Assembly (NCBI GenBank): GCA_023544645.1
Contig: JAMJFO010000021.1
Coordinates: 1 to 50,415 of the forward strand
From: Desulfobulbaceae bacterium
Lineage (GTDB): Bacteria > Desulfobacterota > Desulfobulbia > Desulfobulbales > Desulfobulbaceae
Length of the DNA: 50,415 bases
Direction of reading: 5' to 3'
Part shown: one piece after another, positions 1 through 50,415 of the stretch
How the letters are laid out: each line of letters opens with the position of its first letter
Position numbering within the stretch: position 1 is the first letter of the stretch
Made by a program: the position numbers and the translations under genes
Notes under the pieces: model-generated
The model's database searches: none
The model's input: only the letters and a program-made list of their open reading frames with translations
What the model was told of the DNA's origin: nothing

Positions 1-99
1 GGAATGATGATGGAGGGGGTTCAGAGCCTCGACGAAAGTCAGAGTGCAGCTGTCCAGGGAGATGGTGATCCGAGTCTGGCTCCCAACCCCCAATTGTAA
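1..99 (+). CDS. C-terminal end of an unidentified protein (partial)
   Basis: The first frame is open from the window edge to a TAA at 97-99 and would encode the last 32 residues of a protein that starts outside the window. The tail is Met-rich, then Ser/Gln/Asp-rich, and ends in APNPQL. No family can be recognised from so short a piece. Frame openness over 96 bases is weak evidence by itself. The sigma-70 promoter and riboswitch that follow show that a new transcription unit starts downstream. Confidence 0.35.
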   Translation, partial: GMMMEGVQSLDESQSAAVQGDGDPSLAPNPQL

Positions 100-234
100 T
101 ATTTTTTTATAAAAGAGGACCGGTCCGCCGCTGACGTATAATCGGTGAAAAATTATGTGCCGGCTTTGACCTCCTCCAGCCCGGTCCTCATGCGCGCTCA
201 AGGCGGATACTGCCGGAGGCTGAATGCATCAGGT

Positions 235-264
235 TTGACTTCCATTCTCCCGAGGCTGTATAAT
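235..264 (+). promoter_or_regulatory. Sigma-70 promoter driving the riboswitch leader
   Basis: TTGACT at 235-240 and a perfect TATAAT at 259-264 are separated by 18 bases. Transcription would start near 271, just ahead of the cyclic-di-GMP aptamer, so the leader would consist almost entirely of the aptamer and its terminator. Confidence 0.75.
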
Positions 265-282
265 TTAAAAATAAGGTGATTA

Positions 283-363
283 AGCTGAAAGAAAGACAAA
301 GCCAAACCTGCTGAGAAGCAGCGGCGGAAAGCTGCGGGTCTTCTGCAAGACAGCCGGGCTGCC
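283..363 (+). promoter_or_regulatory. Cyclic-di-GMP-I (GEMM-I) riboswitch aptamer
   Basis: The core follows the GEMM-I consensus in order: GACAAAGCCAAACC at 295-308; a first stem TGCT/AGCA closed by a GAGA tetraloop; the conserved GGCGGAAAGC; a second stem GTCTT/AAGAC; and the hallmark AGCCGGGCTGCC at 352-363. By recall it is close to the Geobacter metallireducens GEMM aptamer that binds 3',3'-cGAMP. Aligned without gaps, however, the base at the discriminating position (Vc2 G20) is G here, which favours cyclic-di-GMP. The 5' limit is approximate because the P1 strand was not resolved. It lies between a strong promoter and an intrinsic terminator, upstream of the CBS gene. Confidence 0.85.
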
Positions 364-390
364 TTTAACGGGGCGGTTCGGCTTTTTTTT
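353..390 (+). terminator. Riboswitch expression platform (intrinsic terminator)
   Basis: GCCGGGCTGCC (353-363) pairs along its full length, with G-U wobbles, with GGCGGTTCGGC (372-382), and eight T follow at 383-390. The 5' arm is the conserved 3' strand of the aptamer, so aptamer folding and the terminator are mutually exclusive. Ligand binding should therefore prevent termination, making this an ON switch. Confidence 0.8.
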
Positions 391-391
391 A

Positions 392-443
392 GCCCGTATT
401 TCTCACAAGGCTTCTCGCGACAACCCTTGTGAGAAATGCGGGC
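392..443. repeat. Palindromic repeat family A, short copy
   Basis: Arms of 19 bp (392-410 and 425-443) match with one mismatch around a 14-base loop. The outer sequence GCCCG(T/C)ATTT(C/T)TCACAAGG and the loop CTTCTCGCGACAA recur, inverted, at one end of the 207-bp element at 16594-16800. It sits between the riboswitch terminator and the CBS gene, so it is transcribed when the riboswitch reads through. Confidence 0.75.
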
Positions 444-479
444 CAGGCCCATCATGAAATCTGCAAAGGGGTGAATGTC

Positions 480-929
480 ATGACCGTTGGAAAATTCTGT
501 AACCGTGAAGTAGTGATTGCCGACAAAAACAGCACTATCCTTGAGGTCGCCCGGCTCATGCGCCAACATCATGTGGGAGACGTTGTTATTGTTCATCCCG
601 GTGGTGATAAACCAAAACCCATTGGTATCCTCACGGACCGTGATATCGTCGTTGAACTGCTTGCAGCGGAGGTTCCTCTGGATGCTGTTTCAGTAGGGGA
701 TGTCATGACCTTTGCGCTTGTCACGGCAAGGGAGCAGGACAGCATCTGGGACACCCTTCAGTCCATGCGGACGAAAGGGATCAGGCGCGTGCCCGTTGTC
801 AACGATCAAGGCGGACTTGAAGGCATCCTGACAGTTGACGATCTGCTGGAACTGCTGGCCGAGGAATTGATACTGCTGGCCAAGGTGCCGGTTCGCGAGC
901 AGATGCGTGAAGAAAAAACCAGGCCATGA
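480..929 (+). CDS. CBS-domain-pair protein
   Basis: This 149-residue cytosolic protein consists of two CBS domains, roughly residues 5-65 and 75-135. Seen: TVGKFCNREVVIADKNST opening the first repeat, GILTDRDIVVELL closing it, DVMTFALVTAREQDS opening the second, and GILTVDDLLELLAEEL closing it. CBS pairs bind adenosine nucleotides or similar ligands and usually act as sensor modules. A stand-alone pair has no reaction of its own that can be inferred. The ATG at 480 is preferred because AAGGGG lies about nine bases upstream; the frame is open back to 429, but that stretch lies inside repeat A. It is the first gene behind the cyclic-di-GMP riboswitch, so its expression should follow that second messenger. 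Confidence 0.85.
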   Translation: MTVGKFCNREVVIADKNSTILEVARLMRQHHVGDVVIVHPGGDKPKPIGILTDRDIVVELLAAEVPLDAVSVGDVMTFALVTAREQDSIWDTLQSMRTKGIRRVPVVNDQGGLEGILTVDDLLELLAEELILLAKVPVREQMREEKTRP

Positions 930-998
930 GAAATGCCCGGAAACGGAAATCATGGTCCAGGACCTGAAAACCCGGAATATTTATTAAATGAGGTTGCC

Positions 999-1967
999 AT
1001 GCCAAAGAGAAAAGACGTTATTTCCAGTATAATAGCAGCGTTTCTGGCTTTTGCATTGGTCGCATCGGCTGAGCCTGTCCTGGTTGAGTATGAAGTTCCT
1101 GCCGGATCACACCCTCATGATGTGGCCCCGGCTGTCGACGGCGGCGTCTGGTATACCGCCCAGCATCTTGGAGCTCTTGGGTATCTTAATCCCCAAAGCG
1201 GCGAAACCCGGCATATCCCGCTGGGCGATGGTTCCGCGCCGCACGGGGTCATCGTCGGTCCGGACGGGTCACCATGGATCACTGACAGCGGCCTCAACGC
1301 CATTGTCCGGGTTGATGCGGCCACTGGTGAAATTACCCGTTTTCCGCTGCCGGCAAAATCACCCCGGGCCAATCTCAACACTGCAACTTTCGACCGCCAG
1401 GGCCAGCTCTGGTTCACCGGCCAGTCCGGATATTACGGCCGCGTCATCCCGGAAACGGGGAAAGTGGAAGTCTTCGATGCACCTCGGGGCCGCGGCCCTT
1501 ACGGCATCTGCACAACCCCGGACGGCTCCGTCTATTATGCCTCCCTGGCCGGCAGCCATATTGCCCGTATCGACACGCAAAGCGGGGCCGCAACGGTCCT
1601 CGAACCGCCGACTCCGGACCAGGGCGCGCGGCGGGTATGGTCGGACTCCAAAGACCGCATCTGGGTAAGCGAATGGAATGGTGGGCGCCTGGCGCTGTAT
1701 GATCCGGACAACGGGAACTGGCGGGAATGGAAACTGCCCGGGTCCGCGCCGCGACCGTATGCGGTCTACGTCGACGACAAGGATATTGTCTGGCTCAGCG
1801 ATTTCGGCAATAACAGCCTGGTCAGCTTCGACCCGGCGACAGAGGCCTTTACTTCCTTTACCCTGCCAAGTGACAGGGGCAGCATCCGCCAGATCCTCGG
1901 GCGGCCGGGCGAAGTATGGGGGGCTGAATCAAGGGTGGACAAACTTGTGGTCCTGCGGGTCCGGTAA
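999..1967 (+). CDS. Secreted beta-propeller protein, virginiamycin B lyase (Vgb)-like
   Basis: A 322-residue protein. The start at ATG 999 follows a GAGG and gives a clean signal peptide (MPKRKDVISSIIAAFLAFAL, then VASA), so the protein is exported. The mature part is built of repeats of about 40 residues with WxT or W..D centres, for example GVWYTAQHLGALGYLNP, PWITDSGLNAIVRVD and VWLSDFGNNSLVSFDP. This is the pattern of Vgb/SMP-30-type beta-propellers. True Vgb linearises streptogramin B antibiotics in the cytosol. An exported paralogue is more likely a binding or structural propeller, so the lyase name is only a family label. The gene follows the CBS gene by 69 bases and could be co-transcribed with it. 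Confidence 0.8.
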   Translation: MPKRKDVISSIIAAFLAFALVASAEPVLVEYEVPAGSHPHDVAPAVDGGVWYTAQHLGALGYLNPQSGETRHIPLGDGSAPHGVIVGPDGSPWITDSGLNAIVRVDAATGEITRFPLPAKSPRANLNTATFDRQGQLWFTGQSGYYGRVIPETGKVEVFDAPRGRGPYGICTTPDGSVYYASLAGSHIARIDTQSGAATVLEPPTPDQGARRVWSDSKDRIWVSEWNGGRLALYDPDNGNWREWKLPGSAPRPYAVYVDDKDIVWLSDFGNNSLVSFDPATEAFTSFTLPSDRGSIRQILGRPGEVWGAESRVDKLVVLRVR

Positions 1968-2046
1968 AAAGCCCAGGGAGCAAGAGAAAAAGAAATGAAA
2001 GAGAAATATTAAACAGTTTACGCTCAGGCGCATTGCGGGGAATCAC

Positions 2047-3588
2047 GTGCTCATGAACAGTCGAACAAGTCGAAAAGAAGGGGTGTTTATCATTATCAGG
2101 CTGCAGGTATTTTTCCTCATCTTTTTTGCCGCCCTTGCCCTTCCATGTTTTGCCGGCGTCGAGCTGCCGGAGTCCGGCCCGCTTTCCCTTGAGGAGGCCA
2201 CCAGGGATCTTTTTTTGCAGCATCCGGGCAAGAGCGGCGCTTTTGTCCTGGAAAAAGGGGAAGACGCCCTGCTCACCCGTGCCTGGCTGACGGAGCGGGC
2301 CGCCAGGAGCATTGATGTGCAGTATTTTATCTGGAGCACGGATAATATCGGCATTCTGGCGGCGGAAAACCTGCTCCGCGCGGCGGAAAGGGGCACGCGG
2401 GTCCGGGTTATTGTCGATGACTTTCTGGTCGATGCCCCGGATGAAACCATGGTGGCGCTCGCGGCCCATCCCAATATTGAAATCAGGATCTACAACCCGA
2501 GAAATTCGGTGGGTATTTCAACCCCGGAAAGGGTGTTGGGGCTCATCAGCAATTTCCGCTCCTTTAACCAGCGGATGCACGATAAGACGTTTATTGTCGA
2601 CGGTCTGGTGGCGATCACCGGCGGCAGGAATATGGCCGATGAATATTTTGATTATGATCATCAATACAATTTCAGGGATCGCGATATCCTGCTCCTCGGT
2701 CCGGTGGTTGCCGACATGGAGAAAAGCTTCGAGACGTTCTGGCAGAGTGACCTGGCCGTTTCGGTGGAATCGCTCCTGGCCAGGGAAAAAAAGCGGCTGC
2801 GCAAAGAACGGGTGGCGGAGATCTACCAGGAGCTTTATATCTATGCCCTTGATCCGGAAAACTACGAACCGGCGGTGCGCCAGGCCCTCGCCGATCTCTC
2901 AGGCAGGATGGCGCAGTATGCCGAACAGCTTGTCTGGGATGATATTGTCTTTGTCTGTGACCTGCCGGGCAAGAACCTGAGTTCCGGTTTTTCCGGCAGC
3001 GGCAGATCAACGGAGATGCTGGTGGACGCGGTGAGCAAGGCCGAAAAAAGCATCACCATTCAATCGCCCTACCTGGTTATTCCCAGCGGCGGCATCGAGT
3101 TTTTTGCCAAGCTGGTAAAGAAAGGGGTGGACGTAAGGATCAACACCAACTCCCTGGCTTCCACGGATAACCTGCAGGCGTTCAGCGGCTACAGCAAACA
3201 GCGCCGGAAAATTATCAGGGCCGGGATCAAGGTGTACGAATTCCGGCCCGAACCCGCCATCCAGAAAGACCTGATCAACCGGTATGAGAGGCTGAAGCAG
3301 CATGTGCCGACTTTTGCCATCCATGCCAAAACAATGGTCATCGACAGCGAGCTTGTTTTTATCGGCACCTTCAATCTCGATCCCCGCTCCGCCAACCTCA
3401 ACACCGAGATCGGCGTTCTCATCCGCAACAGGGAGCTGGCCCGCAAGGTTGAAGAGTACATTGAAAGAGACATGCTGCCGGAAAACAGCTGGGATGCCGC
3501 TGCCGACACCCCCGACTCCCGGGCGCCCCTGTGGAAGCGGGTGCAGGTGTCGCTGCTCAAGACCCTGCCCATCCAGTCGCTGCTGTAG
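2047..3588 (+). CDS. Phospholipase D / cardiolipin synthase-family protein, exported
   Basis: A 513-residue member of the phospholipase D superfamily. Two catalytic HKD motifs are intact: HDKTFIVDGLVAITGGRN at about residue 178 and HAKTMVIDSELVFIGTFN at about residue 426. Both carry the HxK(x)4D(x)6GxxN spacing. These enzymes use a phospho-histidine intermediate for phosphodiester hydrolysis or phosphatidyl transfer. An N-terminal hydrophobic stretch ending in FAG predicts export to the periplasm. The start is uncertain: GTG 2047 has GGGGA six bases upstream, ATG 2053 is in frame, and GTG 2083 would give a more compact signal peptide. Its neighbours suggest envelope lipid work. It converges on the amidase gene with only five bases between stop codons. 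Confidence 0.85.
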   Translation: MLMNSRTSRKEGVFIIIRLQVFFLIFFAALALPCFAGVELPESGPLSLEEATRDLFLQHPGKSGAFVLEKGEDALLTRAWLTERAARSIDVQYFIWSTDNIGILAAENLLRAAERGTRVRVIVDDFLVDAPDETMVALAAHPNIEIRIYNPRNSVGISTPERVLGLISNFRSFNQRMHDKTFIVDGLVAITGGRNMADEYFDYDHQYNFRDRDILLLGPVVADMEKSFETFWQSDLAVSVESLLAREKKRLRKERVAEIYQELYIYALDPENYEPAVRQALADLSGRMAQYAEQLVWDDIVFVCDLPGKNLSSGFSGSGRSTEMLVDAVSKAEKSITIQSPYLVIPSGGIEFFAKLVKKGVDVRINTNSLASTDNLQAFSGYSKQRRKIIRAGIKVYEFRPEPAIQKDLINRYERLKQHVPTFAIHAKTMVIDSELVFIGTFNLDPRSANLNTEIGVLIRNRELARKVEEYIERDMLPENSWDAAADTPDSRAPLWKRVQVSLLKTLPIQSLL

Positions 3589-3593
3589 GGCGG

Positions 3594-5150
3594 TCAGTTC
3601 GTCTCTGCGTCCTGGATCCAGATATGCCATTTGGGCCGCTGCCAGCTTGCGCGGAAAAGTTCCACATCCGATTCCACGGCCCGGTGCTCTTTTTCATTGC
3701 CGTCGAGAAAGGCGACAAGGGTGAACTGCTGCCGCGGGGTATTGTATTCTTCATCAAAAAGCCGGGCGATTTCGTTTGGCGAGAGGAGAGGGCGCTCAAG
3801 GATCATGGACAGCGGCAATGATAATCCCGTTGCCCCGTCCGCCGGTTCATAGGCCTTGTACACCAGCTCCGAACAGACGAGTTCGGAATCCGTCCGGAAG
3901 TCAAAGTTAAAGTCATAGGGCCGCCCGCTGTAGTGAAATGCCCTGATTATCGCCCGGGCAATATCTTTGCGGGGCAGATTGGGCCGCAGCGCGACTATGG
4001 AGTCTGCCGACGCGGAATGCTCAAGGGTTGTGAATGAGACCCCCTCGGCAATTGCCTCCAGGACGCGGGGCAGGTGTTTTTCCTCCTGCGGGGTGACGCT
4101 CAGCGCGTATTTCTCGGGGTACCGGGCCTGCAGGAGGCTGTCGAGGGTGGCGTCTTTGCCTTGTTTTGCCAACCATCCGGTCAGTTCCGGGCCGGTAAAG
4201 TATCGGGCCCGCTCTTCGGGAGTACCGATGTACAGGGCGGCATGGGTCCAGAATCCGGGGATGCCGATGTTGGTCGCGTACCACTCCCGGCGCTGCAGGA
4301 GAATGTCGCCGGGCCGCAACTGCTCTTGCAGCTGTTCGATCTGCCCGGAGGAAATGAGGGAGATCCCCGGCCGCCAGACCTTGGTGTTGCCCATGAACTC
4401 GGAAACGCCTTTCTGCACCGGAAACCAGGCGGTAAAACCCAGGTCGCCGACAATTTTCAGGGCATTCCGGGCAGTGAGCGCAGGGCCTCTGCCTTTTCCC
4501 GCCTGCCATATTCCGGCGATATCCTCATCAATGCCTGACTGCAACGAGTTTTTCCCGTCCTGTTTATGGTATAAATACAGGACATTGAGGCGGGCAAACT
4601 CGGTCCCGCGGATCACGTTGAGAAAGCGGTACTTGAGCCTGGCATAGGCGCCTTCTTTGAGCCCCAGCTCCGGCACAGCTTCATTGAGGATGACGTGCAT
4701 GCCCGGATTGTTCTCCATCCGGTCGATATAGTCCATGGCAAACCGGTACTGCGCCAGGAAGCACGCGAAGGCGGCGTAGAATGTCTCCTCCTTTTTCTCC
4801 TTGCTGCCGGCATCGGCATAGAGTTCGGCATACATCCGCCCCATGGAGTCAAAAAAGAGGACGTGATCGAGAAAATTCTGCCACGACTGCCAGGCAACCA
4901 TGCGCTGTTCCCGGTTCAACAGGTGTTCGCTGCCGTCAATTTTTGAGGACGGGAAAATTTCCGGATGCGCGTCAAGAAAATCGACAGCCGACTTCATGCT
5001 GCTGCGTGAGGACTGGATAGCCTGCAGATCCTGCGCGTACCGCTGCCTGTAATCCGGGGCCGCGACAGATTGGGTGGTTGTCAGGTAGAGGAAGGCGAAT
5101 ACGCCGGCGAAGATGAATGCGCCTGCCAGGATTGGACGGGTGTATTTCAT
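3594..5150 (-). CDS. Permuted papain-like amidase (YiiX/YaeF, C92 family) with N-terminal extension
   Basis: A 518-residue protein. Its second half carries the permuted NlpC/P60 signature of the YiiX family: RPGDILLQRREWYATN, then the histidine in WTHAALYIGTP (about residue 303), and the nucleophilic cysteine in LVCSELVYKAYEP (about residue 426). In classical NlpC/P60 proteins Cys precedes His; here the order is reversed, as expected for the permuted group. The start at 5150 has GAAGGA upstream and gives a hydrophobic leader ending in SVAA, so the protein is exported or membrane-anchored. Residues 50-280 form a helical region I cannot assign. Substrates in the family are amides, peptides or lipids and cannot be told from sequence. 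Confidence 0.82.
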   Translation of the reverse strand: MKYTRPILAGAFIFAGVFAFLYLTTTQSVAAPDYRQRYAQDLQAIQSSRSSMKSAVDFLDAHPEIFPSSKIDGSEHLLNREQRMVAWQSWQNFLDHVLFFDSMGRMYAELYADAGSKEKKEETFYAAFACFLAQYRFAMDYIDRMENNPGMHVILNEAVPELGLKEGAYARLKYRFLNVIRGTEFARLNVLYLYHKQDGKNSLQSGIDEDIAGIWQAGKGRGPALTARNALKIVGDLGFTAWFPVQKGVSEFMGNTKVWRPGISLISSGQIEQLQEQLRPGDILLQRREWYATNIGIPGFWTHAALYIGTPEERARYFTGPELTGWLAKQGKDATLDSLLQARYPEKYALSVTPQEEKHLPRVLEAIAEGVSFTTLEHSASADSIVALRPNLPRKDIARAIIRAFHYSGRPYDFNFDFRTDSELVCSELVYKAYEPADGATGLSLPLSMILERPLLSPNEIARLFDEEYNTPRQQFTLVAFLDGNEKEHRAVESDVELFRASWQRPKWHIWIQDAETN

Positions 5151-5377
5151 GGTGAAGTGTCCTTCATGGAGCTTGTGATTCCGGTTGGTAAACACGTTTT
5201 TTTATCGCCGAAACTCGAGGAGGAGCTTCGCCGGCAGCTCTATCTTTATGCCCTCGTGCCTTTTCCCCTGCTTCGATCCCTTCCTCCCGGGAGAAGGACT
5301 TCGGGCGCACCGGAACACGGGAAAATCGATGGCCGATAATCGCCATCGGCGCCTATGGTGCTCTGCAGCCTGAATTA

Positions 5378-6913
5378 TCAGGACTCAATATACTTTTTGA
5401 CGGTCCTCCGATCAAGTTCGGTCCGTTTGGCAACGGCTTCATAGGTTCCCATTTTTTTGTACAGGACCTTGCAGTATTTTCCCAGCAACTGCTGGGCAGT
5501 AAAATCGCCCTGGACCAGCAGTTCGTTGAAGGTGTCTGATTCCGTGCTGCGTCGAAGTATTCTATCTCCCTCGTATTGTTGTTTAAGGAGAATTCTCCTG
5601 GTGCACTGCTCCAGTTCGCGCACATTGCCGGGCCACGGATAGTCGGGCGGGACCTGCCGCTTGAGGGTTTGCAGCGTATTCAGCGCCAGTTCGGGCGATG
5701 TTCTGCCGATTATCCTCCGGACGGTATGGGCAAGGAGATGGTCCAGTTCATCGGGATTTTCCTGGATGCGCTGAAAAAGCGAAGGCACGGTGATGATATC
5801 GGAGCAGAGCCGGTAGTAAAAATCGTCCCGGAAAACCTTGCGGGTCCGCAGCTCCTCGATTGAGCGGTTTGTGGCGGCAATGACCCTGCCGTAAAAACGT
5901 TGTTTTCGGTGGCTGCCCACCGGGGAGAAGATCCGGTCCTGCAGGACCTGGAGCAGTTTTATCTGCACCGGGATGGAGACTTCGCCGATTTCATCGAGAA
6001 AAATAGCCCCCGATGGGCTGCACAGGGTGAAAATGCCGGCATGGCCTTCGATTGCGCCGGTAAAAGCGCCTTTTTTGTGCCCGAACAGCTCTGATTCAAC
6101 CAGCTGTTCAGGATACTGGGAGAGATTGATGGAGATGAACACCCTGGTGAAGCTGTCGGCAAAACAGCGCTTCTTCTCGTCAAAAGGGATGTAGCCGGAC
6201 CTGCCGATTGCCGAGGCCGCGAGCCCCTTGCCGGTGCCGGTTGGCCCGAGGAGCATGGTGGAGAAGTCTTCCATCCGGTTCCAGAGGTACTGGTCATAGA
6301 TCCAGATATCGTGGGTGAAGATATTGTTCCACAGGCTGCGCCGCAGGTCTTTCATGCAGGGGCTTGTGCCCACTATCTGGTCAATGAAATAGAAGGCCCG
6401 GCGCATCTGGAAGAAGAGGGAGAAAAAGCGGACCGCTTCCTTGCGGGACACCCCCATGGAAATCATTTCTGCCAGGACGTCATCGGCAAAGCCCACCGTG
6501 CATGGTTCGTCGCCGCTGTCGATCTGCTCCCGGATATGGTGGTCGAAACGCGAACAGTACTTGTGGAACAGGTGAAAAAGGACCCCGTATTGAACCAGCT
6601 CCCGATCCTCGCCCCGGAAGTACAGAATAGGTTTGTCCGCCCCTGAACAGGTCTGGCGCAGCTTCTCCTCCACGACCCTGGTCAGCAGCTCGATCTGCTT
6701 CTCGCTGCTCAAGGGGGTTTTGGTCCTGGTGAGCTGGCTGTCCACAGCCGCCCGTTCATCACTGAAAGGATTGGCCACAATCGCCCGCCGCACCCTGGTG
6801 AAGAAATCCCTTTCCGCCGGTTGTAATTTCAGGTTCTTCATGATCAAAAATTGTACATCCGACATGCATTGAATGTCAAATTGTTCCGGAGCGTAATGGC
6901 GCCGCCCTAGCAC
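5378..6913 (-). CDS. Sigma-54-dependent transcriptional activator (enhancer-binding protein)
   Basis: A 511-residue regulator. The AAA+ domain has a Walker A GPTGTGKG (about residues 223-230), the sigma-54 contact loop GAFTGA (282-287), Walker B AIFLDEIGE and sensor/arginine motifs (VIAATNRS, FRDDFYYRL). The last 45 residues form a Fis-type helix-turn-helix (EAVAKRTELDRRTVKKYIES). The N-terminal ~200 residues are not a response-regulator receiver; I do not recognise them, so the signal is unknown. GTG 6913 has AGGA five bases upstream; ATG 6841 is an in-frame alternative. It is divergent from the VIT/VWA gene, which carries a sigma-54 promoter in the shared 112-bp gap. That gene is its most obvious target, and the lipid-fusion gene with its own sigma-54 site is the second. 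Confidence 0.92.
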   Translation of the reverse strand: MLGRRHYAPEQFDIQCMSDVQFLIMKNLKLQPAERDFFTRVRRAIVANPFSDERAAVDSQLTRTKTPLSSEKQIELLTRVVEEKLRQTCSGADKPILYFRGEDRELVQYGVLFHLFHKYCSRFDHHIREQIDSGDEPCTVGFADDVLAEMISMGVSRKEAVRFFSLFFQMRRAFYFIDQIVGTSPCMKDLRRSLWNNIFTHDIWIYDQYLWNRMEDFSTMLLGPTGTGKGLAASAIGRSGYIPFDEKKRCFADSFTRVFISINLSQYPEQLVESELFGHKKGAFTGAIEGHAGIFTLCSPSGAIFLDEIGEVSIPVQIKLLQVLQDRIFSPVGSHRKQRFYGRVIAATNRSIEELRTRKVFRDDFYYRLCSDIITVPSLFQRIQENPDELDHLLAHTVRRIIGRTSPELALNTLQTLKRQVPPDYPWPGNVRELEQCTRRILLKQQYEGDRILRRSTESDTFNELLVQGDFTAQQLLGKYCKVLYKKMGTYEAVAKRTELDRRTVKKYIES

Positions 6914-6963
6914 TTTTTCCTGAAAAATTCGGAAAATCAGCTAGTTGAAAAAGGCCAAAAAAA

Positions 6964-6979
6964 TGGCACGAGTCTGGCT
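6964..6979 (+). promoter_or_regulatory. Sigma-54 promoter upstream of the VIT/VWA gene
   Basis: TGGCACG, four bases, then TGGCT. The GG and GC dinucleotides sit exactly 12 bases apart as required, and only one base of the -12 box (consensus TTGCW) deviates. It lies 47 bases before the ATG and next to a divergent sigma-54 activator gene. Confidence 0.75.
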
Positions 6980-7025
6980 ATGGCTTGAGCATGCATCCAC
7001 GTTCAATTCAACCAGGAGAAGTATC

Positions 7026-9149
7026 ATGGAAAACAAAAAAAGCAACATCCCCAAAAGCAGCCTGTTTCGACTTGTCACTCTCTTTGCGGCAGCCTTTCTG
7101 CTGCTGGGCAGGGGAGGCCCCGCTGCCGAAGCCGCGGGCCTGCTCGTCGCCGATGGCGGTTTCGGCGGCGTACTCGAAATTGTCGAACATGACGTTCAGG
7201 TAACAATTAACAATGGCATTGCGGTGACCCAGGTCAACCAGGTTTTTCTCAATAAGGAAAACCGGCAGGTTGAAGCCCTGTATACCTTCCCGGTGCCGAA
7301 GGGAGCCTCTGTTTCCAACTTCAGCATGTGGATCAATGGCAAAGAGATGGTGGGCGAGGTGGTGGAAAAGAAGCGGGCCCGGGAAATCTACAACAGCTAC
7401 AAGCAGCAGAGAAGGGATCCGGGCCTGCTGGAACAGACAAGTTACAAGACCTTTGAAATGCGGATATTCCCCATAGCGCCCAAGGCCGAACAGCGGGTGC
7501 AGGTCACCTATTACCAGGAACTTGATTTCGACCATGACTGGGCGACCTACGTGTACCCCCTGGCAACCACGACCAGGGCCCAGGTAGACAACCGGGTGAG
7601 CGGCCGCTTCAGCGTGTCGGCAAACATCAAATCGGTTGTTCCGATCACCGCTGTGCAGAGCCCCAGTCATGGAGACGCATTCCTGGTGGTCAACCATACC
7701 GACAACTACCATGAGGCAAGCCTGGAAAACCGTGACGGCGATCTTGCCCGTGACGTTGTGCTTGCCCTGCAGGTGACCCGGCCGGTCACCGGAATGGATA
7801 TGCTGACATCGAAAACCGACGGCGAGGACGGTTACTTTGCCCTTACCTTAACGGCGGGCAAGGATCTTGAGAAAATTCAGACAGGCGGTGACTATGTCTT
7901 CATTCTCGACATCTCCGGCAGTATGGCCAATGGGGGAAAGCTCAATACATCGGTTCATTCCCTGGAGGCCTTCATCAAGGGCCTGGGACCTGACGACAGG
8001 TTTGAGGTCATCACCTTCAACAAGAGGCCGAACACCCTGTTCAATCAGTTGATGGATGCGGAAGAAGGCAATATCGCCAGAGCGGTTTCCTTTCTCAACT
8101 CCCAGGAGGCGCGCGGCGGCACCTCGCTGCAGCCGGCCATTGCGACCGCGTACAAGTACGGAACCGATGACCGCCCCTTGAACACGGTGATCCTGAGCGA
8201 CGGCATTACCGAGCAGGACGAGCGGCGCGTGCTCATGGATATGATTCAGTCGCGTCCGGCCAATGTCCGGGTATTCTGCATAGGTGTGGGCAACGACATC
8301 AACAGGTCCCTTCTCCGGCAGATGGCCGAAGATGCCGGCGGACTGGCCGCCTTTCTTTCCCGCGGGGATGACTTTGAGCGCCAGGCCAAGGCATTTCGCC
8401 GCAAACTCATGCACCCGGTGGCAACCAACCTGCAGATACGTGTTTCGGGAATCGACGTGTACGACGTTGAACCGGAGAAACTGCCCAATCTGTATCACGG
8501 CATGCCGGTGAGGATGTACGGCCGGTACAAGGGAAAAGGGGATGGACAGGTGGACGTCACCGCCGAAGTCAATGGGCGGCAAATTGCGACAACCGCGGAG
8601 CTCTCCTTTCCCGGCCGGAACGATGACAATCCGGAGATTGAGCGCATGTGGGCCTGGCACCGGATGGAGCGGTTGAAACGCAGGCACGAAATGAACAGCA
8701 ATCCAGCGCTTGTTGATGAAATAGTGCGTCTGGGCGAAGGATATTCAATCACCAGTGAATACACCTCGTTCCTGGTTCTGGAAAATGACGCCGAATACAA
8801 ACGCTGGAAGATTGAACGGCGCAATGCCTCGCGTATTGAACGCGACAGAAGCGCCCAGCTGCGTGTGCGCCGGGAACTGGAAGCGCTCCGCACAAAGGCG
8901 ATGAGCGAGATCGGCCCGGTGGAGAACATCAGCCCGGCCCAGGTCAAGCCGGCTCCGGTTGTGGCGCAGGCGCCCCGCAGGCCGGCCCCGCAAGCGCCTG
9001 CGCAGGCTTCGCCCCAGAATGCTCCTGAGCGCTCGCGCAGTTTTGATATGCCGCGATTCAGCGGCGGCGGCGCTATGGACCCGGTGAGTGCGCTCATCGG
9101 CATCGCCCTTGGCGGCGGCGCGCTTTTTGGCCGGAAAAAGAAAAAGTAG
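7026..9149 (+). CDS. VIT/VWA-domain exported protein with GlyGly-CTERM-like sorting tail
   Basis: A 707-residue protein with a signal peptide (FRLVTLFAAAFLLLG, cleavage near AEAAG). A VIT domain spans about residues 45-170 (TQVNQVFLNKENRQVEALYT, FPVPKGASVSNFSMWINGK). A VWA domain follows with the metal-site motif DISGSMANGG at about residue 295. A Pro/Ala-rich linker leads to the last 29 residues: SGGG, a hydrophobic segment and the basic end GRKKKK. That layout (glycines, membrane helix, basic cluster) is that of GlyGly-CTERM tails, which rhombosortases cut. A rhombosortase-like gene follows. VIT/VWA proteins are also the known targets of the proteobacterial dedicated sortase systems. The start at 7026 follows AGGAG. 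A sigma-54 promoter lies upstream and a MITE separates it from the rhomboid gene. Confidence 0.9.
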   Translation: MENKKSNIPKSSLFRLVTLFAAAFLLLGRGGPAAEAAGLLVADGGFGGVLEIVEHDVQVTINNGIAVTQVNQVFLNKENRQVEALYTFPVPKGASVSNFSMWINGKEMVGEVVEKKRAREIYNSYKQQRRDPGLLEQTSYKTFEMRIFPIAPKAEQRVQVTYYQELDFDHDWATYVYPLATTTRAQVDNRVSGRFSVSANIKSVVPITAVQSPSHGDAFLVVNHTDNYHEASLENRDGDLARDVVLALQVTRPVTGMDMLTSKTDGEDGYFALTLTAGKDLEKIQTGGDYVFILDISGSMANGGKLNTSVHSLEAFIKGLGPDDRFEVITFNKRPNTLFNQLMDAEEGNIARAVSFLNSQEARGGTSLQPAIATAYKYGTDDRPLNTVILSDGITEQDERRVLMDMIQSRPANVRVFCIGVGNDINRSLLRQMAEDAGGLAAFLSRGDDFERQAKAFRRKLMHPVATNLQIRVSGIDVYDVEPEKLPNLYHGMPVRMYGRYKGKGDGQVDVTAEVNGRQIATTAELSFPGRNDDNPEIERMWAWHRMERLKRRHEMNSNPALVDEIVRLGEGYSITSEYTSFLVLENDAEYKRWKIERRNASRIERDRSAQLRVRRELEALRTKAMSEIGPVENISPAQVKPAPVVAQAPRRPAPQAPAQASPQNAPERSRSFDMPRFSGGGAMDPVSALIGIALGGGALFGRKKKK

Positions 9150-9180
9150 CCTGAAGGCCGGACAACAGGCCGAGACGGTC

Positions 9181-9256
9181 GGGGTGAGGGGGCAGGGCTC
9201 CGGGAGCTGGTTTTTCCTTGCCCCTCATCCCGGCCTTCTCCCGCGCGGGGAGAAGG
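9181..9256. repeat. Nested GC-rich inverted repeats downstream of the VIT/VWA gene
   Basis: The arm at 9181-9196 (GGGGTGAGGGGGCAGG) pairs with 9216-9232 (CCTTGCCCCTCATCCCG). A second perfect hairpin, CCTTCTCC/GGAGAAGG, lies at 9234-9256. The second resembles the common CCCTCTCCC/GGGAGAGGG intergenic palindromes; another such copy is at 14997-15018. It may stop or slow transcription, but has no T-run. Confidence 0.6.
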
Positions 9257-9326
9257 AGTGGAAAAAATTGCTCCTGCCGGAACCAGATACATCATGGTGC
9301 GGGTCAATACCAATGCGGGTTAAGTA

Positions 9327-9485
9327 GTGTCCATCCAGAAACGGTCTTTTTGCCCGATCTCTGCGTTATGCTCAAAAAATTATCCTCGGAATATCACACA
9401 TATGCCTGCGGTAATTTTTTTCGCATGCCTCGGAGTCTGGCGCTTACCTGACCTCGAACAAAAATCCTCGTTTCTGGATGGACAC
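9327..9485. mobile_element. MITE family B, full-length copy
   Basis: A 159-bp element with terminal inverted repeats GTGTCCATCCAGAAACG, flanked on both sides by TA (TA/GTGTCC ... GGACAC/TA), the target duplication typical of IS630/Tc1-mariner elements. It has no coding capacity. A related copy, inverted and internally deleted, is at 47525-47609. Shared internal sequence includes CTTACCTGACCTCGAAC. Confidence 0.85.
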
Positions 9486-9519
9486 TAAGTGGTAATCACA
9501 AATTGATTAAGGTGCAGCA

Positions 9520-10194
9520 ATGAAATCATGCAAAACCAGCTTCGTCAGTTTCGGATCAAGACTGCCGGTTATCTCCATCTCCGTGGCACTCCTGTCGCTG
9601 CTGTTGTATTTCCGCAGCGATATTGCCCCGTACCTGCAATATGACCGCGTATTGATTGCCGATGGCCAGTTGTGGCGGCTCATTACCGGCCATTTTACCC
9701 ACTGGTCCTTTGACCATTTCCTCTGGTGCACCATAACCTTTATTGCCCTGGGGAGTATTTGCGAGCAGCTCAACAGGAAGGGATTTGTCATTTCGCTTGG
9801 TGCATCGGCATTCATCATCCCTGTTGTCAGCTGGCTTGCTGATCCCGGGATGCTTTTGTACCGGGGCCTGTCCGGCATCTGTTCAAGTGTTTTTATCGTC
9901 GGGGCAATGCTGATGATGCGAAAGGCGTTTGTTGACAGGGACTGGGCGAATCTGATTCTTCCCGCTGCCGCCGGTTTTCTTTTCTTCGGCAAAATTGTTT
10001 ACGAGTTCATCAGCGGCCAGGCCCTGTTCGTCCACAGCAGCGACATGTTTTCCCCGGTGCCGCTGGCGCATCTCGTGGGGGGCGTCATCGGTTTGCTGAC
10101 CGCAGCCTTTGTGGTTGTCAAGACCCGGAAGGGAGCCATTTACCCCGCTAGAGGGAAAGATCTCTCACGTACGCTCGAGATGTGCATAAAATGA
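9520..10194 (+). CDS. Rhomboid-family intramembrane serine protease, rhombosortase-like
   Basis: A 224-residue multi-spanning inner-membrane protein. The rhomboid dyad is intact: serine in YRGLSGI (about residue 118, GxSG) and histidine in PLAHLVGGVIG (about residue 184). The loop-1 motif LITGHFTHWSFDHFLW matches the short rhombosortase group, which cleaves GlyGly-CTERM tails. The gene directly upstream carries such a tail, supporting an enzyme/substrate pair. ATG 9520 has AAGGTG seven bases upstream. Its last ~17 residues (YPARGKDLSRTLEMCIK) are encoded by a repeat family C sequence, so the natural C-terminus may have been replaced. The stop codon lies inside a terminator hairpin. A generic rhomboid protease is the alternative. 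Confidence 0.82.
   Translation: MKSCKTSFVSFGSRLPVISISVALLSLLLYFRSDIAPYLQYDRVLIADGQLWRLITGHFTHWSFDHFLWCTITFIALGSICEQLNRKGFVISLGASAFIIPVVSWLADPGMLLYRGLSGICSSVFIVGAMLMMRKAFVDRDWANLILPAAAGFLFFGKIVYEFISGQALFVHSSDMFSPVPLAHLVGGVIGLLTAAFVVVKTRKGAIYPARGKDLSRTLEMCIK
10149..10182. repeat. Repeat family C, partial copy at the 3' end of the rhomboid gene
   Basis: AGAGGGAAAGATCTCTCAC followed by CGAGATG is shared with the copies at 15981-16050 and 16105-16174 (GGGAAAGATCTCTCACC ... TTCGAGATGACA). Here it lies in frame inside the coding sequence and supplies the C-terminal residues. Confidence 0.6.
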
Positions 10195-10226
10195 ATATTG
10201 TTTAAGCATTTTATGCACATCTTTTT
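10179..10226 (+). terminator. Intrinsic terminator of the rhomboid gene
   Basis: GATGTGCATAAAATG (10179-10193) and CATTTTATGCACATC (10207-10221) form a perfect 15-bp stem followed by TTTTT. The left arm overlaps the last codons of the rhomboid gene. Confidence 0.85.
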
Positions 10227-10316
10227 GTTTGATCATTGTTGTGCCGCAGCTCCGTGGGCAGGTAAAAATAAACAATATCAGCTAATTAGAAAGAATAATC
10301 CGCTGCGCCGGCGATT

Positions 10317-10332
10317 TGGCACGGAGTGTGCT
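10317..10332 (+). promoter_or_regulatory. Sigma-54 promoter upstream of the lipid-fusion gene
   Basis: TGGCACG, four bases, then GTGCT, with GG and GC 12 bases apart. The -24 box is perfect and the -12 box has one change, the same T-to-G class of deviation as in the VIT/VWA promoter. It lies 55 bases before the ATG at 10388. Confidence 0.7.
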
Positions 10333-10387
10333 TTTGGTAGGGCACATCACCAGGCATTTCAGAAAAATCACAAGGATCGAGGAAAAG

Positions 10388-13300
10388 ATGAAAACGAAAT
10401 CCAGCACCACAACCCATACGACCGGGGGCGACCGAACTTTTGCGGCCATGGCAGCCTCCTACTCCCTTGGCGTTTTCAACGACAATTTCTTTAAACAGGC
10501 TGCCCTGCTCCTTGCTATCGGGGCCGGCCTGACCCATTTGCAGGGGACTGCCACCATGGTTTTTGCCCTGCCGTTCATCCTTTGTTCGGCTTATGCCGGC
10601 TGGCTGGCTGACCGGTTTCCCAAGAAAAATATCGTGGTCAACGGCAAGGCTCTCGAGTTTGTTGCCATGCTTGTCGGGGCGGTGGGGATTATTACGATGA
10701 ACTGGTTCTGGATTATTGCCATGCTATTTCTCATGGGCCTGCAATCGGCAATTTTCGGACCGGCCCTCAACGGCTCTATTCCGGAACACTTTCCCGCCGA
10801 TAAAATTACCCGCATCAACGGCAGATTGAAAATGTTTACGACTCTGGGGATCCTCATCGGGATTGCCTGCGCCGGTATCGCCCTGGATTTTCGCTCGCCG
10901 GTATTTGCTGAGGTGCCCGCGGGGCAGATCCTGATTGCCTGTACGGTCATACTCATTTCCGCTGCCGGTCTCATCGCAAGCCTGGGGATAACTAAATATC
11001 AGGCTGCCGCGCCTGATAAACCCTTTCCATGGGCCGGACCGTTTCATTCGCTGCGCGATGTGTTCGCCCTCAGAAAAGATCCCCTCCTCCTCCTGGCAGT
11101 GCTCAGTGACGCTTTCTTCTATTTTCTCGCCGCGCTCGTTGTCCTGATCATCAATACCTACGGAATCGATCAGCTCGGTCTTTCCCGAACCGTTACCAGC
11201 ATGATGAGCGTCGCGCTCATGGTCGGGGTATCCCTTGGCGCTGTTTTCGCTTCCCGGATCGCCGACACCACAAACTGGACAAAAGTGCTTCTGCCGGGAA
11301 CATCCGGCATGGCCGCCGGACTTGCCGCGGCTGCCCTGTCTGTTTACGTTCCCGAAGAGCACAGGGTTGCCGCCCTTTTTGCATCATTTATCCTGACCGG
11401 GTTCTGCGGCGGTTTTTTTCTTATTCCGATCACCAGTTTTATCCAGGTGCGCCCGAAGGATTCGGACAAAGGCCAGGTCATTGCCGTTGTCGGATTCTGC
11501 TCGTTCATCGGCATCCTGCTGGCGGGCCGGGTATATACTGTTCTGGATGGACTGATGGCGCCCGGAACCATGCTGTTCTGCACAGGCCTGGCAAGTTTTG
11601 GCGCCGCGCTCATCCTCATGGTGCTGCTGCGGTGGAACAGCGCGGTTGTCCGAAACATCCTTCACCTGGTGATTCGCAGCCTGCTCCGGCTTCGCTATGA
11701 TATTGAGGTTGCCGGGTTGGAAAAGGTCGAAAAATCGAACAACGGCAGGGGAATCCTGTTCCTGCCCAACCATCCGGCATGGATCGATCCGGTGATCATC
11801 ATGACCATCCTGCACAGGAAGTTTCAACCACGGCCGCTTGCCGATTATGAGGAAACGAACAAATGGTATATCCGGCCGCTGATGCGACTGGTCCATGCCA
11901 TCAGGATTCCCAGCCTGGCTAAAAACGGCCGCGGGTCCAAAGATGAAATCACCAACGGCATCAACAGGGTTGCGGCCAGCCTGCGGGCGGGCGACAATGT
12001 AATCCTGTATCCGGCCGGAAGGCTGTATCGCTCGATGTATGAACAGCTTGGGGCCAAGAGCGCCGTGCATACCATCCTGGCAGAAAACCCCGGGCAGCGG
12101 ATCGTACTGGTCAGAACCGGCGGGCTGTGGGGCAGCAGTTTCAGCTGGGCTGACGGCTCCCCCCGCCTGTCCCGACGATGGAAAACCTATCTTTCCTTCG
12201 CCCTGGCCAATTGCCTGTTCTTTGGGCCCCGGCGTAAAGTTACCGTCGAGCTGGCGGAGCCGGTAGATTTTCCGCGCCACGATGACCGGATTACCATTAA
12301 TCAGGCACTGGAGCAATTTTATAATGTTGACGCGCTGCCCAACCTGCGGGTGCCCTATTTCTGGTGGCAGGGAAGTAATCCCATTGCCAGGCCGGACCCG
12401 GAAGATCAGGCTGTAGCGCGTGACCTTGCCAACGTGCCTGAATCGATAAAAACACAGGTGAAGGAGCACCTCCAGGAAGTTAACAAAATCACGGCCGTTG
12501 CCATGGAGGATAAACTGGCCGGGGATATCGGCATGGACAGCCTCGCACTCATGGAACTGGCCGCCTGGCTGGAAAAAGAATTCGGCATGCCCGTTGAAGA
12601 CCTGGAATCCATCCGGACGGTCGGCGATGTGGCGCTTGCTGCCTGCGGCCAGGGCATGGGAACCGGGGAAGAGAACAAACAGGCCGTTCATCCCGCGTGG
12701 TTCTGGGGTGATGCCCGAAAAGATCTCGCGCTGAGCGGGACTGAGTCCATCTGCCAGGCCTTTTTGCGCAAAGCAAAGGCCCACCCTGACAAAGCCATTG
12801 TTGCCGACCGGATCAGCGGCGTGAAAACCTATCGCCAGTTTGTCATGGCGACCATGATCCTGCAGAAGAAATTGGGCGCCATTGACAGCCCGAATCTGGG
12901 GATCATGCTTCCCGCGTCGGTGAGCGCCTCGCTCTGTTACTTTGCGGCCCTGTTTGCCGAAAAGACCCCGGTAATGCTCAACTGGACCGTTGGCGTCAGC
13001 CATATGAAACACTGTCTTAAAACCGCGGGTGTCACGCATGTTGTTACCGCTAAGGCGCTGGTGGATAAGCTGCGCGGGCAGGGCGTTGATCTGGCGCCCC
13101 TGGATGTTGAATGGATCTATCTTGAGGAGATGCGAAAACAGATCACAGTGGTTGATAAGGCAAAGGCAGTGATCGCCGGGTACACTTCCTGGTCATCACT
13201 GGCCAAAAGCAGGGCAGGCGATACCGCGGCCATTCTTTTTACCAGCGGATCCGAGGCCCGGCCCAAAGCCGTTCCCTTGAGCCACGCCAATATCCTTGCA

Positions 13301-14266
13301 AATCTGGAGGATTTCAACGCGGTTCTGTCTTTCAGGGAAAGCGACCGGCTCCTGGGTATGCTGCCGCCATTTCATTCGCTGGGCCTGGCCGGCAATATTA
13401 TCATGCCCCTGTGCCTCGGCCTCAAAACGACATATCATGCCAATCCGACCGAAGGCGGGATCCTGGCCAATCTCATAGAGCAGTACCGGTCCACGCTGCT
13501 CATCGGCACACCTACTTTTGTCAACAACATTCTCCGGGCGGCGAAACCCGATCAGCTTTCTTCCCTGCGTCTACTGTTCACCGGCGCTGAAAAATGCCCT
13601 GAATATGTGTACCGCCGCGTAAGGGAAGAACTGCCCGGCGCCGTTCTGTGCGAAGGATACGGCATCACCGAATGCTCGCCGGTGGTCAGCGTCAATACCC
13701 CTGCCGATCCTGTGCCGGAAACCATTGGCCGGATACTGCCGGGCATGGAGTACGCGATTGTCGATCCGGACAGCATGGATGCGGTTGAACCCGGCCGGCA
13801 GGGAATTCTTCTGGTGCGGGGCAGGAACGTTTTTTCCGGATACCTGGGCGTTGACGCTGCTTCGCCGTTTGTCGTCCATGACCACAGGAGCTGGTATAAT
13901 ACCGGGGACCTGGTTCGTGAGGACAGCAGTGGACTCCTTACCTTTTGCGGACGGCTGAAACGGTTCATCAAGCTCGGCGGCGAAATGATCTCCCTGCCGG
14001 CCATCGAGGCCGTTCTCCAGCAGCATTTTCCGGCCAATGAAGACGGCGATCCCGCCCTGGCCATCGAGGCCACCAGTGATGAGAGCCATCCGGAAGTCGT
14101 TCTTTTCACCACGTTGAGCATCGACCGGGAAGAAGTGAACGGGTGCATCCGCAAGGCGGGACTCTCCGCCCTGCACAATATCCGGCGTTTAGTGCGGATC
14201 CAGGCCATTCCCGTCCTCGGCACCGGCAAGATCAATTACCGTCAACTCAAGGCTGCTCTGGCATAA
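10388..14266 (+). CDS. MFS lysophospholipid transporter / PlsC acyltransferase / ACP / acyl-ACP ligase fusion
   Basis: A 1292-residue four-part protein. Residues ~15-420 are an MFS transporter like LplT, which flips lysophospholipids inward. Residues ~440-660 are a PlsC-type acyltransferase with the NHPAWIDP motif (HX4D, His ~462). Residues ~690-765 are an acyl-carrier domain with the phosphopantetheine serine in GMDSLALMEL (~718). Residues ~775-1290 are an AMP-forming acyl ligase (AAILFTSGSEARPK near 949, then EGYGITECSPV). In E. coli, LplT and Aas together re-acylate lyso-phosphatidylethanolamine; an MFS-Aas fusion is known, but a built-in carrier domain is not the usual plan. ATG 10388 follows GAGGAAAAG; an upstream start at 10316 would cover the sigma-54 promoter. 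A phosphatidyltransferase gene follows. Confidence 0.9.
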   Translation: MKTKSSTTTHTTGGDRTFAAMAASYSLGVFNDNFFKQAALLLAIGAGLTHLQGTATMVFALPFILCSAYAGWLADRFPKKNIVVNGKALEFVAMLVGAVGIITMNWFWIIAMLFLMGLQSAIFGPALNGSIPEHFPADKITRINGRLKMFTTLGILIGIACAGIALDFRSPVFAEVPAGQILIACTVILISAAGLIASLGITKYQAAAPDKPFPWAGPFHSLRDVFALRKDPLLLLAVLSDAFFYFLAALVVLIINTYGIDQLGLSRTVTSMMSVALMVGVSLGAVFASRIADTTNWTKVLLPGTSGMAAGLAAAALSVYVPEEHRVAALFASFILTGFCGGFFLIPITSFIQVRPKDSDKGQVIAVVGFCSFIGILLAGRVYTVLDGLMAPGTMLFCTGLASFGAALILMVLLRWNSAVVRNILHLVIRSLLRLRYDIEVAGLEKVEKSNNGRGILFLPNHPAWIDPVIIMTILHRKFQPRPLADYEETNKWYIRPLMRLVHAIRIPSLAKNGRGSKDEITNGINRVAASLRAGDNVILYPAGRLYRSMYEQLGAKSAVHTILAENPGQRIVLVRTGGLWGSSFSWADGSPRLSRRWKTYLSFALANCLFFGPRRKVTVELAEPVDFPRHDDRITINQALEQFYNVDALPNLRVPYFWWQGSNPIARPDPEDQAVARDLANVPESIKTQVKEHLQEVNKITAVAMEDKLAGDIGMDSLALMELAAWLEKEFGMPVEDLESIRTVGDVALAACGQGMGTGEENKQAVHPAWFWGDARKDLALSGTESICQAFLRKAKAHPDKAIVADRISGVKTYRQFVMATMILQKKLGAIDSPNLGIMLPASVSASLCYFAALFAEKTPVMLNWTVGVSHMKHCLKTAGVTHVVTAKALVDKLRGQGVDLAPLDVEWIYLEEMRKQITVVDKAKAVIAGYTSWSSLAKSRAGDTAAILFTSGSEARPKAVPLSHANILANLEDFNAVLSFRESDRLLGMLPPFHSLGLAGNIIMPLCLGLKTTYHANPTEGGILANLIEQYRSTLLIGTPTFVNNILRAAKPDQLSSLRLLFTGAEKCPEYVYRRVREELPGAVLCEGYGITECSPVVSVNTPADPVPETIGRILPGMEYAIVDPDSMDAVEPGRQGILLVRGRNVFSGYLGVDAASPFVVHDHRSWYNTGDLVREDSSGLLTFCGRLKRFIKLGGEMISLPAIEAVLQQHFPANEDGDPALAIEATSDESHPEVVLFTTLSIDREEVNGCIRKAGLSALHNIRRLVRIQAIPVLGTGKINYRQLKAALA

Positions 14267-14292
14267 TTCAGGATACTGACATGGAGGAAATC

Positions 14293-14979
14293 ATGAATAT
14301 TCAAGCGCATAACAGTACGAAGGCATTTGCGGGCGACAAAAAGGTCGGCAAATCACTGTTGACCCGGCCGGAAAATAAACTGAAACAGTGGCTGATCCCC
14401 GGAATTCCCCGGACCATTGAAACATACCATCTTACCATGGGGACTCTGGTGTGGTCCGCTGTCAATATTTTGATCGCATTTCATGTCCGCGATAATCCCG
14501 CCCTGCTGTGGGGAGTTTCGCTGATGATCGTCCTGCAGTATCTGACGGATCTCCTGGACGGGGAGCTGGGCAGGCAGCGGGAGACCGGACTTGTCAAGTG
14601 GGGGTTTTACATGGACCATTTCCTCGACTTTCTCTTCCTGTGCTCCCTGGTTTTTGTCGGGTACATGCTGGCTCCGGGCGGGACAGAGGCGTGGTGTTTT
14701 GCTCTGCTGGTAATCCTGGCTGCGTTTATGGTCAATTCGTTTCTCTCCTTCGGCGCTACAAACGAGTTTGAGATATATCATTACGGTTTCGGCCCCACTG
14801 AAATGCGGGTGGTCTTTATCCTCATCAATACCTTCCTGATTCAATTCGGCACGGCAAATCTTGACCTATTGATTCCGGCAACGGTGGGGATATGCCTGGC
14901 AGGATTGGTCATCCAGAGCTATCAGATTCATAGAAAGCTGTGGAATCATGATATGCGGGTGAAAAACGCAACAATGTAA
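14293..14979 (+). CDS. CDP-alcohol phosphatidyltransferase family membrane protein
   Basis: A 228-residue multi-spanning membrane protein with the CDP-alcohol phosphatidyltransferase signature D-x2-DG-x2-(A/G)R-x9-G-x3-D-x3-D, seen as DLLDGELGR, then GFYMDHFLD. The usual alanine of the AR pair is glycine; all metal-binding aspartates are kept. Such enzymes move a phosphatidyl or phospho-alcohol group from a CDP-linked donor to an alcohol. The acceptor cannot be told. ATG 14293 has GGAGG at 14283-14287; ATG 14281 in the same frame is the alternative. It begins 26 bases after the lipid-fusion stop and is very probably in the same sigma-54-driven transcript. Confidence 0.85.
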   Translation: MNIQAHNSTKAFAGDKKVGKSLLTRPENKLKQWLIPGIPRTIETYHLTMGTLVWSAVNILIAFHVRDNPALLWGVSLMIVLQYLTDLLDGELGRQRETGLVKWGFYMDHFLDFLFLCSLVFVGYMLAPGGTEAWCFALLVILAAFMVNSFLSFGATNEFEIYHYGFGPTEMRVVFILINTFLIQFGTANLDLLIPATVGICLAGLVIQSYQIHRKLWNHDMRVKNATM

Positions 14980-14996
14980 AAATATAAAGCACTACT

Positions 14997-15031
14997 CCCT
15001 CTCCCGCCCGGGAGAGGGGGCCGGGTTTTTT
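14997..15031 (+). terminator. Terminator-like CCCTCTCCC palindrome with T-run
   Basis: CCCTCTCCCG (14997-15006) pairs with CGGGAGAGGG, and TTTTTT follows at 15026-15031 after a short GC-rich spacer. It lies between the convergent phosphatidyltransferase and dehydrogenase genes. Confidence 0.6.
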
Positions 15032-15048
15032 GGGTTCGGGGATATTTA

Positions 15049-15906
15049 CTAGCGTCCTTTTTTGAAGAGTTTATATATTGCCGAGAAGTCTTCCTGGTCA
15101 ATGCCCTCTTCAAAGGTCCGGGCATAGAGTTCTTTGGTTACGGCTCCGGTAAAAAGGGTTTTTTTCTCTTCATAGGCCAGGTCCTGGAGGCAGTGAAGGT
15201 CCTTGTATATCAGGGCGCTGGAAAAGTGCGTTGAAAAATCCTCTTCAAGCAGCTTTTTTTTCTTGGCATTGAGCACCAGGGAGTTGCCGCCGCCCGCAGA
15301 TAGAATTTCCACAACATCCTCTTTGGCAATGCCGATATGTTCGCCCAGGGAAAGAGCTTCGGCAAGGGTGGCCATGAAACTCCCCAGGGTCAGGTTGTTG
15401 ATGAGCTTCATCTTTGTCGCCAGGGATGGTGTTTTGAGATAGAACAGATGTTTGCCGATATCTTCCAGCACCGGTTTGATTTTTTCATACCCGGATTCAT
15501 CGCCGCTGATGAGCACGGTAAGGGCGCCCTGGGATGCGGGAACAACACTGCCAAGCACCGGCGCCTCAAGGTATACGGCCCCTGCCTTGCCGCACAACTC
15601 GTGGAAGATTGCTGCTTCGCGGAAATGGTTTGTGGTCAGATCGATGATGATTTTTCCGGAAATATCAGCGGACAAAAGGCCATCAGTTCCGCTGAGAATG
15701 GAATGGACACCATCGCTGTCAAACAGGCAGAGAAAAATAATTTCGCTTTTTTGCGCAACCTGGAGCGGAGAGGAAACCACTTCAGCATCAAGGCCCTCAG
15801 CTTTTGCCGGGGTCCGGTTCCAGACCGTGAGATTGTGGCCGCAATCGACAAGCCTGCCGGCAATTGCTCTGCCAAGATGACCCAGCCCGATAAATCCTGC
15901 ATGCAT
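15049..15906 (-). CDS. NAD(P)-dependent beta-hydroxyacid dehydrogenase family oxidoreductase
   Basis: A 285-residue cytosolic enzyme of the 3-hydroxyisobutyrate dehydrogenase/GLYR1 family. The N-terminal Rossmann motif is GFIGLGHLGRAIAGRL, the substrate-binding strand is IDLTTNH, and the catalytic lysine lies in KMKLINNLTLG. Family members reduce succinic semialdehyde, glyoxylate or tartronate semialdehyde, or oxidise hydroxyisobutyrate; the sequence does not decide between them. The residue after the Rossmann loop (WNRTPAKAE) ends in Asn-Arg, which suits NADPH. The start at 15906 has AAGGAG upstream. It appears to be monocistronic, with repeat family C upstream. Confidence 0.88.
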   Translation of the reverse strand: MHAGFIGLGHLGRAIAGRLVDCGHNLTVWNRTPAKAEGLDAEVVSSPLQVAQKSEIIFLCLFDSDGVHSILSGTDGLLSADISGKIIIDLTTNHFREAAIFHELCGKAGAVYLEAPVLGSVVPASQGALTVLISGDESGYEKIKPVLEDIGKHLFYLKTPSLATKMKLINNLTLGSFMATLAEALSLGEHIGIAKEDVVEILSAGGGNSLVLNAKKKKLLEEDFSTHFSSALIYKDLHCLQDLAYEEKKTLFTGAVTKELYARTFEEGIDQEDFSAIYKLFKKGR

Positions 15907-15980
15907 TGCGTTTTCTCCTTTTACATATCTCTATGATTACCACTGAAAATCAGTAAGGATAGTACTGAACCTCGGGAAAA

Positions 15981-16050
15981 TGTCATATCGACCGGCGGGA
16001 GATATTTTGTGCGTACAGGGAAAGATCTCTCACCTATGTTCGAGATGACA
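15981..16050. repeat. Repeat family C, copy 2
   Basis: TGTCATATCGACC and TTCGAGATGACA are outer arms of an imperfect palindrome of about 70 bases, with GGGAAAGATCTCTCACC inside. A second copy follows 54 bases later in the same orientation. Confidence 0.75.
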
Positions 16051-16104
16051 TATGCCATTGTCACCTGTGTTTCGAGATGAAGTTTATTTTATTCCTTCGG
16101 CGCC

Positions 16105-16174
16105 TGTCATATCGACCGGAGGGAGATATCCTGGCGCGCAGAGAAAAAGATCTCTCACCCGGGTTTGAGATGAC
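16105..16174. repeat. Repeat family C, copy 3
   Basis: TGTCATATCGACCGGAGGGA opens the unit and TTTGAGATGAC closes it, with AAAGATCTCTCACC inside. It lies downstream of the lapA-like gene on the opposite strand and has no coding content. Confidence 0.75.
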
Positions 16175-16203
16175 TTGTACCACCGTCCCACGGTCACCTG
16201 CAA

Positions 16204-16413
16204 TCATATGTCTTTATCGCCCCGGTGAATGAAAAAGCTGTGTAAAAACCAGCCGATAACCATGCCGAGGGCCACCAGAAAGAAGAGCAGCAATGACCGG
16301 GACATCTGAACCGACCAGAACAGGAATCGAATTTCAGCCACCGCGACATTCTGAATTATGAACAGAGCAGTCAGGCCGATGCAAATGAGAATAAGGACTA
16401 ATTTATAGTGCAT
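16204..16413 (-). CDS. lapA: LapA-domain (DUF1049) small membrane protein
   Basis: A 69-residue protein with two hydrophobic helices separated by the family motif NVAVAEIRFLFWSVQMSRSL, followed by LLLFFLVALGMVIGWFLHSF. In E. coli LapA works with LapB in controlling lipopolysaccharide assembly; many bacteria carry small LapA-domain proteins whose role is not settled. AGGAGGAAC precedes the ATG at 16413. The ATG overlaps the stop of a decayed upstream gene, the trace of a former translationally coupled pair. Confidence 0.85.
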   Translation of the reverse strand: MHYKLVLILICIGLTALFIIQNVAVAEIRFLFWSVQMSRSLLLFFLVALGMVIGWFLHSFFIHRGDKDI

Positions 16414-16593
16414 GTTCCTCCTCTTTCAATTCATCAAAATCATTGCGGATCTTTTCAAGGTTTTCCCGGCAGTTCCGTCCGGGCGGCAATCTCCTGAACA
16501 TAGGCTATCAAACCATTGAAGTAACCGCAATAGCGGCAGTTCAATTTTTCGATGGGATTGAGATAACTCAGGCCTCCGGCGATCTATGACTAT
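16403..16593 (-). pseudogene. Remnant of a small conserved Cys-motif protein gene, truncated and frameshifted
   Basis: Read leftwards from repeat A, one frame encodes GLSYLNPIEKLNCRYCGYFN followed by GLIAYVQEIAARTE, a sequence I recognise as typical of a small bacterial hypothetical family that usually continues with QYWCPIKHA. That continuation is missing. A second frame then encodes CRENLEKIRNDFDELKEEE and HAL-stop, with the stop overlapping the lapA ATG. The simplest reading is a gene whose 5' part is lost at the repeat element at 16594 and whose middle is deleted with a frameshift. Confidence 0.7.
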
Positions 16594-16800
16594 CCCGCAT
16601 TTTTCACAAGGGTTGTCGCGAGAAGCCGTAAAGTGACGTGGATGCCGATAGCGAGCCTTGCGGGACCTTCGAGGCCCTGAACCGAAAACACTCGCAGACA
16701 TACTGGACGTATGTCGAGAATGTTTTCGGTGCTGAAACGCAGTGGGCATGGTGCTTTACGGTTTCGCAGTCCCGACGTGTCGGGATGAGAAATGCGGGTT
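16594..16800. mobile_element. Palindromic element family A, long copy (MITE-like)
   Basis: The ends CCCGCATTTTTCACAAGGG and GATGAGAAATGCGGG are inverted. The first ~34 bases match the short copy at 392-443 inverted, including GTTGTCGCGAGAAG. Inside are two further nested inverted repeats: CCGTAAAG/CTTTACGG and CCGAAAACA/TGTTTTCGG around a GACATAC/GTATGTC core. There is no coding content of its own, but its right end supplies the last codons of the SGNH gene and its left end borders the broken gene at 16403-16593. Confidence 0.75.
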
Positions 16801-18009
16801 AAATACATGCTTCTGGAGCAGGGGAAGCAGCTCCTCGACAAAGACCTGGTGTCCTCTGGGGTTGAAATGCCCGTCATATTTATAGTAGAGGGGCTTATTT
16901 ACTGATTGGCGGCGGAATCTTTCGGTGACCGAAAGGAAAGGGATACCAACGGCGGCGCATATTTTTTTCAGCTCTTCGTCCGGTATGGTGGTGTGGAGCA
17001 TTTCGGGATGGGTGGTAAACCCTATTTCTTTTCTGCCCTTCCAAACGTCCTCGCTCACATACGCCCCAAGGGGCATGCTCACCACGATGACCGGAGCTCC
17101 ACCGGCAAATTTTTTTATGTTCTGCAGATGGTCCTGCAGTTTCCGCAGACCATCCCGCACCAGAGGCTCTTCTGTCTGCAGCGGGGTGGCAAAGTAGTGC
17201 GGATCAGATATGGCCATGCTCACAATGCCCGGGTTGAGATGGCCCTTGAGGAACATGTCTCTTGCTGTGGAGCCCATTGCATCAAAACGTGCCTTTCCTT
17301 CCCCCCGATAGCCGGCAGCTAGTTTTTCCGCCTGGCTTTGCCAGATTTTTTCCAGCAGGCGGTCCCTGGACCTGAAGGTTGATCCGCCGGCCAGGTGGTG
17401 ACCAATGAGGCGGGAGGTATGCGGATAAAGGAATCGGGCGGTCCAGTCGAGCCCCCCGGCGATGCGGCTGAAGGGGGATGTTTTTTGTTGTTCCCGGTTT
17501 TGTCGGACCTGGCGGATTGTCTGGGCAAGGTCGTCCCCCTGCAGGATGGCGACAAGGATTATGTCGGGCTTGAGAAGGGGTATGGCTTTTTCGGCGACTT
17601 CGGCATACTCGGAGGGGCTGGCGCCGGGCCTGCCGAGATTGGCGATCTCAAGATCAAACCCCTGGGCCCGGAGCCGCTGTTCCAGGATTTTGGGCCAGGT
17701 CTGGTCCAGTTCGGCTCCCATGCCGAAGGTGAATGAATCCCCGATGGCCAGAATCCGTGTGGTTGAACTGTTTTTTTCTCTATTCCATTCGCGGTCGCGG
17801 AATCCGAGCGAGTTGATCCTGGCTCTGTGGGAGAATTCAGGGGTCTGGTAGGGGAATTCAGAGCCGGGCGGGAAAAGAAGGCCCTGGGCGGATGTCCTGT
17901 CGGCAAATCGGGGCAGAACAAGGCGGTCGGCAAGACATGTGAGCCCAACAAAAATTATTAATGAGGCAAGGATCGACACGACCTTGAGTGTGGTGCTGGA
18001 ACTCTTCAC
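16756..18009 (-). CDS. SGNH/GDSL-family hydrolase, membrane-anchored, with element-derived C-terminus
   Basis: A 417-residue protein with an N-terminal membrane anchor (VVSILASLIIFVGLTCLAD) and an SGNH domain. Seen: block I serine in ILAIGDSFTFGMG, the block II glycine in IANLGRPGASPSEY, and the Asp-His pair in YYKYDGHFNPRGHQVF. Such proteins are usually esterases or acetyltransferase-like enzymes acting on envelope polysaccharides; the substrate is unknown. The last 15 residues (FNPHFSSRHVGTAKP) and the stop lie inside repeat element A, so the original end is replaced. The catalytic residues precede that point, so the enzyme may still work. The start is GTG at 18009 with only a weak GGGAAA upstream. 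Confidence 0.82.
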   Translation of the reverse strand: MKSSSTTLKVVSILASLIIFVGLTCLADRLVLPRFADRTSAQGLLFPPGSEFPYQTPEFSHRARINSLGFRDREWNREKNSSTTRILAIGDSFTFGMGAELDQTWPKILEQRLRAQGFDLEIANLGRPGASPSEYAEVAEKAIPLLKPDIILVAILQGDDLAQTIRQVRQNREQQKTSPFSRIAGGLDWTARFLYPHTSRLIGHHLAGGSTFRSRDRLLEKIWQSQAEKLAAGYRGEGKARFDAMGSTARDMFLKGHLNPGIVSMAISDPHYFATPLQTEEPLVRDGLRKLQDHLQNIKKFAGGAPVIVVSMPLGAYVSEDVWKGRKEIGFTTHPEMLHTTIPDEELKKICAAVGIPFLSVTERFRRQSVNKPLYYKYDGHFNPRGHQVFVEELLPLLQKHVFNPHFSSRHVGTAKP

Positions 18010-18214
18010 GTCAGTTTATTTCCCAGCTGGTCCATAAAGGTGTCTCAATGTGTTGCGATTATAACAGGATGTTTTCTGCCAGCGCGGCAGATTGCATCAA
18101 AATAATGCGAAGTTACATTTCATCGAAATGACGAAATTGTCAAGCGCTCTTCCTGGCTCATAGTCGCAGGGTTTTCCGGAACCCGGTCTGGAAAGAAAAT
18201 CATTGGGCAGGATG

Positions 18215-18244
18215 AAAAAAGGACCGGCCATTGCTGGCCGGTCC
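18215..18244 (-). terminator. Intrinsic terminator of the cytochrome operon
   Basis: On the minus strand GGACCGGCC and GGCCGGTCC form a 9-bp stem around AGCAAT, followed by TTTTTT (18220-18215). It lies 28 bases after the stop of the second cytochrome gene. Confidence 0.85.
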
Positions 18245-18272
18245 TGATAAGAAGCTGAAAAATGGAGTGATC

Positions 18273-19190
18273 CTAGCTTTGTGTTTTTGCAGGGAGGTTG
18301 TGCGGATCCATGTGGCAGTCCAGGCAGTTGGTAAATCGCTTGTGCAGCTCTCCGCCGTGCGGTTCGCCATGACAGTCCCGGCAGGTGGTTATCTCTCCAT
18401 GTGTGGGGTGACAGGTCGCGCACTGCAGGGCGGAGTGTTTGGTCACATTGGTCTGCAAATTGGAGTGCACGGTTTCGTGACACGCGCCGCAGGCTATGTT
18501 GGGAACTTCCTCGGGATATGCCTTGATGTCCGCGGCGCTGTGCGGCGAATGGCAAAGGAGGCAGTCCTTGTACTCCTGCTGCTTCATATGCGGGTCGTGA
18601 CAGTCCAGGCAACTGGGGATGGCTCCATGGACCTCGGCATGACACCCCTGGCAGTTGACCTCGGTGTTATGTTTGCTGGGAAGCCTGGCAAACTCGGCGC
18701 CTTCGTTCTTGTGGCAGACACTGCATGTGACAACGCCTTCCTGGCCCGGTACGGCTTTATCCAGTTTGTCAAACTGGATAACCTTGGGAGCATGGGGTTG
18801 CTGATGGCACTCCATGCATGCCGGGAAATCCTTGCCATGGGGAAGATCATGGCAGTCCTGACACTTGGGCATGATCTCGTCCCAATTGCCCTTTCTCGGG
18901 TTGTAGGTATGGAATTGCTCATGACAGGTGGTGCAGTCGAACTGATGTTTGCCGCCCTTGTCCTGCAGCCATTTGAACTGATAGTTGTGGCACCTGCCGC
19001 ACTCTACCGGAGTGAGCGGCTCGATTTCCATTGCATAGATCCCTGATGGTCCGGAGTCCTGCTCCTGTTTTTTGGCGGCGCTGCTTTCCGGCCCGCCGGT
19101 GTTGCCGGCGGGGCCACAGGCAGTCAGCAGAAAACACAGGCCAACCGCACAGATCGATGAAGGGACAAAGGTAGAATAATAGTTCTTCAT
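18273..19190 (-). CDS. Dodecahaem c-type cytochrome, lipoprotein
   Basis: A 305-residue protein with twelve CxxCH haem-binding motifs (in order CGRCH, CTTCH, CQDCH, CMECH, CSVCH, CQGCH, CLDCH, CLLCH, CGACH, CATCH, CRDCH, CLDCH). The leader ends in the lipobox LTAC-G, so it should be lipid-anchored, on either membrane. Many histidines follow the motifs (CHDLPHG, CHDPHMKQQ, CHGEPHG) and could be the distal ligands. It is clearly related to the upstream cytochrome: same motif order in the C-terminal half, with CLDCH-PHMKQQ in both. No partner reductase lies nearby, so the donor and acceptor are unknown. Role: periplasmic or outer-surface electron transfer. Confidence 0.9.
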   Translation of the reverse strand: MKNYYSTFVPSSICAVGLCFLLTACGPAGNTGGPESSAAKKQEQDSGPSGIYAMEIEPLTPVECGRCHNYQFKWLQDKGGKHQFDCTTCHEQFHTYNPRKGNWDEIMPKCQDCHDLPHGKDFPACMECHQQPHAPKVIQFDKLDKAVPGQEGVVTCSVCHKNEGAEFARLPSKHNTEVNCQGCHAEVHGAIPSCLDCHDPHMKQQEYKDCLLCHSPHSAADIKAYPEEVPNIACGACHETVHSNLQTNVTKHSALQCATCHPTHGEITTCRDCHGEPHGGELHKRFTNCLDCHMDPHNLPAKTQS

Positions 19191-19205
19191 ATCTGCCCTC
19201 TTTTT

Positions 19206-20009
19206 TTATTTGAGCAGGCTATGCGCGCTCTGGTGACACTGGTTACACCCTTCGAATTTGCTCAGCATCTGTTGGTTGTGCGGTTCACCATGACATTCCT
19301 GGCACTGCGGAACAACCCCGTGTTTGCTGGCATGGCAGAATACACAATCAAATCCGGCATGCTTGGACGCCCCGGATTCAAGTGTGGTTTTGATGTCGTC
19401 ATGACAGGCCCCGCACTCACTGTTGGGAATATCGGTGCCGTAGGCAAGCGTCAGGGGCTGGTGAACCTGGTGGCATTTGACGCAATCGTCGAATGTCTGT
19501 TGTTTCATGTGCGGTTCGTGGCAGTCCAGGCAGTCCGGCTTGTAGCCGTGCTTGTCATGGCAGTACGAACAGTCGACTTCGGCATGGGCGCTTGGGGCGG
19601 CGTTGACCTCGTCGACAACATTTGAATGGCAGGTGTTGCAGGCAGCTTTTACTTCACCTTGAAAGGTTATGTTAAGAGGTTGATGGGGGTTGGTGTGGCA
19701 GCCGAGACAGTTCTCAAGCGAAAAGTGGGGCTCACCCTCATGACAGGTTGAACAGTTGGGAATCAGCGTTCCTTTTTCCACTCCGGGAGGATGGGTTCCG
19801 TCATGACAGGTCAGACAGGTGACCTCTGTTTTATGCTTGGCTCCAGCCTCATCAACCTGCTGAACAAAAGTGATATGACATTTCTGACAGTCGTCATCAT
19901 TGAGTTTGACATCTCCAGACGCGGCAGCGGCAAGCTGGGCATCAGTCATCAGGCCGGCAGTGACAAAACAGAGAAGCGCCGCCGCAGCAAACAGAAATGA
20001 TTTTTTCAT
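19206..20009 (-). CDS. Dodecahaem c-type cytochrome, periplasmic
   Basis: A 267-residue protein with a cleavable signal peptide (MKKSFLFAAAALLCFV, cleavage near AAAA) and twelve CxxCH motifs: CQKCH, CLTCH, CSTCH, CLGCH, CNTCH, CSYCH, CLDCH, CVKCH, CGACH, CVFCH, CQECH, CNQCH. The start at 20009 follows a GGGGGGA; an upstream in-frame ATG at 20048 would give a poorer leader. It lies 15 bases before the second cytochrome gene, and a terminator follows the pair, so the two form an operon and look like an old tandem duplication. One copy is soluble and the other lipid-anchored, which suggests a relay from periplasm to membrane. Confidence 0.9.
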   Translation of the reverse strand: MKKSFLFAAAALLCFVTAGLMTDAQLAAAASGDVKLNDDDCQKCHITFVQQVDEAGAKHKTEVTCLTCHDGTHPPGVEKGTLIPNCSTCHEGEPHFSLENCLGCHTNPHQPLNITFQGEVKAACNTCHSNVVDEVNAAPSAHAEVDCSYCHDKHGYKPDCLDCHEPHMKQQTFDDCVKCHQVHQPLTLAYGTDIPNSECGACHDDIKTTLESGASKHAGFDCVFCHASKHGVVPQCQECHGEPHNQQMLSKFEGCNQCHQSAHSLLK

Positions 20010-20044
20010 AATTTTCCCCCCTAACTCATTAATTCTCAAGTTTA

Positions 20045-20269
20045 TCAAGCTGATCCGACCGCCGGATAACCTGTACGCAGCGGCCTGGATTGTTTATATC
20101 GTCGCAGTTGTCCATTTGGGATCGACACCTGGACCGTCTGGCGTTCCAGGCAGATAACCAACTGTTCTTCCGTGTTGAATGCCATGCCCGGCAAGCTGGT
20201 GTTTGCAACGTTTTCTCTTTCGGGCACTCTGCCAGCTTTATATTCACAACGTTCTATCGTTTTTAACAT
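20045..20269 (-). CDS. Possible small protein upstream of the cytochromes, unrecognised
   Basis: A 74-codon open frame on the same strand as the cytochrome genes, ending 35 bases before the first of them. The product has a central stretch resembling a folded beta segment (EEQLVICLERQTVQVSIPNG) and no haem motif. There is no clear ribosome-binding site before the ATG at 20269. It may be a real short gene in the cytochrome operon or merely an open leader. I do not recognise it. Confidence 0.3.
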   Translation of the reverse strand: MLKTIERCEYKAGRVPERENVANTSLPGMAFNTEEQLVICLERQTVQVSIPNGQLRRYKQSRPLRTGYPAVGSA

Positions 20270-20424
20270 GAATCGTTATTCATTCGCAAGAAGAAGATTG
20301 TAAAATTTTCCCATGCAGTTAAATGGGTTATTTGCATGAGGAAAACTTTCGCTGAGGCCTGGAATTTGCTATGCTCAGTATTCATTTCTTCATAATCCTG
20401 AAAATTTCAGCCATGGAAACAACT

Positions 20425-21138
20425 ATGCGACAAGATAAGAGAGCCGCGGATCAATTACGTCCGGTCAGTATAGAGTATGATGCCCAGCCCAATGCCGATG
20501 GTTCAGTGTTGATCAGGATGGGAGGAACCCACGTTCTTTGCGGGGTCAGTGTCGAGAACAAGGTGCCGCCTTTTCTGGTCGACACCGGCAAGGGGTGGAT
20601 AACCGCCGAGTACGGCATGCTTCCCTGCGCCACAAATACCCGGGGAAGACGGGAGGCCGCGGTCGGCCGCTCCGGGCGGACCTTTGAGATCCAGCGCCTC
20701 ATCGGGCGCTCCCTGCGGATGATGGTTGATCTGGGCCGGATAGGAGAGCATACCCTGCGGGTGGACTGCGATGTGATCAATGCTGACGGCGGCACCCGCT
20801 GCGCGTCGATAACCGGCGCGGCCCTGGCCCTGGAGCAGGCGCTGGGGAAAATGGTCAACAACGGCAGGCTGAACGCGATGCCTGCAATTCTGCCGGTTGC
20901 CGCGGTGAGCGCCGGTGTGGTGGATGGAACCGCGCTGCTTGACCTGGCATACGAGGAAGACTCTGCTGCCGAGGTGGACGCCAATTTTGTCATGGCCGGC
21001 GACGGGAGATGGATTGAAATGCAGTGTACCGCTGAAGGCAGGCCTTTTCAGCCGCAATTATTCTCCCGGATGCAGGAGCTTGCCGTCAAGGGTATCGGGG
21101 AACTGCTTACATTAAGGAATCTGCAGAAAACAACATAA
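20425..21138 (+). CDS. rph: Ribonuclease PH
   Basis: A 237-residue 3'-exoribonuclease that trims tRNA 3' ends using phosphate. The family pattern is clear throughout: [18 protein letters not shown] at the start, then [54 protein letters not shown] and the C-terminal [11 protein letters not shown]. The length is typical (about 238). The start at 20425 matches the usual MRxDxR opening; ATG 20413 in frame is an alternative. The gene stands alone on the plus strand, divergent from the cytochromes and convergent with the Nudix gene. Confidence 0.95.
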
Positions 21139-21167
21139 ACTCGTTTTCTGGTGCTTTCTGCGAAAAC

Positions 21168-21683
21168 TCAGGATTGATCCCCGTCTCCAGGGTAGAGCCG
21201 GCGGAGTATTTCAATACCATCCGGCGTAAACAGCTTGCTATGGGCGGCGTCAAGAATCTGCCGGACATCCATGAATCCGCCGCTTTCGATCTCTTCCTCC
21301 TGGAGGGCGAACGGGCCTTCGTGCCGGCAACGGAAAATCCTGCCCCACACCTTGTTAGCTGCACCGGCAAAGTAGTGGTCGAAGCAGTGCGTCAGTGGTA
21401 CCCCCTCAATGCCCAGTTCTTCCGCCAGTTCCCGTTCCGCCGATTCCTCGTAGTTCTCTCCGGCCAGCACGACGCCGCCGGCGGCGATATCATAGTATCC
21501 GGGGTAGACATCCTTGGTCATGGTCCGTTTCTGTACGTACAACTCCCCCGCCCGGTTGAACACCAGGATATAGCTGGCCCGGTGGATCAACTGCTGCTCC
21601 CGCATCAGCCGGCGTGAAACAGCAGCTATCTCGTTATTGTTTTCGTCAACGATCTGGACGGTTTCGTTTTGCGGATTATTCAT
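21168..21683 (-). CDS. Nudix hydrolase (YfcD/IPP-isomerase-like)
   Basis: A 171-residue Nudix protein. The Nudix box GxxxxxExxxxxxxREUxEEUGU is complete: GGVVLAGENYEESAERELAE followed by ELGI. The N-terminal part, with VSRRLMREQQLIHRASYILV and VQKRTMTKDVYPGYYD, resembles the YfcD and isopentenyl-diphosphate isomerase branch rather than MutT. The substrate is not known. It lies four bases after pgl on the same strand, so the two are co-transcribed and probably translationally coupled, as the ribosome-binding site is poor. Confidence 0.88.
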   Translation of the reverse strand: MNNPQNETVQIVDENNNEIAAVSRRLMREQQLIHRASYILVFNRAGELYVQKRTMTKDVYPGYYDIAAGGVVLAGENYEESAERELAEELGIEGVPLTHCFDHYFAGAANKVWGRIFRCRHEGPFALQEEEIESGGFMDVRQILDAAHSKLFTPDGIEILRRLYPGDGDQS

Positions 21684-21687
21684 GACT

Positions 21688-22395
21688 TCACGGCGCCCAG
21701 AAGATCCGGACCGGGGTTTTTTGCTGCCGCAGGATCGAGCGTACAGGCATTTCCTCCGGTGCTCCTCCTGCCAGCGCTTTGTCCAGCGTCTTTTTTTTAC
21801 TCTCTCCGGTGATATGCAGGATGATCTGTCTGCTGTCGAGCAGCGCCGGCAGGGTCAGGGTCATGCGACCAAATGGCGCGTCGGGCGGCGTTATGGCGAG
21901 GCAGTTGCGCCCGGAGTGCATATCCAGCGCCCTGGCCAGCTGTGCGGCGCCGGGAAAGAGCGAGGCCGTGTGGCCGTCATCACCCATGCCCAGGATAACC
22001 ATATCAAAGGGCCGCGGAAAGGCGTTCAATATTTCATGGCATTCCTGCTCGCCGGAATCAGCGGTGGCAGCGCTGTTTTTCAGGCCGATGAACCGGGCGG
22101 CAGAGGCTTCATTTTGCAGGAGCAGCGAGCGGACCAGGTGTTCGTTGCTGGAAGGCTGGGAATTGTCCACCCACCGTTCATCGGCCAGAGTGATGCTGAC
22201 ATGCTGCCAATCGATTTTTTTTCGCGAAAGCTGACGAAAAAGAGGTTCGGGCGTTGAGCCGCCGGACACGACAAGACCGGCCCTGCCTTTTGCGCGGACG
22301 GCCCGGGCCAGACAACCGGCTATTTCGTCGGCCAGGTTTTCTACCAGTTCAGGAGCTGCGGTAAAAGCTTGCAAGGTGACTGAGTTCTCGGGCAT
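21688..22395 (-). CDS. pgl: 6-phosphogluconolactonase
   Basis: A 235-residue DevB-type lactonase that hydrolyses 6-phosphogluconolactone in the oxidative pentose phosphate pathway. Diagnostic segments: VVSGGSTPEPLFRQL, ITLADERWVDNSQPSSNEHL and VILGMGDDGHTASLFPG, the last with the active-site histidine. Neither zwf nor gnd is in the window. It lies just after rlmKL on the same strand with 19 bases between, and before the Nudix gene. Confidence 0.92.
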   Translation of the reverse strand: MPENSVTLQAFTAAPELVENLADEIAGCLARAVRAKGRAGLVVSGGSTPEPLFRQLSRKKIDWQHVSITLADERWVDNSQPSSNEHLVRSLLLQNEASAARFIGLKNSAATADSGEQECHEILNAFPRPFDMVILGMGDDGHTASLFPGAAQLARALDMHSGRNCLAITPPDAPFGRMTLTLPALLDSRQIILHITGESKKKTLDKALAGGAPEEMPVRSILRQQKTPVRIFWAP

Positions 22396-22414
22396 GGCTT
22401 GTGGTATGGTATTA

Positions 22415-24598
22415 TCAGATTATATCCGGTCGATTGCGGAATTCCCAGCACCGGTGTATCCGCGGGTTTTTCTTGAAATCCTCCGGGATCGTGGCCGCGG
22501 TGATTTCCCGGACGTCAAATTCTTCCTCCAATGAATCGGCCAGAGAGAATTTGCGGAAATTGGTGGAAAAAACCAGCAGCCCGTCCCGGGACAGCCGCTG
22601 CATGCAGAGCCGCAGGAGCTGCTGGTGATCTTCCTGCACCGTAAAGGTGGTTTTCCGGTGCCGGTCATTGGAAAAGGTCGGCGGATCGACAAAGATAAGA
22701 GCGAATCGTTCCCGGCAATGCTCGAGCCATTTGATGCAGTCCTGCTCTATGGTTTTATGCTGCGGCCCGCCAAAGCCGTTCAGGGCAAAATTTGCCCTGG
22801 CGCGCTGCAGGTACGTTGCGGAAGCATCAACCGTGGTGGTGGCCGTGGCGTTGTGCATGAGGGCATGGACGGTGGCGCTGCCGGTGTAGCCGAAAAGGTT
22901 GAGAAAGGTTTTTCCCCGGGCCAGGGCGCCAAGCATGGCGCGGGTTGACCGGTGATCGAGAAAGAGGCCGGTATCGAGGTAGTCGGTGAAATTGACCAGG
23001 AACCGGCACTGCTGCTCCCGGACCTCGAACAGTTTTCCCCCGGCGGCTTGCTTCTGGTACTGTTTTTTCCCCTTCTGCACCCGGCGGGTCTTGATAAAGA
23101 CCCGGCTGGGCGGAATATCGAGGGTATGACGGATGGCGCTCAAACCCGTCTGCAAACGGTGGTGGGCTATTTTCCCGTCCACGGTCGAGGGCGGGGCATA
23201 TTCCTGGACATGGACCCACTCTTCATACAGGTCAACGGCAAAGTTGTATTCCGGCATATCGGCGTCATATACCCTGAAGCAGGTTATATCCTCGCGCTCT
23301 GCCCAGGGCCGCAGGGAAGTATAATTTTTCACCAGCCGGTTGGCAAAATCAAGGCCTTCCATTGCCGGATCGGGCGGAACCGGGTCCGGCCGGGCGCTTG
23401 AAATAATTTCATTATGCCGGGCGATGCCGCTGTGGAGTTTACACTTGATCGGGCCGTTGTACAGGCGGTAGCTGTCCTGCCACTCCATCTTCAGGGATCC
23501 GATCAGGTCAGGGTTGGCTGCAAAAAAGCCGATCTGCCAGTCGTATAATTCCTGCCCTATTTTTCTGCCGATGCACCGGTACAGGTATTTTATTTCCTCC
23601 CTGTCGGACAGGCGCTCACCATAGGGGGGATTGATCAGGACCATGCCATTTTTGTGCGGCCGCTCCAGGAAAGCAAGCTGGCGCTGGCTGACCTGGATTT
23701 TTTCCTCCAATCCGGCGGACTCGATATTCTGTCGGGCGGCTTTGACCGCGTGGGGATCGGCGTCATAGCCGATGATTAGCGGCCAGGGTCTCTCCAGGCC
23801 TTCCTCTTCGCGTTGTACGGCCTCGCTGACCAGTTTCTCCCACAGCACCGGATCGTGACGGTTCCAGGCCAGGAAGCCGAAGGATTTGCGCTGCAGGCCC
23901 GGGGCCACGTCCCCGTAGACCATGGCCGCCTCGATCAGCAGGGTGCCGCTGCCGCACATGGGATCCAGCAGGACTGCGTCGGCCGGGAAATCAGGAGTGA
24001 AACCGGCAAAATGGACAATCCCGGCGGCCAGTGTCTCCTTCAGGGGGGCTTCAACACTCATTGTCCGGTACCCCCGGCGGTGCAGGCTTTCACCGGACAG
24101 ATCAACCGCCAGGGTGGCCTGTTCGCCGCGCAAATGGAGATTGAACCGGACACCGGGCCGCGCGGCATCGACGTCCGGCCGCCGGCTGGTCCGGGAGCGG
24201 AACTGATCGACGATGGCATCCTTGACCCGCAGGGCGGCATATTTGCTGTGGCTGATGGGTGAATCGGTAATGGTGCTGAACACGGCAAAGGTGGTCTTGC
24301 CGCTGAAGTGTTCGTCCCAGTCTATCCTGCCCGCCTGCCGGTACAGGGTGTCGGTGTCCGGGGCATCAAACCGGGCGATCTGCAGCAGTATCCTGGAGGC
24401 AAAGCGGGACCAGAGGCACATCCGGTAGCCGGCTTCCAGGCTCCCTTCCCATGAAACCGCGCCGGGGTTGATGAGGGTATTCCGGCCTCCCTGGGCGCGG
24501 ATTTCCCCGGCAACCAGTTCTTCAAGGCCTGCTCCGCAGGTGGCGGCGAAAAGGAGGTCCGCCTTTTTTTTTCTTCTGGGCTTAACGTATGTCGGCAA
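22415..24598 (-). CDS. rlmKL: Bifunctional 23S rRNA methyltransferase RlmKL
   Basis: A 727-residue enzyme that methylates 23S rRNA G2445 (N2) and G2069 (N7) through two separate methyltransferase halves. Seen: a THUMP region near the start (LLFAATCGAGLEELVAGEIR), the first domain with LLDPMCGSGTLLIEAAMVYG and the catalytic INPPYGERL, and the second with FLNLFGYTGSATVHALMHNA and VDPPTFSNDR. The length is close to E. coli RlmL (about 700). The start is uncertain: TTG 24598 has AGGA at good spacing, while the frame continues to TTG 24646 without a ribosome-binding site. Confidence 0.92.
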   Translation of the reverse strand: MPTYVKPRRKKKADLLFAATCGAGLEELVAGEIRAQGGRNTLINPGAVSWEGSLEAGYRMCLWSRFASRILLQIARFDAPDTDTLYRQAGRIDWDEHFSGKTTFAVFSTITDSPISHSKYAALRVKDAIVDQFRSRTSRRPDVDAARPGVRFNLHLRGEQATLAVDLSGESLHRRGYRTMSVEAPLKETLAAGIVHFAGFTPDFPADAVLLDPMCGSGTLLIEAAMVYGDVAPGLQRKSFGFLAWNRHDPVLWEKLVSEAVQREEEGLERPWPLIIGYDADPHAVKAARQNIESAGLEEKIQVSQRQLAFLERPHKNGMVLINPPYGERLSDREEIKYLYRCIGRKIGQELYDWQIGFFAANPDLIGSLKMEWQDSYRLYNGPIKCKLHSGIARHNEIISSARPDPVPPDPAMEGLDFANRLVKNYTSLRPWAEREDITCFRVYDADMPEYNFAVDLYEEWVHVQEYAPPSTVDGKIAHHRLQTGLSAIRHTLDIPPSRVFIKTRRVQKGKKQYQKQAAGGKLFEVREQQCRFLVNFTDYLDTGLFLDHRSTRAMLGALARGKTFLNLFGYTGSATVHALMHNATATTTVDASATYLQRARANFALNGFGGPQHKTIEQDCIKWLEHCRERFALIFVDPPTFSNDRHRKTTFTVQEDHQQLLRLCMQRLSRDGLLVFSTNFRKFSLADSLEEEFDVREITAATIPEDFKKNPRIHRCWEFRNRPDII

Positions 24599-24722
24599 GG
24601 CTTTTTTTCCTGGGTTGTAAAAGAGGATCCCGGAAGGGATTGGCAAAAATCATCATAGTCGTTTCACCGGGTTTTCACAATGAGGATTGTGGAATTATCC
24701 GGGGTGTCGGTGCCGGAGCCGG

Positions 24723-27700
24723 TCAGCCGGGGATTTGCTGCGGACGGCGGCGCATGACCATGAAGTAGAGGACCGGGACCGCCATGCGGCTGATGAGCAG
24801 GGAGGCGATCTCGCCGAACATCAGCGATATGGCCAGGCCCTGGAAAATGGGGTCGGCAAGGATGACCGAGGCGCCGACCACTACCGCCAGGGCGGTAAGG
24901 AGCATGGGGCGGAACCGGATGGCCCCGGCCTCGACCACCGCTTTTTCCAGGGGCAGGCCGTGACGGATGCGCAGTTCAATAAAATCAACCAGGATGATCG
25001 AGTTGCGGACCACGATTCCGGCCCCGGCCATGAAGCCGATCATGGAAGTGGCGGTGAAGAAGGCGTTAAAACCCCAATGGGCCGGGAGGATGCCGATCAG
25101 CGAGAAGGGAATGGCGGCCATGACCACCAGCGGGGTGATGTAGTCCTTGAACCAGCCGACCATGAGCGTATAAATGAGAATCATGACAACACAGAAGGCC
25201 AGGCCCAGGTCGCGGAACACCTCAAGGGTGATGTGCCATTCGCCGTCCCATTTCATGGCCGGTTCAAGGTCGTTGAATGGCTGATTCAGGTTGTAGACCC
25301 TGATGCCGCCGTCGGCAAGGTTGGTATTGTAGCCGGTTATCTCGCTGATCTTCCGGTTCATATCGAAGATGGCGTACACCGGGCTTTCGGCGGCACCGGC
25401 AACATCCCCGGTTATGTAGATCACCGGTTTGAGGTTTTTCCGGTAGATGGGCTGGTCAATGGCGACGTGCTCGATATTGACCAGTTCCCGCAGGGGCACC
25501 AGCGGGGCCTCGGGGTTCATGGGTGAGCGGATGAAGATATTGAGCACCCGTTCGATATGCGCCCGCAGATCACGGGGCAGCTCCAGAATGATGTTGATCT
25601 CCTCCTTGTCCGGAGGCTGATGAAACAGGTCGATGGACATGCCTTCTACGGCCATGTGGATGGCCCGGGTAATCTCTCCCTCGGAAATATTATTGAGCGC
25701 GGCTTTTTCCTTGTCCACGGTGATGACGGTTTTGCTGCGGTCTTTTTCCCGGTACCAGTCAATGTCCACCACACCCTCGGTGGATTCGAAGATTTCTTTT
25801 ATTTCGGTGGCGAGTTGAAGCCTTTCCTTGTCCGTGGGTCCGTAGATTTCAGCTACCAGGGTCTGCAGCACCGGAGGACCGGGCGGCACTTCGGCAACAG
25901 CCACGGTGGCGCCATATTTTTCGGCGATCTCCGTCACCCCGGGCCTGATCCGTTTCGCGACATCGTGACTTTGCAGTTTCCGTTCGTGTTTGGGCAGCAG
26001 ATTAACCTGGATATCCGCCATTTCAGGGTTCTGGCGGAGGTAATAATGGCGGACCAGCCCGTTGAAATTATAGGGTGCCGCCGTGCCGGCATAGATCTGG
26101 TAATTGACCACTTCCGGTTCATCGGCAATGACCGCTGCCATCTCTTTCGCGACCCTCGCTGTGTGCTCCAGGGGTGATCCTTCCGGCATATTGAGGATGA
26201 TCTGGAATTCGGACTTGTTGTCAAAGGGCAGCATCTTGACCTTGACCAGTCCGAAATAGACCATGGAGGCTGAGCCGAGAAGCAGGGACACGATGACCAC
26301 AAAGAACAGGAGGCGCATGAATCCGTGGGCCAGGAGCGGGTCCATGATCCGGTGGTAGATCCGGGTAAAAAAATCATCGGGCATCTGCTCCATGGGATCT
26401 CCATGGCTGTCCGGTCCCGAAGCCCGGGGTTTTTTCAGGACATGGACCGCCGCCCAGGGGGTGACGGTAAATGCGATGATCAGGGAAAAAAGCATGGCCG
26501 CCGAAGATCCGATGGGTATGGGCCGCATGTATGGTCCCATGAGGCCGCCGACAAAAGCCATGGGCAGGATGGCGGCGATTACCGCCCAGGTGGCGAGGAT
26601 GGTGGGATTGCCGACCTCGATCACTGCCTCTATGGCCAGGGTGAGTACGGACCGGTCTTTATTATATGGCAGGCGCATATGCCTGACAATGTTTTCCACC
26701 ACCACGATGGCGTCATCAACCAGGATGCCGATGGAAAATATGAGGGCAAAAAGAGTGATCCGGTTCAGGGTGTAGCCGTAGAGGTAAAAGACCAGCAGGG
26801 TCAGGGCCAGGGTCGAGGGTATGGCCAGCATGACCACGACGGATTCCCGCCAGCCGAGGAAAAAGAGGATCAGCAGGGCAACACCGAAGACGGCAATACC
26901 CATATGCAGAAGAAGTTCGTTTGATTTTTCCGCGGCGGTCTCACCGTAGTCCCTGGTAACACTGACCTCAACGTCCGCGGGAATCAGTATGCCCTTGAGT
27001 GAGTCAACTTTGGCCAGGACCGTTTCCACCACATGCACGGCATTGGCTCCCGGTCTTTTGGCCAGGGAAAGAGTAACGGCTGCTTCCTCCTGGCTGCCCG
27101 GTGAGCCGAAGAGGACATAGTTTCCGGGTTCTTCCGGGCCGTCGATGACAGTTGCGACCTCGTCAAGATAGATGGGTCTGCCTTCATGGGCGCCTACTAC
27201 TATCCGGCCGATCTCTTCGGCAGAGGAGAGAAAGGCGCCGGTCTGCAGGGTCATCTGGCTGTTCATGGACTGCAGGGTGCCGGTACGGGACTGGCGGTTG
27301 GCCTGCTGCACCCTGGGCGCCAGTTCGGCAACCGTCAGGTTGCGGGCGGCCAGCAGGAGGGGGTCGAACTCTATCCGCACCTCGCGGCGGGTGCCGCCGA
27401 TCAGCTTGGTTTCGGCGACATCACCAATGCTTTTCAGGGAGTCGTCCACCTGGGCGGCCAGTCGGCGCAAGGTGAAATGGTCGTACCTGCTGCTGTGAAA
27501 GGTCAGGGCCAGAATGGGCACGTCATCAATGGTATGGGGCTTGATCAGCGGCCGGGAAACTCCGTGGGGGATGCGGTCAAAGTTTGTCTCCAGCTTCTGG
27601 TTGAGATTGACGATGGCATTTTCCAGGTCTTCTCCGACGAAAAATCGTGCCACCAGCAGACTCTGGCCGGGCATGGATGTCGAGTAGATGTATTCGATGC

Positions 27701-27965
27701 CGGGCAGTTCATAGAGCAGCTTCTCCATGGGGATGGAAACCCGCTCCTCCACTTCCCTGGGGGTGGCGCCGGGCATGGAAACCATGACATCGATCATGGG
27801 AACCTTGATCTGCGGTTCTTCTTCCCTGGGGAGGACGATCACTGCGAGCACTCCCAGCAGGAGGGAGGTTACAATCATGACCGGGGTCAGTTTCGAATCA
27901 ATAAAGGCCCTGGCCATGCGGCCGGCAAAGCCGGGATGTTCCTCTGGCGGTGTCGCGTTGTTCAT
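24723..27965 (-). CDS. RND efflux transporter, permease subunit
   Basis: A 1080-residue inner-membrane proton-driven pump of the AcrB/MMPL superfamily, which forms the engine of a tripartite efflux system. Seen: the N-terminal helix and [20 protein letters not shown], porter-domain segments, and the TM4 proton-relay aspartates in [20 protein letters not shown]. The second half-repeat has [19 protein letters not shown], where N-S replaces the acidic pair, as is usual. Its start overlaps the adaptor stop by four bases (ATGA). Substrates cannot be told; there are no obvious methionine/charged clusters pointing to heavy metals. Confidence 0.93.
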
Positions 27966-28990
27966 TGGACTGCTTTCACCGGCTGACCATCGACCAGTTC
28001 GGAACTGTTGGTGACGGCTATGACTTCACCGGGGTCAAGTCCGGCAAGTATCTCCACCTGGTCCCCGATGCCGGCGCCGGTTCGAATGAGGCGGAGATGA
28101 GCCTTGTTGTCACTGATGACAAATATTCTTTCCATCTGGCCGAAAGTATGAACGGCTGCTGACGGAACGAACAGGGATTCTTTCATGCTGCCGGGAATGA
28201 TCACCCTGGCAAACTGGCCGGTACGAAGCTGCGGCAGGGAATCAATGTTGATCTTGACTGTAGCTGTTCGTGAAAAAGGATCGGCAACCGGGGCGATCTC
28301 GGCGACCACGCCCTGGAGGTCGAGACCGACGACCGGAATGTGAACACCAAGCATGTCACCGGTTTTGATCTGCAGAATCAGCGCCTCCGGAATCGATGCT
28401 TCCACCTGGAGACTATCGCTGTTTTCCATGCGCAGCAAAGGAGCGCCGGGAGTGGCAAGGTCGCCGACGCTGGCAATTTTGGAGGTTATCACCCCGTCAA
28501 AGGGTGCGGAAATCGTGGTGTAGCTCAACATGGAGAACGCTTCCCGGTGCGCGGCTTCCGCTATTGCGTACATCTCTTCAAGAGACTTTACCTTTTCCGG
28601 GGTGGCGGCTTGTTTCTGCAGCAGCTTTTGCTCACGCTCCAGGTTCCTCCGGGCCTGTTCCATCTGGGTTTGAGCCTGGAGGACTCTGGCGGATATTTCG
28701 GCGGCGCTGATCTTTACCAGCAGCTCGTCTTTTTTGACAACTGATCCCAAAACAACAGGCATTTCCGCAATGGTACCAGTGATCTTGGAGGCTATCAGCG
28801 CTTCGTTAACAGCGCGGACCGTTCCCACAACTTCGGTTTGCAGGTGACCTTCATGGGCGGCGACCGTCATGGTCCGGACCTCGGCAACGGGCAGATCGAC
28901 TGCCTTGGGGCTTGATTTTTCATCTGCCCGGCAACCGGCCAGAACCAGCAGGGCAAGAAATAGACTAACTTTGGCAAGTCGTTGTATCAT
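27962..28990 (-). CDS. RND efflux periplasmic adaptor (membrane fusion protein), lipoprotein
   Basis: A 342-residue adaptor. The leader [20 protein letters not shown] ends in a lipobox, so the protein is anchored to the inner membrane. A biotinyl-lipoyl-like half ([20 protein letters not shown]) precedes a short coiled-coil hairpin ([20 protein letters not shown]) and the second lipoyl half ([20 protein letters not shown]), then beta-barrel domains. The start at 28990 is preferred because it gives the lipoprotein leader and follows ACAGGT; the open frame reaches 29059. It sits between tolC-like and pump genes. Confidence 0.92.
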
Positions 28991-29021
28991 GTCGTTTACC
29001 TGTATTCCCTCAAATCCGATT

Positions 29022-30386
29022 TCATGAACCGGCATCGGCGCTGCCGGCATCTGCGGCAATTTCGAATTGCGTCAGGCCCAAAGCCCTGCGAAGATCGGCA
29101 ACGGCGATTCTTTTTGCTGTCAGGGCATGGGTTCTGCGGACCCTGGCATCGGTCAACCGCTTTTCAACATCAATAAGTTCCGAAGAAAGGAGGAGGCCTT
29201 CCTTGAAGCGTTCCCTGCTCAGGTTTGCACTTTCTTCAGCCTGTTCAACCATCTTCTCCGTAACCTGCACCCGCTGCTTTGCCTCTTCCAGAGCCAGTCT
29301 GGCCTGTTCAACCTCAAGACCGATGGCCAGGGAAAGTTTTCGCCGGTATTCTTTTTGCTCCGCCAACCTGGCTTTTGCCGCGGCAACCTGCGCCTCTGTC
29401 TGCCTTCCGGCAAAGAGGTTGAAGTTGACCTTGATGCCGGCGAGCCAGGAGTTGCCGCTGCCGTCAAATTCGTAGCCATGGTCGACCTGGTATCCGGCAA
29501 AGGCATCGGCAGTGGGATAGTACCCGCCCTGCGCCTGTCTGACCCTGGCATCGGCGGACTGGATGGCAGCGGCGAGTTTTTTCAGTTCAGGGTGCTGATC
29601 CAGAGAAAGATCTGCAGGGCTAAATTGATCGGTTGCACAGTCGGGAGCAATGGTGACTTTGCCGTGGTCCAGGCCCAGCAGGTTCAGGAAAGCCCTTCTG
29701 GCCAACTCCAGTCCGTGCCTGGCCCGGATCAGGTTTTCCCGTGCTTCGGACCGGTGCACCTCGAGATTAAGCAGGTCGGCTTTCAGCAGGTCGCCGGCCT
29801 CGTGCCTGGCCTGGGCGGCCTGGAGGGATGCTTCTATTGCTTCCAGGGAGGCTTCGCCGGCTACGATGGTTTCCTGGGCCTGAATGATGGTGAAGAGGGT
29901 TTTGACCACCGCAAATCCCAACTCTGAACGGACCAGATCCATTTCATGCCGGGAAACGGTGCTGCCGGCCTCTGCAGCGTCAAGACCGGCCCGGTCTCTG
30001 CCCCCGTTGTACAGCCTGTAGCTGAGGGTTGCGTTCATGCTCAGGTTGTCGGTGACGCCGGGATCGTTAAAATCAATGGTGTCATCGAACACGCCCTGGT
30101 TGAGTATGTTGCCGAACGAATACATCGGATTATTGGTCTGCTGATAGGAGGCGTTGAGGTCCAGGCGGGGATAAAATGCGGCGTTTGCCTCCTGGACAGC
30201 TGCCCGGGCAATTGCTATCCGCTGCCTGGCAATGGCCGTATCGGGATTATTGGCCAGGGCATAGGCAACCGCGTTTTCCGGGGTCCATTCTTCCGGAACA
30301 GGTGGATTGCTCCGGGCCATGACCGGTGTCCGGACAATGGCTGAAAGGAGCAGCAAGAGCATAAGCGTTGCGGTGATGCGTTTCAT
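29022..30386 (-). CDS. TolC-family outer-membrane efflux protein
   Basis: A 454-residue outer-membrane channel protein. The signal peptide is MKRITATLMLLLLLSAIV, ending near VMARS. The two structural repeats of the OEP family are visible: helical segments such as TAIARQRIAIARAAVQEANA and AAIQSADARVRQAQGGYYP, with beta strands DLNASYQQTNN and AFAGYQVDHGY. It is the first gene of the efflux operon tolC-adaptor-pump. The start is uncertain: ATG 30386 gives the better signal peptide but no ribosome-binding site is visible, and the frame continues to GTG 30428. Confidence 0.9.
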   Translation of the reverse strand: MKRITATLMLLLLLSAIVRTPVMARSNPPVPEEWTPENAVAYALANNPDTAIARQRIAIARAAVQEANAAFYPRLDLNASYQQTNNPMYSFGNILNQGVFDDTIDFNDPGVTDNLSMNATLSYRLYNGGRDRAGLDAAEAGSTVSRHEMDLVRSELGFAVVKTLFTIIQAQETIVAGEASLEAIEASLQAAQARHEAGDLLKADLLNLEVHRSEARENLIRARHGLELARRAFLNLLGLDHGKVTIAPDCATDQFSPADLSLDQHPELKKLAAAIQSADARVRQAQGGYYPTADAFAGYQVDHGYEFDGSGNSWLAGIKVNFNLFAGRQTEAQVAAAKARLAEQKEYRRKLSLAIGLEVEQARLALEEAKQRVQVTEKMVEQAEESANLSRERFKEGLLLSSELIDVEKRLTDARVRRTHALTAKRIAVADLRRALGLTQFEIAADAGSADAGS

Positions 30387-30428
30387 AAACACGTTTGTCG
30401 GTCCAAGCGGGTAATCCATTTTTTTCAC

Positions 30429-30865
30429 ATCTGCAGCTTGTATCAGTAGGATCCGGTTTCCCCCTCTCTCGTATTCATCTGCAATATTTAACTATTTTGC
30501 AGGCGGGCGCAACTCTTTTATTTAATTATTTTATTAAATTCTTAATTTCTGCTGTTACCCGGGAATACAACATATCGATTATTGTTCTTGCCAGGGTGCC
30601 TGAAAACCGACAGGACAACCAGGCAGACAAAGGGCGCAGCTGGGTGAATAAATTGCGTCTGGTATAATAAAACTGCAGCAGCGGGTGGTCAGGAGGGTGA
30701 AAACTTTTTCCGGAAATATTCCGTTCAGTCCGGTAGAACAGCCAATGCGGTGTCGGGTGAAACATATGATCCGACCGGTATAAAGCGCACAGCGTGCCGA
30801 TAAAATTGTGGCGCAGTCAGGGGGGTGACGACGCCGGAAGCGGGGAGTTTTGCCCCGTCAAACGA
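30429..30865. other. Intergenic region between the nuo operon end and the efflux operon
   Basis: These 437 bases have an AT-rich stretch at about 30515-30550 that could hold the efflux promoter, though no convincing -35/-10 pair was found. No T-tailed hairpin follows nuoN. Short open frames here show no recognisable protein features. Confidence 0.5.
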
Positions 30866-32293
30866 TTACATGATTGTTTTCACCGCCGTGTCGGCAAGGG
30901 CCACTATTTTTGCCGGCAGAGCGCCCATGATGATGATCAGCAGTACCAGCGCGATGCCGACAGTCTGGGTGAAACCGTCTACCACAACATCAGGCCGATC
31001 CTCGGGGTCCGTTGTATAGGCGGCGCGGACTACGGAAAGATAGTAATAGATGGCAATACCCGTGTTGATGGCGGCCAGGATGACCACGATCAGGTGAATG
31101 AGGCTTTCCGGTCCGGCGCTGAGGGTGCCGGTCAGGAGCATGAATTTACCCATGAACCCGACAAATGGAGGAATGCCGGCCAGCGCGAACAGGCCGACCG
31201 CGAGAATAAAGGCCAGCACCGGCTGACGTTTATGCAGTCCTTTCAAATCATCGATTTCCAGGTTCTCGCCATTTTGCGAGACATTGCACAGAACCAGAAA
31301 ACAGGCCAAATTCATGACCACGTAACCAGAGATATAATAGATGGCAATGGCATATCCGCCGGGATCCATGGTCAACAGGCCAAGGAGGATGAACCCGGCA
31401 TGGGCGATTCCGGAAAAACCGAGCAGTCGTTTGACATCGGTCTGGACCAGCGCGCTGAGGTTGCCGTAGAACATCGAGCAGAGGGCCAGGAACATCAGCA
31501 GGTAAACCAGAAACTGAATATTGCCTGAACTCATGGAGGTGATCCGGATGAGCAGGGCAACAGCAGCCAGTTTCGGGACCGTGGCAATAAAACCGGTGGT
31601 CTCGTTAGACGCCCCCTGGTAGATGTCCGGAACCCAGAAATGCATGGGAAAAACAGCCAGTTTGAAGAAAAAACCCGCCAGTACCATGATGATGGCAAAG
31701 AGTGCGGCCGGCTGGGGCGCGGTCTGCAGGCCTGTCAGAATTTCGTTGAGATAAGTGCTGCCGGTGAGGCCGAAAATATAGCTCATGCCGAACAGCATGA
31801 AACCGGTTGCCAGGACACCGAACAGTATGTATTTGATACCGGCCTCCATCTGCATCCGCAGCCCGGATTGATCGCTGCGCATGGGCACCAGCAGGTACAG
31901 GGCAAAAGAAGAGAGCTCAAGTGAAACAAAAATGGAGATCAGTTCAACCGAGCTGACCACCATCATCAGACCCAGGGCGCTGAGAAACAGAAACATGTAG
32001 TATTCGGGCCGGACAGATTCATCAATGTCCTTGAGATTCTGGCCGAAGATAAGGGCAATGGCGAGGCCGAAGCTGATCATCAGCTTGAACAGCTGGGAGT
32101 AGAGATCGATCTCGTAGCTGCCGAAAAAGATGGTGGCCTTGCTGTCCAACGCGACCAGGGCGGCGATGAAGGTGACCACGCCGAAGATGACCGCCGCGTT
32201 TTTGACCTGATTGAAGTCAAGTCGGCTGAACAGACTGAGAACAAAAAATGCTGCCGCCCCTGTCAGGAGCACTAATTCCGGTAGAATAGCCAT
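30866..32293 (-). CDS. nuoN: NADH-quinone oxidoreductase-type complex, subunit N
   Basis: A 475-residue antiporter-like membrane subunit, last gene of the complex I operon. It carries the proton-channel residues of the family: glutamate in VSLELSSFALYLLV (TM5), lysine in FFFKLAVFPMHFWVPDIYQG (TM7) and a third lysine in KGLHKRQPVLAF region helices. NuoN lies nearest the quinone-binding module among the antiporter subunits. AAGGA precedes the ATG. The length is standard (E. coli 485). Confidence 0.95.
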   Translation of the reverse strand: MAILPELVLLTGAAAFFVLSLFSRLDFNQVKNAAVIFGVVTFIAALVALDSKATIFFGSYEIDLYSQLFKLMISFGLAIALIFGQNLKDIDESVRPEYYMFLFLSALGLMMVVSSVELISIFVSLELSSFALYLLVPMRSDQSGLRMQMEAGIKYILFGVLATGFMLFGMSYIFGLTGSTYLNEILTGLQTAPQPAALFAIIMVLAGFFFKLAVFPMHFWVPDIYQGASNETTGFIATVPKLAAVALLIRITSMSSGNIQFLVYLLMFLALCSMFYGNLSALVQTDVKRLLGFSGIAHAGFILLGLLTMDPGGYAIAIYYISGYVVMNLACFLVLCNVSQNGENLEIDDLKGLHKRQPVLAFILAVGLFALAGIPPFVGFMGKFMLLTGTLSAGPESLIHLIVVILAAINTGIAIYYYLSVVRAAYTTDPEDRPDVVVDGFTQTVGIALVLLIIIMGALPAKIVALADTAVKTIM

Positions 32294-32336
32294 TGGTATC
32301 CTTTCCTAGCGTTTCTCTCGTAAAGTAATAATATCC

Positions 32337-33851
32337 CTACCGCAGTACCGCTTGCGCGATCCCCTGCTGCTGCCAGCTGTGCAGCTGATCCAGCAGAGAG
32401 GCAACCGAGGTATGCATAAGGTCGATAAAAGGCTGCGGTCCAAGCCCGATCCAGAACACAAAGATGAGGAACGGGGTAAGTGTTATGATCTCCCGGAAGT
32501 TCAGGTCGACAAGATATGACTGGTCGGGATTGTTGGTTCCCCCCCAGATGACTCTCTGCAGCATGCGGAGCATATACGCCGCCGCCAGGACAGCGCCGGG
32601 AATGGCGGCAAGGGCGAGAAAGATATCGGCCTTGAAAGTGCCTGCCAGGACCAGGAACTCACCGATGAACGAGTTGGTTCCGGGAAAGCCGAACGAGGAC
32701 AGGGCGAAAAAAGCGAGAAAGGTCACGTACCACGGCATGTATTTGCCCACACCGGCGGCTACGCTCAGTTCCCGGCTGTGGGTCCGTTCGTAGATCATGC
32801 CCACGCAGAGGAACAGGGCGCCGGTGGTGACACCATGGTTGATCATCTGCATGATCGCCCCTTCAACACCCTGGGTGTTGAGGACAAAAATGCCAAGGGT
32901 GACAAAGCCCATATGGCCGACACTGGAATAGGCTATCAGCTTTTTCATGTCGTTCTGGGCCAGGGCGGTGAAACCGCCATACAGAATGCCGGCGATGGAC
33001 AGCCAGAGGATGAACGGGGCAATGATAAAGGTTGCGTCCGGGGTAATGGGCAGGCAGAACCGGAGAAAACCGTAGGTTCCCATTTTCAGCAGCACGCTGG
33101 CCAGGATGACCGAACCGGCGGTCGGCGCTTCAACATGGGCGGCGGGCAGCCAGGTGTGGAAAGGAAACATCGGCACCTTGATGGCAAAGGCCAGGAAGAA
33201 GGCCAGGAAAACAAGGATCTGGAATGTGACTGAGTAGTTCTGCCACATCATGTCCGGGATAAAGAAACTGCCGTTTTTCAGGTACAGGGCGATTATGGCT
33301 ACCAGGAGCAGTATGGAACCCGCCAGGGTGTAGAGGAAAAATTTGATGGACGCGTATATTTTGCGCGGCCCGCCCCAGATGGCAATGAGCAGGTACATCG
33401 GAATGAGCATGAACTCCCAGAGGACATAAAACAGAACAAAGTCCAGGGCAACGAAAACACCGATCATGGAGGTTTCCATGATCAGCAGGCAGATCATGAA
33501 CGGGGTGACCCTGGCCTTGATGTATTTCCATGAGGCCAGCACGCAAAAGGGCATGATCATCGTGGTCAGCATGACCAGAAGGATGGAAATGCCGTCAATG
33601 CCGATGACATAGTTGATATTCAGCTGGGGGATCCAGCTGTGGTTTTCAGCAAACTGGTAGCTGGGCGTTGTCGCGTCGAAACCGGTGACCAGGGGTATTG
33701 AGAGAATGGCGGTGATCGATGTGACGGTCAGGGTCCAGAACCGGGCGAATGAATCGCTGGAGGAAAAAAGCATGACCACGGCCCCTGCCAGCGGGAAAAA
33801 TATCAGAAAACTGAGCAGGGGAAATCCCTCGTTGATGATCAGGTTATCCAT
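32337..33851 (-). CDS. nuoM: NADH-quinone oxidoreductase-type complex, subunit M
   Basis: A 504-residue antiporter-like membrane subunit of complex I. Typical segments are LLMLTTMIMPFCVLAS-like early helices, VLWEFMLIPMYLLIAIWG with the TM5 glutamate, and FAIKVPMFPFHTWLPAAHVE with the TM7 lysine, followed by EAPTAGSVILASVLLKMGTY. This is the NuoM pattern rather than the MrpD pattern of the two subunits encoded upstream. It starts 14 bases after the preceding gene. Confidence 0.95.
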   Translation of the reverse strand: MDNLIINEGFPLLSFLIFFPLAGAVVMLFSSSDSFARFWTLTVTSITAILSIPLVTGFDATTPSYQFAENHSWIPQLNINYVIGIDGISILLVMLTTMIMPFCVLASWKYIKARVTPFMICLLIMETSMIGVFVALDFVLFYVLWEFMLIPMYLLIAIWGGPRKIYASIKFFLYTLAGSILLLVAIIALYLKNGSFFIPDMMWQNYSVTFQILVFLAFFLAFAIKVPMFPFHTWLPAAHVEAPTAGSVILASVLLKMGTYGFLRFCLPITPDATFIIAPFILWLSIAGILYGGFTALAQNDMKKLIAYSSVGHMGFVTLGIFVLNTQGVEGAIMQMINHGVTTGALFLCVGMIYERTHSRELSVAAGVGKYMPWYVTFLAFFALSSFGFPGTNSFIGEFLVLAGTFKADIFLALAAIPGAVLAAAYMLRMLQRVIWGGTNNPDQSYLVDLNFREIITLTPFLIFVFWIGLGPQPFIDLMHTSVASLLDQLHSWQQQGIAQAVLR

Positions 33852-33865
33852 TACCTATGATCCCT

Positions 33866-35656
33866 TTATGCAAGTTGAAAAAGAATATACGAGATCAGCA
33901 CGACCGCAGCAAAAGTCGCAGTGAAATAAATTGTATACTGGATCTGTCCGCTCTGCAGGACGCGTACCCTGCCGCCAATGGCCCGGACACAGCGGGCAAT
34001 GCCGTCTACAACCCCGTCAATGCCGTGCCAGTCAAACCAGCTCCAGAAACGGGATATGGTCATGAGCGGACCAAGTCCGACAACGCGGTATGCTTCACCC
34101 CAGGCCGTATCGAACCATTGGATGGGATGTTTGGCGATCCACAGGAACAGGCGGCCGCCGCGGCGGTAGAACCAGTCCATATCCAGGCATATCTTGTCTT
34201 CCGGCACCAGGTACTTTTTGAGAAAAAAGAATGCCAGCGCCGCAAAACCGAGGATCTGGAGGGTTTCAGCAATGTGGTAGCCGTCGTAGGGATGGTAGTT
34301 CACCGGATAGGGCAGCAAGCTGTACAGCAGGCCCGGCGCGCTGCCGACAATAATACAGAGGGCGGCTCCGGCGGTCATGGCCATCTGCATGTTCCAGGTG
34401 GGATCGCCGGCCTTTTCCCAGGTTTCCTCGCTGCAGTTGTTTTTGCCGAAAAAGAGGAAATAGGGGAGTTTCAAACCGTTATACATGAAGGTGCCTGTTG
34501 CGCCGAACATCAGCAGCCATGCCGCCCAGTTCAGGTGGGATTCAAACCCGGCGCTGATAATCATCGACTTGCTGACAAAAGCGGCAAAGAAGGGGGCGGC
34601 GGAAATGGACAGGCAGCCGATGATGGTAAAGAACATGGTGGCCGGCATTTTTTTGTACAGACCCCCGAGTTCGGTGAACTTGGACTTGCCGGTCATATAC
34701 AGGACCGAGCCGGTTCCCATGAACAGCAGTCCCTTGTAGAGAATATGGGCCACCGCATGGGCCGATGCACCGTTGATCGCCAACTCGGTGCCGATGCCGA
34801 CGCCGGCGACCATGTAGCCGACCTGGCTGACGATGGACCATGCCAGCAGTTTGCGGATATCGTTTTCCATGACAGCGTAGATGACGCCGTACAGGGCCAT
34901 GATGACCCCGAGCACTACCAGGATGTCAAATCCGGCAAAGCCCCGGGCCAGGGTATAGACGGCAGTCTTGGTTGTAAATGCGCACATGAAGACCGAGCCG
35001 TTGAATGAGGCTTCGGAGTAGGCATCGGGCAGCCATGAATGCAGCGGCACGATGGCGGCGTTGAGGCCGAAGCCGATCATGATCAGCCAGGTGTAGAGTT
35101 CCGGATGGGCGACATCCATCAGATCAAAGGCTATGTCGCCTACAGCCTGGTAGCGCAGCATGATGCCGGCGAGCAGGATGATGCCGCCGATGGTGTGGAT
35201 GATAAGGTAGCGGTATCCGGCCGCCAGGGAGCCTTTATCCCGCCGGAACCAGATCAGGAAGGTCGAGGCAAAGGCCATCATCTCCCAGAAGAGAAACAGG
35301 CTCAGGTAGTCGCCGCTGTAGATGGTGCCCAGGGAGCCGGCAACATAGAACCACGCTGCTATATGTTCCTTGGCATTGTCGACATGCAGTCCGTACAGGG
35401 TGCCGATGATGGCCATCAGGCCCATAATAAGGGCAAAGATTGTCGAGAGCCGGTCAACCCGTCCGAACTCCAGCTGCCAGTCCATGAACTGGTAGACGCC
35501 GTGAACGCCTGACAGGGCGGTGTTGGAGACAACCGCCGCCATTGCCAGCAGGGGCACCAGAAAAAGGTATGGTTTGCGCAGCGGCCCCCGGATAAAAGGC
35601 AGGATCAGGGCGCCGATGAGCAGGATCAGGGCGGGGTGTATGAAAGAACTGGTCAT
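33866..35656 (-). CDS. NuoL/MrpD-like antiporter subunit with C-terminal arm
   Basis: A 596-residue membrane subunit in the NuoL position. The TM5 glutamate is present in SLFLFWEMMAFASTFLIW. The canonical TM7 lysine before the PLHxWLPDA motif is replaced by asparagine (GFGLNAAIVPLHSWLPDAY), while a lysine appears later in FTTKTAVYTLARGF. After the antiporter core come about 120 residues (amphipathic stretch, then a final helix YTIYFTATFAAVVLISYILF), resembling the lateral arm and anchor helix of NuoL. It therefore probably supplies the bracing arm. A GGGGGGA precedes the ATG. Confidence 0.88.
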   Translation of the reverse strand: MTSSFIHPALILLIGALILPFIRGPLRKPYLFLVPLLAMAAVVSNTALSGVHGVYQFMDWQLEFGRVDRLSTIFALIMGLMAIIGTLYGLHVDNAKEHIAAWFYVAGSLGTIYSGDYLSLFLFWEMMAFASTFLIWFRRDKGSLAAGYRYLIIHTIGGIILLAGIMLRYQAVGDIAFDLMDVAHPELYTWLIMIGFGLNAAIVPLHSWLPDAYSEASFNGSVFMCAFTTKTAVYTLARGFAGFDILVVLGVIMALYGVIYAVMENDIRKLLAWSIVSQVGYMVAGVGIGTELAINGASAHAVAHILYKGLLFMGTGSVLYMTGKSKFTELGGLYKKMPATMFFTIIGCLSISAAPFFAAFVSKSMIISAGFESHLNWAAWLLMFGATGTFMYNGLKLPYFLFFGKNNCSEETWEKAGDPTWNMQMAMTAGAALCIIVGSAPGLLYSLLPYPVNYHPYDGYHIAETLQILGFAALAFFFLKKYLVPEDKICLDMDWFYRRGGRLFLWIAKHPIQWFDTAWGEAYRVVGLGPLMTISRFWSWFDWHGIDGVVDGIARCVRAIGGRVRVLQSGQIQYTIYFTATFAAVVLISYILFQLA

Positions 35657-35671
35657 TGATATCCCCCCGGT

Positions 35672-35980
35672 CTATGCCTGCTCACAGGAGCTTTCGTGTT
35701 TTGCGCCGCTGCAGCCGCAGCAGGACTTGCTTTCTTCATCATAGAAATCCTTTCTGGCCATGATCCCTGAATGCCCGTACCAGTAGGCGACTCCAATGAT
35801 TATTGCCGCCGCGCCGAATCCGAACAGCGACCAGAAGAACGGCACGTTCTGTTCGACCCAGGTATGGGCGTGACTCTTGTCGACGTACAGGCTGTAGGCC
35901 AGCACCAGGGCAAGAATTCCGTAACAGGTCTTGATGACCGTATTCAGCCGGTCACGCAAATACTCAATAATGGTGTTCAT
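35672..35980 (-). CDS. Small two-helix membrane protein with Cys-rich tail, embedded in the nuo operon
   Basis: A 102-residue protein I do not recognise. It has two predicted membrane helices (TCYGILALVLAYSLYV and LFGFGAAAIIIGVAYWYG) and a C-terminal tail with four cysteines and a histidine (KSCCGCSGAKHESSCEQA). Its ATG overlaps the stop of the MrpD-like gene (ATGA), so it is translationally coupled to antiporter subunits on both sides. The cysteine cluster could bind a metal or form disulfides. An accessory subunit of this complex I variant is the likely role, by position only. Confidence 0.8.
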   Translation of the reverse strand: MNTIIEYLRDRLNTVIKTCYGILALVLAYSLYVDKSHAHTWVEQNVPFFWSLFGFGAAAIIIGVAYWYGHSGIMARKDFYDEESKSCCGCSGAKHESSCEQA

Positions 35981-37494
35981 CCTGTCACCGCCTTGACAAA
36001 TTGCATCATAAAGTTGGGGTAAATTCCGATAATCACTGAAATGGTTACCGCGATCAGAATCGGCACCAGCATGGACAGCGGCGCCTCCTTGATGCCCACG
36101 GCCGCCCCTGCCGGCAGCTTACCGAAAAAGGCCTTGTAGGTCACCGGGGCAAAGTAGCCGACGTTGAGCACTGTTGAGGCGATCAAAATAAGCAGGATGC
36201 CTACCTGATGGGCTTCCATGGAACCGACCAGCAGGTACCATTTGCTGACAAAGCCGGCCACCGGCGGCGCGCCGATCATTGACAGCGAAGCCACGGCAAA
36301 GGCGCCGAAGGTGAAGGGCATGGTCCTGCCCAGGCCGCTCATTTCAGAGATATTTTTCTTGTGGGCGGCGACATAGATTGCACCGGCACAGAAAAACAGC
36401 GTGATCTTGGCAAAGGCGTGATTAACGATGTGGATCAGTCCGCCTTCAATGGCATGGGGGGTGAGAAGCGCCACGCCGAGGATGATATAGGACAGCTGGC
36501 TGACGGTGGAATAGGCCAGCCGCGCCTTCAGATTATCCTTGGTCAGGGCGATGACCGACGCCGTGATAATGGTAAAGCCGACAAAGTAGGCGGTAGGAAT
36601 TCCCAGGTTGAGCTGGCTCATGGTGTCATAGCCAAAACCGTATAACATGACCCTGGTGGTACAGAACACGCCAACCTTGACAACGGCTACCGCATGGAGC
36701 AGGGCGGAAACGGGTGTCGGGGCAACCATGGCGCCGGGCAGCCAGTGGTGAAACGGCATGACGCCGTTCTTGGCAAAGCCGAACAGGCAGAAGATATAGA
36801 GCATGATCACGATCCAGTCCCTGCCGCCGGTGGCGTCAACCAGGGAGCCGCCCTCAGCCGAGACGATCCCGGTGAAAATGTTGTGCGGGAAGTCCAGGTT
36901 CCCGGTAAGCACGTAAATGAGAATCAGCGCCGGCAGCAGAAAGAGCTTGGCTGTTGTGGTCAGGTAGACAATGTATTTCTTGCCGCCTTCGTAGCCTTCA
37001 TCATCCTGGTGGTGGGCAACCAGCGGGTAGGTGCATACCGAAACGATTTCGTAGAACAGGTACAGGGTAAAAAGGTTGTCGGACAGGGCAACGCCAATGG
37101 CGCCAAAGATCGCCAGGGCAAAACAGGCGTTGAACCTGGTCTGGGCATGCTCCTTCAATCCGCGCATATAGCCCATGGAGTAGAATACGGCAATGATCCA
37201 CAACGACGAGGCGACCATGGCGAAGATCATGGAAAAGCCGTCGGCCCTGAGGGTGATGGACAGGCCGGGCAGAAGTTGGAAAATCGGATAGACCAGGGTC
37301 TCTCCGGCCTTGATGTACGGAATGAACGACAGGACAATGATGAACAACAGCACTGCCGAACAGAATGAAACGAATTCCCGCAGGTTGGGATTGTTTTTCA
37401 AGGTCATGACGACCAGACTGCCGAACAGCGGGATTACAACTGCCAGGAGCAGATAGGAATTCTCGACAATATTCGTTGTGGCAACGGGATCCAT
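35977..37494 (-). CDS. MrpD/NuoL-like proton-conducting antiporter subunit
   Basis: A 505-residue membrane subunit. Proton-path residues of the family are present: glutamate in LYLFYEIVSVCTYPLV, lysine in FGFAKNGVMPFHHWLPGAM, and lysine in HAVAVVKVGVF. The segment APTPVSALLHAVAVVK is typical of MrpD and NuoL. It lacks the long C-terminal arm of a full NuoL. Together with the 596-residue subunit, NuoM and NuoN it makes four antiporter-type subunits in one operon; standard complex I has three. GAGAGGAAG precedes the ATG. Confidence 0.9.
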   Translation of the reverse strand: MDPVATTNIVENSYLLLAVVIPLFGSLVVMTLKNNPNLREFVSFCSAVLLFIIVLSFIPYIKAGETLVYPIFQLLPGLSITLRADGFSMIFAMVASSLWIIAVFYSMGYMRGLKEHAQTRFNACFALAIFGAIGVALSDNLFTLYLFYEIVSVCTYPLVAHHQDDEGYEGGKKYIVYLTTTAKLFLLPALILIYVLTGNLDFPHNIFTGIVSAEGGSLVDATGGRDWIVIMLYIFCLFGFAKNGVMPFHHWLPGAMVAPTPVSALLHAVAVVKVGVFCTTRVMLYGFGYDTMSQLNLGIPTAYFVGFTIITASVIALTKDNLKARLAYSTVSQLSYIILGVALLTPHAIEGGLIHIVNHAFAKITLFFCAGAIYVAAHKKNISEMSGLGRTMPFTFGAFAVASLSMIGAPPVAGFVSKWYLLVGSMEAHQVGILLILIASTVLNVGYFAPVTYKAFFGKLPAGAAVGIKEAPLSMLVPILIAVTISVIIGIYPNFMMQFVKAVTG

Positions 37495-37509
37495 ATTCTT
37501 CCTCTCGGT

Positions 37510-37836
37510 TTACCCGTGGAGATCAACCAGATCTTCAGTATCAATGCTTTTATAATTTCGGTACACTGCAATCACTATACTGACTGCAATGGCAGCCTCG
37601 GCTGCCGCTATGGCCATGATAAACAGTGTAAAGATCTGGCCGATGGCCGGTTCAGGAGCAAGGAATCGGTTAAAAGCCATGAAGTTGACTGATGACCCGG
37701 CCAGGACAAACTCGGAGGCGATCAGCATGCCGATAACCGTTTTCCGGGCAACCAGGCCGTAGACACCGAAACCAAACAGCAGGGCGCCGATGACCAGATA
37801 GGTGCCGAGAAAGTTGTAGAGATTGAGAATGGCCAT
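37510..37836 (-). CDS. nuoK: NADH-quinone oxidoreductase-type complex, subunit K
   Basis: A 108-residue three-helix membrane subunit. The conserved acidic residues of the hydrophilic axis are visible in IASEFVLAGSSVNFMAF and AIAAAEAAIAVSIVI. ATG 37836 is preferred, with AGGAG six bases upstream; the frame also opens at TTG 37842. It starts three bases after the nuoJ stop. Confidence 0.95.
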   Translation of the reverse strand: MAILNLYNFLGTYLVIGALLFGFGVYGLVARKTVIGMLIASEFVLAGSSVNFMAFNRFLAPEPAIGQIFTLFIMAIAAAEAAIAVSIVIAVYRNYKSIDTEDLVDLHG

Positions 37837-37838
37837 GT

Positions 37839-38390
37839 TCAACTCCTTCCTTTGCGGGCCAGGACCAGGGCGCCGATAATTGCAATCAGCAGGACAAGGG
37901 AGATCGCTTCAAAAACCATGGAATGGCTTGTCAGCAGGACATAGCCGATCTGTTCGATGTCACCGCTCCCCTGTCGGGGGAAGGACTGCCATTGTGTTTT
38001 TATGCCGAGAATTGAGAGGGCCGCGAAGACCATCGCCGCCATACCCGCGCCAAGGGGGCTTGCCAGCACATTTGTTCTGGAGCCGCTGCCGGTGTGGTCT
38101 TCAGGGGCGGCCAGCATGACGGCAAAGGCGATGAGGATACTTACCGCGCCGACATAGATGAGCATCTGCATCATGGCCACGAACGGGCTCATCAGAAAAT
38201 AATATATTCCGGCCACCCCGGTAAAGGAAACGGCAAGTCCGGCAACACAGCGAACCAGCCGCCGGGAGGTTGTGGCCATGAAGGCGCCGATGATGATTAC
38301 GGCGATGGTAATCAGAAAAATAAGACCGACGAAGCCCTCGGCGGAAAAAAGGGACGGCCCGTTCGCCAGCTGAGAGGATAGAGACTGCAT
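37839..38390 (-). CDS. nuoJ: NADH-quinone oxidoreductase-type complex, subunit J
   Basis: A 183-residue membrane subunit with LIFLITIAVIIIGAFMATTS and the TM3 region AMMQMLIYVGAVSILIAFAV, which holds the pi-bulge helix of NuoJ. The ATG at 38390 shares its first base with the nuoI stop (TGATG), so the start is fixed by coupling. The frame is open much further upstream, but that part is nuoI in another frame. Confidence 0.94.
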   Translation of the reverse strand: MQSLSSQLANGPSLFSAEGFVGLIFLITIAVIIIGAFMATTSRRLVRCVAGLAVSFTGVAGIYYFLMSPFVAMMQMLIYVGAVSILIAFAVMLAAPEDHTGSGSRTNVLASPLGAGMAAMVFAALSILGIKTQWQSFPRQGSGDIEQIGYVLLTSHSMVFEAISLVLLIAIIGALVLARKGRS

Positions 38391-38830
38391 CAGCTTTGTT
38401 CCTCCAGTCGTTTGACCAGGTCGAAGATGTAATCCTCTTTTCTGGTGCTTGCCAGGTTGTAATCGTGGGAAAATTTGATGGCGTTGAAATTGCAGCTTTC
38501 CACGCAGGATCCGCAGAGGCTGCATTTGGTGAAATCCAGAATGTATTTGGTCAGCACTTTCTTTTTCGACCCCTCGGGTTTTTCTCCGGCCACGGTGATA
38601 CAGCTCGAGGGGCAGGCGCGTTGGCACATGCCGCAGACCACGCAGTTGGGCAGGCCGGTCTCCTCATTGCCGATAAGCTCGATATGACCGCGGAAACGCG
38701 GGGTCATCACCGGGACAAAATGGGGGTACTGTTCGGTGATAACCGGTTTAAACAGTTCCCGGACAGTAATGTTCATGCCGATAACGAGACTCCTGGTCCC
38801 GTTTATTACATCGCTCCAGTAGTCACTCAT
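38390..38830 (-). CDS. nuoI: NADH-quinone oxidoreductase-type complex, subunit I (2x[4Fe-4S])
   Basis: A 146-residue ferredoxin-like subunit that carries clusters N6a and N6b towards N2. Two cluster motifs are seen: CVVCGMCQRACPSSC and CSLCGSCVESCNFNAI; the second has Asn instead of Pro after its last cysteine. It opens with MSDYWSDVINGTRSLVIGMN, a membrane-surface helix as in other NuoI. ATG 38830 overlaps the nuoH stop (ATGA). Confidence 0.95.
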   Translation of the reverse strand: MSDYWSDVINGTRSLVIGMNITVRELFKPVITEQYPHFVPVMTPRFRGHIELIGNEETGLPNCVVCGMCQRACPSSCITVAGEKPEGSKKKVLTKYILDFTKCSLCGSCVESCNFNAIKFSHDYNLASTRKEDYIFDLVKRLEEQS

Positions 38831-39840
38831 ATCAGGAAACCCTCTACCTTCAAGAAAACTGCGGTAAGCAGGAGAATGGCCAGTGAGAAAGGAATAAGAA
38901 TCTTCCACGAGAGGTTGAGCAGCTTGTATATCTGCGTCCTCGGAAACGTCCAGCGTATCCAGATAAAGGTGGCTATCAGGATGTAGATTTTCAGCAGGAA
39001 CCAGAATACGCTTGATGTGAAGCCGAACGGCCCGTACCAGCCCCCGAGAAAAAGAATCGTCGTCAGACAGGCACCCACAACAATGTTCAGGTACTCTCCC
39101 ATCATGAAGAGGCCGAAACCCATGGAACCGTACTCGGTCATGAAACCGGCGATCAGTTCACTTTCCGCCTCAGCCATGTCGAACGGAGCCCGGTTGGTCT
39201 CGGCAACCGAACAGATAAAGAAAATAATGAACGAAATCGGCATGATGATCGCCTGGGCAATGGACTCGCCGGCAACCGGGAAAATATTCCAGTTCCAGAA
39301 ACCGCCCTCCTGTTTCATGGCAATTTCTTCCAGGTTCATGGAGCCGGAGAGCATGACGATGGTGATAACCGTGACCAGCATCGGAATTTCATAGGCAATG
39401 TTCTGGGAAACGGAGCGGGTGGCGGAAATGATCGCGTACTTGTTGCCTGATGCCCAGCCGCCGATCAGAACAGCCATCATGCCGATGGAGGCCAGGGCGA
39501 AAATAAGCAGTACCGAAAGATCTATTGACCTGGCCTGAATGGTTTCGGAAAAAGGGATGGCAACCATGGAGGTGATGGCCGGAACCATCGCCAGAATCGG
39601 GGCCGCGCGGAACAGGATGCCGTCAACTCCCTGGGGGACGAGCAGCTGTTTGCTCATCAGTTTGATGCCGTCGGCCAGGGGCTGCAGCAGCCCGAACCAG
39701 CCTACTTCCTTGGGACCGATCCTCCGCTGAATGTGGCCGGCGCCTTTGCGTTCGCACCAGCCGAGATAGGCGGCATTGAGACCGGCAAAGGCCATTATGC
39801 CGACAAGATAGATAATTGGTTCCCAGATGCTTGTGTCCAT
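38827..39840 (-). CDS. nuoH: NADH-quinone oxidoreductase-type complex, subunit H
   Basis: A 337-residue membrane subunit that forms much of the quinone chamber. Conserved segments: ERKGAGHIQRRIGPKEVGW, GLLQPLADGIKLMSKQ, and AETNRAPFDMAEAESELIAG with the acidic cluster facing the quinone tunnel. AAGGA lies seven bases before the ATG. NuoI, which docks nearby, is encoded next. Confidence 0.95.
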   Translation of the reverse strand: MDTSIWEPIIYLVGIMAFAGLNAAYLGWCERKGAGHIQRRIGPKEVGWFGLLQPLADGIKLMSKQLLVPQGVDGILFRAAPILAMVPAITSMVAIPFSETIQARSIDLSVLLIFALASIGMMAVLIGGWASGNKYAIISATRSVSQNIAYEIPMLVTVITIVMLSGSMNLEEIAMKQEGGFWNWNIFPVAGESIAQAIIMPISFIIFFICSVAETNRAPFDMAEAESELIAGFMTEYGSMGFGLFMMGEYLNIVVGACLTTILFLGGWYGPFGFTSSVFWFLLKIYILIATFIWIRWTFPRTQIYKLLNLSWKILIPFSLAILLLTAVFLKVEGFLI

Positions 39841-39850
39841 AAAATTTTCC

Positions 39851-40969
39851 TTAGCGATCTATACAGGGAATAACGAGGTCCAGGCTTCCCATAAACGCCA
39901 GCGCGTCGGCCAGTATCATACCTTCGGCAACTTCACCGAACAGGCTCAGGTTGGAGAAGGTCGGGGAACGGAGCTTGAGCCGGTACGGATTTTTGCCGCC
40001 GTCGCAGACCAGTCGGCAGCCAAAGGTTCCGCGCGCTGCCTCAACGGCGCAGTAGCAGTCTCCGGCACCGGGCTTGAGCACCTTGGGCACCTTGGCATTG
40101 ACCGGTCCTTCCGGCAGCTTGTCCAGCGCCTGTTCAATGATTCGCAGGGACTGGGTGATTTCATCCATCCTGACCATATAACGGGCCATGGAATCGCCTT
40201 CCGGATAACAGGGGATGTCGAAATCGAGCTCAGGGTAGACGGAGTAGGGCTCGTTTTTCCGCACGTCGTACTGGACGCCGGAGCCGCGCAGGACCGGGCC
40301 TGTGGCGCCATATTTGCGGCAGGTCTCCTGGGTGACGAAACCGATGTCTCTGAGTCGCTTGATCAAGATGATGTTCCCGGTCACCAGGTCATGATACATG
40401 GAAGGAAGCCGGGAGCGCAGCCTCTTGATGAATTCCCTGGTGCCGGCAATGAATTCATCGTCAATATCGTTGTAGACGCCGCCGAAACGGTAATAGCAGT
40501 AGGTGAGACGTGAGCCGGTAATCCGCTCGAGCAGGTCCAGAATTTTTTCACGGTCATCAAAGGCATAAAGCAGCGGGGTAAAACCGCCAAGGTCAAGGAC
40601 AAAGGCGCCGAACCAGAGCAGGTGACTGGAGATCCGGTTCAGTTCAACGGTAATGGTCCTGATATACTCCGCCCGTTCAGGCACTTCAATGCCGGCGGCC
40701 CTTTCCACGGCCATGACATAGCCCTGGTTGTAGGAAAGGGCGGATAGATAGTCCATGCGCGGCGTGTTGGGCATGAACTGGGCAAATGTGCCGCTCTCGG
40801 CCATTTTTTCGTGCATCCGGTGGATGTAGCCAAGAACCGGCTCGGCCTTGACGACATACTCGCCGTCCATGGTCAGTTTGACACGGAGGACACCATGGGT
40901 GGCCGGATGCTGGGGACCGAGATTGAGAACAAACGTCTCGTCAGGGGTGCACTGAATCGGGACGGTCAT
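39851..40969 (-). CDS. nuoD: NADH-quinone oxidoreductase-type complex, subunit D
   Basis: A 372-residue quinone-site subunit related to the large subunit of [NiFe] hydrogenases. Seen: LNLGPQHPATHGVLRVKLTM with the quinone-binding histidine, EKMAESGTFAQFMPNTPRMD, VRKNEPYSVYPELDFDIPCY, and a C-terminus ending in CIDR. The hydrogenase-type Cys ligands are absent, as expected for NuoD. It is separate from NuoC, with a four-base overlap (ATGA). Confidence 0.95.
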   Translation of the reverse strand: MTVPIQCTPDETFVLNLGPQHPATHGVLRVKLTMDGEYVVKAEPVLGYIHRMHEKMAESGTFAQFMPNTPRMDYLSALSYNQGYVMAVERAAGIEVPERAEYIRTITVELNRISSHLLWFGAFVLDLGGFTPLLYAFDDREKILDLLERITGSRLTYCYYRFGGVYNDIDDEFIAGTREFIKRLRSRLPSMYHDLVTGNIILIKRLRDIGFVTQETCRKYGATGPVLRGSGVQYDVRKNEPYSVYPELDFDIPCYPEGDSMARYMVRMDEITQSLRIIEQALDKLPEGPVNAKVPKVLKPGAGDCYCAVEAARGTFGCRLVCDGGKNPYRLKLRSPTFSNLSLFGEVAEGMILADALAFMGSLDLVIPCIDR

Positions 40970-41685
40970 GGCGTAAAATCCTTTAATAATGGATGAAAGT
41001 CAGCGTCTTCCGGAAGGAGAAGGGGTTCCAGGCAGGGATGCCCTTCAAACTTGATGCCGAAAAATTCGTGCGTTTCACGCTCGTGCCAGTTGGCGCCGGC
41101 ATAAATATCCGACACTGTCGGGACAAGGGGTTCGGCGCGCGGAATCCGCACCCGGACCGCAACCCGGCAGAACTGGCCGTCGGTCCGGTTGTAGTCGTAA
41201 ACGACCTCCATCTGCTCTTCCTTGATCCAGTCGACACCGGAAATCGATTCCAGGCAGAAGCCGGCCTGGTCAAGGAGCCTTGCGGATTCAACAACCTGTT
41301 CCGGAGAGCACTGGACATCGATGTGTACTCCGCGGGACGCATATTTCACAACCAGAACGCCGTCCGCACGGGGACCTTCCGGGATTTCGGAAAACGGGAC
41401 ATCATGGGTTTCAGGGTCATAAACCGGCGGAGGTTCGGTCTGTTCCGGAGACGAATCGGCTTTACCCTTTTCGATCAGGTCAATACTGCTCATCTCGGCT
41501 TCGATCTGATCCAGGGGCGTCTCGCCTTCGACCGACTCCTTGTCTTTTGCCGCAGCTTCGGCCCGAGCTTCTGCTTCGGCTGCCAGAGCATTGTTCCAGG
41601 CCGTTTCTTCCGCGGCGGCCTCGGTTTCCTTCTGCTCGGGAAACAGCTCAAGCAGCGTCCATTTGGTTTGACGAATGATATTCAT
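40966..41685 (-). CDS. nuoC: NADH-quinone oxidoreductase-type complex, subunit C, with acidic N-terminal extension
   Basis: A 239-residue subunit. The last ~130 residues are NuoC proper (VDWIKEEQMEVVYDYNRTDG, then NWHERETHEFFGIKFEGHP and the LLLPEDADFHPL end). Between residues ~15 and 95 lies an Ala/Glu-rich, low-complexity segment (AEAEARAEAAAKDKESVEGE and on) that has no counterpart in standard NuoC of 150-200 residues and may be a flexible or coiled linker. The start at 41685 has AGGG upstream and lies 13 bases after nuoB. Confidence 0.92.
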   Translation of the reverse strand: MNIIRQTKWTLLELFPEQKETEAAAEETAWNNALAAEAEARAEAAAKDKESVEGETPLDQIEAEMSSIDLIEKGKADSSPEQTEPPPVYDPETHDVPFSEIPEGPRADGVLVVKYASRGVHIDVQCSPEQVVESARLLDQAGFCLESISGVDWIKEEQMEVVYDYNRTDGQFCRVAVRVRIPRAEPLVPTVSDIYAGANWHERETHEFFGIKFEGHPCLEPLLLPEDADFHPLLKDFTP

Positions 41686-41698
41686 GGTCAGGCCCTGT

Positions 41699-42196
41699 TC
41701 AGGTTGGTTCCACTCGAGGCCAGCGGCGTTTGCCGGTGATCTTCTCTTCCAGGGTAAGAATGCCTTCTATAAGGGCTTCCGGCCGGGGAGGACAGCCGGG
41801 AATGTAGACATCAACGGGCAGGAACTGGTCCGCGCCCTCGACAACGGAATAGTTTTTGTCAAAATTAAAAGGACCCCCGGAAATAGCGCAGTTACCCATG
41901 GCGATCACCCATTTGGGCTCCGGCATCTGGTCGTAGAGGGTCTTGACGGCAGGGGCCATTTTTTTGGTGATGGTTCCGGCCACGATCATAACATCCGACT
42001 GCCGCGGCGATGGCCGGAAAACCTCCGCGCCGAACCTGGCCAGGTCAAAGCGTCCGGCCCCTGCCGCCATCATTTCGATTGCGCAGCAGGCAAGCCCGAA
42101 CGTCATCGGCCACAAGGAGTTGGCGCGTCCCAGGCCGAGCAGTTTGTCAAGCGTGGCAAACTGGACTATTGATGATGGTACTTTTTCTGTTCCCAA
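41699..42196 (-). CDS. nuoB: NADH-quinone oxidoreductase-type complex, subunit B (cluster N2)
   Basis: A 165-residue subunit that holds the terminal [4Fe-4S] cluster N2. Its four ligands are visible: the tandem cysteines in [11 protein letters not shown], and those in [10 protein letters not shown] and [11 protein letters not shown]. The start is a TTG at 42196, inside the nuoA coding region, chosen because AAGGAG lies eight bases upstream; no ATG or GTG serves better. The coding regions overlap by 31 bases. Confidence 0.94.
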
Positions 42197-42585
42197 TTGA
42201 ATACTCCTTTCACCCAGGCATAAACCACGGCCAGCGACAGGATGCCGACAAAGATCAGCACCTCCACCAGGTCGCGAACCACAAATTCGGGGTTGTTGTA
42301 GGCAACGGCCACCGGAAATAAAAACAGGACGTCAACGTCAAAGGCCAGAAAAATCAGGGCATACAGGTAATAGACAATGCCGAAGCGGATCCAGGCGCTG
42401 CCGATGGGCTCAATGCCGCACTCAATGAACTGGCCGGTTTTGTTTTCAATATTTCGGGTATGGGAGGATGGACTGATGAGCTTGACAATGATGATGGGGC
42501 CAAAGCCGAATAAAAGGGCCCCGATCAGAAAGATTGCAACGTAGATAATGTTCGTCAGGGTCTGCTGATCCAATATCTGTTCCAT
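42166..42585 (-). CDS. nuoA: NADH-quinone oxidoreductase-type complex, subunit A
   Basis: A 139-residue membrane subunit and first gene of the operon. It has the family loop with the redox-sensitive cysteine ([20 protein letters not shown]) and [27 protein letters not shown] precedes the ATG. No nuoE, nuoF or nuoG is found anywhere in the window, so the complex encoded here has no NADH-oxidising arm of its own. Confidence 0.95.
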
Positions 42586-42638
42586 GTTGCCTCTCCAGGG
42601 TGAAAGGATTTGGCGGTGAACCTGCCAAAATTATCGGT

Positions 42639-42668
42639 ACCTTACTGAAAAGGGCTGCTCCTTGTCAA
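42639..42668 (-). promoter_or_regulatory. Possible sigma-70 promoter of the nuo operon
   Basis: On the minus strand a perfect TTGACA (42668-42663) is followed after 18 bases by TAAGGT (42644-42639), a weak -10. It would start transcription about 50 bases before nuoA. The -10 match is poor, so this is tentative. Confidence 0.35.
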
Positions 42669-42806
42669 CCGGAAATGAACGAATATTCATTTTTTTTTCG
42701 CGAACACCACAGCGTGGATATTCAGCAGGGAGGCTGATTTGCAGAGTGGTGGCCGGGGCGATTTTTCCCGGCCGGGGATTGCCGCGGCAATGGATTTTGG
42801 TGCAGG

Positions 42807-44012
42807 TCAGCTCAGTTGTGCAAGAGCATCTCTGATTCGCTGCATGCCTTCCTGGATGATTTCCATGGAGGTGGCGAAGGAGAAGCGGATAAAGTCGTCG
42901 GCGCCAAAAGCGATTCCCGGAACACTGGCAACCTTGGCCTGGTCGAGAAAATAATCCGACAGCGAGACTGAATCGGTGATGGTCTTCCCCTGGAATGATT
43001 TGCCGTAGTAGGATGAAAAATTAGGGAAAACGTAAAACGCGCCTTTGGGATTCACGCAGCTGACTCCTTTGATGGAGCGCAGATCCTGGACGAAAAAATC
43101 CCGGCGCGGAACAAAGGCTTCCTGCATGGTCGCCGGAAAATCCTGGGGGCCGGTCAATGCGGCCAGGGCGGCATACTGGGCGGGAGCGCTGGGGTTGGAG
43201 GTGGACTGGCTCTGGATCTTGTTCATCGCCTTGATGATGTGATCGGGTCCGGCGCTGTAGCCGATGCGCCAGCCGGTCATGGCAAAGGATTTGGAGACGC
43301 CGTTGAGGACGACGGTCTGGTCCTTGAGTCTGGAGTCAACGTCGAGAATGTGCGGCAGGTCGCCGTCGAGGTAGGTGATGGTATCGTAGATGTCATCGGT
43401 TATCACCAGCCATCCCTTTTCCAGGGCCATTCTGCCGATGGCCTCCAGGGCTGAGGCCGAAAGGAGCGAACCGGTGGGGTTGGAGGGACTGTTGACCAGG
43501 ATCGCCTTGGTCCTGTCTGTTGCATAATCGGCCAGAATGTCCGGGTTGAGGTCGAAATCGTCTTTTTCGTCAAGGGGCACGATAACCGGGGTGCCTCCTG
43601 CCAGCTGGACCATGGGCGGATAGGATACCCAGTACGGCGCCGGTATGAGTACTTCATCACCCGGATCGATAACCGCCTGGAAAATGTTGTACAAGCCGTG
43701 TTTGCCGCCGCAGCAGACCTGGATCTGTTCGGGGGAGTACTCCCAGCCATGGTCTTCGCGGAAACGGTTGGCCACGGCCTCGCGCAGTTCGGGAATACCG
43801 GGCACCGCAGTGTACCTGGTGTGGCCGTCATCGATGGCTTTTTTGCCGGCCTCGCAGATATGCAGCGGTGTGTCGAAATCAGGTTCGCCGACGCTGAAAT
43901 TGAGAATATCCTCACCGGCCGCTTTCAGGGCCTTGGCCTTGGCGTTGACTGCCAGGGTGGGCGAGGGGGCGATCTGGGTTACACGGCTTGCCAACGAGAT
44001 GATGTCTGACAT
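42807..44012 (-). CDS. Class I pyridoxal-phosphate aminotransferase (aspartate-type)
   Basis: A 401-residue fold-type I aminotransferase that moves amino groups between amino acids and 2-oxoacids, most likely aspartate/2-oxoglutarate. Seen: ILNFSVGEPDFDTPLHI near the N-terminus, VNSPSNPTGSLLSASAL, and the Schiff-base lysine in NGVSKSFAMTGWRIGYSAGP; the carboxylate-binding arginine is in DFIRFSFATSME. The size and motifs fit the AspC/AspAT subgroup Ib; specificity for other substrates is possible. AAAGGA precedes the ATG. It lies upstream of nuo on the same strand, but with 221 bases between. Confidence 0.93.
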   Translation of the reverse strand: MSDIISLASRVTQIAPSPTLAVNAKAKALKAAGEDILNFSVGEPDFDTPLHICEAGKKAIDDGHTRYTAVPGIPELREAVANRFREDHGWEYSPEQIQVCCGGKHGLYNIFQAVIDPGDEVLIPAPYWVSYPPMVQLAGGTPVIVPLDEKDDFDLNPDILADYATDRTKAILVNSPSNPTGSLLSASALEAIGRMALEKGWLVITDDIYDTITYLDGDLPHILDVDSRLKDQTVVLNGVSKSFAMTGWRIGYSAGPDHIIKAMNKIQSQSTSNPSAPAQYAALAALTGPQDFPATMQEAFVPRRDFFVQDLRSIKGVSCVNPKGAFYVFPNFSSYYGKSFQGKTITDSVSLSDYFLDQAKVASVPGIAFGADDFIRFSFATSMEIIQEGMQRIRDALAQLS

Positions 44013-44223
44013 TGTCTTGTCCTTTTCAACGGTTCCGGGAAAAATTTCCGCTCCAGCTTTGTTGTTTTGCTGTACTTGGTTCAGGCTGTTATAGAAATAT
44101 CAAATTGGCTGAAAATCGCAAGAGTATGTTTTGTCCACTTGCAGAAATCGTGGATGTGTATGGAGGGATAGAGGAGCGCTTGCCTGCCGCGCAGGATGAA
44201 AATGTCGAGTGGTTTAAATGGAA

Positions 44224-44667
44224 TTACGCATCACTCCTGCGGCCAAACGGGGGATCGTCGGGAAATTCAACGCCGATGGCAAAGGGGTCTTCAGCATTAT
44301 AGAGCAATAACGTCTGCAGCGACACATAACTGTCAAAGCCCATTGAAGTAAATTCAATTGCCATGCCATTTTCATCTGCCCTGACAACCTGGGCAGAAGC
44401 CACAAAGCTCAGGTTGGTGGACCGGCTTCTCAGCTCAATATTGACCGGACAGTTTTTGTCAAGGACAAGCATAAAGGGGCCGGATACCAGCATTCCACCC
44501 AGGCTGGCGTCTTTGATGATGCACTCATAATCGCCTGTGGTAAAGTTGAGCCGTGCTCCAATATCCATGTTGATGCGGGAGAATTTTCTTCTTTGTCCCG
44601 GGAAGGGGTGCGCATTCATGAATTTTTTTGGTGGAGAAGAATCAACTATGTTGTGCCTTTGATTCAC
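44224..44667 (-). CDS. PilZ-domain protein (probable cyclic-di-GMP receptor)
   Basis: A 147-residue soluble protein with the PilZ signature: the arginine motif QRRKFSRIN and, about 30 residues on, DASLGG (D/N-x-S-x-x-G). Both are intact, so cyclic-di-GMP binding is likely. No output domain is attached. The GTG at 44667 is preferred because GAGGTGAT lies seven bases upstream; the frame also opens at 44679, and an ATG at 44619 lacks a ribosome-binding site. With the riboswitch at the left end of the window, it shows that the organism uses cyclic-di-GMP. Confidence 0.85.
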   Translation of the reverse strand: MNQRHNIVDSSPPKKFMNAHPFPGQRRKFSRINMDIGARLNFTTGDYECIIKDASLGGMLVSGPFMLVLDKNCPVNIELRSRSTNLSFVASAQVVRADENGMAIEFTSMGFDSYVSLQTLLLYNAEDPFAIGVEFPDDPPFGRRSDA

Positions 44668-44889
44668 AGCTATTATCACCTCGTCTTAATGATGCAAAAC
44701 AAGTTTACTTTTAAAACTTACATGCAAATATCGGGCCGTGCCGAGGTGAATTGTAATCTTCAAATGATGATTGATAGTTATGCATATAAGGCAACCTTGA
44801 ACCAGGTTGTGGTAGCCGGAAAATCTGGTGATATGACCAACCCTGATAGGGAAATGACCAATTGCCCTCTTCCCAAATTAGTCTCTGGT

Positions 44890-44919
44890 TGGTTGTATCA
44901 AGGGCGACGTAAAAGGAAT
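44890..44919. repeat. 30-bp direct repeat, copy 1
   Basis: From TGGTTGTATCAAGGGCGACG to AAAAGGAAT, identical over 30 bases to 49409-49438, in the same orientation, 4.5 kb apart. Flanks are unrelated except for GTTGGTTG-like sequence on the left of both. Confidence 0.8.
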
Positions 44920-45030
44920 CCTGATTACCAATGAAACTCAGCAAATTTATTGACAGCGTTCGGAAAAATGCTGTCAATTCGAATACCCTTTGCCAGATTA
45001 GTTTTCTATCTTATTTCATAGGCTTAAAAC

Positions 45031-45084
45031 AACATCCCGCAGCCCGCCAACATCCCACAGCCCGCCAACATCCCGCAGCCCTCG
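45031..45084. repeat. 18-bp tandem repeat, three units
   Basis: Three head-to-tail copies of AACATCCCGCAGCCCGCC; unit 2 has one change and unit 3 differs in its last three bases. There are no spacers, and no gene covers it. Confidence 0.85.
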
Positions 45085-45415
45085 CAGAGTCTGCCTGATT
45101 CAGTAAAAAAGATTCAGTCTGCCGCACCGCTTCATCATTGCAAAATACGTTGATTGAGAGAGGCTCGGTTCTACGCTGCAGGTTTTCCATATTGCTCTAA
45201 CTGAGGCCGGCGCTTCCCTGGTGATAGTGGGGTGAGAGCGGGTGCAGCCGGCCGAAGGCTCTATATTCCGCTGGAATTCATCATCCGCAAATGCTATATT
45301 TCCTGTAACGCCTCAGTATGAATGAAAAAACATCACCTGCCGCGCACCTGGGATAAAGAAAGAGACCGGAGTTCAGGGAGGGGTGAGACACCATATTTTA
45401 TTCCTGGAAAATACC

Positions 45416-46933
45416 ATGCTGAAAAAAATACCTTTATATCTGATGCTGTTCCTGCTGCCTGTAATGCTCAGCTCCTGTGCGGGACGGTTCTTTCCGCAAG
45501 ATTCTCTGGAGAAGACAGGAGCTCCCTTTGAGTTCGTTATCCTGCAGATGAACGATATTTATGAACTTGCGCCCGTGAGCGGAGGAAAGGAAGGCGGACT
45601 GGCCAGGGTCGCCGCTCTCAGAAAAGAGCTGCTGGCACAAAACAAAAATACCATCACCGTCCTGGCCGGAGACCTTTTCAGCCCTTCTGCGCTGGGCACC
45701 GCAAAAGTGGATGGGGAGCGGCTGGCCGGTCGGCAGATCGTTGCCGTTATGAATAGCCTTGGTCTTGATTATATCACTTTCGGCAACCATGAGTTTGATC
45801 TCGATGAGCAACACTTTCTGGCCAGACTGGCAGAGTCGCATTTCAGCTGGATTTCATCCAACGTGGTAGACAGAAATAGTCACCCCTTCAAGGGGGTTGC
45901 CGCCACAAAGGTGCTCCTCCTGCATGATGAACTGGGCAGGTCGGTTCGCCTGGGCCTGTTCGGCCTGACAGCACCGCTTAACAGAAAGGAGTATGTGCAC
46001 TATGATGATCCGGTCACAACAGCACGCCAGGTGGTATCCAAGCTGCGTGATCAGGTTGACGTGCTGGTGGCGCTGACCCATCTGCCGATCGAGGATGATA
46101 TTGCCCTGGCAGCCAGTGTGCCGGGAATTGATGTAATCCTAGGCGGCCATGAGCATGAGAACATGCAGTTGTGGCGGGGGCCTGGATTTGTTCCAATCTT
46201 CAAGGCAGACGCCAATGCAAGGACAGTGTATATCCACCGGCTTTTCTGGGACAGCGGTTTGGCCAGCCTGACGATCAGCTCCGAACTCCGGCGGGTTGAT
46301 GACCGAATTGCTCCGGACAGGAAGGTGACAGAGGAGGTGGCGCACTGGCAGGAAAAGGGGTTCGAAGCATTCAGGCAACAGGGCTTTGATCCTCAACGAG
46401 TGATTGCAGAACTCCCGGAACCCCTGGACGGCCTGGAATCCCATGTGAGGACTCAACAAACCACACTCACCAGGCTCATTGCCGAGGCCATGCTTGCTGC
46501 AGTGCCGGGAGCGGAACTGTCGCTCTATAACAGCGGTTCCGTCCGAATTGATGATGTGCTGCCTCCAGGTCCGCTTACCGAATATGACCTTATCCGTATT
46601 CTGCCTTTCGGCGGGATGTTGTGTGAGACGACCATTGATGGAGCGCTTCTGCGGCAGATTCTGGCCCAGGGCGAGGCAAATCGAGGAAATGGCGGTTTCC
46701 TGCAGACGGCCGGAGTTGTGCAAGACAGGGAGCATGGATGGCTGATCAACGGCAAACCGATTGATCCCGGTCGGTCGTATTCGGTGGCTGTGAACGATTT
46801 TCTTCTATCCGGGCGTGAACAGAATTTTGGATTTTTTTCCGCCGGGAACCCTGCTGTTCAAGCCAGGTGTCAGGAGCAAAGCGACATCCGGTTCGCAGTG
46901 AAGCGCTATCTGATCAGGGCGTATGCAAAGTAA
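45416..46933 (+). CDS. 5'-nucleotidase/UshA-family metallophosphatase, lipoprotein
   Basis: A 505-residue protein. The leader MLKKIPLYLMLFLLPVMLSS ends in a cysteine, a lipobox. The N-terminal metallophosphatase domain shows ILQMNDIYELAP (the usual DxH is replaced by D-I-Y), VLAGDLFSPS, FGNHEFD and ILGGHEHE; the C-terminal 5'-nucleotidase domain shows LYNSGSVRIDDVLPPGPLTE and GNGGFLQTAGV. Such enzymes dephosphorylate nucleotides or nucleotide sugars in the periplasm. Loss of the first metal-binding histidine could alter one metal site. The ATG at 45416 has a weak GGA upstream; the open frame reaches 45383. Confidence 0.88.
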   Translation: MLKKIPLYLMLFLLPVMLSSCAGRFFPQDSLEKTGAPFEFVILQMNDIYELAPVSGGKEGGLARVAALRKELLAQNKNTITVLAGDLFSPSALGTAKVDGERLAGRQIVAVMNSLGLDYITFGNHEFDLDEQHFLARLAESHFSWISSNVVDRNSHPFKGVAATKVLLLHDELGRSVRLGLFGLTAPLNRKEYVHYDDPVTTARQVVSKLRDQVDVLVALTHLPIEDDIALAASVPGIDVILGGHEHENMQLWRGPGFVPIFKADANARTVYIHRLFWDSGLASLTISSELRRVDDRIAPDRKVTEEVAHWQEKGFEAFRQQGFDPQRVIAELPEPLDGLESHVRTQQTTLTRLIAEAMLAAVPGAELSLYNSGSVRIDDVLPPGPLTEYDLIRILPFGGMLCETTIDGALLRQILAQGEANRGNGGFLQTAGVVQDREHGWLINGKPIDPGRSYSVAVNDFLLSGREQNFGFFSAGNPAVQARCQEQSDIRFAVKRYLIRAYAK

Positions 46934-47113
46934 TGCAGGGGTTTGGTGCTCTTCTGCTGTCCATGCGGCGGGCTGCCGAGCCTGACTTCCGTGAGTTCTG
47001 TCTCCCGCATATCGAAATCCCCTGGCAGGCAAAAGGTTTATTCATTAAGTGATTACCAACAATCCTCAGCTTGAAAATTTCCATGGTCTGTACCGACTGA
47101 TTTGGCGTGTTTC

Positions 47114-47203
47114 TGTCATTTCAACCGAAGGGAGAAATCTTACGTCCTCGGTGCAAGGAGATTGCTCACATCCGTTTATGCCCTCCAGTTTTTCGAAATG
47201 ACA
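47114..47203. repeat. Repeat family C, copy 4
   Basis: TGTCATTTCAACCGAAGGGA opens and TTTCGAAATGACA closes an imperfect 90-base palindrome with GGAGATTGCTCAC inside. It is diverged from the copies near 16 kb but has the same plan. Confidence 0.65.
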
Positions 47204-47269
47204 GCGTTTTTCCAGGCGCTGGCAATAAATTTGCTGAGTTTCGTACGTAATCAGAATTCATTATGAAAA

Positions 47270-47511
47270 CCACCACCTTTGGTGGTGGACCCGGAAAGGT
47301 TCAACCGATCCAGCGAAGATTTGATCATATTGTTCATTTTTTGCATGCTTTATGCCCTTCAGGGATACTCCTCGGGTGTTGCCGAAAATCTGCGATTTGA
47401 AGAGCAGATTTTTTACCGGCAACACCCTGCGGTGCTTCGGCAAACGACAATGGGTAAAATACTCTAAAGCCCTCTTTGAGGGGGCAACCTGATGGCTCCC
47501 GCTTTGCGGGA
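47270..47511. repeat. Cluster of four hairpins, possible IS200/IS605-type non-autonomous element
   Basis: Perfect stems follow each other: CCACCACC/GGTGGTGG (47270-47288); a long palindrome GGGTGTTGCCG ... CGGCAACACCC with inner AAAATCTGC/GCAGATTTT (47374-47427); GCCCTC/GAGGGGGC (47468-47484); CTCCCGC/GCGGGAG (47495-47511). Hairpins at both ends without terminal inverted repeats suit the palindrome-associated derivatives of IS200/IS605 elements. No transposase is present. Confidence 0.45.
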
Positions 47512-47524
47512 GGAGACTCACTTA

Positions 47525-47609
47525 GTGTCCATCCAGAAACGAGGATTTTTGTTCGAGGTCAGGTAAGCGAGCCTGCGACACTCCGAAAAGACCGTTTCTG
47601 GACGGGCAC
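47525..47609. mobile_element. MITE family B, deleted copy
   Basis: 85 bp from GTGTCCATCCAGAAACG to CGTTTCTGGACGGGCAC, flanked by TA on both sides. It is the inverse of the element at 9327-9485 with about 70 internal bases missing. Confidence 0.85.
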
Positions 47610-47748
47610 TATTTATGGATAGTTACTGGAAAATAGAGGAAAGGATGAAGACATCTTGAGTTTTCCTTTCCCATCTTCCTGCAATGTAGTTTAATATAAA
47701 ATCGAGATACTTGCTGCGGCGGAGAATGAACACAATCTGGAGGATGAA

Positions 47749-48936
47749 ATGAGCGGTGACAGTTATACCGAGGTAACCAGTCAATCATGGTTCAGTCGTT
47801 TGGGCAACGCTTTTAAGGGCATTGTTGCAGGTATTATTTTAATCGCAATAGCATTTTTTCTGCTGTTCTGGAACGAAGGTCGGGCGGTGAAGCGCTACCA
47901 GACCCTCAAGGAAGGAGGGGGGGTGGTAGTTTCTGTTTCCGCTGATACTGTTGATGCGGCCAACCAGGGGAAACTGGTGCATCTTACCGGGAAGGCAGAG
48001 ACCGGCGAAATCCTGGAAGACAGCGTTTTTGGTATCAGTGCCAGCGCCATAAAGCTGAAAAGAAATGCGGAGATGTATCAGTGGCAGCAGGAGAGCAAAT
48101 CGGAGGAGCGTAAAAAGCTCGGCGGCGGAACCGAAACCGTCACCACTTATTCGTACAACAAAGTATGGTCGCCGGATCTGATCAGTTCCGGAAGCTTCAA
48201 GGAGTCCGAAGGACATCAGAATCCCGGGCAGATGCCCTTCCAGTCGGAAGAACAGGTTGCCGGACACGTTACTGTCGGTGCGTTCACGCTTTCTCCGTCA
48301 CTGGTTGGAAAAATAAACGCATACACACCCGTAACCCTAAGCAGTGAGTATGTTTTGCCGGAAAGTTTAAAGGACAAGGCACAGCTGTCATCAACTACTG
48401 TCTATGTGGGACAGGATCCAGCGAATCCCCGGATAGGGGATGTACGGGTTTCGTTCCAGGAAGTCAGGCCGATGGACATCAGCCTCGTCTCCAGCCAGGT
48501 GAACGACACTTTTGAACCGTATCATGCGAAAACCGGCGGGTCGATCGAGCTGCTGCAGATAGGAACTCACAGCGCTGAAGGCATGTTTCAGCAGGCACAG
48601 AAAAGCAATACCATCATGACCTGGGTCCTGCGGGTTGTCGGTCTGGCCCTCATGTTCACAGGTTTTCGGATGGTCCTGGCCCCTCTCTCCGTCTTTGCTG
48701 ATGTTGTACCCATTGTCGGTACCATTGTTGGGGCAGGGACAGGTTTTATCGCCCTTCTTATTGCAGGTGTTCTTTCCTTTCTCACCATTGCGATTGCCTG
48801 GTTTGTCTACCGGCCGGTTCTGTCAATAATTCTGCTCGCTATTGCCGGTGCATTAGGGGCTGGGATTTTTGTCAAATTGAGAAAAGCTCCTGCGGTGGCC
48901 ACGCCTCCTCCTCCCCCACCCGGAGCCGGAAGTTAA
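47749..48936 (+). CDS. TMEM43-family membrane protein
   Basis: A 395-residue protein of the TMEM43 (LUMA) family. One N-terminal membrane helix (GIVAGIILIAIAFFLLFWNE, then GRAVKR) precedes a soluble domain of about 230 residues and a group of C-terminal helices (VLRVVGLALMFTGFRMVLAP, VPIVGTIVGAGTGFIALLIA and others). A proline run near the end (PPPPPP) closes it. In animals TMEM43 sits in the inner nuclear membrane; the bacterial members have no known role. GGAGGAT precedes the ATG. It stands alone between a repeat-rich region and a dead transposase. Confidence 0.9.
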   Translation: MSGDSYTEVTSQSWFSRLGNAFKGIVAGIILIAIAFFLLFWNEGRAVKRYQTLKEGGGVVVSVSADTVDAANQGKLVHLTGKAETGEILEDSVFGISASAIKLKRNAEMYQWQQESKSEERKKLGGGTETVTTYSYNKVWSPDLISSGSFKESEGHQNPGQMPFQSEEQVAGHVTVGAFTLSPSLVGKINAYTPVTLSSEYVLPESLKDKAQLSSTTVYVGQDPANPRIGDVRVSFQEVRPMDISLVSSQVNDTFEPYHAKTGGSIELLQIGTHSAEGMFQQAQKSNTIMTWVLRVVGLALMFTGFRMVLAPLSVFADVVPIVGTIVGAGTGFIALLIAGVLSFLTIAIAWFVYRPVLSIILLAIAGALGAGIFVKLRKAPAVATPPPPPPGAGS

Positions 48937-48959
48937 TCCGGAAAACAATCATCGGAGAC

Positions 48960-49310
48960 GGAATAATCAGGGTTTCGCTCTTTCTTCTTTTTTCGGGGCG
49001 TCCGGCTTTGCCCGGGGCCACGCGGCGACCAGGCATTTTGCCTGCTTCCGGATGAAAGCGATTGCTGCCCAAGTCAACATTTCCATTGGTGGCCTTTCGG
49101 ATTTTATCAATTTGCTTTGGCTCGAGTTCATCACGGAATAATTGCCATTATGCCATCTTCTTTTCCGCCGCCGTTCGCCCGAGGTTCTGGATGATCAGCT
49201 ATTCCCGCGCGCACCGGGTTCCTGCATGTATCGCTGTCCAAGGAGTTTCATGAGCTCCCCCGCATTTCCCGCTTTTCCCGGAGTCAAGAGAAGAAGATAG
49301 TTTGTCATCA
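48960..49310 (-). pseudogene. Decayed REP-associated (IS200-like, Y1) transposase
   Basis: Read on the minus strand, two separated frames match the C-terminal half of RAYT-type transposases. The first gives LLTPGKAGNAGELMKLLGQR then YMQ, which corresponds to the usual HLLLTP..GISRLMQ.LGRRYV. The second gives FRDELEPKQIDKIRKATNGN and later GRRVAPGKAGRPEKR, which corresponds to the usual IR.ATNG.YALG and GRRV..GKPGRP. The N-terminal part with the HUH motif is missing, a TGA and frameshifts lie between the pieces, and the tyrosine region is not found. It is inactive. RAYTs mobilise REP palindromes, of which this window has many. Confidence 0.7.
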
Positions 49311-49408
49311 AAACAAAGGCATGGTAAGGCAATCAGCAACCTTAAAGATCAGCTTCCTGCTCTACCCGATTTGCATATTATTGCTTTGTTCCGTTGGTTG
49401 GTTGTGGA

Positions 49409-49438
49409 TGGTTGTATCAAGGGCGACGTAAAAGGAAT
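49409..49438. repeat. 30-bp direct repeat, copy 2
   Basis: Identical to 44890-44919. It covers the stop codon and the last seven codons (QFLLRRP) of the methyltransferase gene on the minus strand. Confidence 0.8.
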
Positions 49439-50415
49439 TGCCCTCCTGTTGGAGGAAGCATATTGCTTTCTATTAAAATTCTATCCAATTGATACAGTTT
49501 TTCGAAGAGAGATCTGCCATCCTCATCCTTTGCATATTCAATTCTAGTGCCCTTAGGACAGATTAAATGTAGAATAGCATTGTATTCATGTTTTTGGGTG
49601 AGTTCAAAACGCTTTAAAAATATTGGAAGAATCATGCCTGACCGAATTGCCTCAAAAGGGGACCGTAGAGTTCCAGGTTTTTTTCTTGTTATCTTCTTCA
49701 GTATTTTTCCATTTTTAAGTCTATCTTTTCGGTATCGTTCAGGAATTTTGTTTAACACAAAATTTGCTATCATTAGGCGTTCATCAGTATATTGAAACTG
49801 AGTTTCACCAATATAGTCATGTATCCATAGGTACCCCCCAGGCTTGATTGAATAATAAATCTGGTCAACAAGATGCTCTAAACGAAGCACGTGGTGAAGG
49901 CAATTCTGCGTGATGACAATGTCGAATGAATTTTGCTCAAGTACAAGATCATTAAGGTCACCCTGAAAATAATCAATGTTCAGGTTCGATTCAGTTGCGA
50001 TCTCTTTGGCAATTTTTATAGCCTGATGCGAAATGTCAATCCCAACGAAACTTTTACAGAATCCTGAATCAATATATCTTCTCTCTGCCCGCCCATTCCC
50101 ACATGCGAGAGAGAGGCCTTTGTCAAATTTCCAGCCGTTTTCCTCTGATATTTTAAACAGTGAAATATGGTTCCTGTTCAATCCCAGGTCAGTAGCAGCT
50201 TTCTGCTCTGCGGATACAATTTTTTCTCTTTTAGGGTCTGAAAAAATTTTTCCCCAAATTTCATTCTCTTTTTGAGCAGCATTCTTATATGCTTCTTCAG
50301 ATGAGAGATAGTCATTAATGATTGAGTCAGCAGTCTGTTCGGGTTTTTTCGAATTCGCTAGGAGTCTGTCGGAGTTCGATCTCTCAAAAAAGATAGTTTC
50401 TAACCAATAAAACAA
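49417..50415 (-). CDS. Class I SAM-dependent methyltransferase (partial, 5' end at window edge)
   Basis: At least 332 residues; the frame is open to the window edge, so the true start may lie outside. The central Rossmann methyltransferase domain shows motif I FDKGLSLACGNGRAERRYID, motif II FVGIDIS, and FDIVITQNCLHHVLRLEHLV, followed by IKPGGYLWIHDYIGE. The acceptor is unknown. Base use is clearly AT-richer than the rest of the window (many TTT, AAA and ATA codons), pointing to recent acquisition; such genes are common in surface-polysaccharide clusters. Its last seven codons come from the 30-bp repeat. Confidence 0.8.
   Translation of the reverse strand: MFYWLETIFFERSNSDRLLANSKKPEQTADSIINDYLSSEEAYKNAAQKENEIWGKIFSDPKREKIVSAEQKAATDLGLNRNHISLFKISEENGWKFDKGLSLACGNGRAERRYIDSGFCKSFVGIDISHQAIKIAKEIATESNLNIDYFQGDLNDLVLEQNSFDIVITQNCLHHVLRLEHLVDQIYYSIKPGGYLWIHDYIGETQFQYTDERLMIANFVLNKIPERYRKDRLKNGKILKKITRKKPGTLRSPFEAIRSGMILPIFLKRFELTQKHEYNAILHLICPKGTRIEYAKDEDGRSLFEKLYQLDRILIESNMLPPTGGQFLLRRP

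Follow-up and report, generated by a model that had tools for sequence, protein, structure and literature searches.

VIT/VWA proteins with a sorting enzyme of their own are known from the proteobacterial dedicated sortase system, whose target, described by TIGR03788, ends in an LPXTG tail. The locus described here resembles this system and the exosortase K VIT systems in joining a VIT/VWA protein to its own sorting enzyme, and differs in that their sorting enzymes are unrelated to rhombosortase. Its VIT/VWA protein scores 262.8 against TIGR03788 (cut-off 551.65) and has no LPXTG, which places it outside that family; exosortase K or Q-like pairs do occur in relatives. In 2011, Haft and Varghese reported dedicated rhombosortase/GlyGly-CTERM pairs, one target beside one enzyme, in genomes that include deltaproteobacterial, planctomycete and verrucomicrobial ones (Table 3; PMC3237569). 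The legend of Figure 3C of the same paper lists VIT/VWA homologues with GlyGly-CTERM; in the part of its text available to us, the adjacent targets are not specified as VIT/VWA and none of the targets adjoins the rhombosortase gene in genomes with several of them, and the paper nowhere uses the words sigma-54, phospholipid or lipid (PMC3237569). An initial annotation of this DNA had proposed a VIT/VWA GlyGly-CTERM protein with a rhombosortase; proteins of this kind, and dedicated adjacent pairs, were already published. Our locus shares with those pairs the single target beside one rhombosortase, and with the homologues of Figure 3C the VIT/VWA protein with a glycine tail, but the GGGAxDP and GPVGP tails found here were unreported by TIGR03501 in the proteins scanned, and here the pair has two new kinds of partner, the activator and lipid genes.

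Two further systems are relevant to the comparison. In Vibrio cholerae RssP/VesB, the glycine-ended tail of VesB is cleaved and receives an ethanolamine-containing group, and the available part of the report describes only an ethanolamine or glycerophosphoethanolamine remnant on the rhombosortase target (PMC6219818). The present locus is similar in its rhombosortase family and type II secretion (T2SS; a GspD-type secretin gene is present, with GspD above cut-off in genome G000), whereas the Vibrio enzyme has many targets and no lipid genes are described with it in that part of the report (PMC6219818). The E. coli LplT/Aas system has the flippase, acyltransferase and acyl-ACP synthetase domains that are also seen here, and fused forms are mentioned as uncharacterised in the portion of the source at hand (PMC11416262). 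In contrast to LplT/Aas, our fusion is a single chain with an ACP domain, has a sigma-54-like promoter and adjoins an activator and a rhombosortase locus. Literature searches never found rhombosortase together with sigma54 or lysophospholipid, nor the VIT domain with sigma-54, and titles and abstract openings yielded no work about a rhombosortase-acyltransferase or rhomboid protease-PlsC link.

The window, that is, the whole stretch of 50,415 bp analysed, holds the following features:

2047..3588, + strand: PLD-superfamily protein, cardiolipin-synthase-like, two HKD motifs (PF13091, 125 bits)
3594..5195, - strand: C92 permuted papain-like amidase, YiiX-like, adjoining the activator gene (PF05708, 55.8 bits vs 27)
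5378..6913, - strand: sigma-54 enhancer-binding protein, EBP (PF00158, 140.8 bits; GAFTGA at aa 282)
6964..6979, + strand: sigma-54 promoter-like (-24/-12) site TGGCACGAGTCTGGCT, ahead of the VIT/VWA gene (11/12 consensus positions)
7026..9149, + strand: VIT/VWA surface protein, presumed rhombosortase target (PF08487 VIT, 116.7 bits; PF13768 VWA_3, 73 bits)
9063..9146, + strand: putative C-terminal sorting signal, GGGAMDP-hydrophobic-GRKKKK, GGGAxDP tail type (alignment)
9520..10194, + strand: rhombosortase (TIGR03902, 99.3 bits vs cut-off 84)
10178..10222, no strand: perfect 16-bp inverted repeat with a T-rich stretch after it, spanning the rhombosortase stop; putative transcript end
10317..10332, + strand: sigma-54 promoter-like (-24/-12) site TGGCACGGAGTGTGCT, ahead of the fusion gene (11/12)
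10388..14266, + strand: LplT-like MFS / PlsC acyltransferase / ACP / acyl-ACP ligase fusion (PF07690, PF01553, PF00550, PF00501)
14143..14979, + strand: CDP-alcohol phosphatidyltransferase, ORF limits (PF01066 CDP-OH_P_transf, 32.2 bits vs 22)

Profile search and motif check confirmed all five genes that the initial annotation had named between 5378 and 14979 (EBP, VIT/VWA protein, rhomboid, four-part fusion and CDP-alcohol enzyme), with their domains and catalytic motifs. ATG 7026 is the likelier start of the VIT/VWA gene because the longer ORF from TTG 6945 crosses the promoter site; the activator probably starts at ATG 6841 or 6862, according to its family alignment, and the CDP-alcohol enzyme, whose catalytic motif is present, near 14290. 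The fusion is one ORF in which MFS_1, PlsC-type acyltransferase, PP-binding (ACP, aa 714-773) and AMP-binding domains all exceed their Pfam cut-offs and the NHxxxxD and ACP DSL motifs are present; against NF006386 (acyl-ACP--phospholipid O-acyltransferase PRK08633) it reaches 715.6 bits, below the 1221 equivalog cut-off. It looks like a transcription unit separate from the VIT/VWA-rhombosortase pair, and the inverted repeat at the rhombosortase stop was absent from the output of a terminator scan that permitted loops of 3-8 only. The locus occurs once more in the same assembly, in diverged form, with a VWA protein 80% identical. The PLD-family and C92 amidase genes are two further candidate partners; for the former, the nearest curated model is cardiolipin synthase, with a score below its cut-off.

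The assignment of the rhomboid to the rhombosortase family, proposed from its letters alone, was borne out by its TIGR03902 score, which places it within rather than outside the rhombosortase clade. GLSG and AHxxGG motifs (the rhomboid Ser/His dyad) are present, and Ser118 and His184 are kept in all seven aligned sequences. The VIT/VWA protein has an apparent Sec signal peptide, as read by eye, and its C-terminus reads SGGG-AMDPVSALIGIALGGGALF-GRKKKK, exactly the SGGG, hydrophobic helix and basic end that had been noted before. The further claim of a GlyGly-CTERM tail stood as regards the tripartite layout of Gly-rich motif, hydrophobic helix and basic end and failed as regards the model, since TIGR03501 gave no match to this protein at E<=1. 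The two TIGR03501 matches in the window's genome are both elsewhere and below cut-off, and in nine genomes only one protein exceeded it, a VIT/VWA protein beside a rhombosortase in G008, whose tail scored 14.3 in the whole-protein scan, just under 15.5. The window tail looks like GlyGly-CTERM and was filed as a putative variant of the GlyGly type. A search with the GGGAxDP tail retrieved six copies across five genomes, every one at a VIT/VWA end, and the two VIT/VWA copies were the only matches in the window's genome at E<=0.1. Across 71 loci, tail type tracks rhombosortase clade: GGGAxDP tails accompany clade 1 in 40, and clade 2 enzymes have GPVGP-like tails in 20 and SPVGP or APVGP in 3, the exceptions being clade 1 with a GPVGP-like (5) or other tail (3). 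This matching of two predicted tail types to two clades is new; the invariance within the tail alignments (16 and 12 sequences) is partly due to selection, as the sequences were chosen by type. It widens the likely rhombosortase signals beyond the reach of the present tail model.

Our data also point to sigma-54 control. The activator has both PF00158 and the GAFTGA loop. Its N-terminal domain is predicted to be all-helical, with an NPF motif (model pLDDT 85.7); Foldseek against the PDB gave no match at E<=0.001, and the fold search produced nothing convincing, the best VIA-align Z being 5.3, on a helical model. Only two -24/-12 sites of at least 11/12 exist in the window, one before the VIT/VWA gene and one before the fusion, which supports a predicted shared regulon. 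In 77 distinct activator-target regions (duplicates, pieces of <100 bases and pieces with N removed), sites of at least 10/12 pointed to the target in 29 and lay on the opposite strand in 1, compared with 2.5 in shuffled controls (largest 5). Such sites precede the VIT/VWA gene in 25 of 54 cases, so the sigma-54 control claimed for this gene is backed by promoter statistics, and a site precedes the fusion in 6 of the 8 distinct loci holding it with rhombosortase. Among upstream regions of LplT genes in general, 10 of 44 have one, and where a separate LplT gene is transcribed divergently from the activator the figure is only 1 of 19; control of lipid-only loci is therefore read from position, and our confidence in the module proposed below was lowered. 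The lack of forward sites at PLD genes (0/8; reverse 1/8) also speaks against that module. No clear excess was seen upstream of PLD, C92 (forward 2/6, reverse 0/6), hydrolase (2/10, 0/10) or rhombosortase genes (3/85, 3/85), and ceramidase-like genes had no site on either strand (0/6, 0/6). At the level of loci, 47 of the 66 that could be tested have a divergent EBP of one family beside the rhombosortase-VIT/VWA pair; by their record titles they come from several phyla, and this predicted regulatory pairing is new.

The neighbourhood is conserved. Of 73 testable loci, 69 have VIT/VWA next to rhombosortase. In the window's order, the activator family occupies 57 EBP places in 257 genomes. Phospholipid genes lie within 6 kb of 35 of these places and VIT/VWA genes near 13. 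Both partners occur at 7 places, lipid genes alone at 28, VIT/VWA alone at 6 (no lipid gene within 6 kb) and neither partner at 16; the last group counts against a common module. Conversely, phospholipid genes neighbour at least 11 of the 18 VIT/VWA-rhombosortase loci of the order, once in the form of a rhombosortase-PlsC fusion. For PLD genes the count is 8 of these 18, versus 0.25 expected (P 3e-11 if independent, a value that is too small because the loci share phylogeny; G094 and G096 were examined for PLD genes only, with approximate VWA limits). Phospholipid genes thus recur near predicted members of the activator family and near VIT/VWA-rhombosortase loci of the order, which is a new finding, and the co-occurrence that the initial annotation had predicted for relatives was found in several lineages. 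The wider scan found lipid genes in only 5 of 80 loci in the fetched DNA, a second count against the module; the best 80 of 125 relatives were kept, and as the detection models were built from fetched loci, the counts are biased towards closely related genes, and more distant lipid genes may have escaped detection. Since most VIT/VWA-rhombosortase loci outside the order lack them in the fetched DNA, lipid genes seem dispensable for anchoring. Overall, that annotation held for rhombosortase, sigma-54 control and conservation, and gave way on the TIGR03501 tail match and on lipid genes outside the order.

These distributions agree with the idea that one envelope-stress regulator has two independent outputs and no common lipid intermediate, which we find plausible if somewhat short of probable. 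The activator would sense membrane damage, the fusion would repair lyso-lipids, as LplT/Aas guards E. coli from phospholipase damage (in the part of PMC11416262 at hand), and the VIT/VWA protein would serve separately at the surface, in defence or adhesion. The EBP places with only one type of partner fit this, as does the activator with VIT/VWA and without lipid genes in most loci of the wider scan, which were found through VIT/VWA. A quick EBP tree, which we count in favour of the module proposed below, showed 8 changes between VWA-linked and lipid-only EBPs; it omits 4 of the 57 places (G013, G046, G048a, G075), includes 23 activators from 80 named-genome loci that are VIT/VWA-linked by construction, having been reached through VIT/VWA, and labels G006 and G051 "both" although the distance between activator and lipid genes is about 7 kb or the two stand on different contigs. 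Two independent outputs leave unexplained the rhombosortase-PlsC fusion and also L209 and L214, where PLD genes lie beside the VIT/VWA-rhombosortase pair and the fetched stretch showed no activator. Mere closeness of the lipid genes within one clade, by chance or hitch-hiking, is already disfavoured and very unlikely: the CDP-alcohol enzyme was found with the locus in close relatives only, and four other ORFs separate the fusion from VIT/VWA-rhombosortase in G006, but the pairing is repeated in several genera with differing gene orders, the window promoters match, PLD genes are enriched, and within the genus both partners are present in 2 and absent in 5 of 7 genomes.

The initial annotation had favoured a direct link: the phospholipid to which rhombosortase couples the VIT/VWA protein would be a product of the lipid enzymes, or be repaired or recycled by them, so that they would supply or recycle the anchor acceptor. 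The rhombosortase-PlsC fusion (532 aa, in G165) is consistent with such a link, as are the gene orders on one strand in L244 and L258 (VWA, rhombosortase, fusion) and in L083 (VWA, rhombosortase, LplT-PlsC, hydrolase), and the glycerophosphoethanolamine-type group on VesB. Nevertheless, we regard it as rather unlikely: transfer through the PE amine would not itself yield lyso-PE, so re-acylation would meet no obvious need; lipid genes were not found near most rhombosortase loci of the wider scan; and intact lipid was not observed on VesB in the available part of that report (PMC6219818). The rhombosortase-PlsC fusion was seen once, and this, like the apparently separate transcription unit of the four-part fusion and the four ORFs that intervene in G006, also weighs against a module. 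A second example was not established among the listed matches in 395 genomes of the phylum, a sample evidently without G165; these cover either the rhombosortase or the PlsC half, except one in G491, which has an internal stop and extends only to the start of the PlsC part. Dependence of the four-part fusion on rhombosortase was rejected, as in many genomes the activator is its sole partner.

The explanation that we consider fairly probable is a sigma-54-controlled envelope module, in which a rhombosortase-anchored VIT/VWA protein and phospholipid-remodelling genes stand beside one activator family. Its basis lies in the sequences: the gene set, the rhombosortase identity, the matched tails and enzymes, the two -24/-12 sites and the repeated co-localisation, whose several arrangements suggest that surface anchoring and membrane-lipid remodelling form one programme. 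A cue would act on the N-terminal domain of the activator, which would open the sigma-54 promoters and here probably drives the phospholipid-remodelling genes. The VIT/VWA protein would be exported by Sec and retained in the inner membrane through its tail helix, and the dedicated rhombosortase would process this single target at the GGG|AMDP tail, cutting after the glycines. By analogy with RssP/VesB, the new C-terminus could be joined to an amine-bearing, PE-like phospholipid, and the anchored protein may then move to the surface, a step that the GspD-type secretin gene would fit. Meanwhile the fusion protein, drawing on its built-in ACP, would flip and re-acylate lyso-phospholipids, and the adjustment of phospholipids would fall to the remaining lipid enzymes, among them the PLD-family and CDP-alcohol ones. 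The most likely purpose is that the envelope is kept or rebuilt while a lipid-anchored VIT/VWA coat goes on. Rhombosortase loci with adjoining or fused phospholipid enzymes supply concrete candidates for the chemistry of the attached group, and the conserved activator and promoters offer a handle to switch the system on.

A more far-reaching version, which we hold to be improbable, is a bacterial analogue of the synthesis and remodelling of GPI anchors, with a protein-bound lipid edited by resident enzymes and one sigma-54 activator switching all of them. Acylation would be the task of PlsC and the fusion, and deacylation that of two enzymes of relatives, the alpha/beta hydrolase and the ceramidase-like one; the VIT/VWA protein would be cut loose by either the C92 papain-like amidase or the enzyme of the PLD family. 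Atg4, which cuts Atg8 from PE, is a parallel for such an amidase. The comparison with PGAP1 and Per1 in GPI remodelling is retained merely as an analogy. Kinship of the hydrolases with PGAP1 was rejected (weak match in 2 of 3 tested, just above cut-off in 1 of 3, 26.9 vs 24.3), as was that of the ceramidase-like proteins with Per1: both of the two tested match PF05875 above cut-off, with no Per1 listed at E<=1. Homologues of the C92 amidase adjoin the activator in L048, L219/L060 and L220, and those of the CDP-alcohol enzyme come after a ceramidase-like gene in L049, L050, L058 and L169.

The five genes described in the initial annotation were all present, matched by curated models and with intact motifs. 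With the model TIGR03902 (cut-off 84 bits) the rhomboid protein scored 99.3, which identifies it as a rhombosortase. The C-terminal end of the VIT/VWA protein (SGGGAMDPVSALIGIALGGGALFGRKKKK) has the tripartite layout of a GlyGly-CTERM tail but is not recognized by the curated tail model, TIGR03501. The observation of this locus was correct, and the locus extends beyond those five genes, with a PLD-family gene and a C92 gene as two further candidate partners:

2047-3588, PLD-family gene, both HKD motifs present
3594-5195, C92 papain-like amidase gene, adjoining the activator gene
5378-6913, minus strand, activator (sigma-54 enhancer-binding protein)
7026-9149, plus strand, VIT/VWA surface protein
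9520-10194, plus strand, rhombosortase
10388-14266, plus strand, fusion of LplT-like, PlsC, ACP and acyl-ACP ligase parts
14143-14979, plus strand, CDP-alcohol phosphatidyltransferase

Between the VIT/VWA and rhombosortase genes lies a MITE-like element of 163 bp (9325-9487) with perfect 19-bp terminal inverted repeats, and its 14-bp core has a further copy at 47528-47541. Downstream of the locus, on the opposite strand, are a GDSL-lipase-like protein (16756-18009) and two multihaem cytochrome c7/c3-type proteins (18273-20048); none of the tests tied the lipase-like protein to the system. The same genome (G000) also contains a diverged second copy of the locus, on contigs C127 and C19 (loci L048 and L049), with 80% identity to the window in the VWA protein and 75-78% in the fusion. 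This copy, which could be a paralogue or come from another strain in the same bin, also has the PLD, C92, ceramidase-like and CDP-alcohol enzyme genes; L048 lacks the core sequence of the MITE-like element.

In the named-genome collection, a scan turned up 125 relatives of the VIT/VWA protein. The best 80 were analyzed as loci, and by title their records are desulfobacterial, planctomycete, verrucomicrobial, hydrogenedentote or nitrospirote or come from further groups. Among these best 80, a rhombosortase adjoined the VIT/VWA gene at 69 of the 73 loci with enough downstream DNA, and a divergent upstream activator of one family was found at 47 of the 66 with enough upstream DNA; activator, VIT/VWA protein and rhombosortase form a widespread three-gene core. 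The VIT/VWA proteins carried two types of tail, and at the 71 loci of the best 80 with an adjacent enzyme, GGGAxDP tails accompanied clade-1 enzymes at 40 and GPVGP-like tails clade-2 enzymes at 20. Five GPVGP-like tails went with low-scoring clade-1 enzymes, and six tails fell outside both patterns (three SPVGP or APVGP with clade 2, three with clade 1). Clade-2 enzymes lie close to the TIGR03902 cut-off: the six tested scored between 75.8 and 89.6 bits, and three exceeded 84. Applied to twelve genomes, the GGGAxDP profile found six strong hits (E<=1.6e-12), every one of them at the end of a VIT/VWA protein, and these come from five genomes; G079 and G132 added five weak hits (E 0.04-0.1). 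Judged by the strong hits, the tail system is a dedicated one in the five genomes. GlyGly-CTERM tails on VIT/VWA homologues, and single targets often adjacent to a rhombosortase, have been in print since 2011 (PMC3237569), and the terms sigma-54 and lipid are absent from the text of that paper. What is new is the regulator and the recurring association with lipid genes; the pairing of a GlyGly-tailed target with a rhombosortase is not. At L054:6972-8443 (genome G025), the neighbour of the rhombosortase is a 280-aa protein whose tail reads TGGGSLD, in place of a VIT/VWA protein.

The proposed conserved neighbourhood with lipid genes recurred within the order Desulfobulbales, where at least 11 of 18 VIT/VWA-rhombosortase loci (16 genomes) had a phospholipid gene nearby, counting PLD together with LplT/PlsC, ceramidase-like and CDP-alcohol genes. 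PLD genes lay within 6 kb of 8 of the 18, compared with 0.25 expected from PLD genes counted per genome (P 3e-11 assuming independent loci, which relatives are not). Gene orders varied: activator, VIT/VWA, rhombosortase, fusion (L244, L258); VIT/VWA, rhombosortase, activator, PLD (L170); PLD divergent from VIT/VWA (L209, L225); and VIT/VWA, rhombosortase, LplT-PlsC, hydrolase (L083). Furthermore, a single uninterrupted 532-aa ORF in L228 joins a rhombosortase (89.6 bits) to a PlsC acyltransferase (29.3 bits, cut-off 23). Against the lipid link, such genes were found at only 5 of the best 80 named-genome loci, with flanks of at most 10 kb, often shorter, and models that may miss distant lipid genes. 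These were L058 (titled Desulforudis, closest to the window), L069 (Proteobacteria), L083 (Desulfobacteraceae), and L059 and L061, the G006 and G035 loci already included in the order counts. L210 has an exosortase K in place of the rhombosortase with its VIT/VWA protein, and the fusion is about 1 kb away, so the fusion may track VIT/VWA proteins whatever the sorting enzyme. PEP-type tails occur on VIT/VWA proteins beside exosortases in L055, L056, L057 and L210 (exosortase K above cut-off, except for a Q-like enzyme below it in L056).

A -24/-12 promoter site was scored when the sequence had the invariant GG and GC and matched 10 or more of the 12 consensus positions. Sites pointed towards the target in 29 of 77 activator-target regions, compared with a mean of 2.5 (largest 5) in shuffles and with 1 of 77 for the reverse orientation. 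They preceded VIT/VWA genes (25 of 54), hydrolase-fusion units (2 of 3), the diverged fusion of L069 (1 of 1) and LplT genes (1 of 19), and because of this last count lipid-only loci are linked to the activator mainly by position. Only two sites of at least 11 of 12 occur in the entire window, both strands included:

6964-6979, before the VIT/VWA gene
10317-10332, before the fusion

Of the 8 distinct loci in which the fusion accompanies a rhombosortase, 6 had a site of at least 10 before the fusion (the window, L048, L050, L058, L244 and L212; absent in L258 and L083). Rhombosortase genes (n=85) showed no excess of sites (3 forward, 3 reverse), which fits co-transcription with VIT/VWA. In the window, the stop codon of the rhombosortase gene lies within a perfect inverted repeat of 16 bp, which probably makes the fusion a separate transcription unit of the same regulon.

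Of 257 genomes of the order, 19 contained VIT/VWA relatives, 50 the activator (at 57 places) and 24 a rhombosortase (E<=1e-16), while 121 gave fusion matches, many of them lone ligases; in the window's genus, two of seven genomes had all four and five had none at the thresholds used. A phospholipid gene lay within 6 kb of 35 of the 57 activator places (LplT near 30), VIT/VWA at 13, both at 7 and neither at 16; at three of these 16, the contig extends less than 150 bases upstream of the activator. In many genomes the activator adjoins LplT/PlsC/ligase genes without a local rhombosortase, and in L231 it is next to a PLD, CdsA-like and PlsC run. A quick activator tree gave 8 changes between VIT/VWA-linked and lipid-only states, activators from outside the order having been reached through VIT/VWA and hence being VIT/VWA-linked by construction. 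One sub-branch (L204 to L208) has neither VIT/VWA nor detected lipid genes nearby. The activator N-terminal domain is predicted to be all-helical (pLDDT 85.7), and a structure search with this prediction returned no convincing match.

In V. cholerae, rhombosortase is reported to cleave VesB at its GlyGly tail, the new end bearing ethanolamine or glycerophosphoethanolamine, possibly PE (PMC6219818). In E. coli, lyso-phospholipids are flipped by LplT and re-acylated by Aas, and fused LplT/Aas forms are described there as having no known function (PMC11416262). By analogy, the window VIT/VWA protein would be cleaved behind its GGG and attached to a PE-like lipid, while the fusion would repair lyso-lipids at the same time. 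The initial annotation had the lipid genes supplying or recycling the rhombosortase acceptor; direct supply now seems rather unlikely, since the joining reaction itself would generate no lyso-lipid, and we therefore rank above it a co-regulated module of activator, VIT/VWA-rhombosortase pair and lipid genes, which we consider probable. A GspD gene scored above cut-off in G000, and GspD was present in 10 of the 12 genomes tested.
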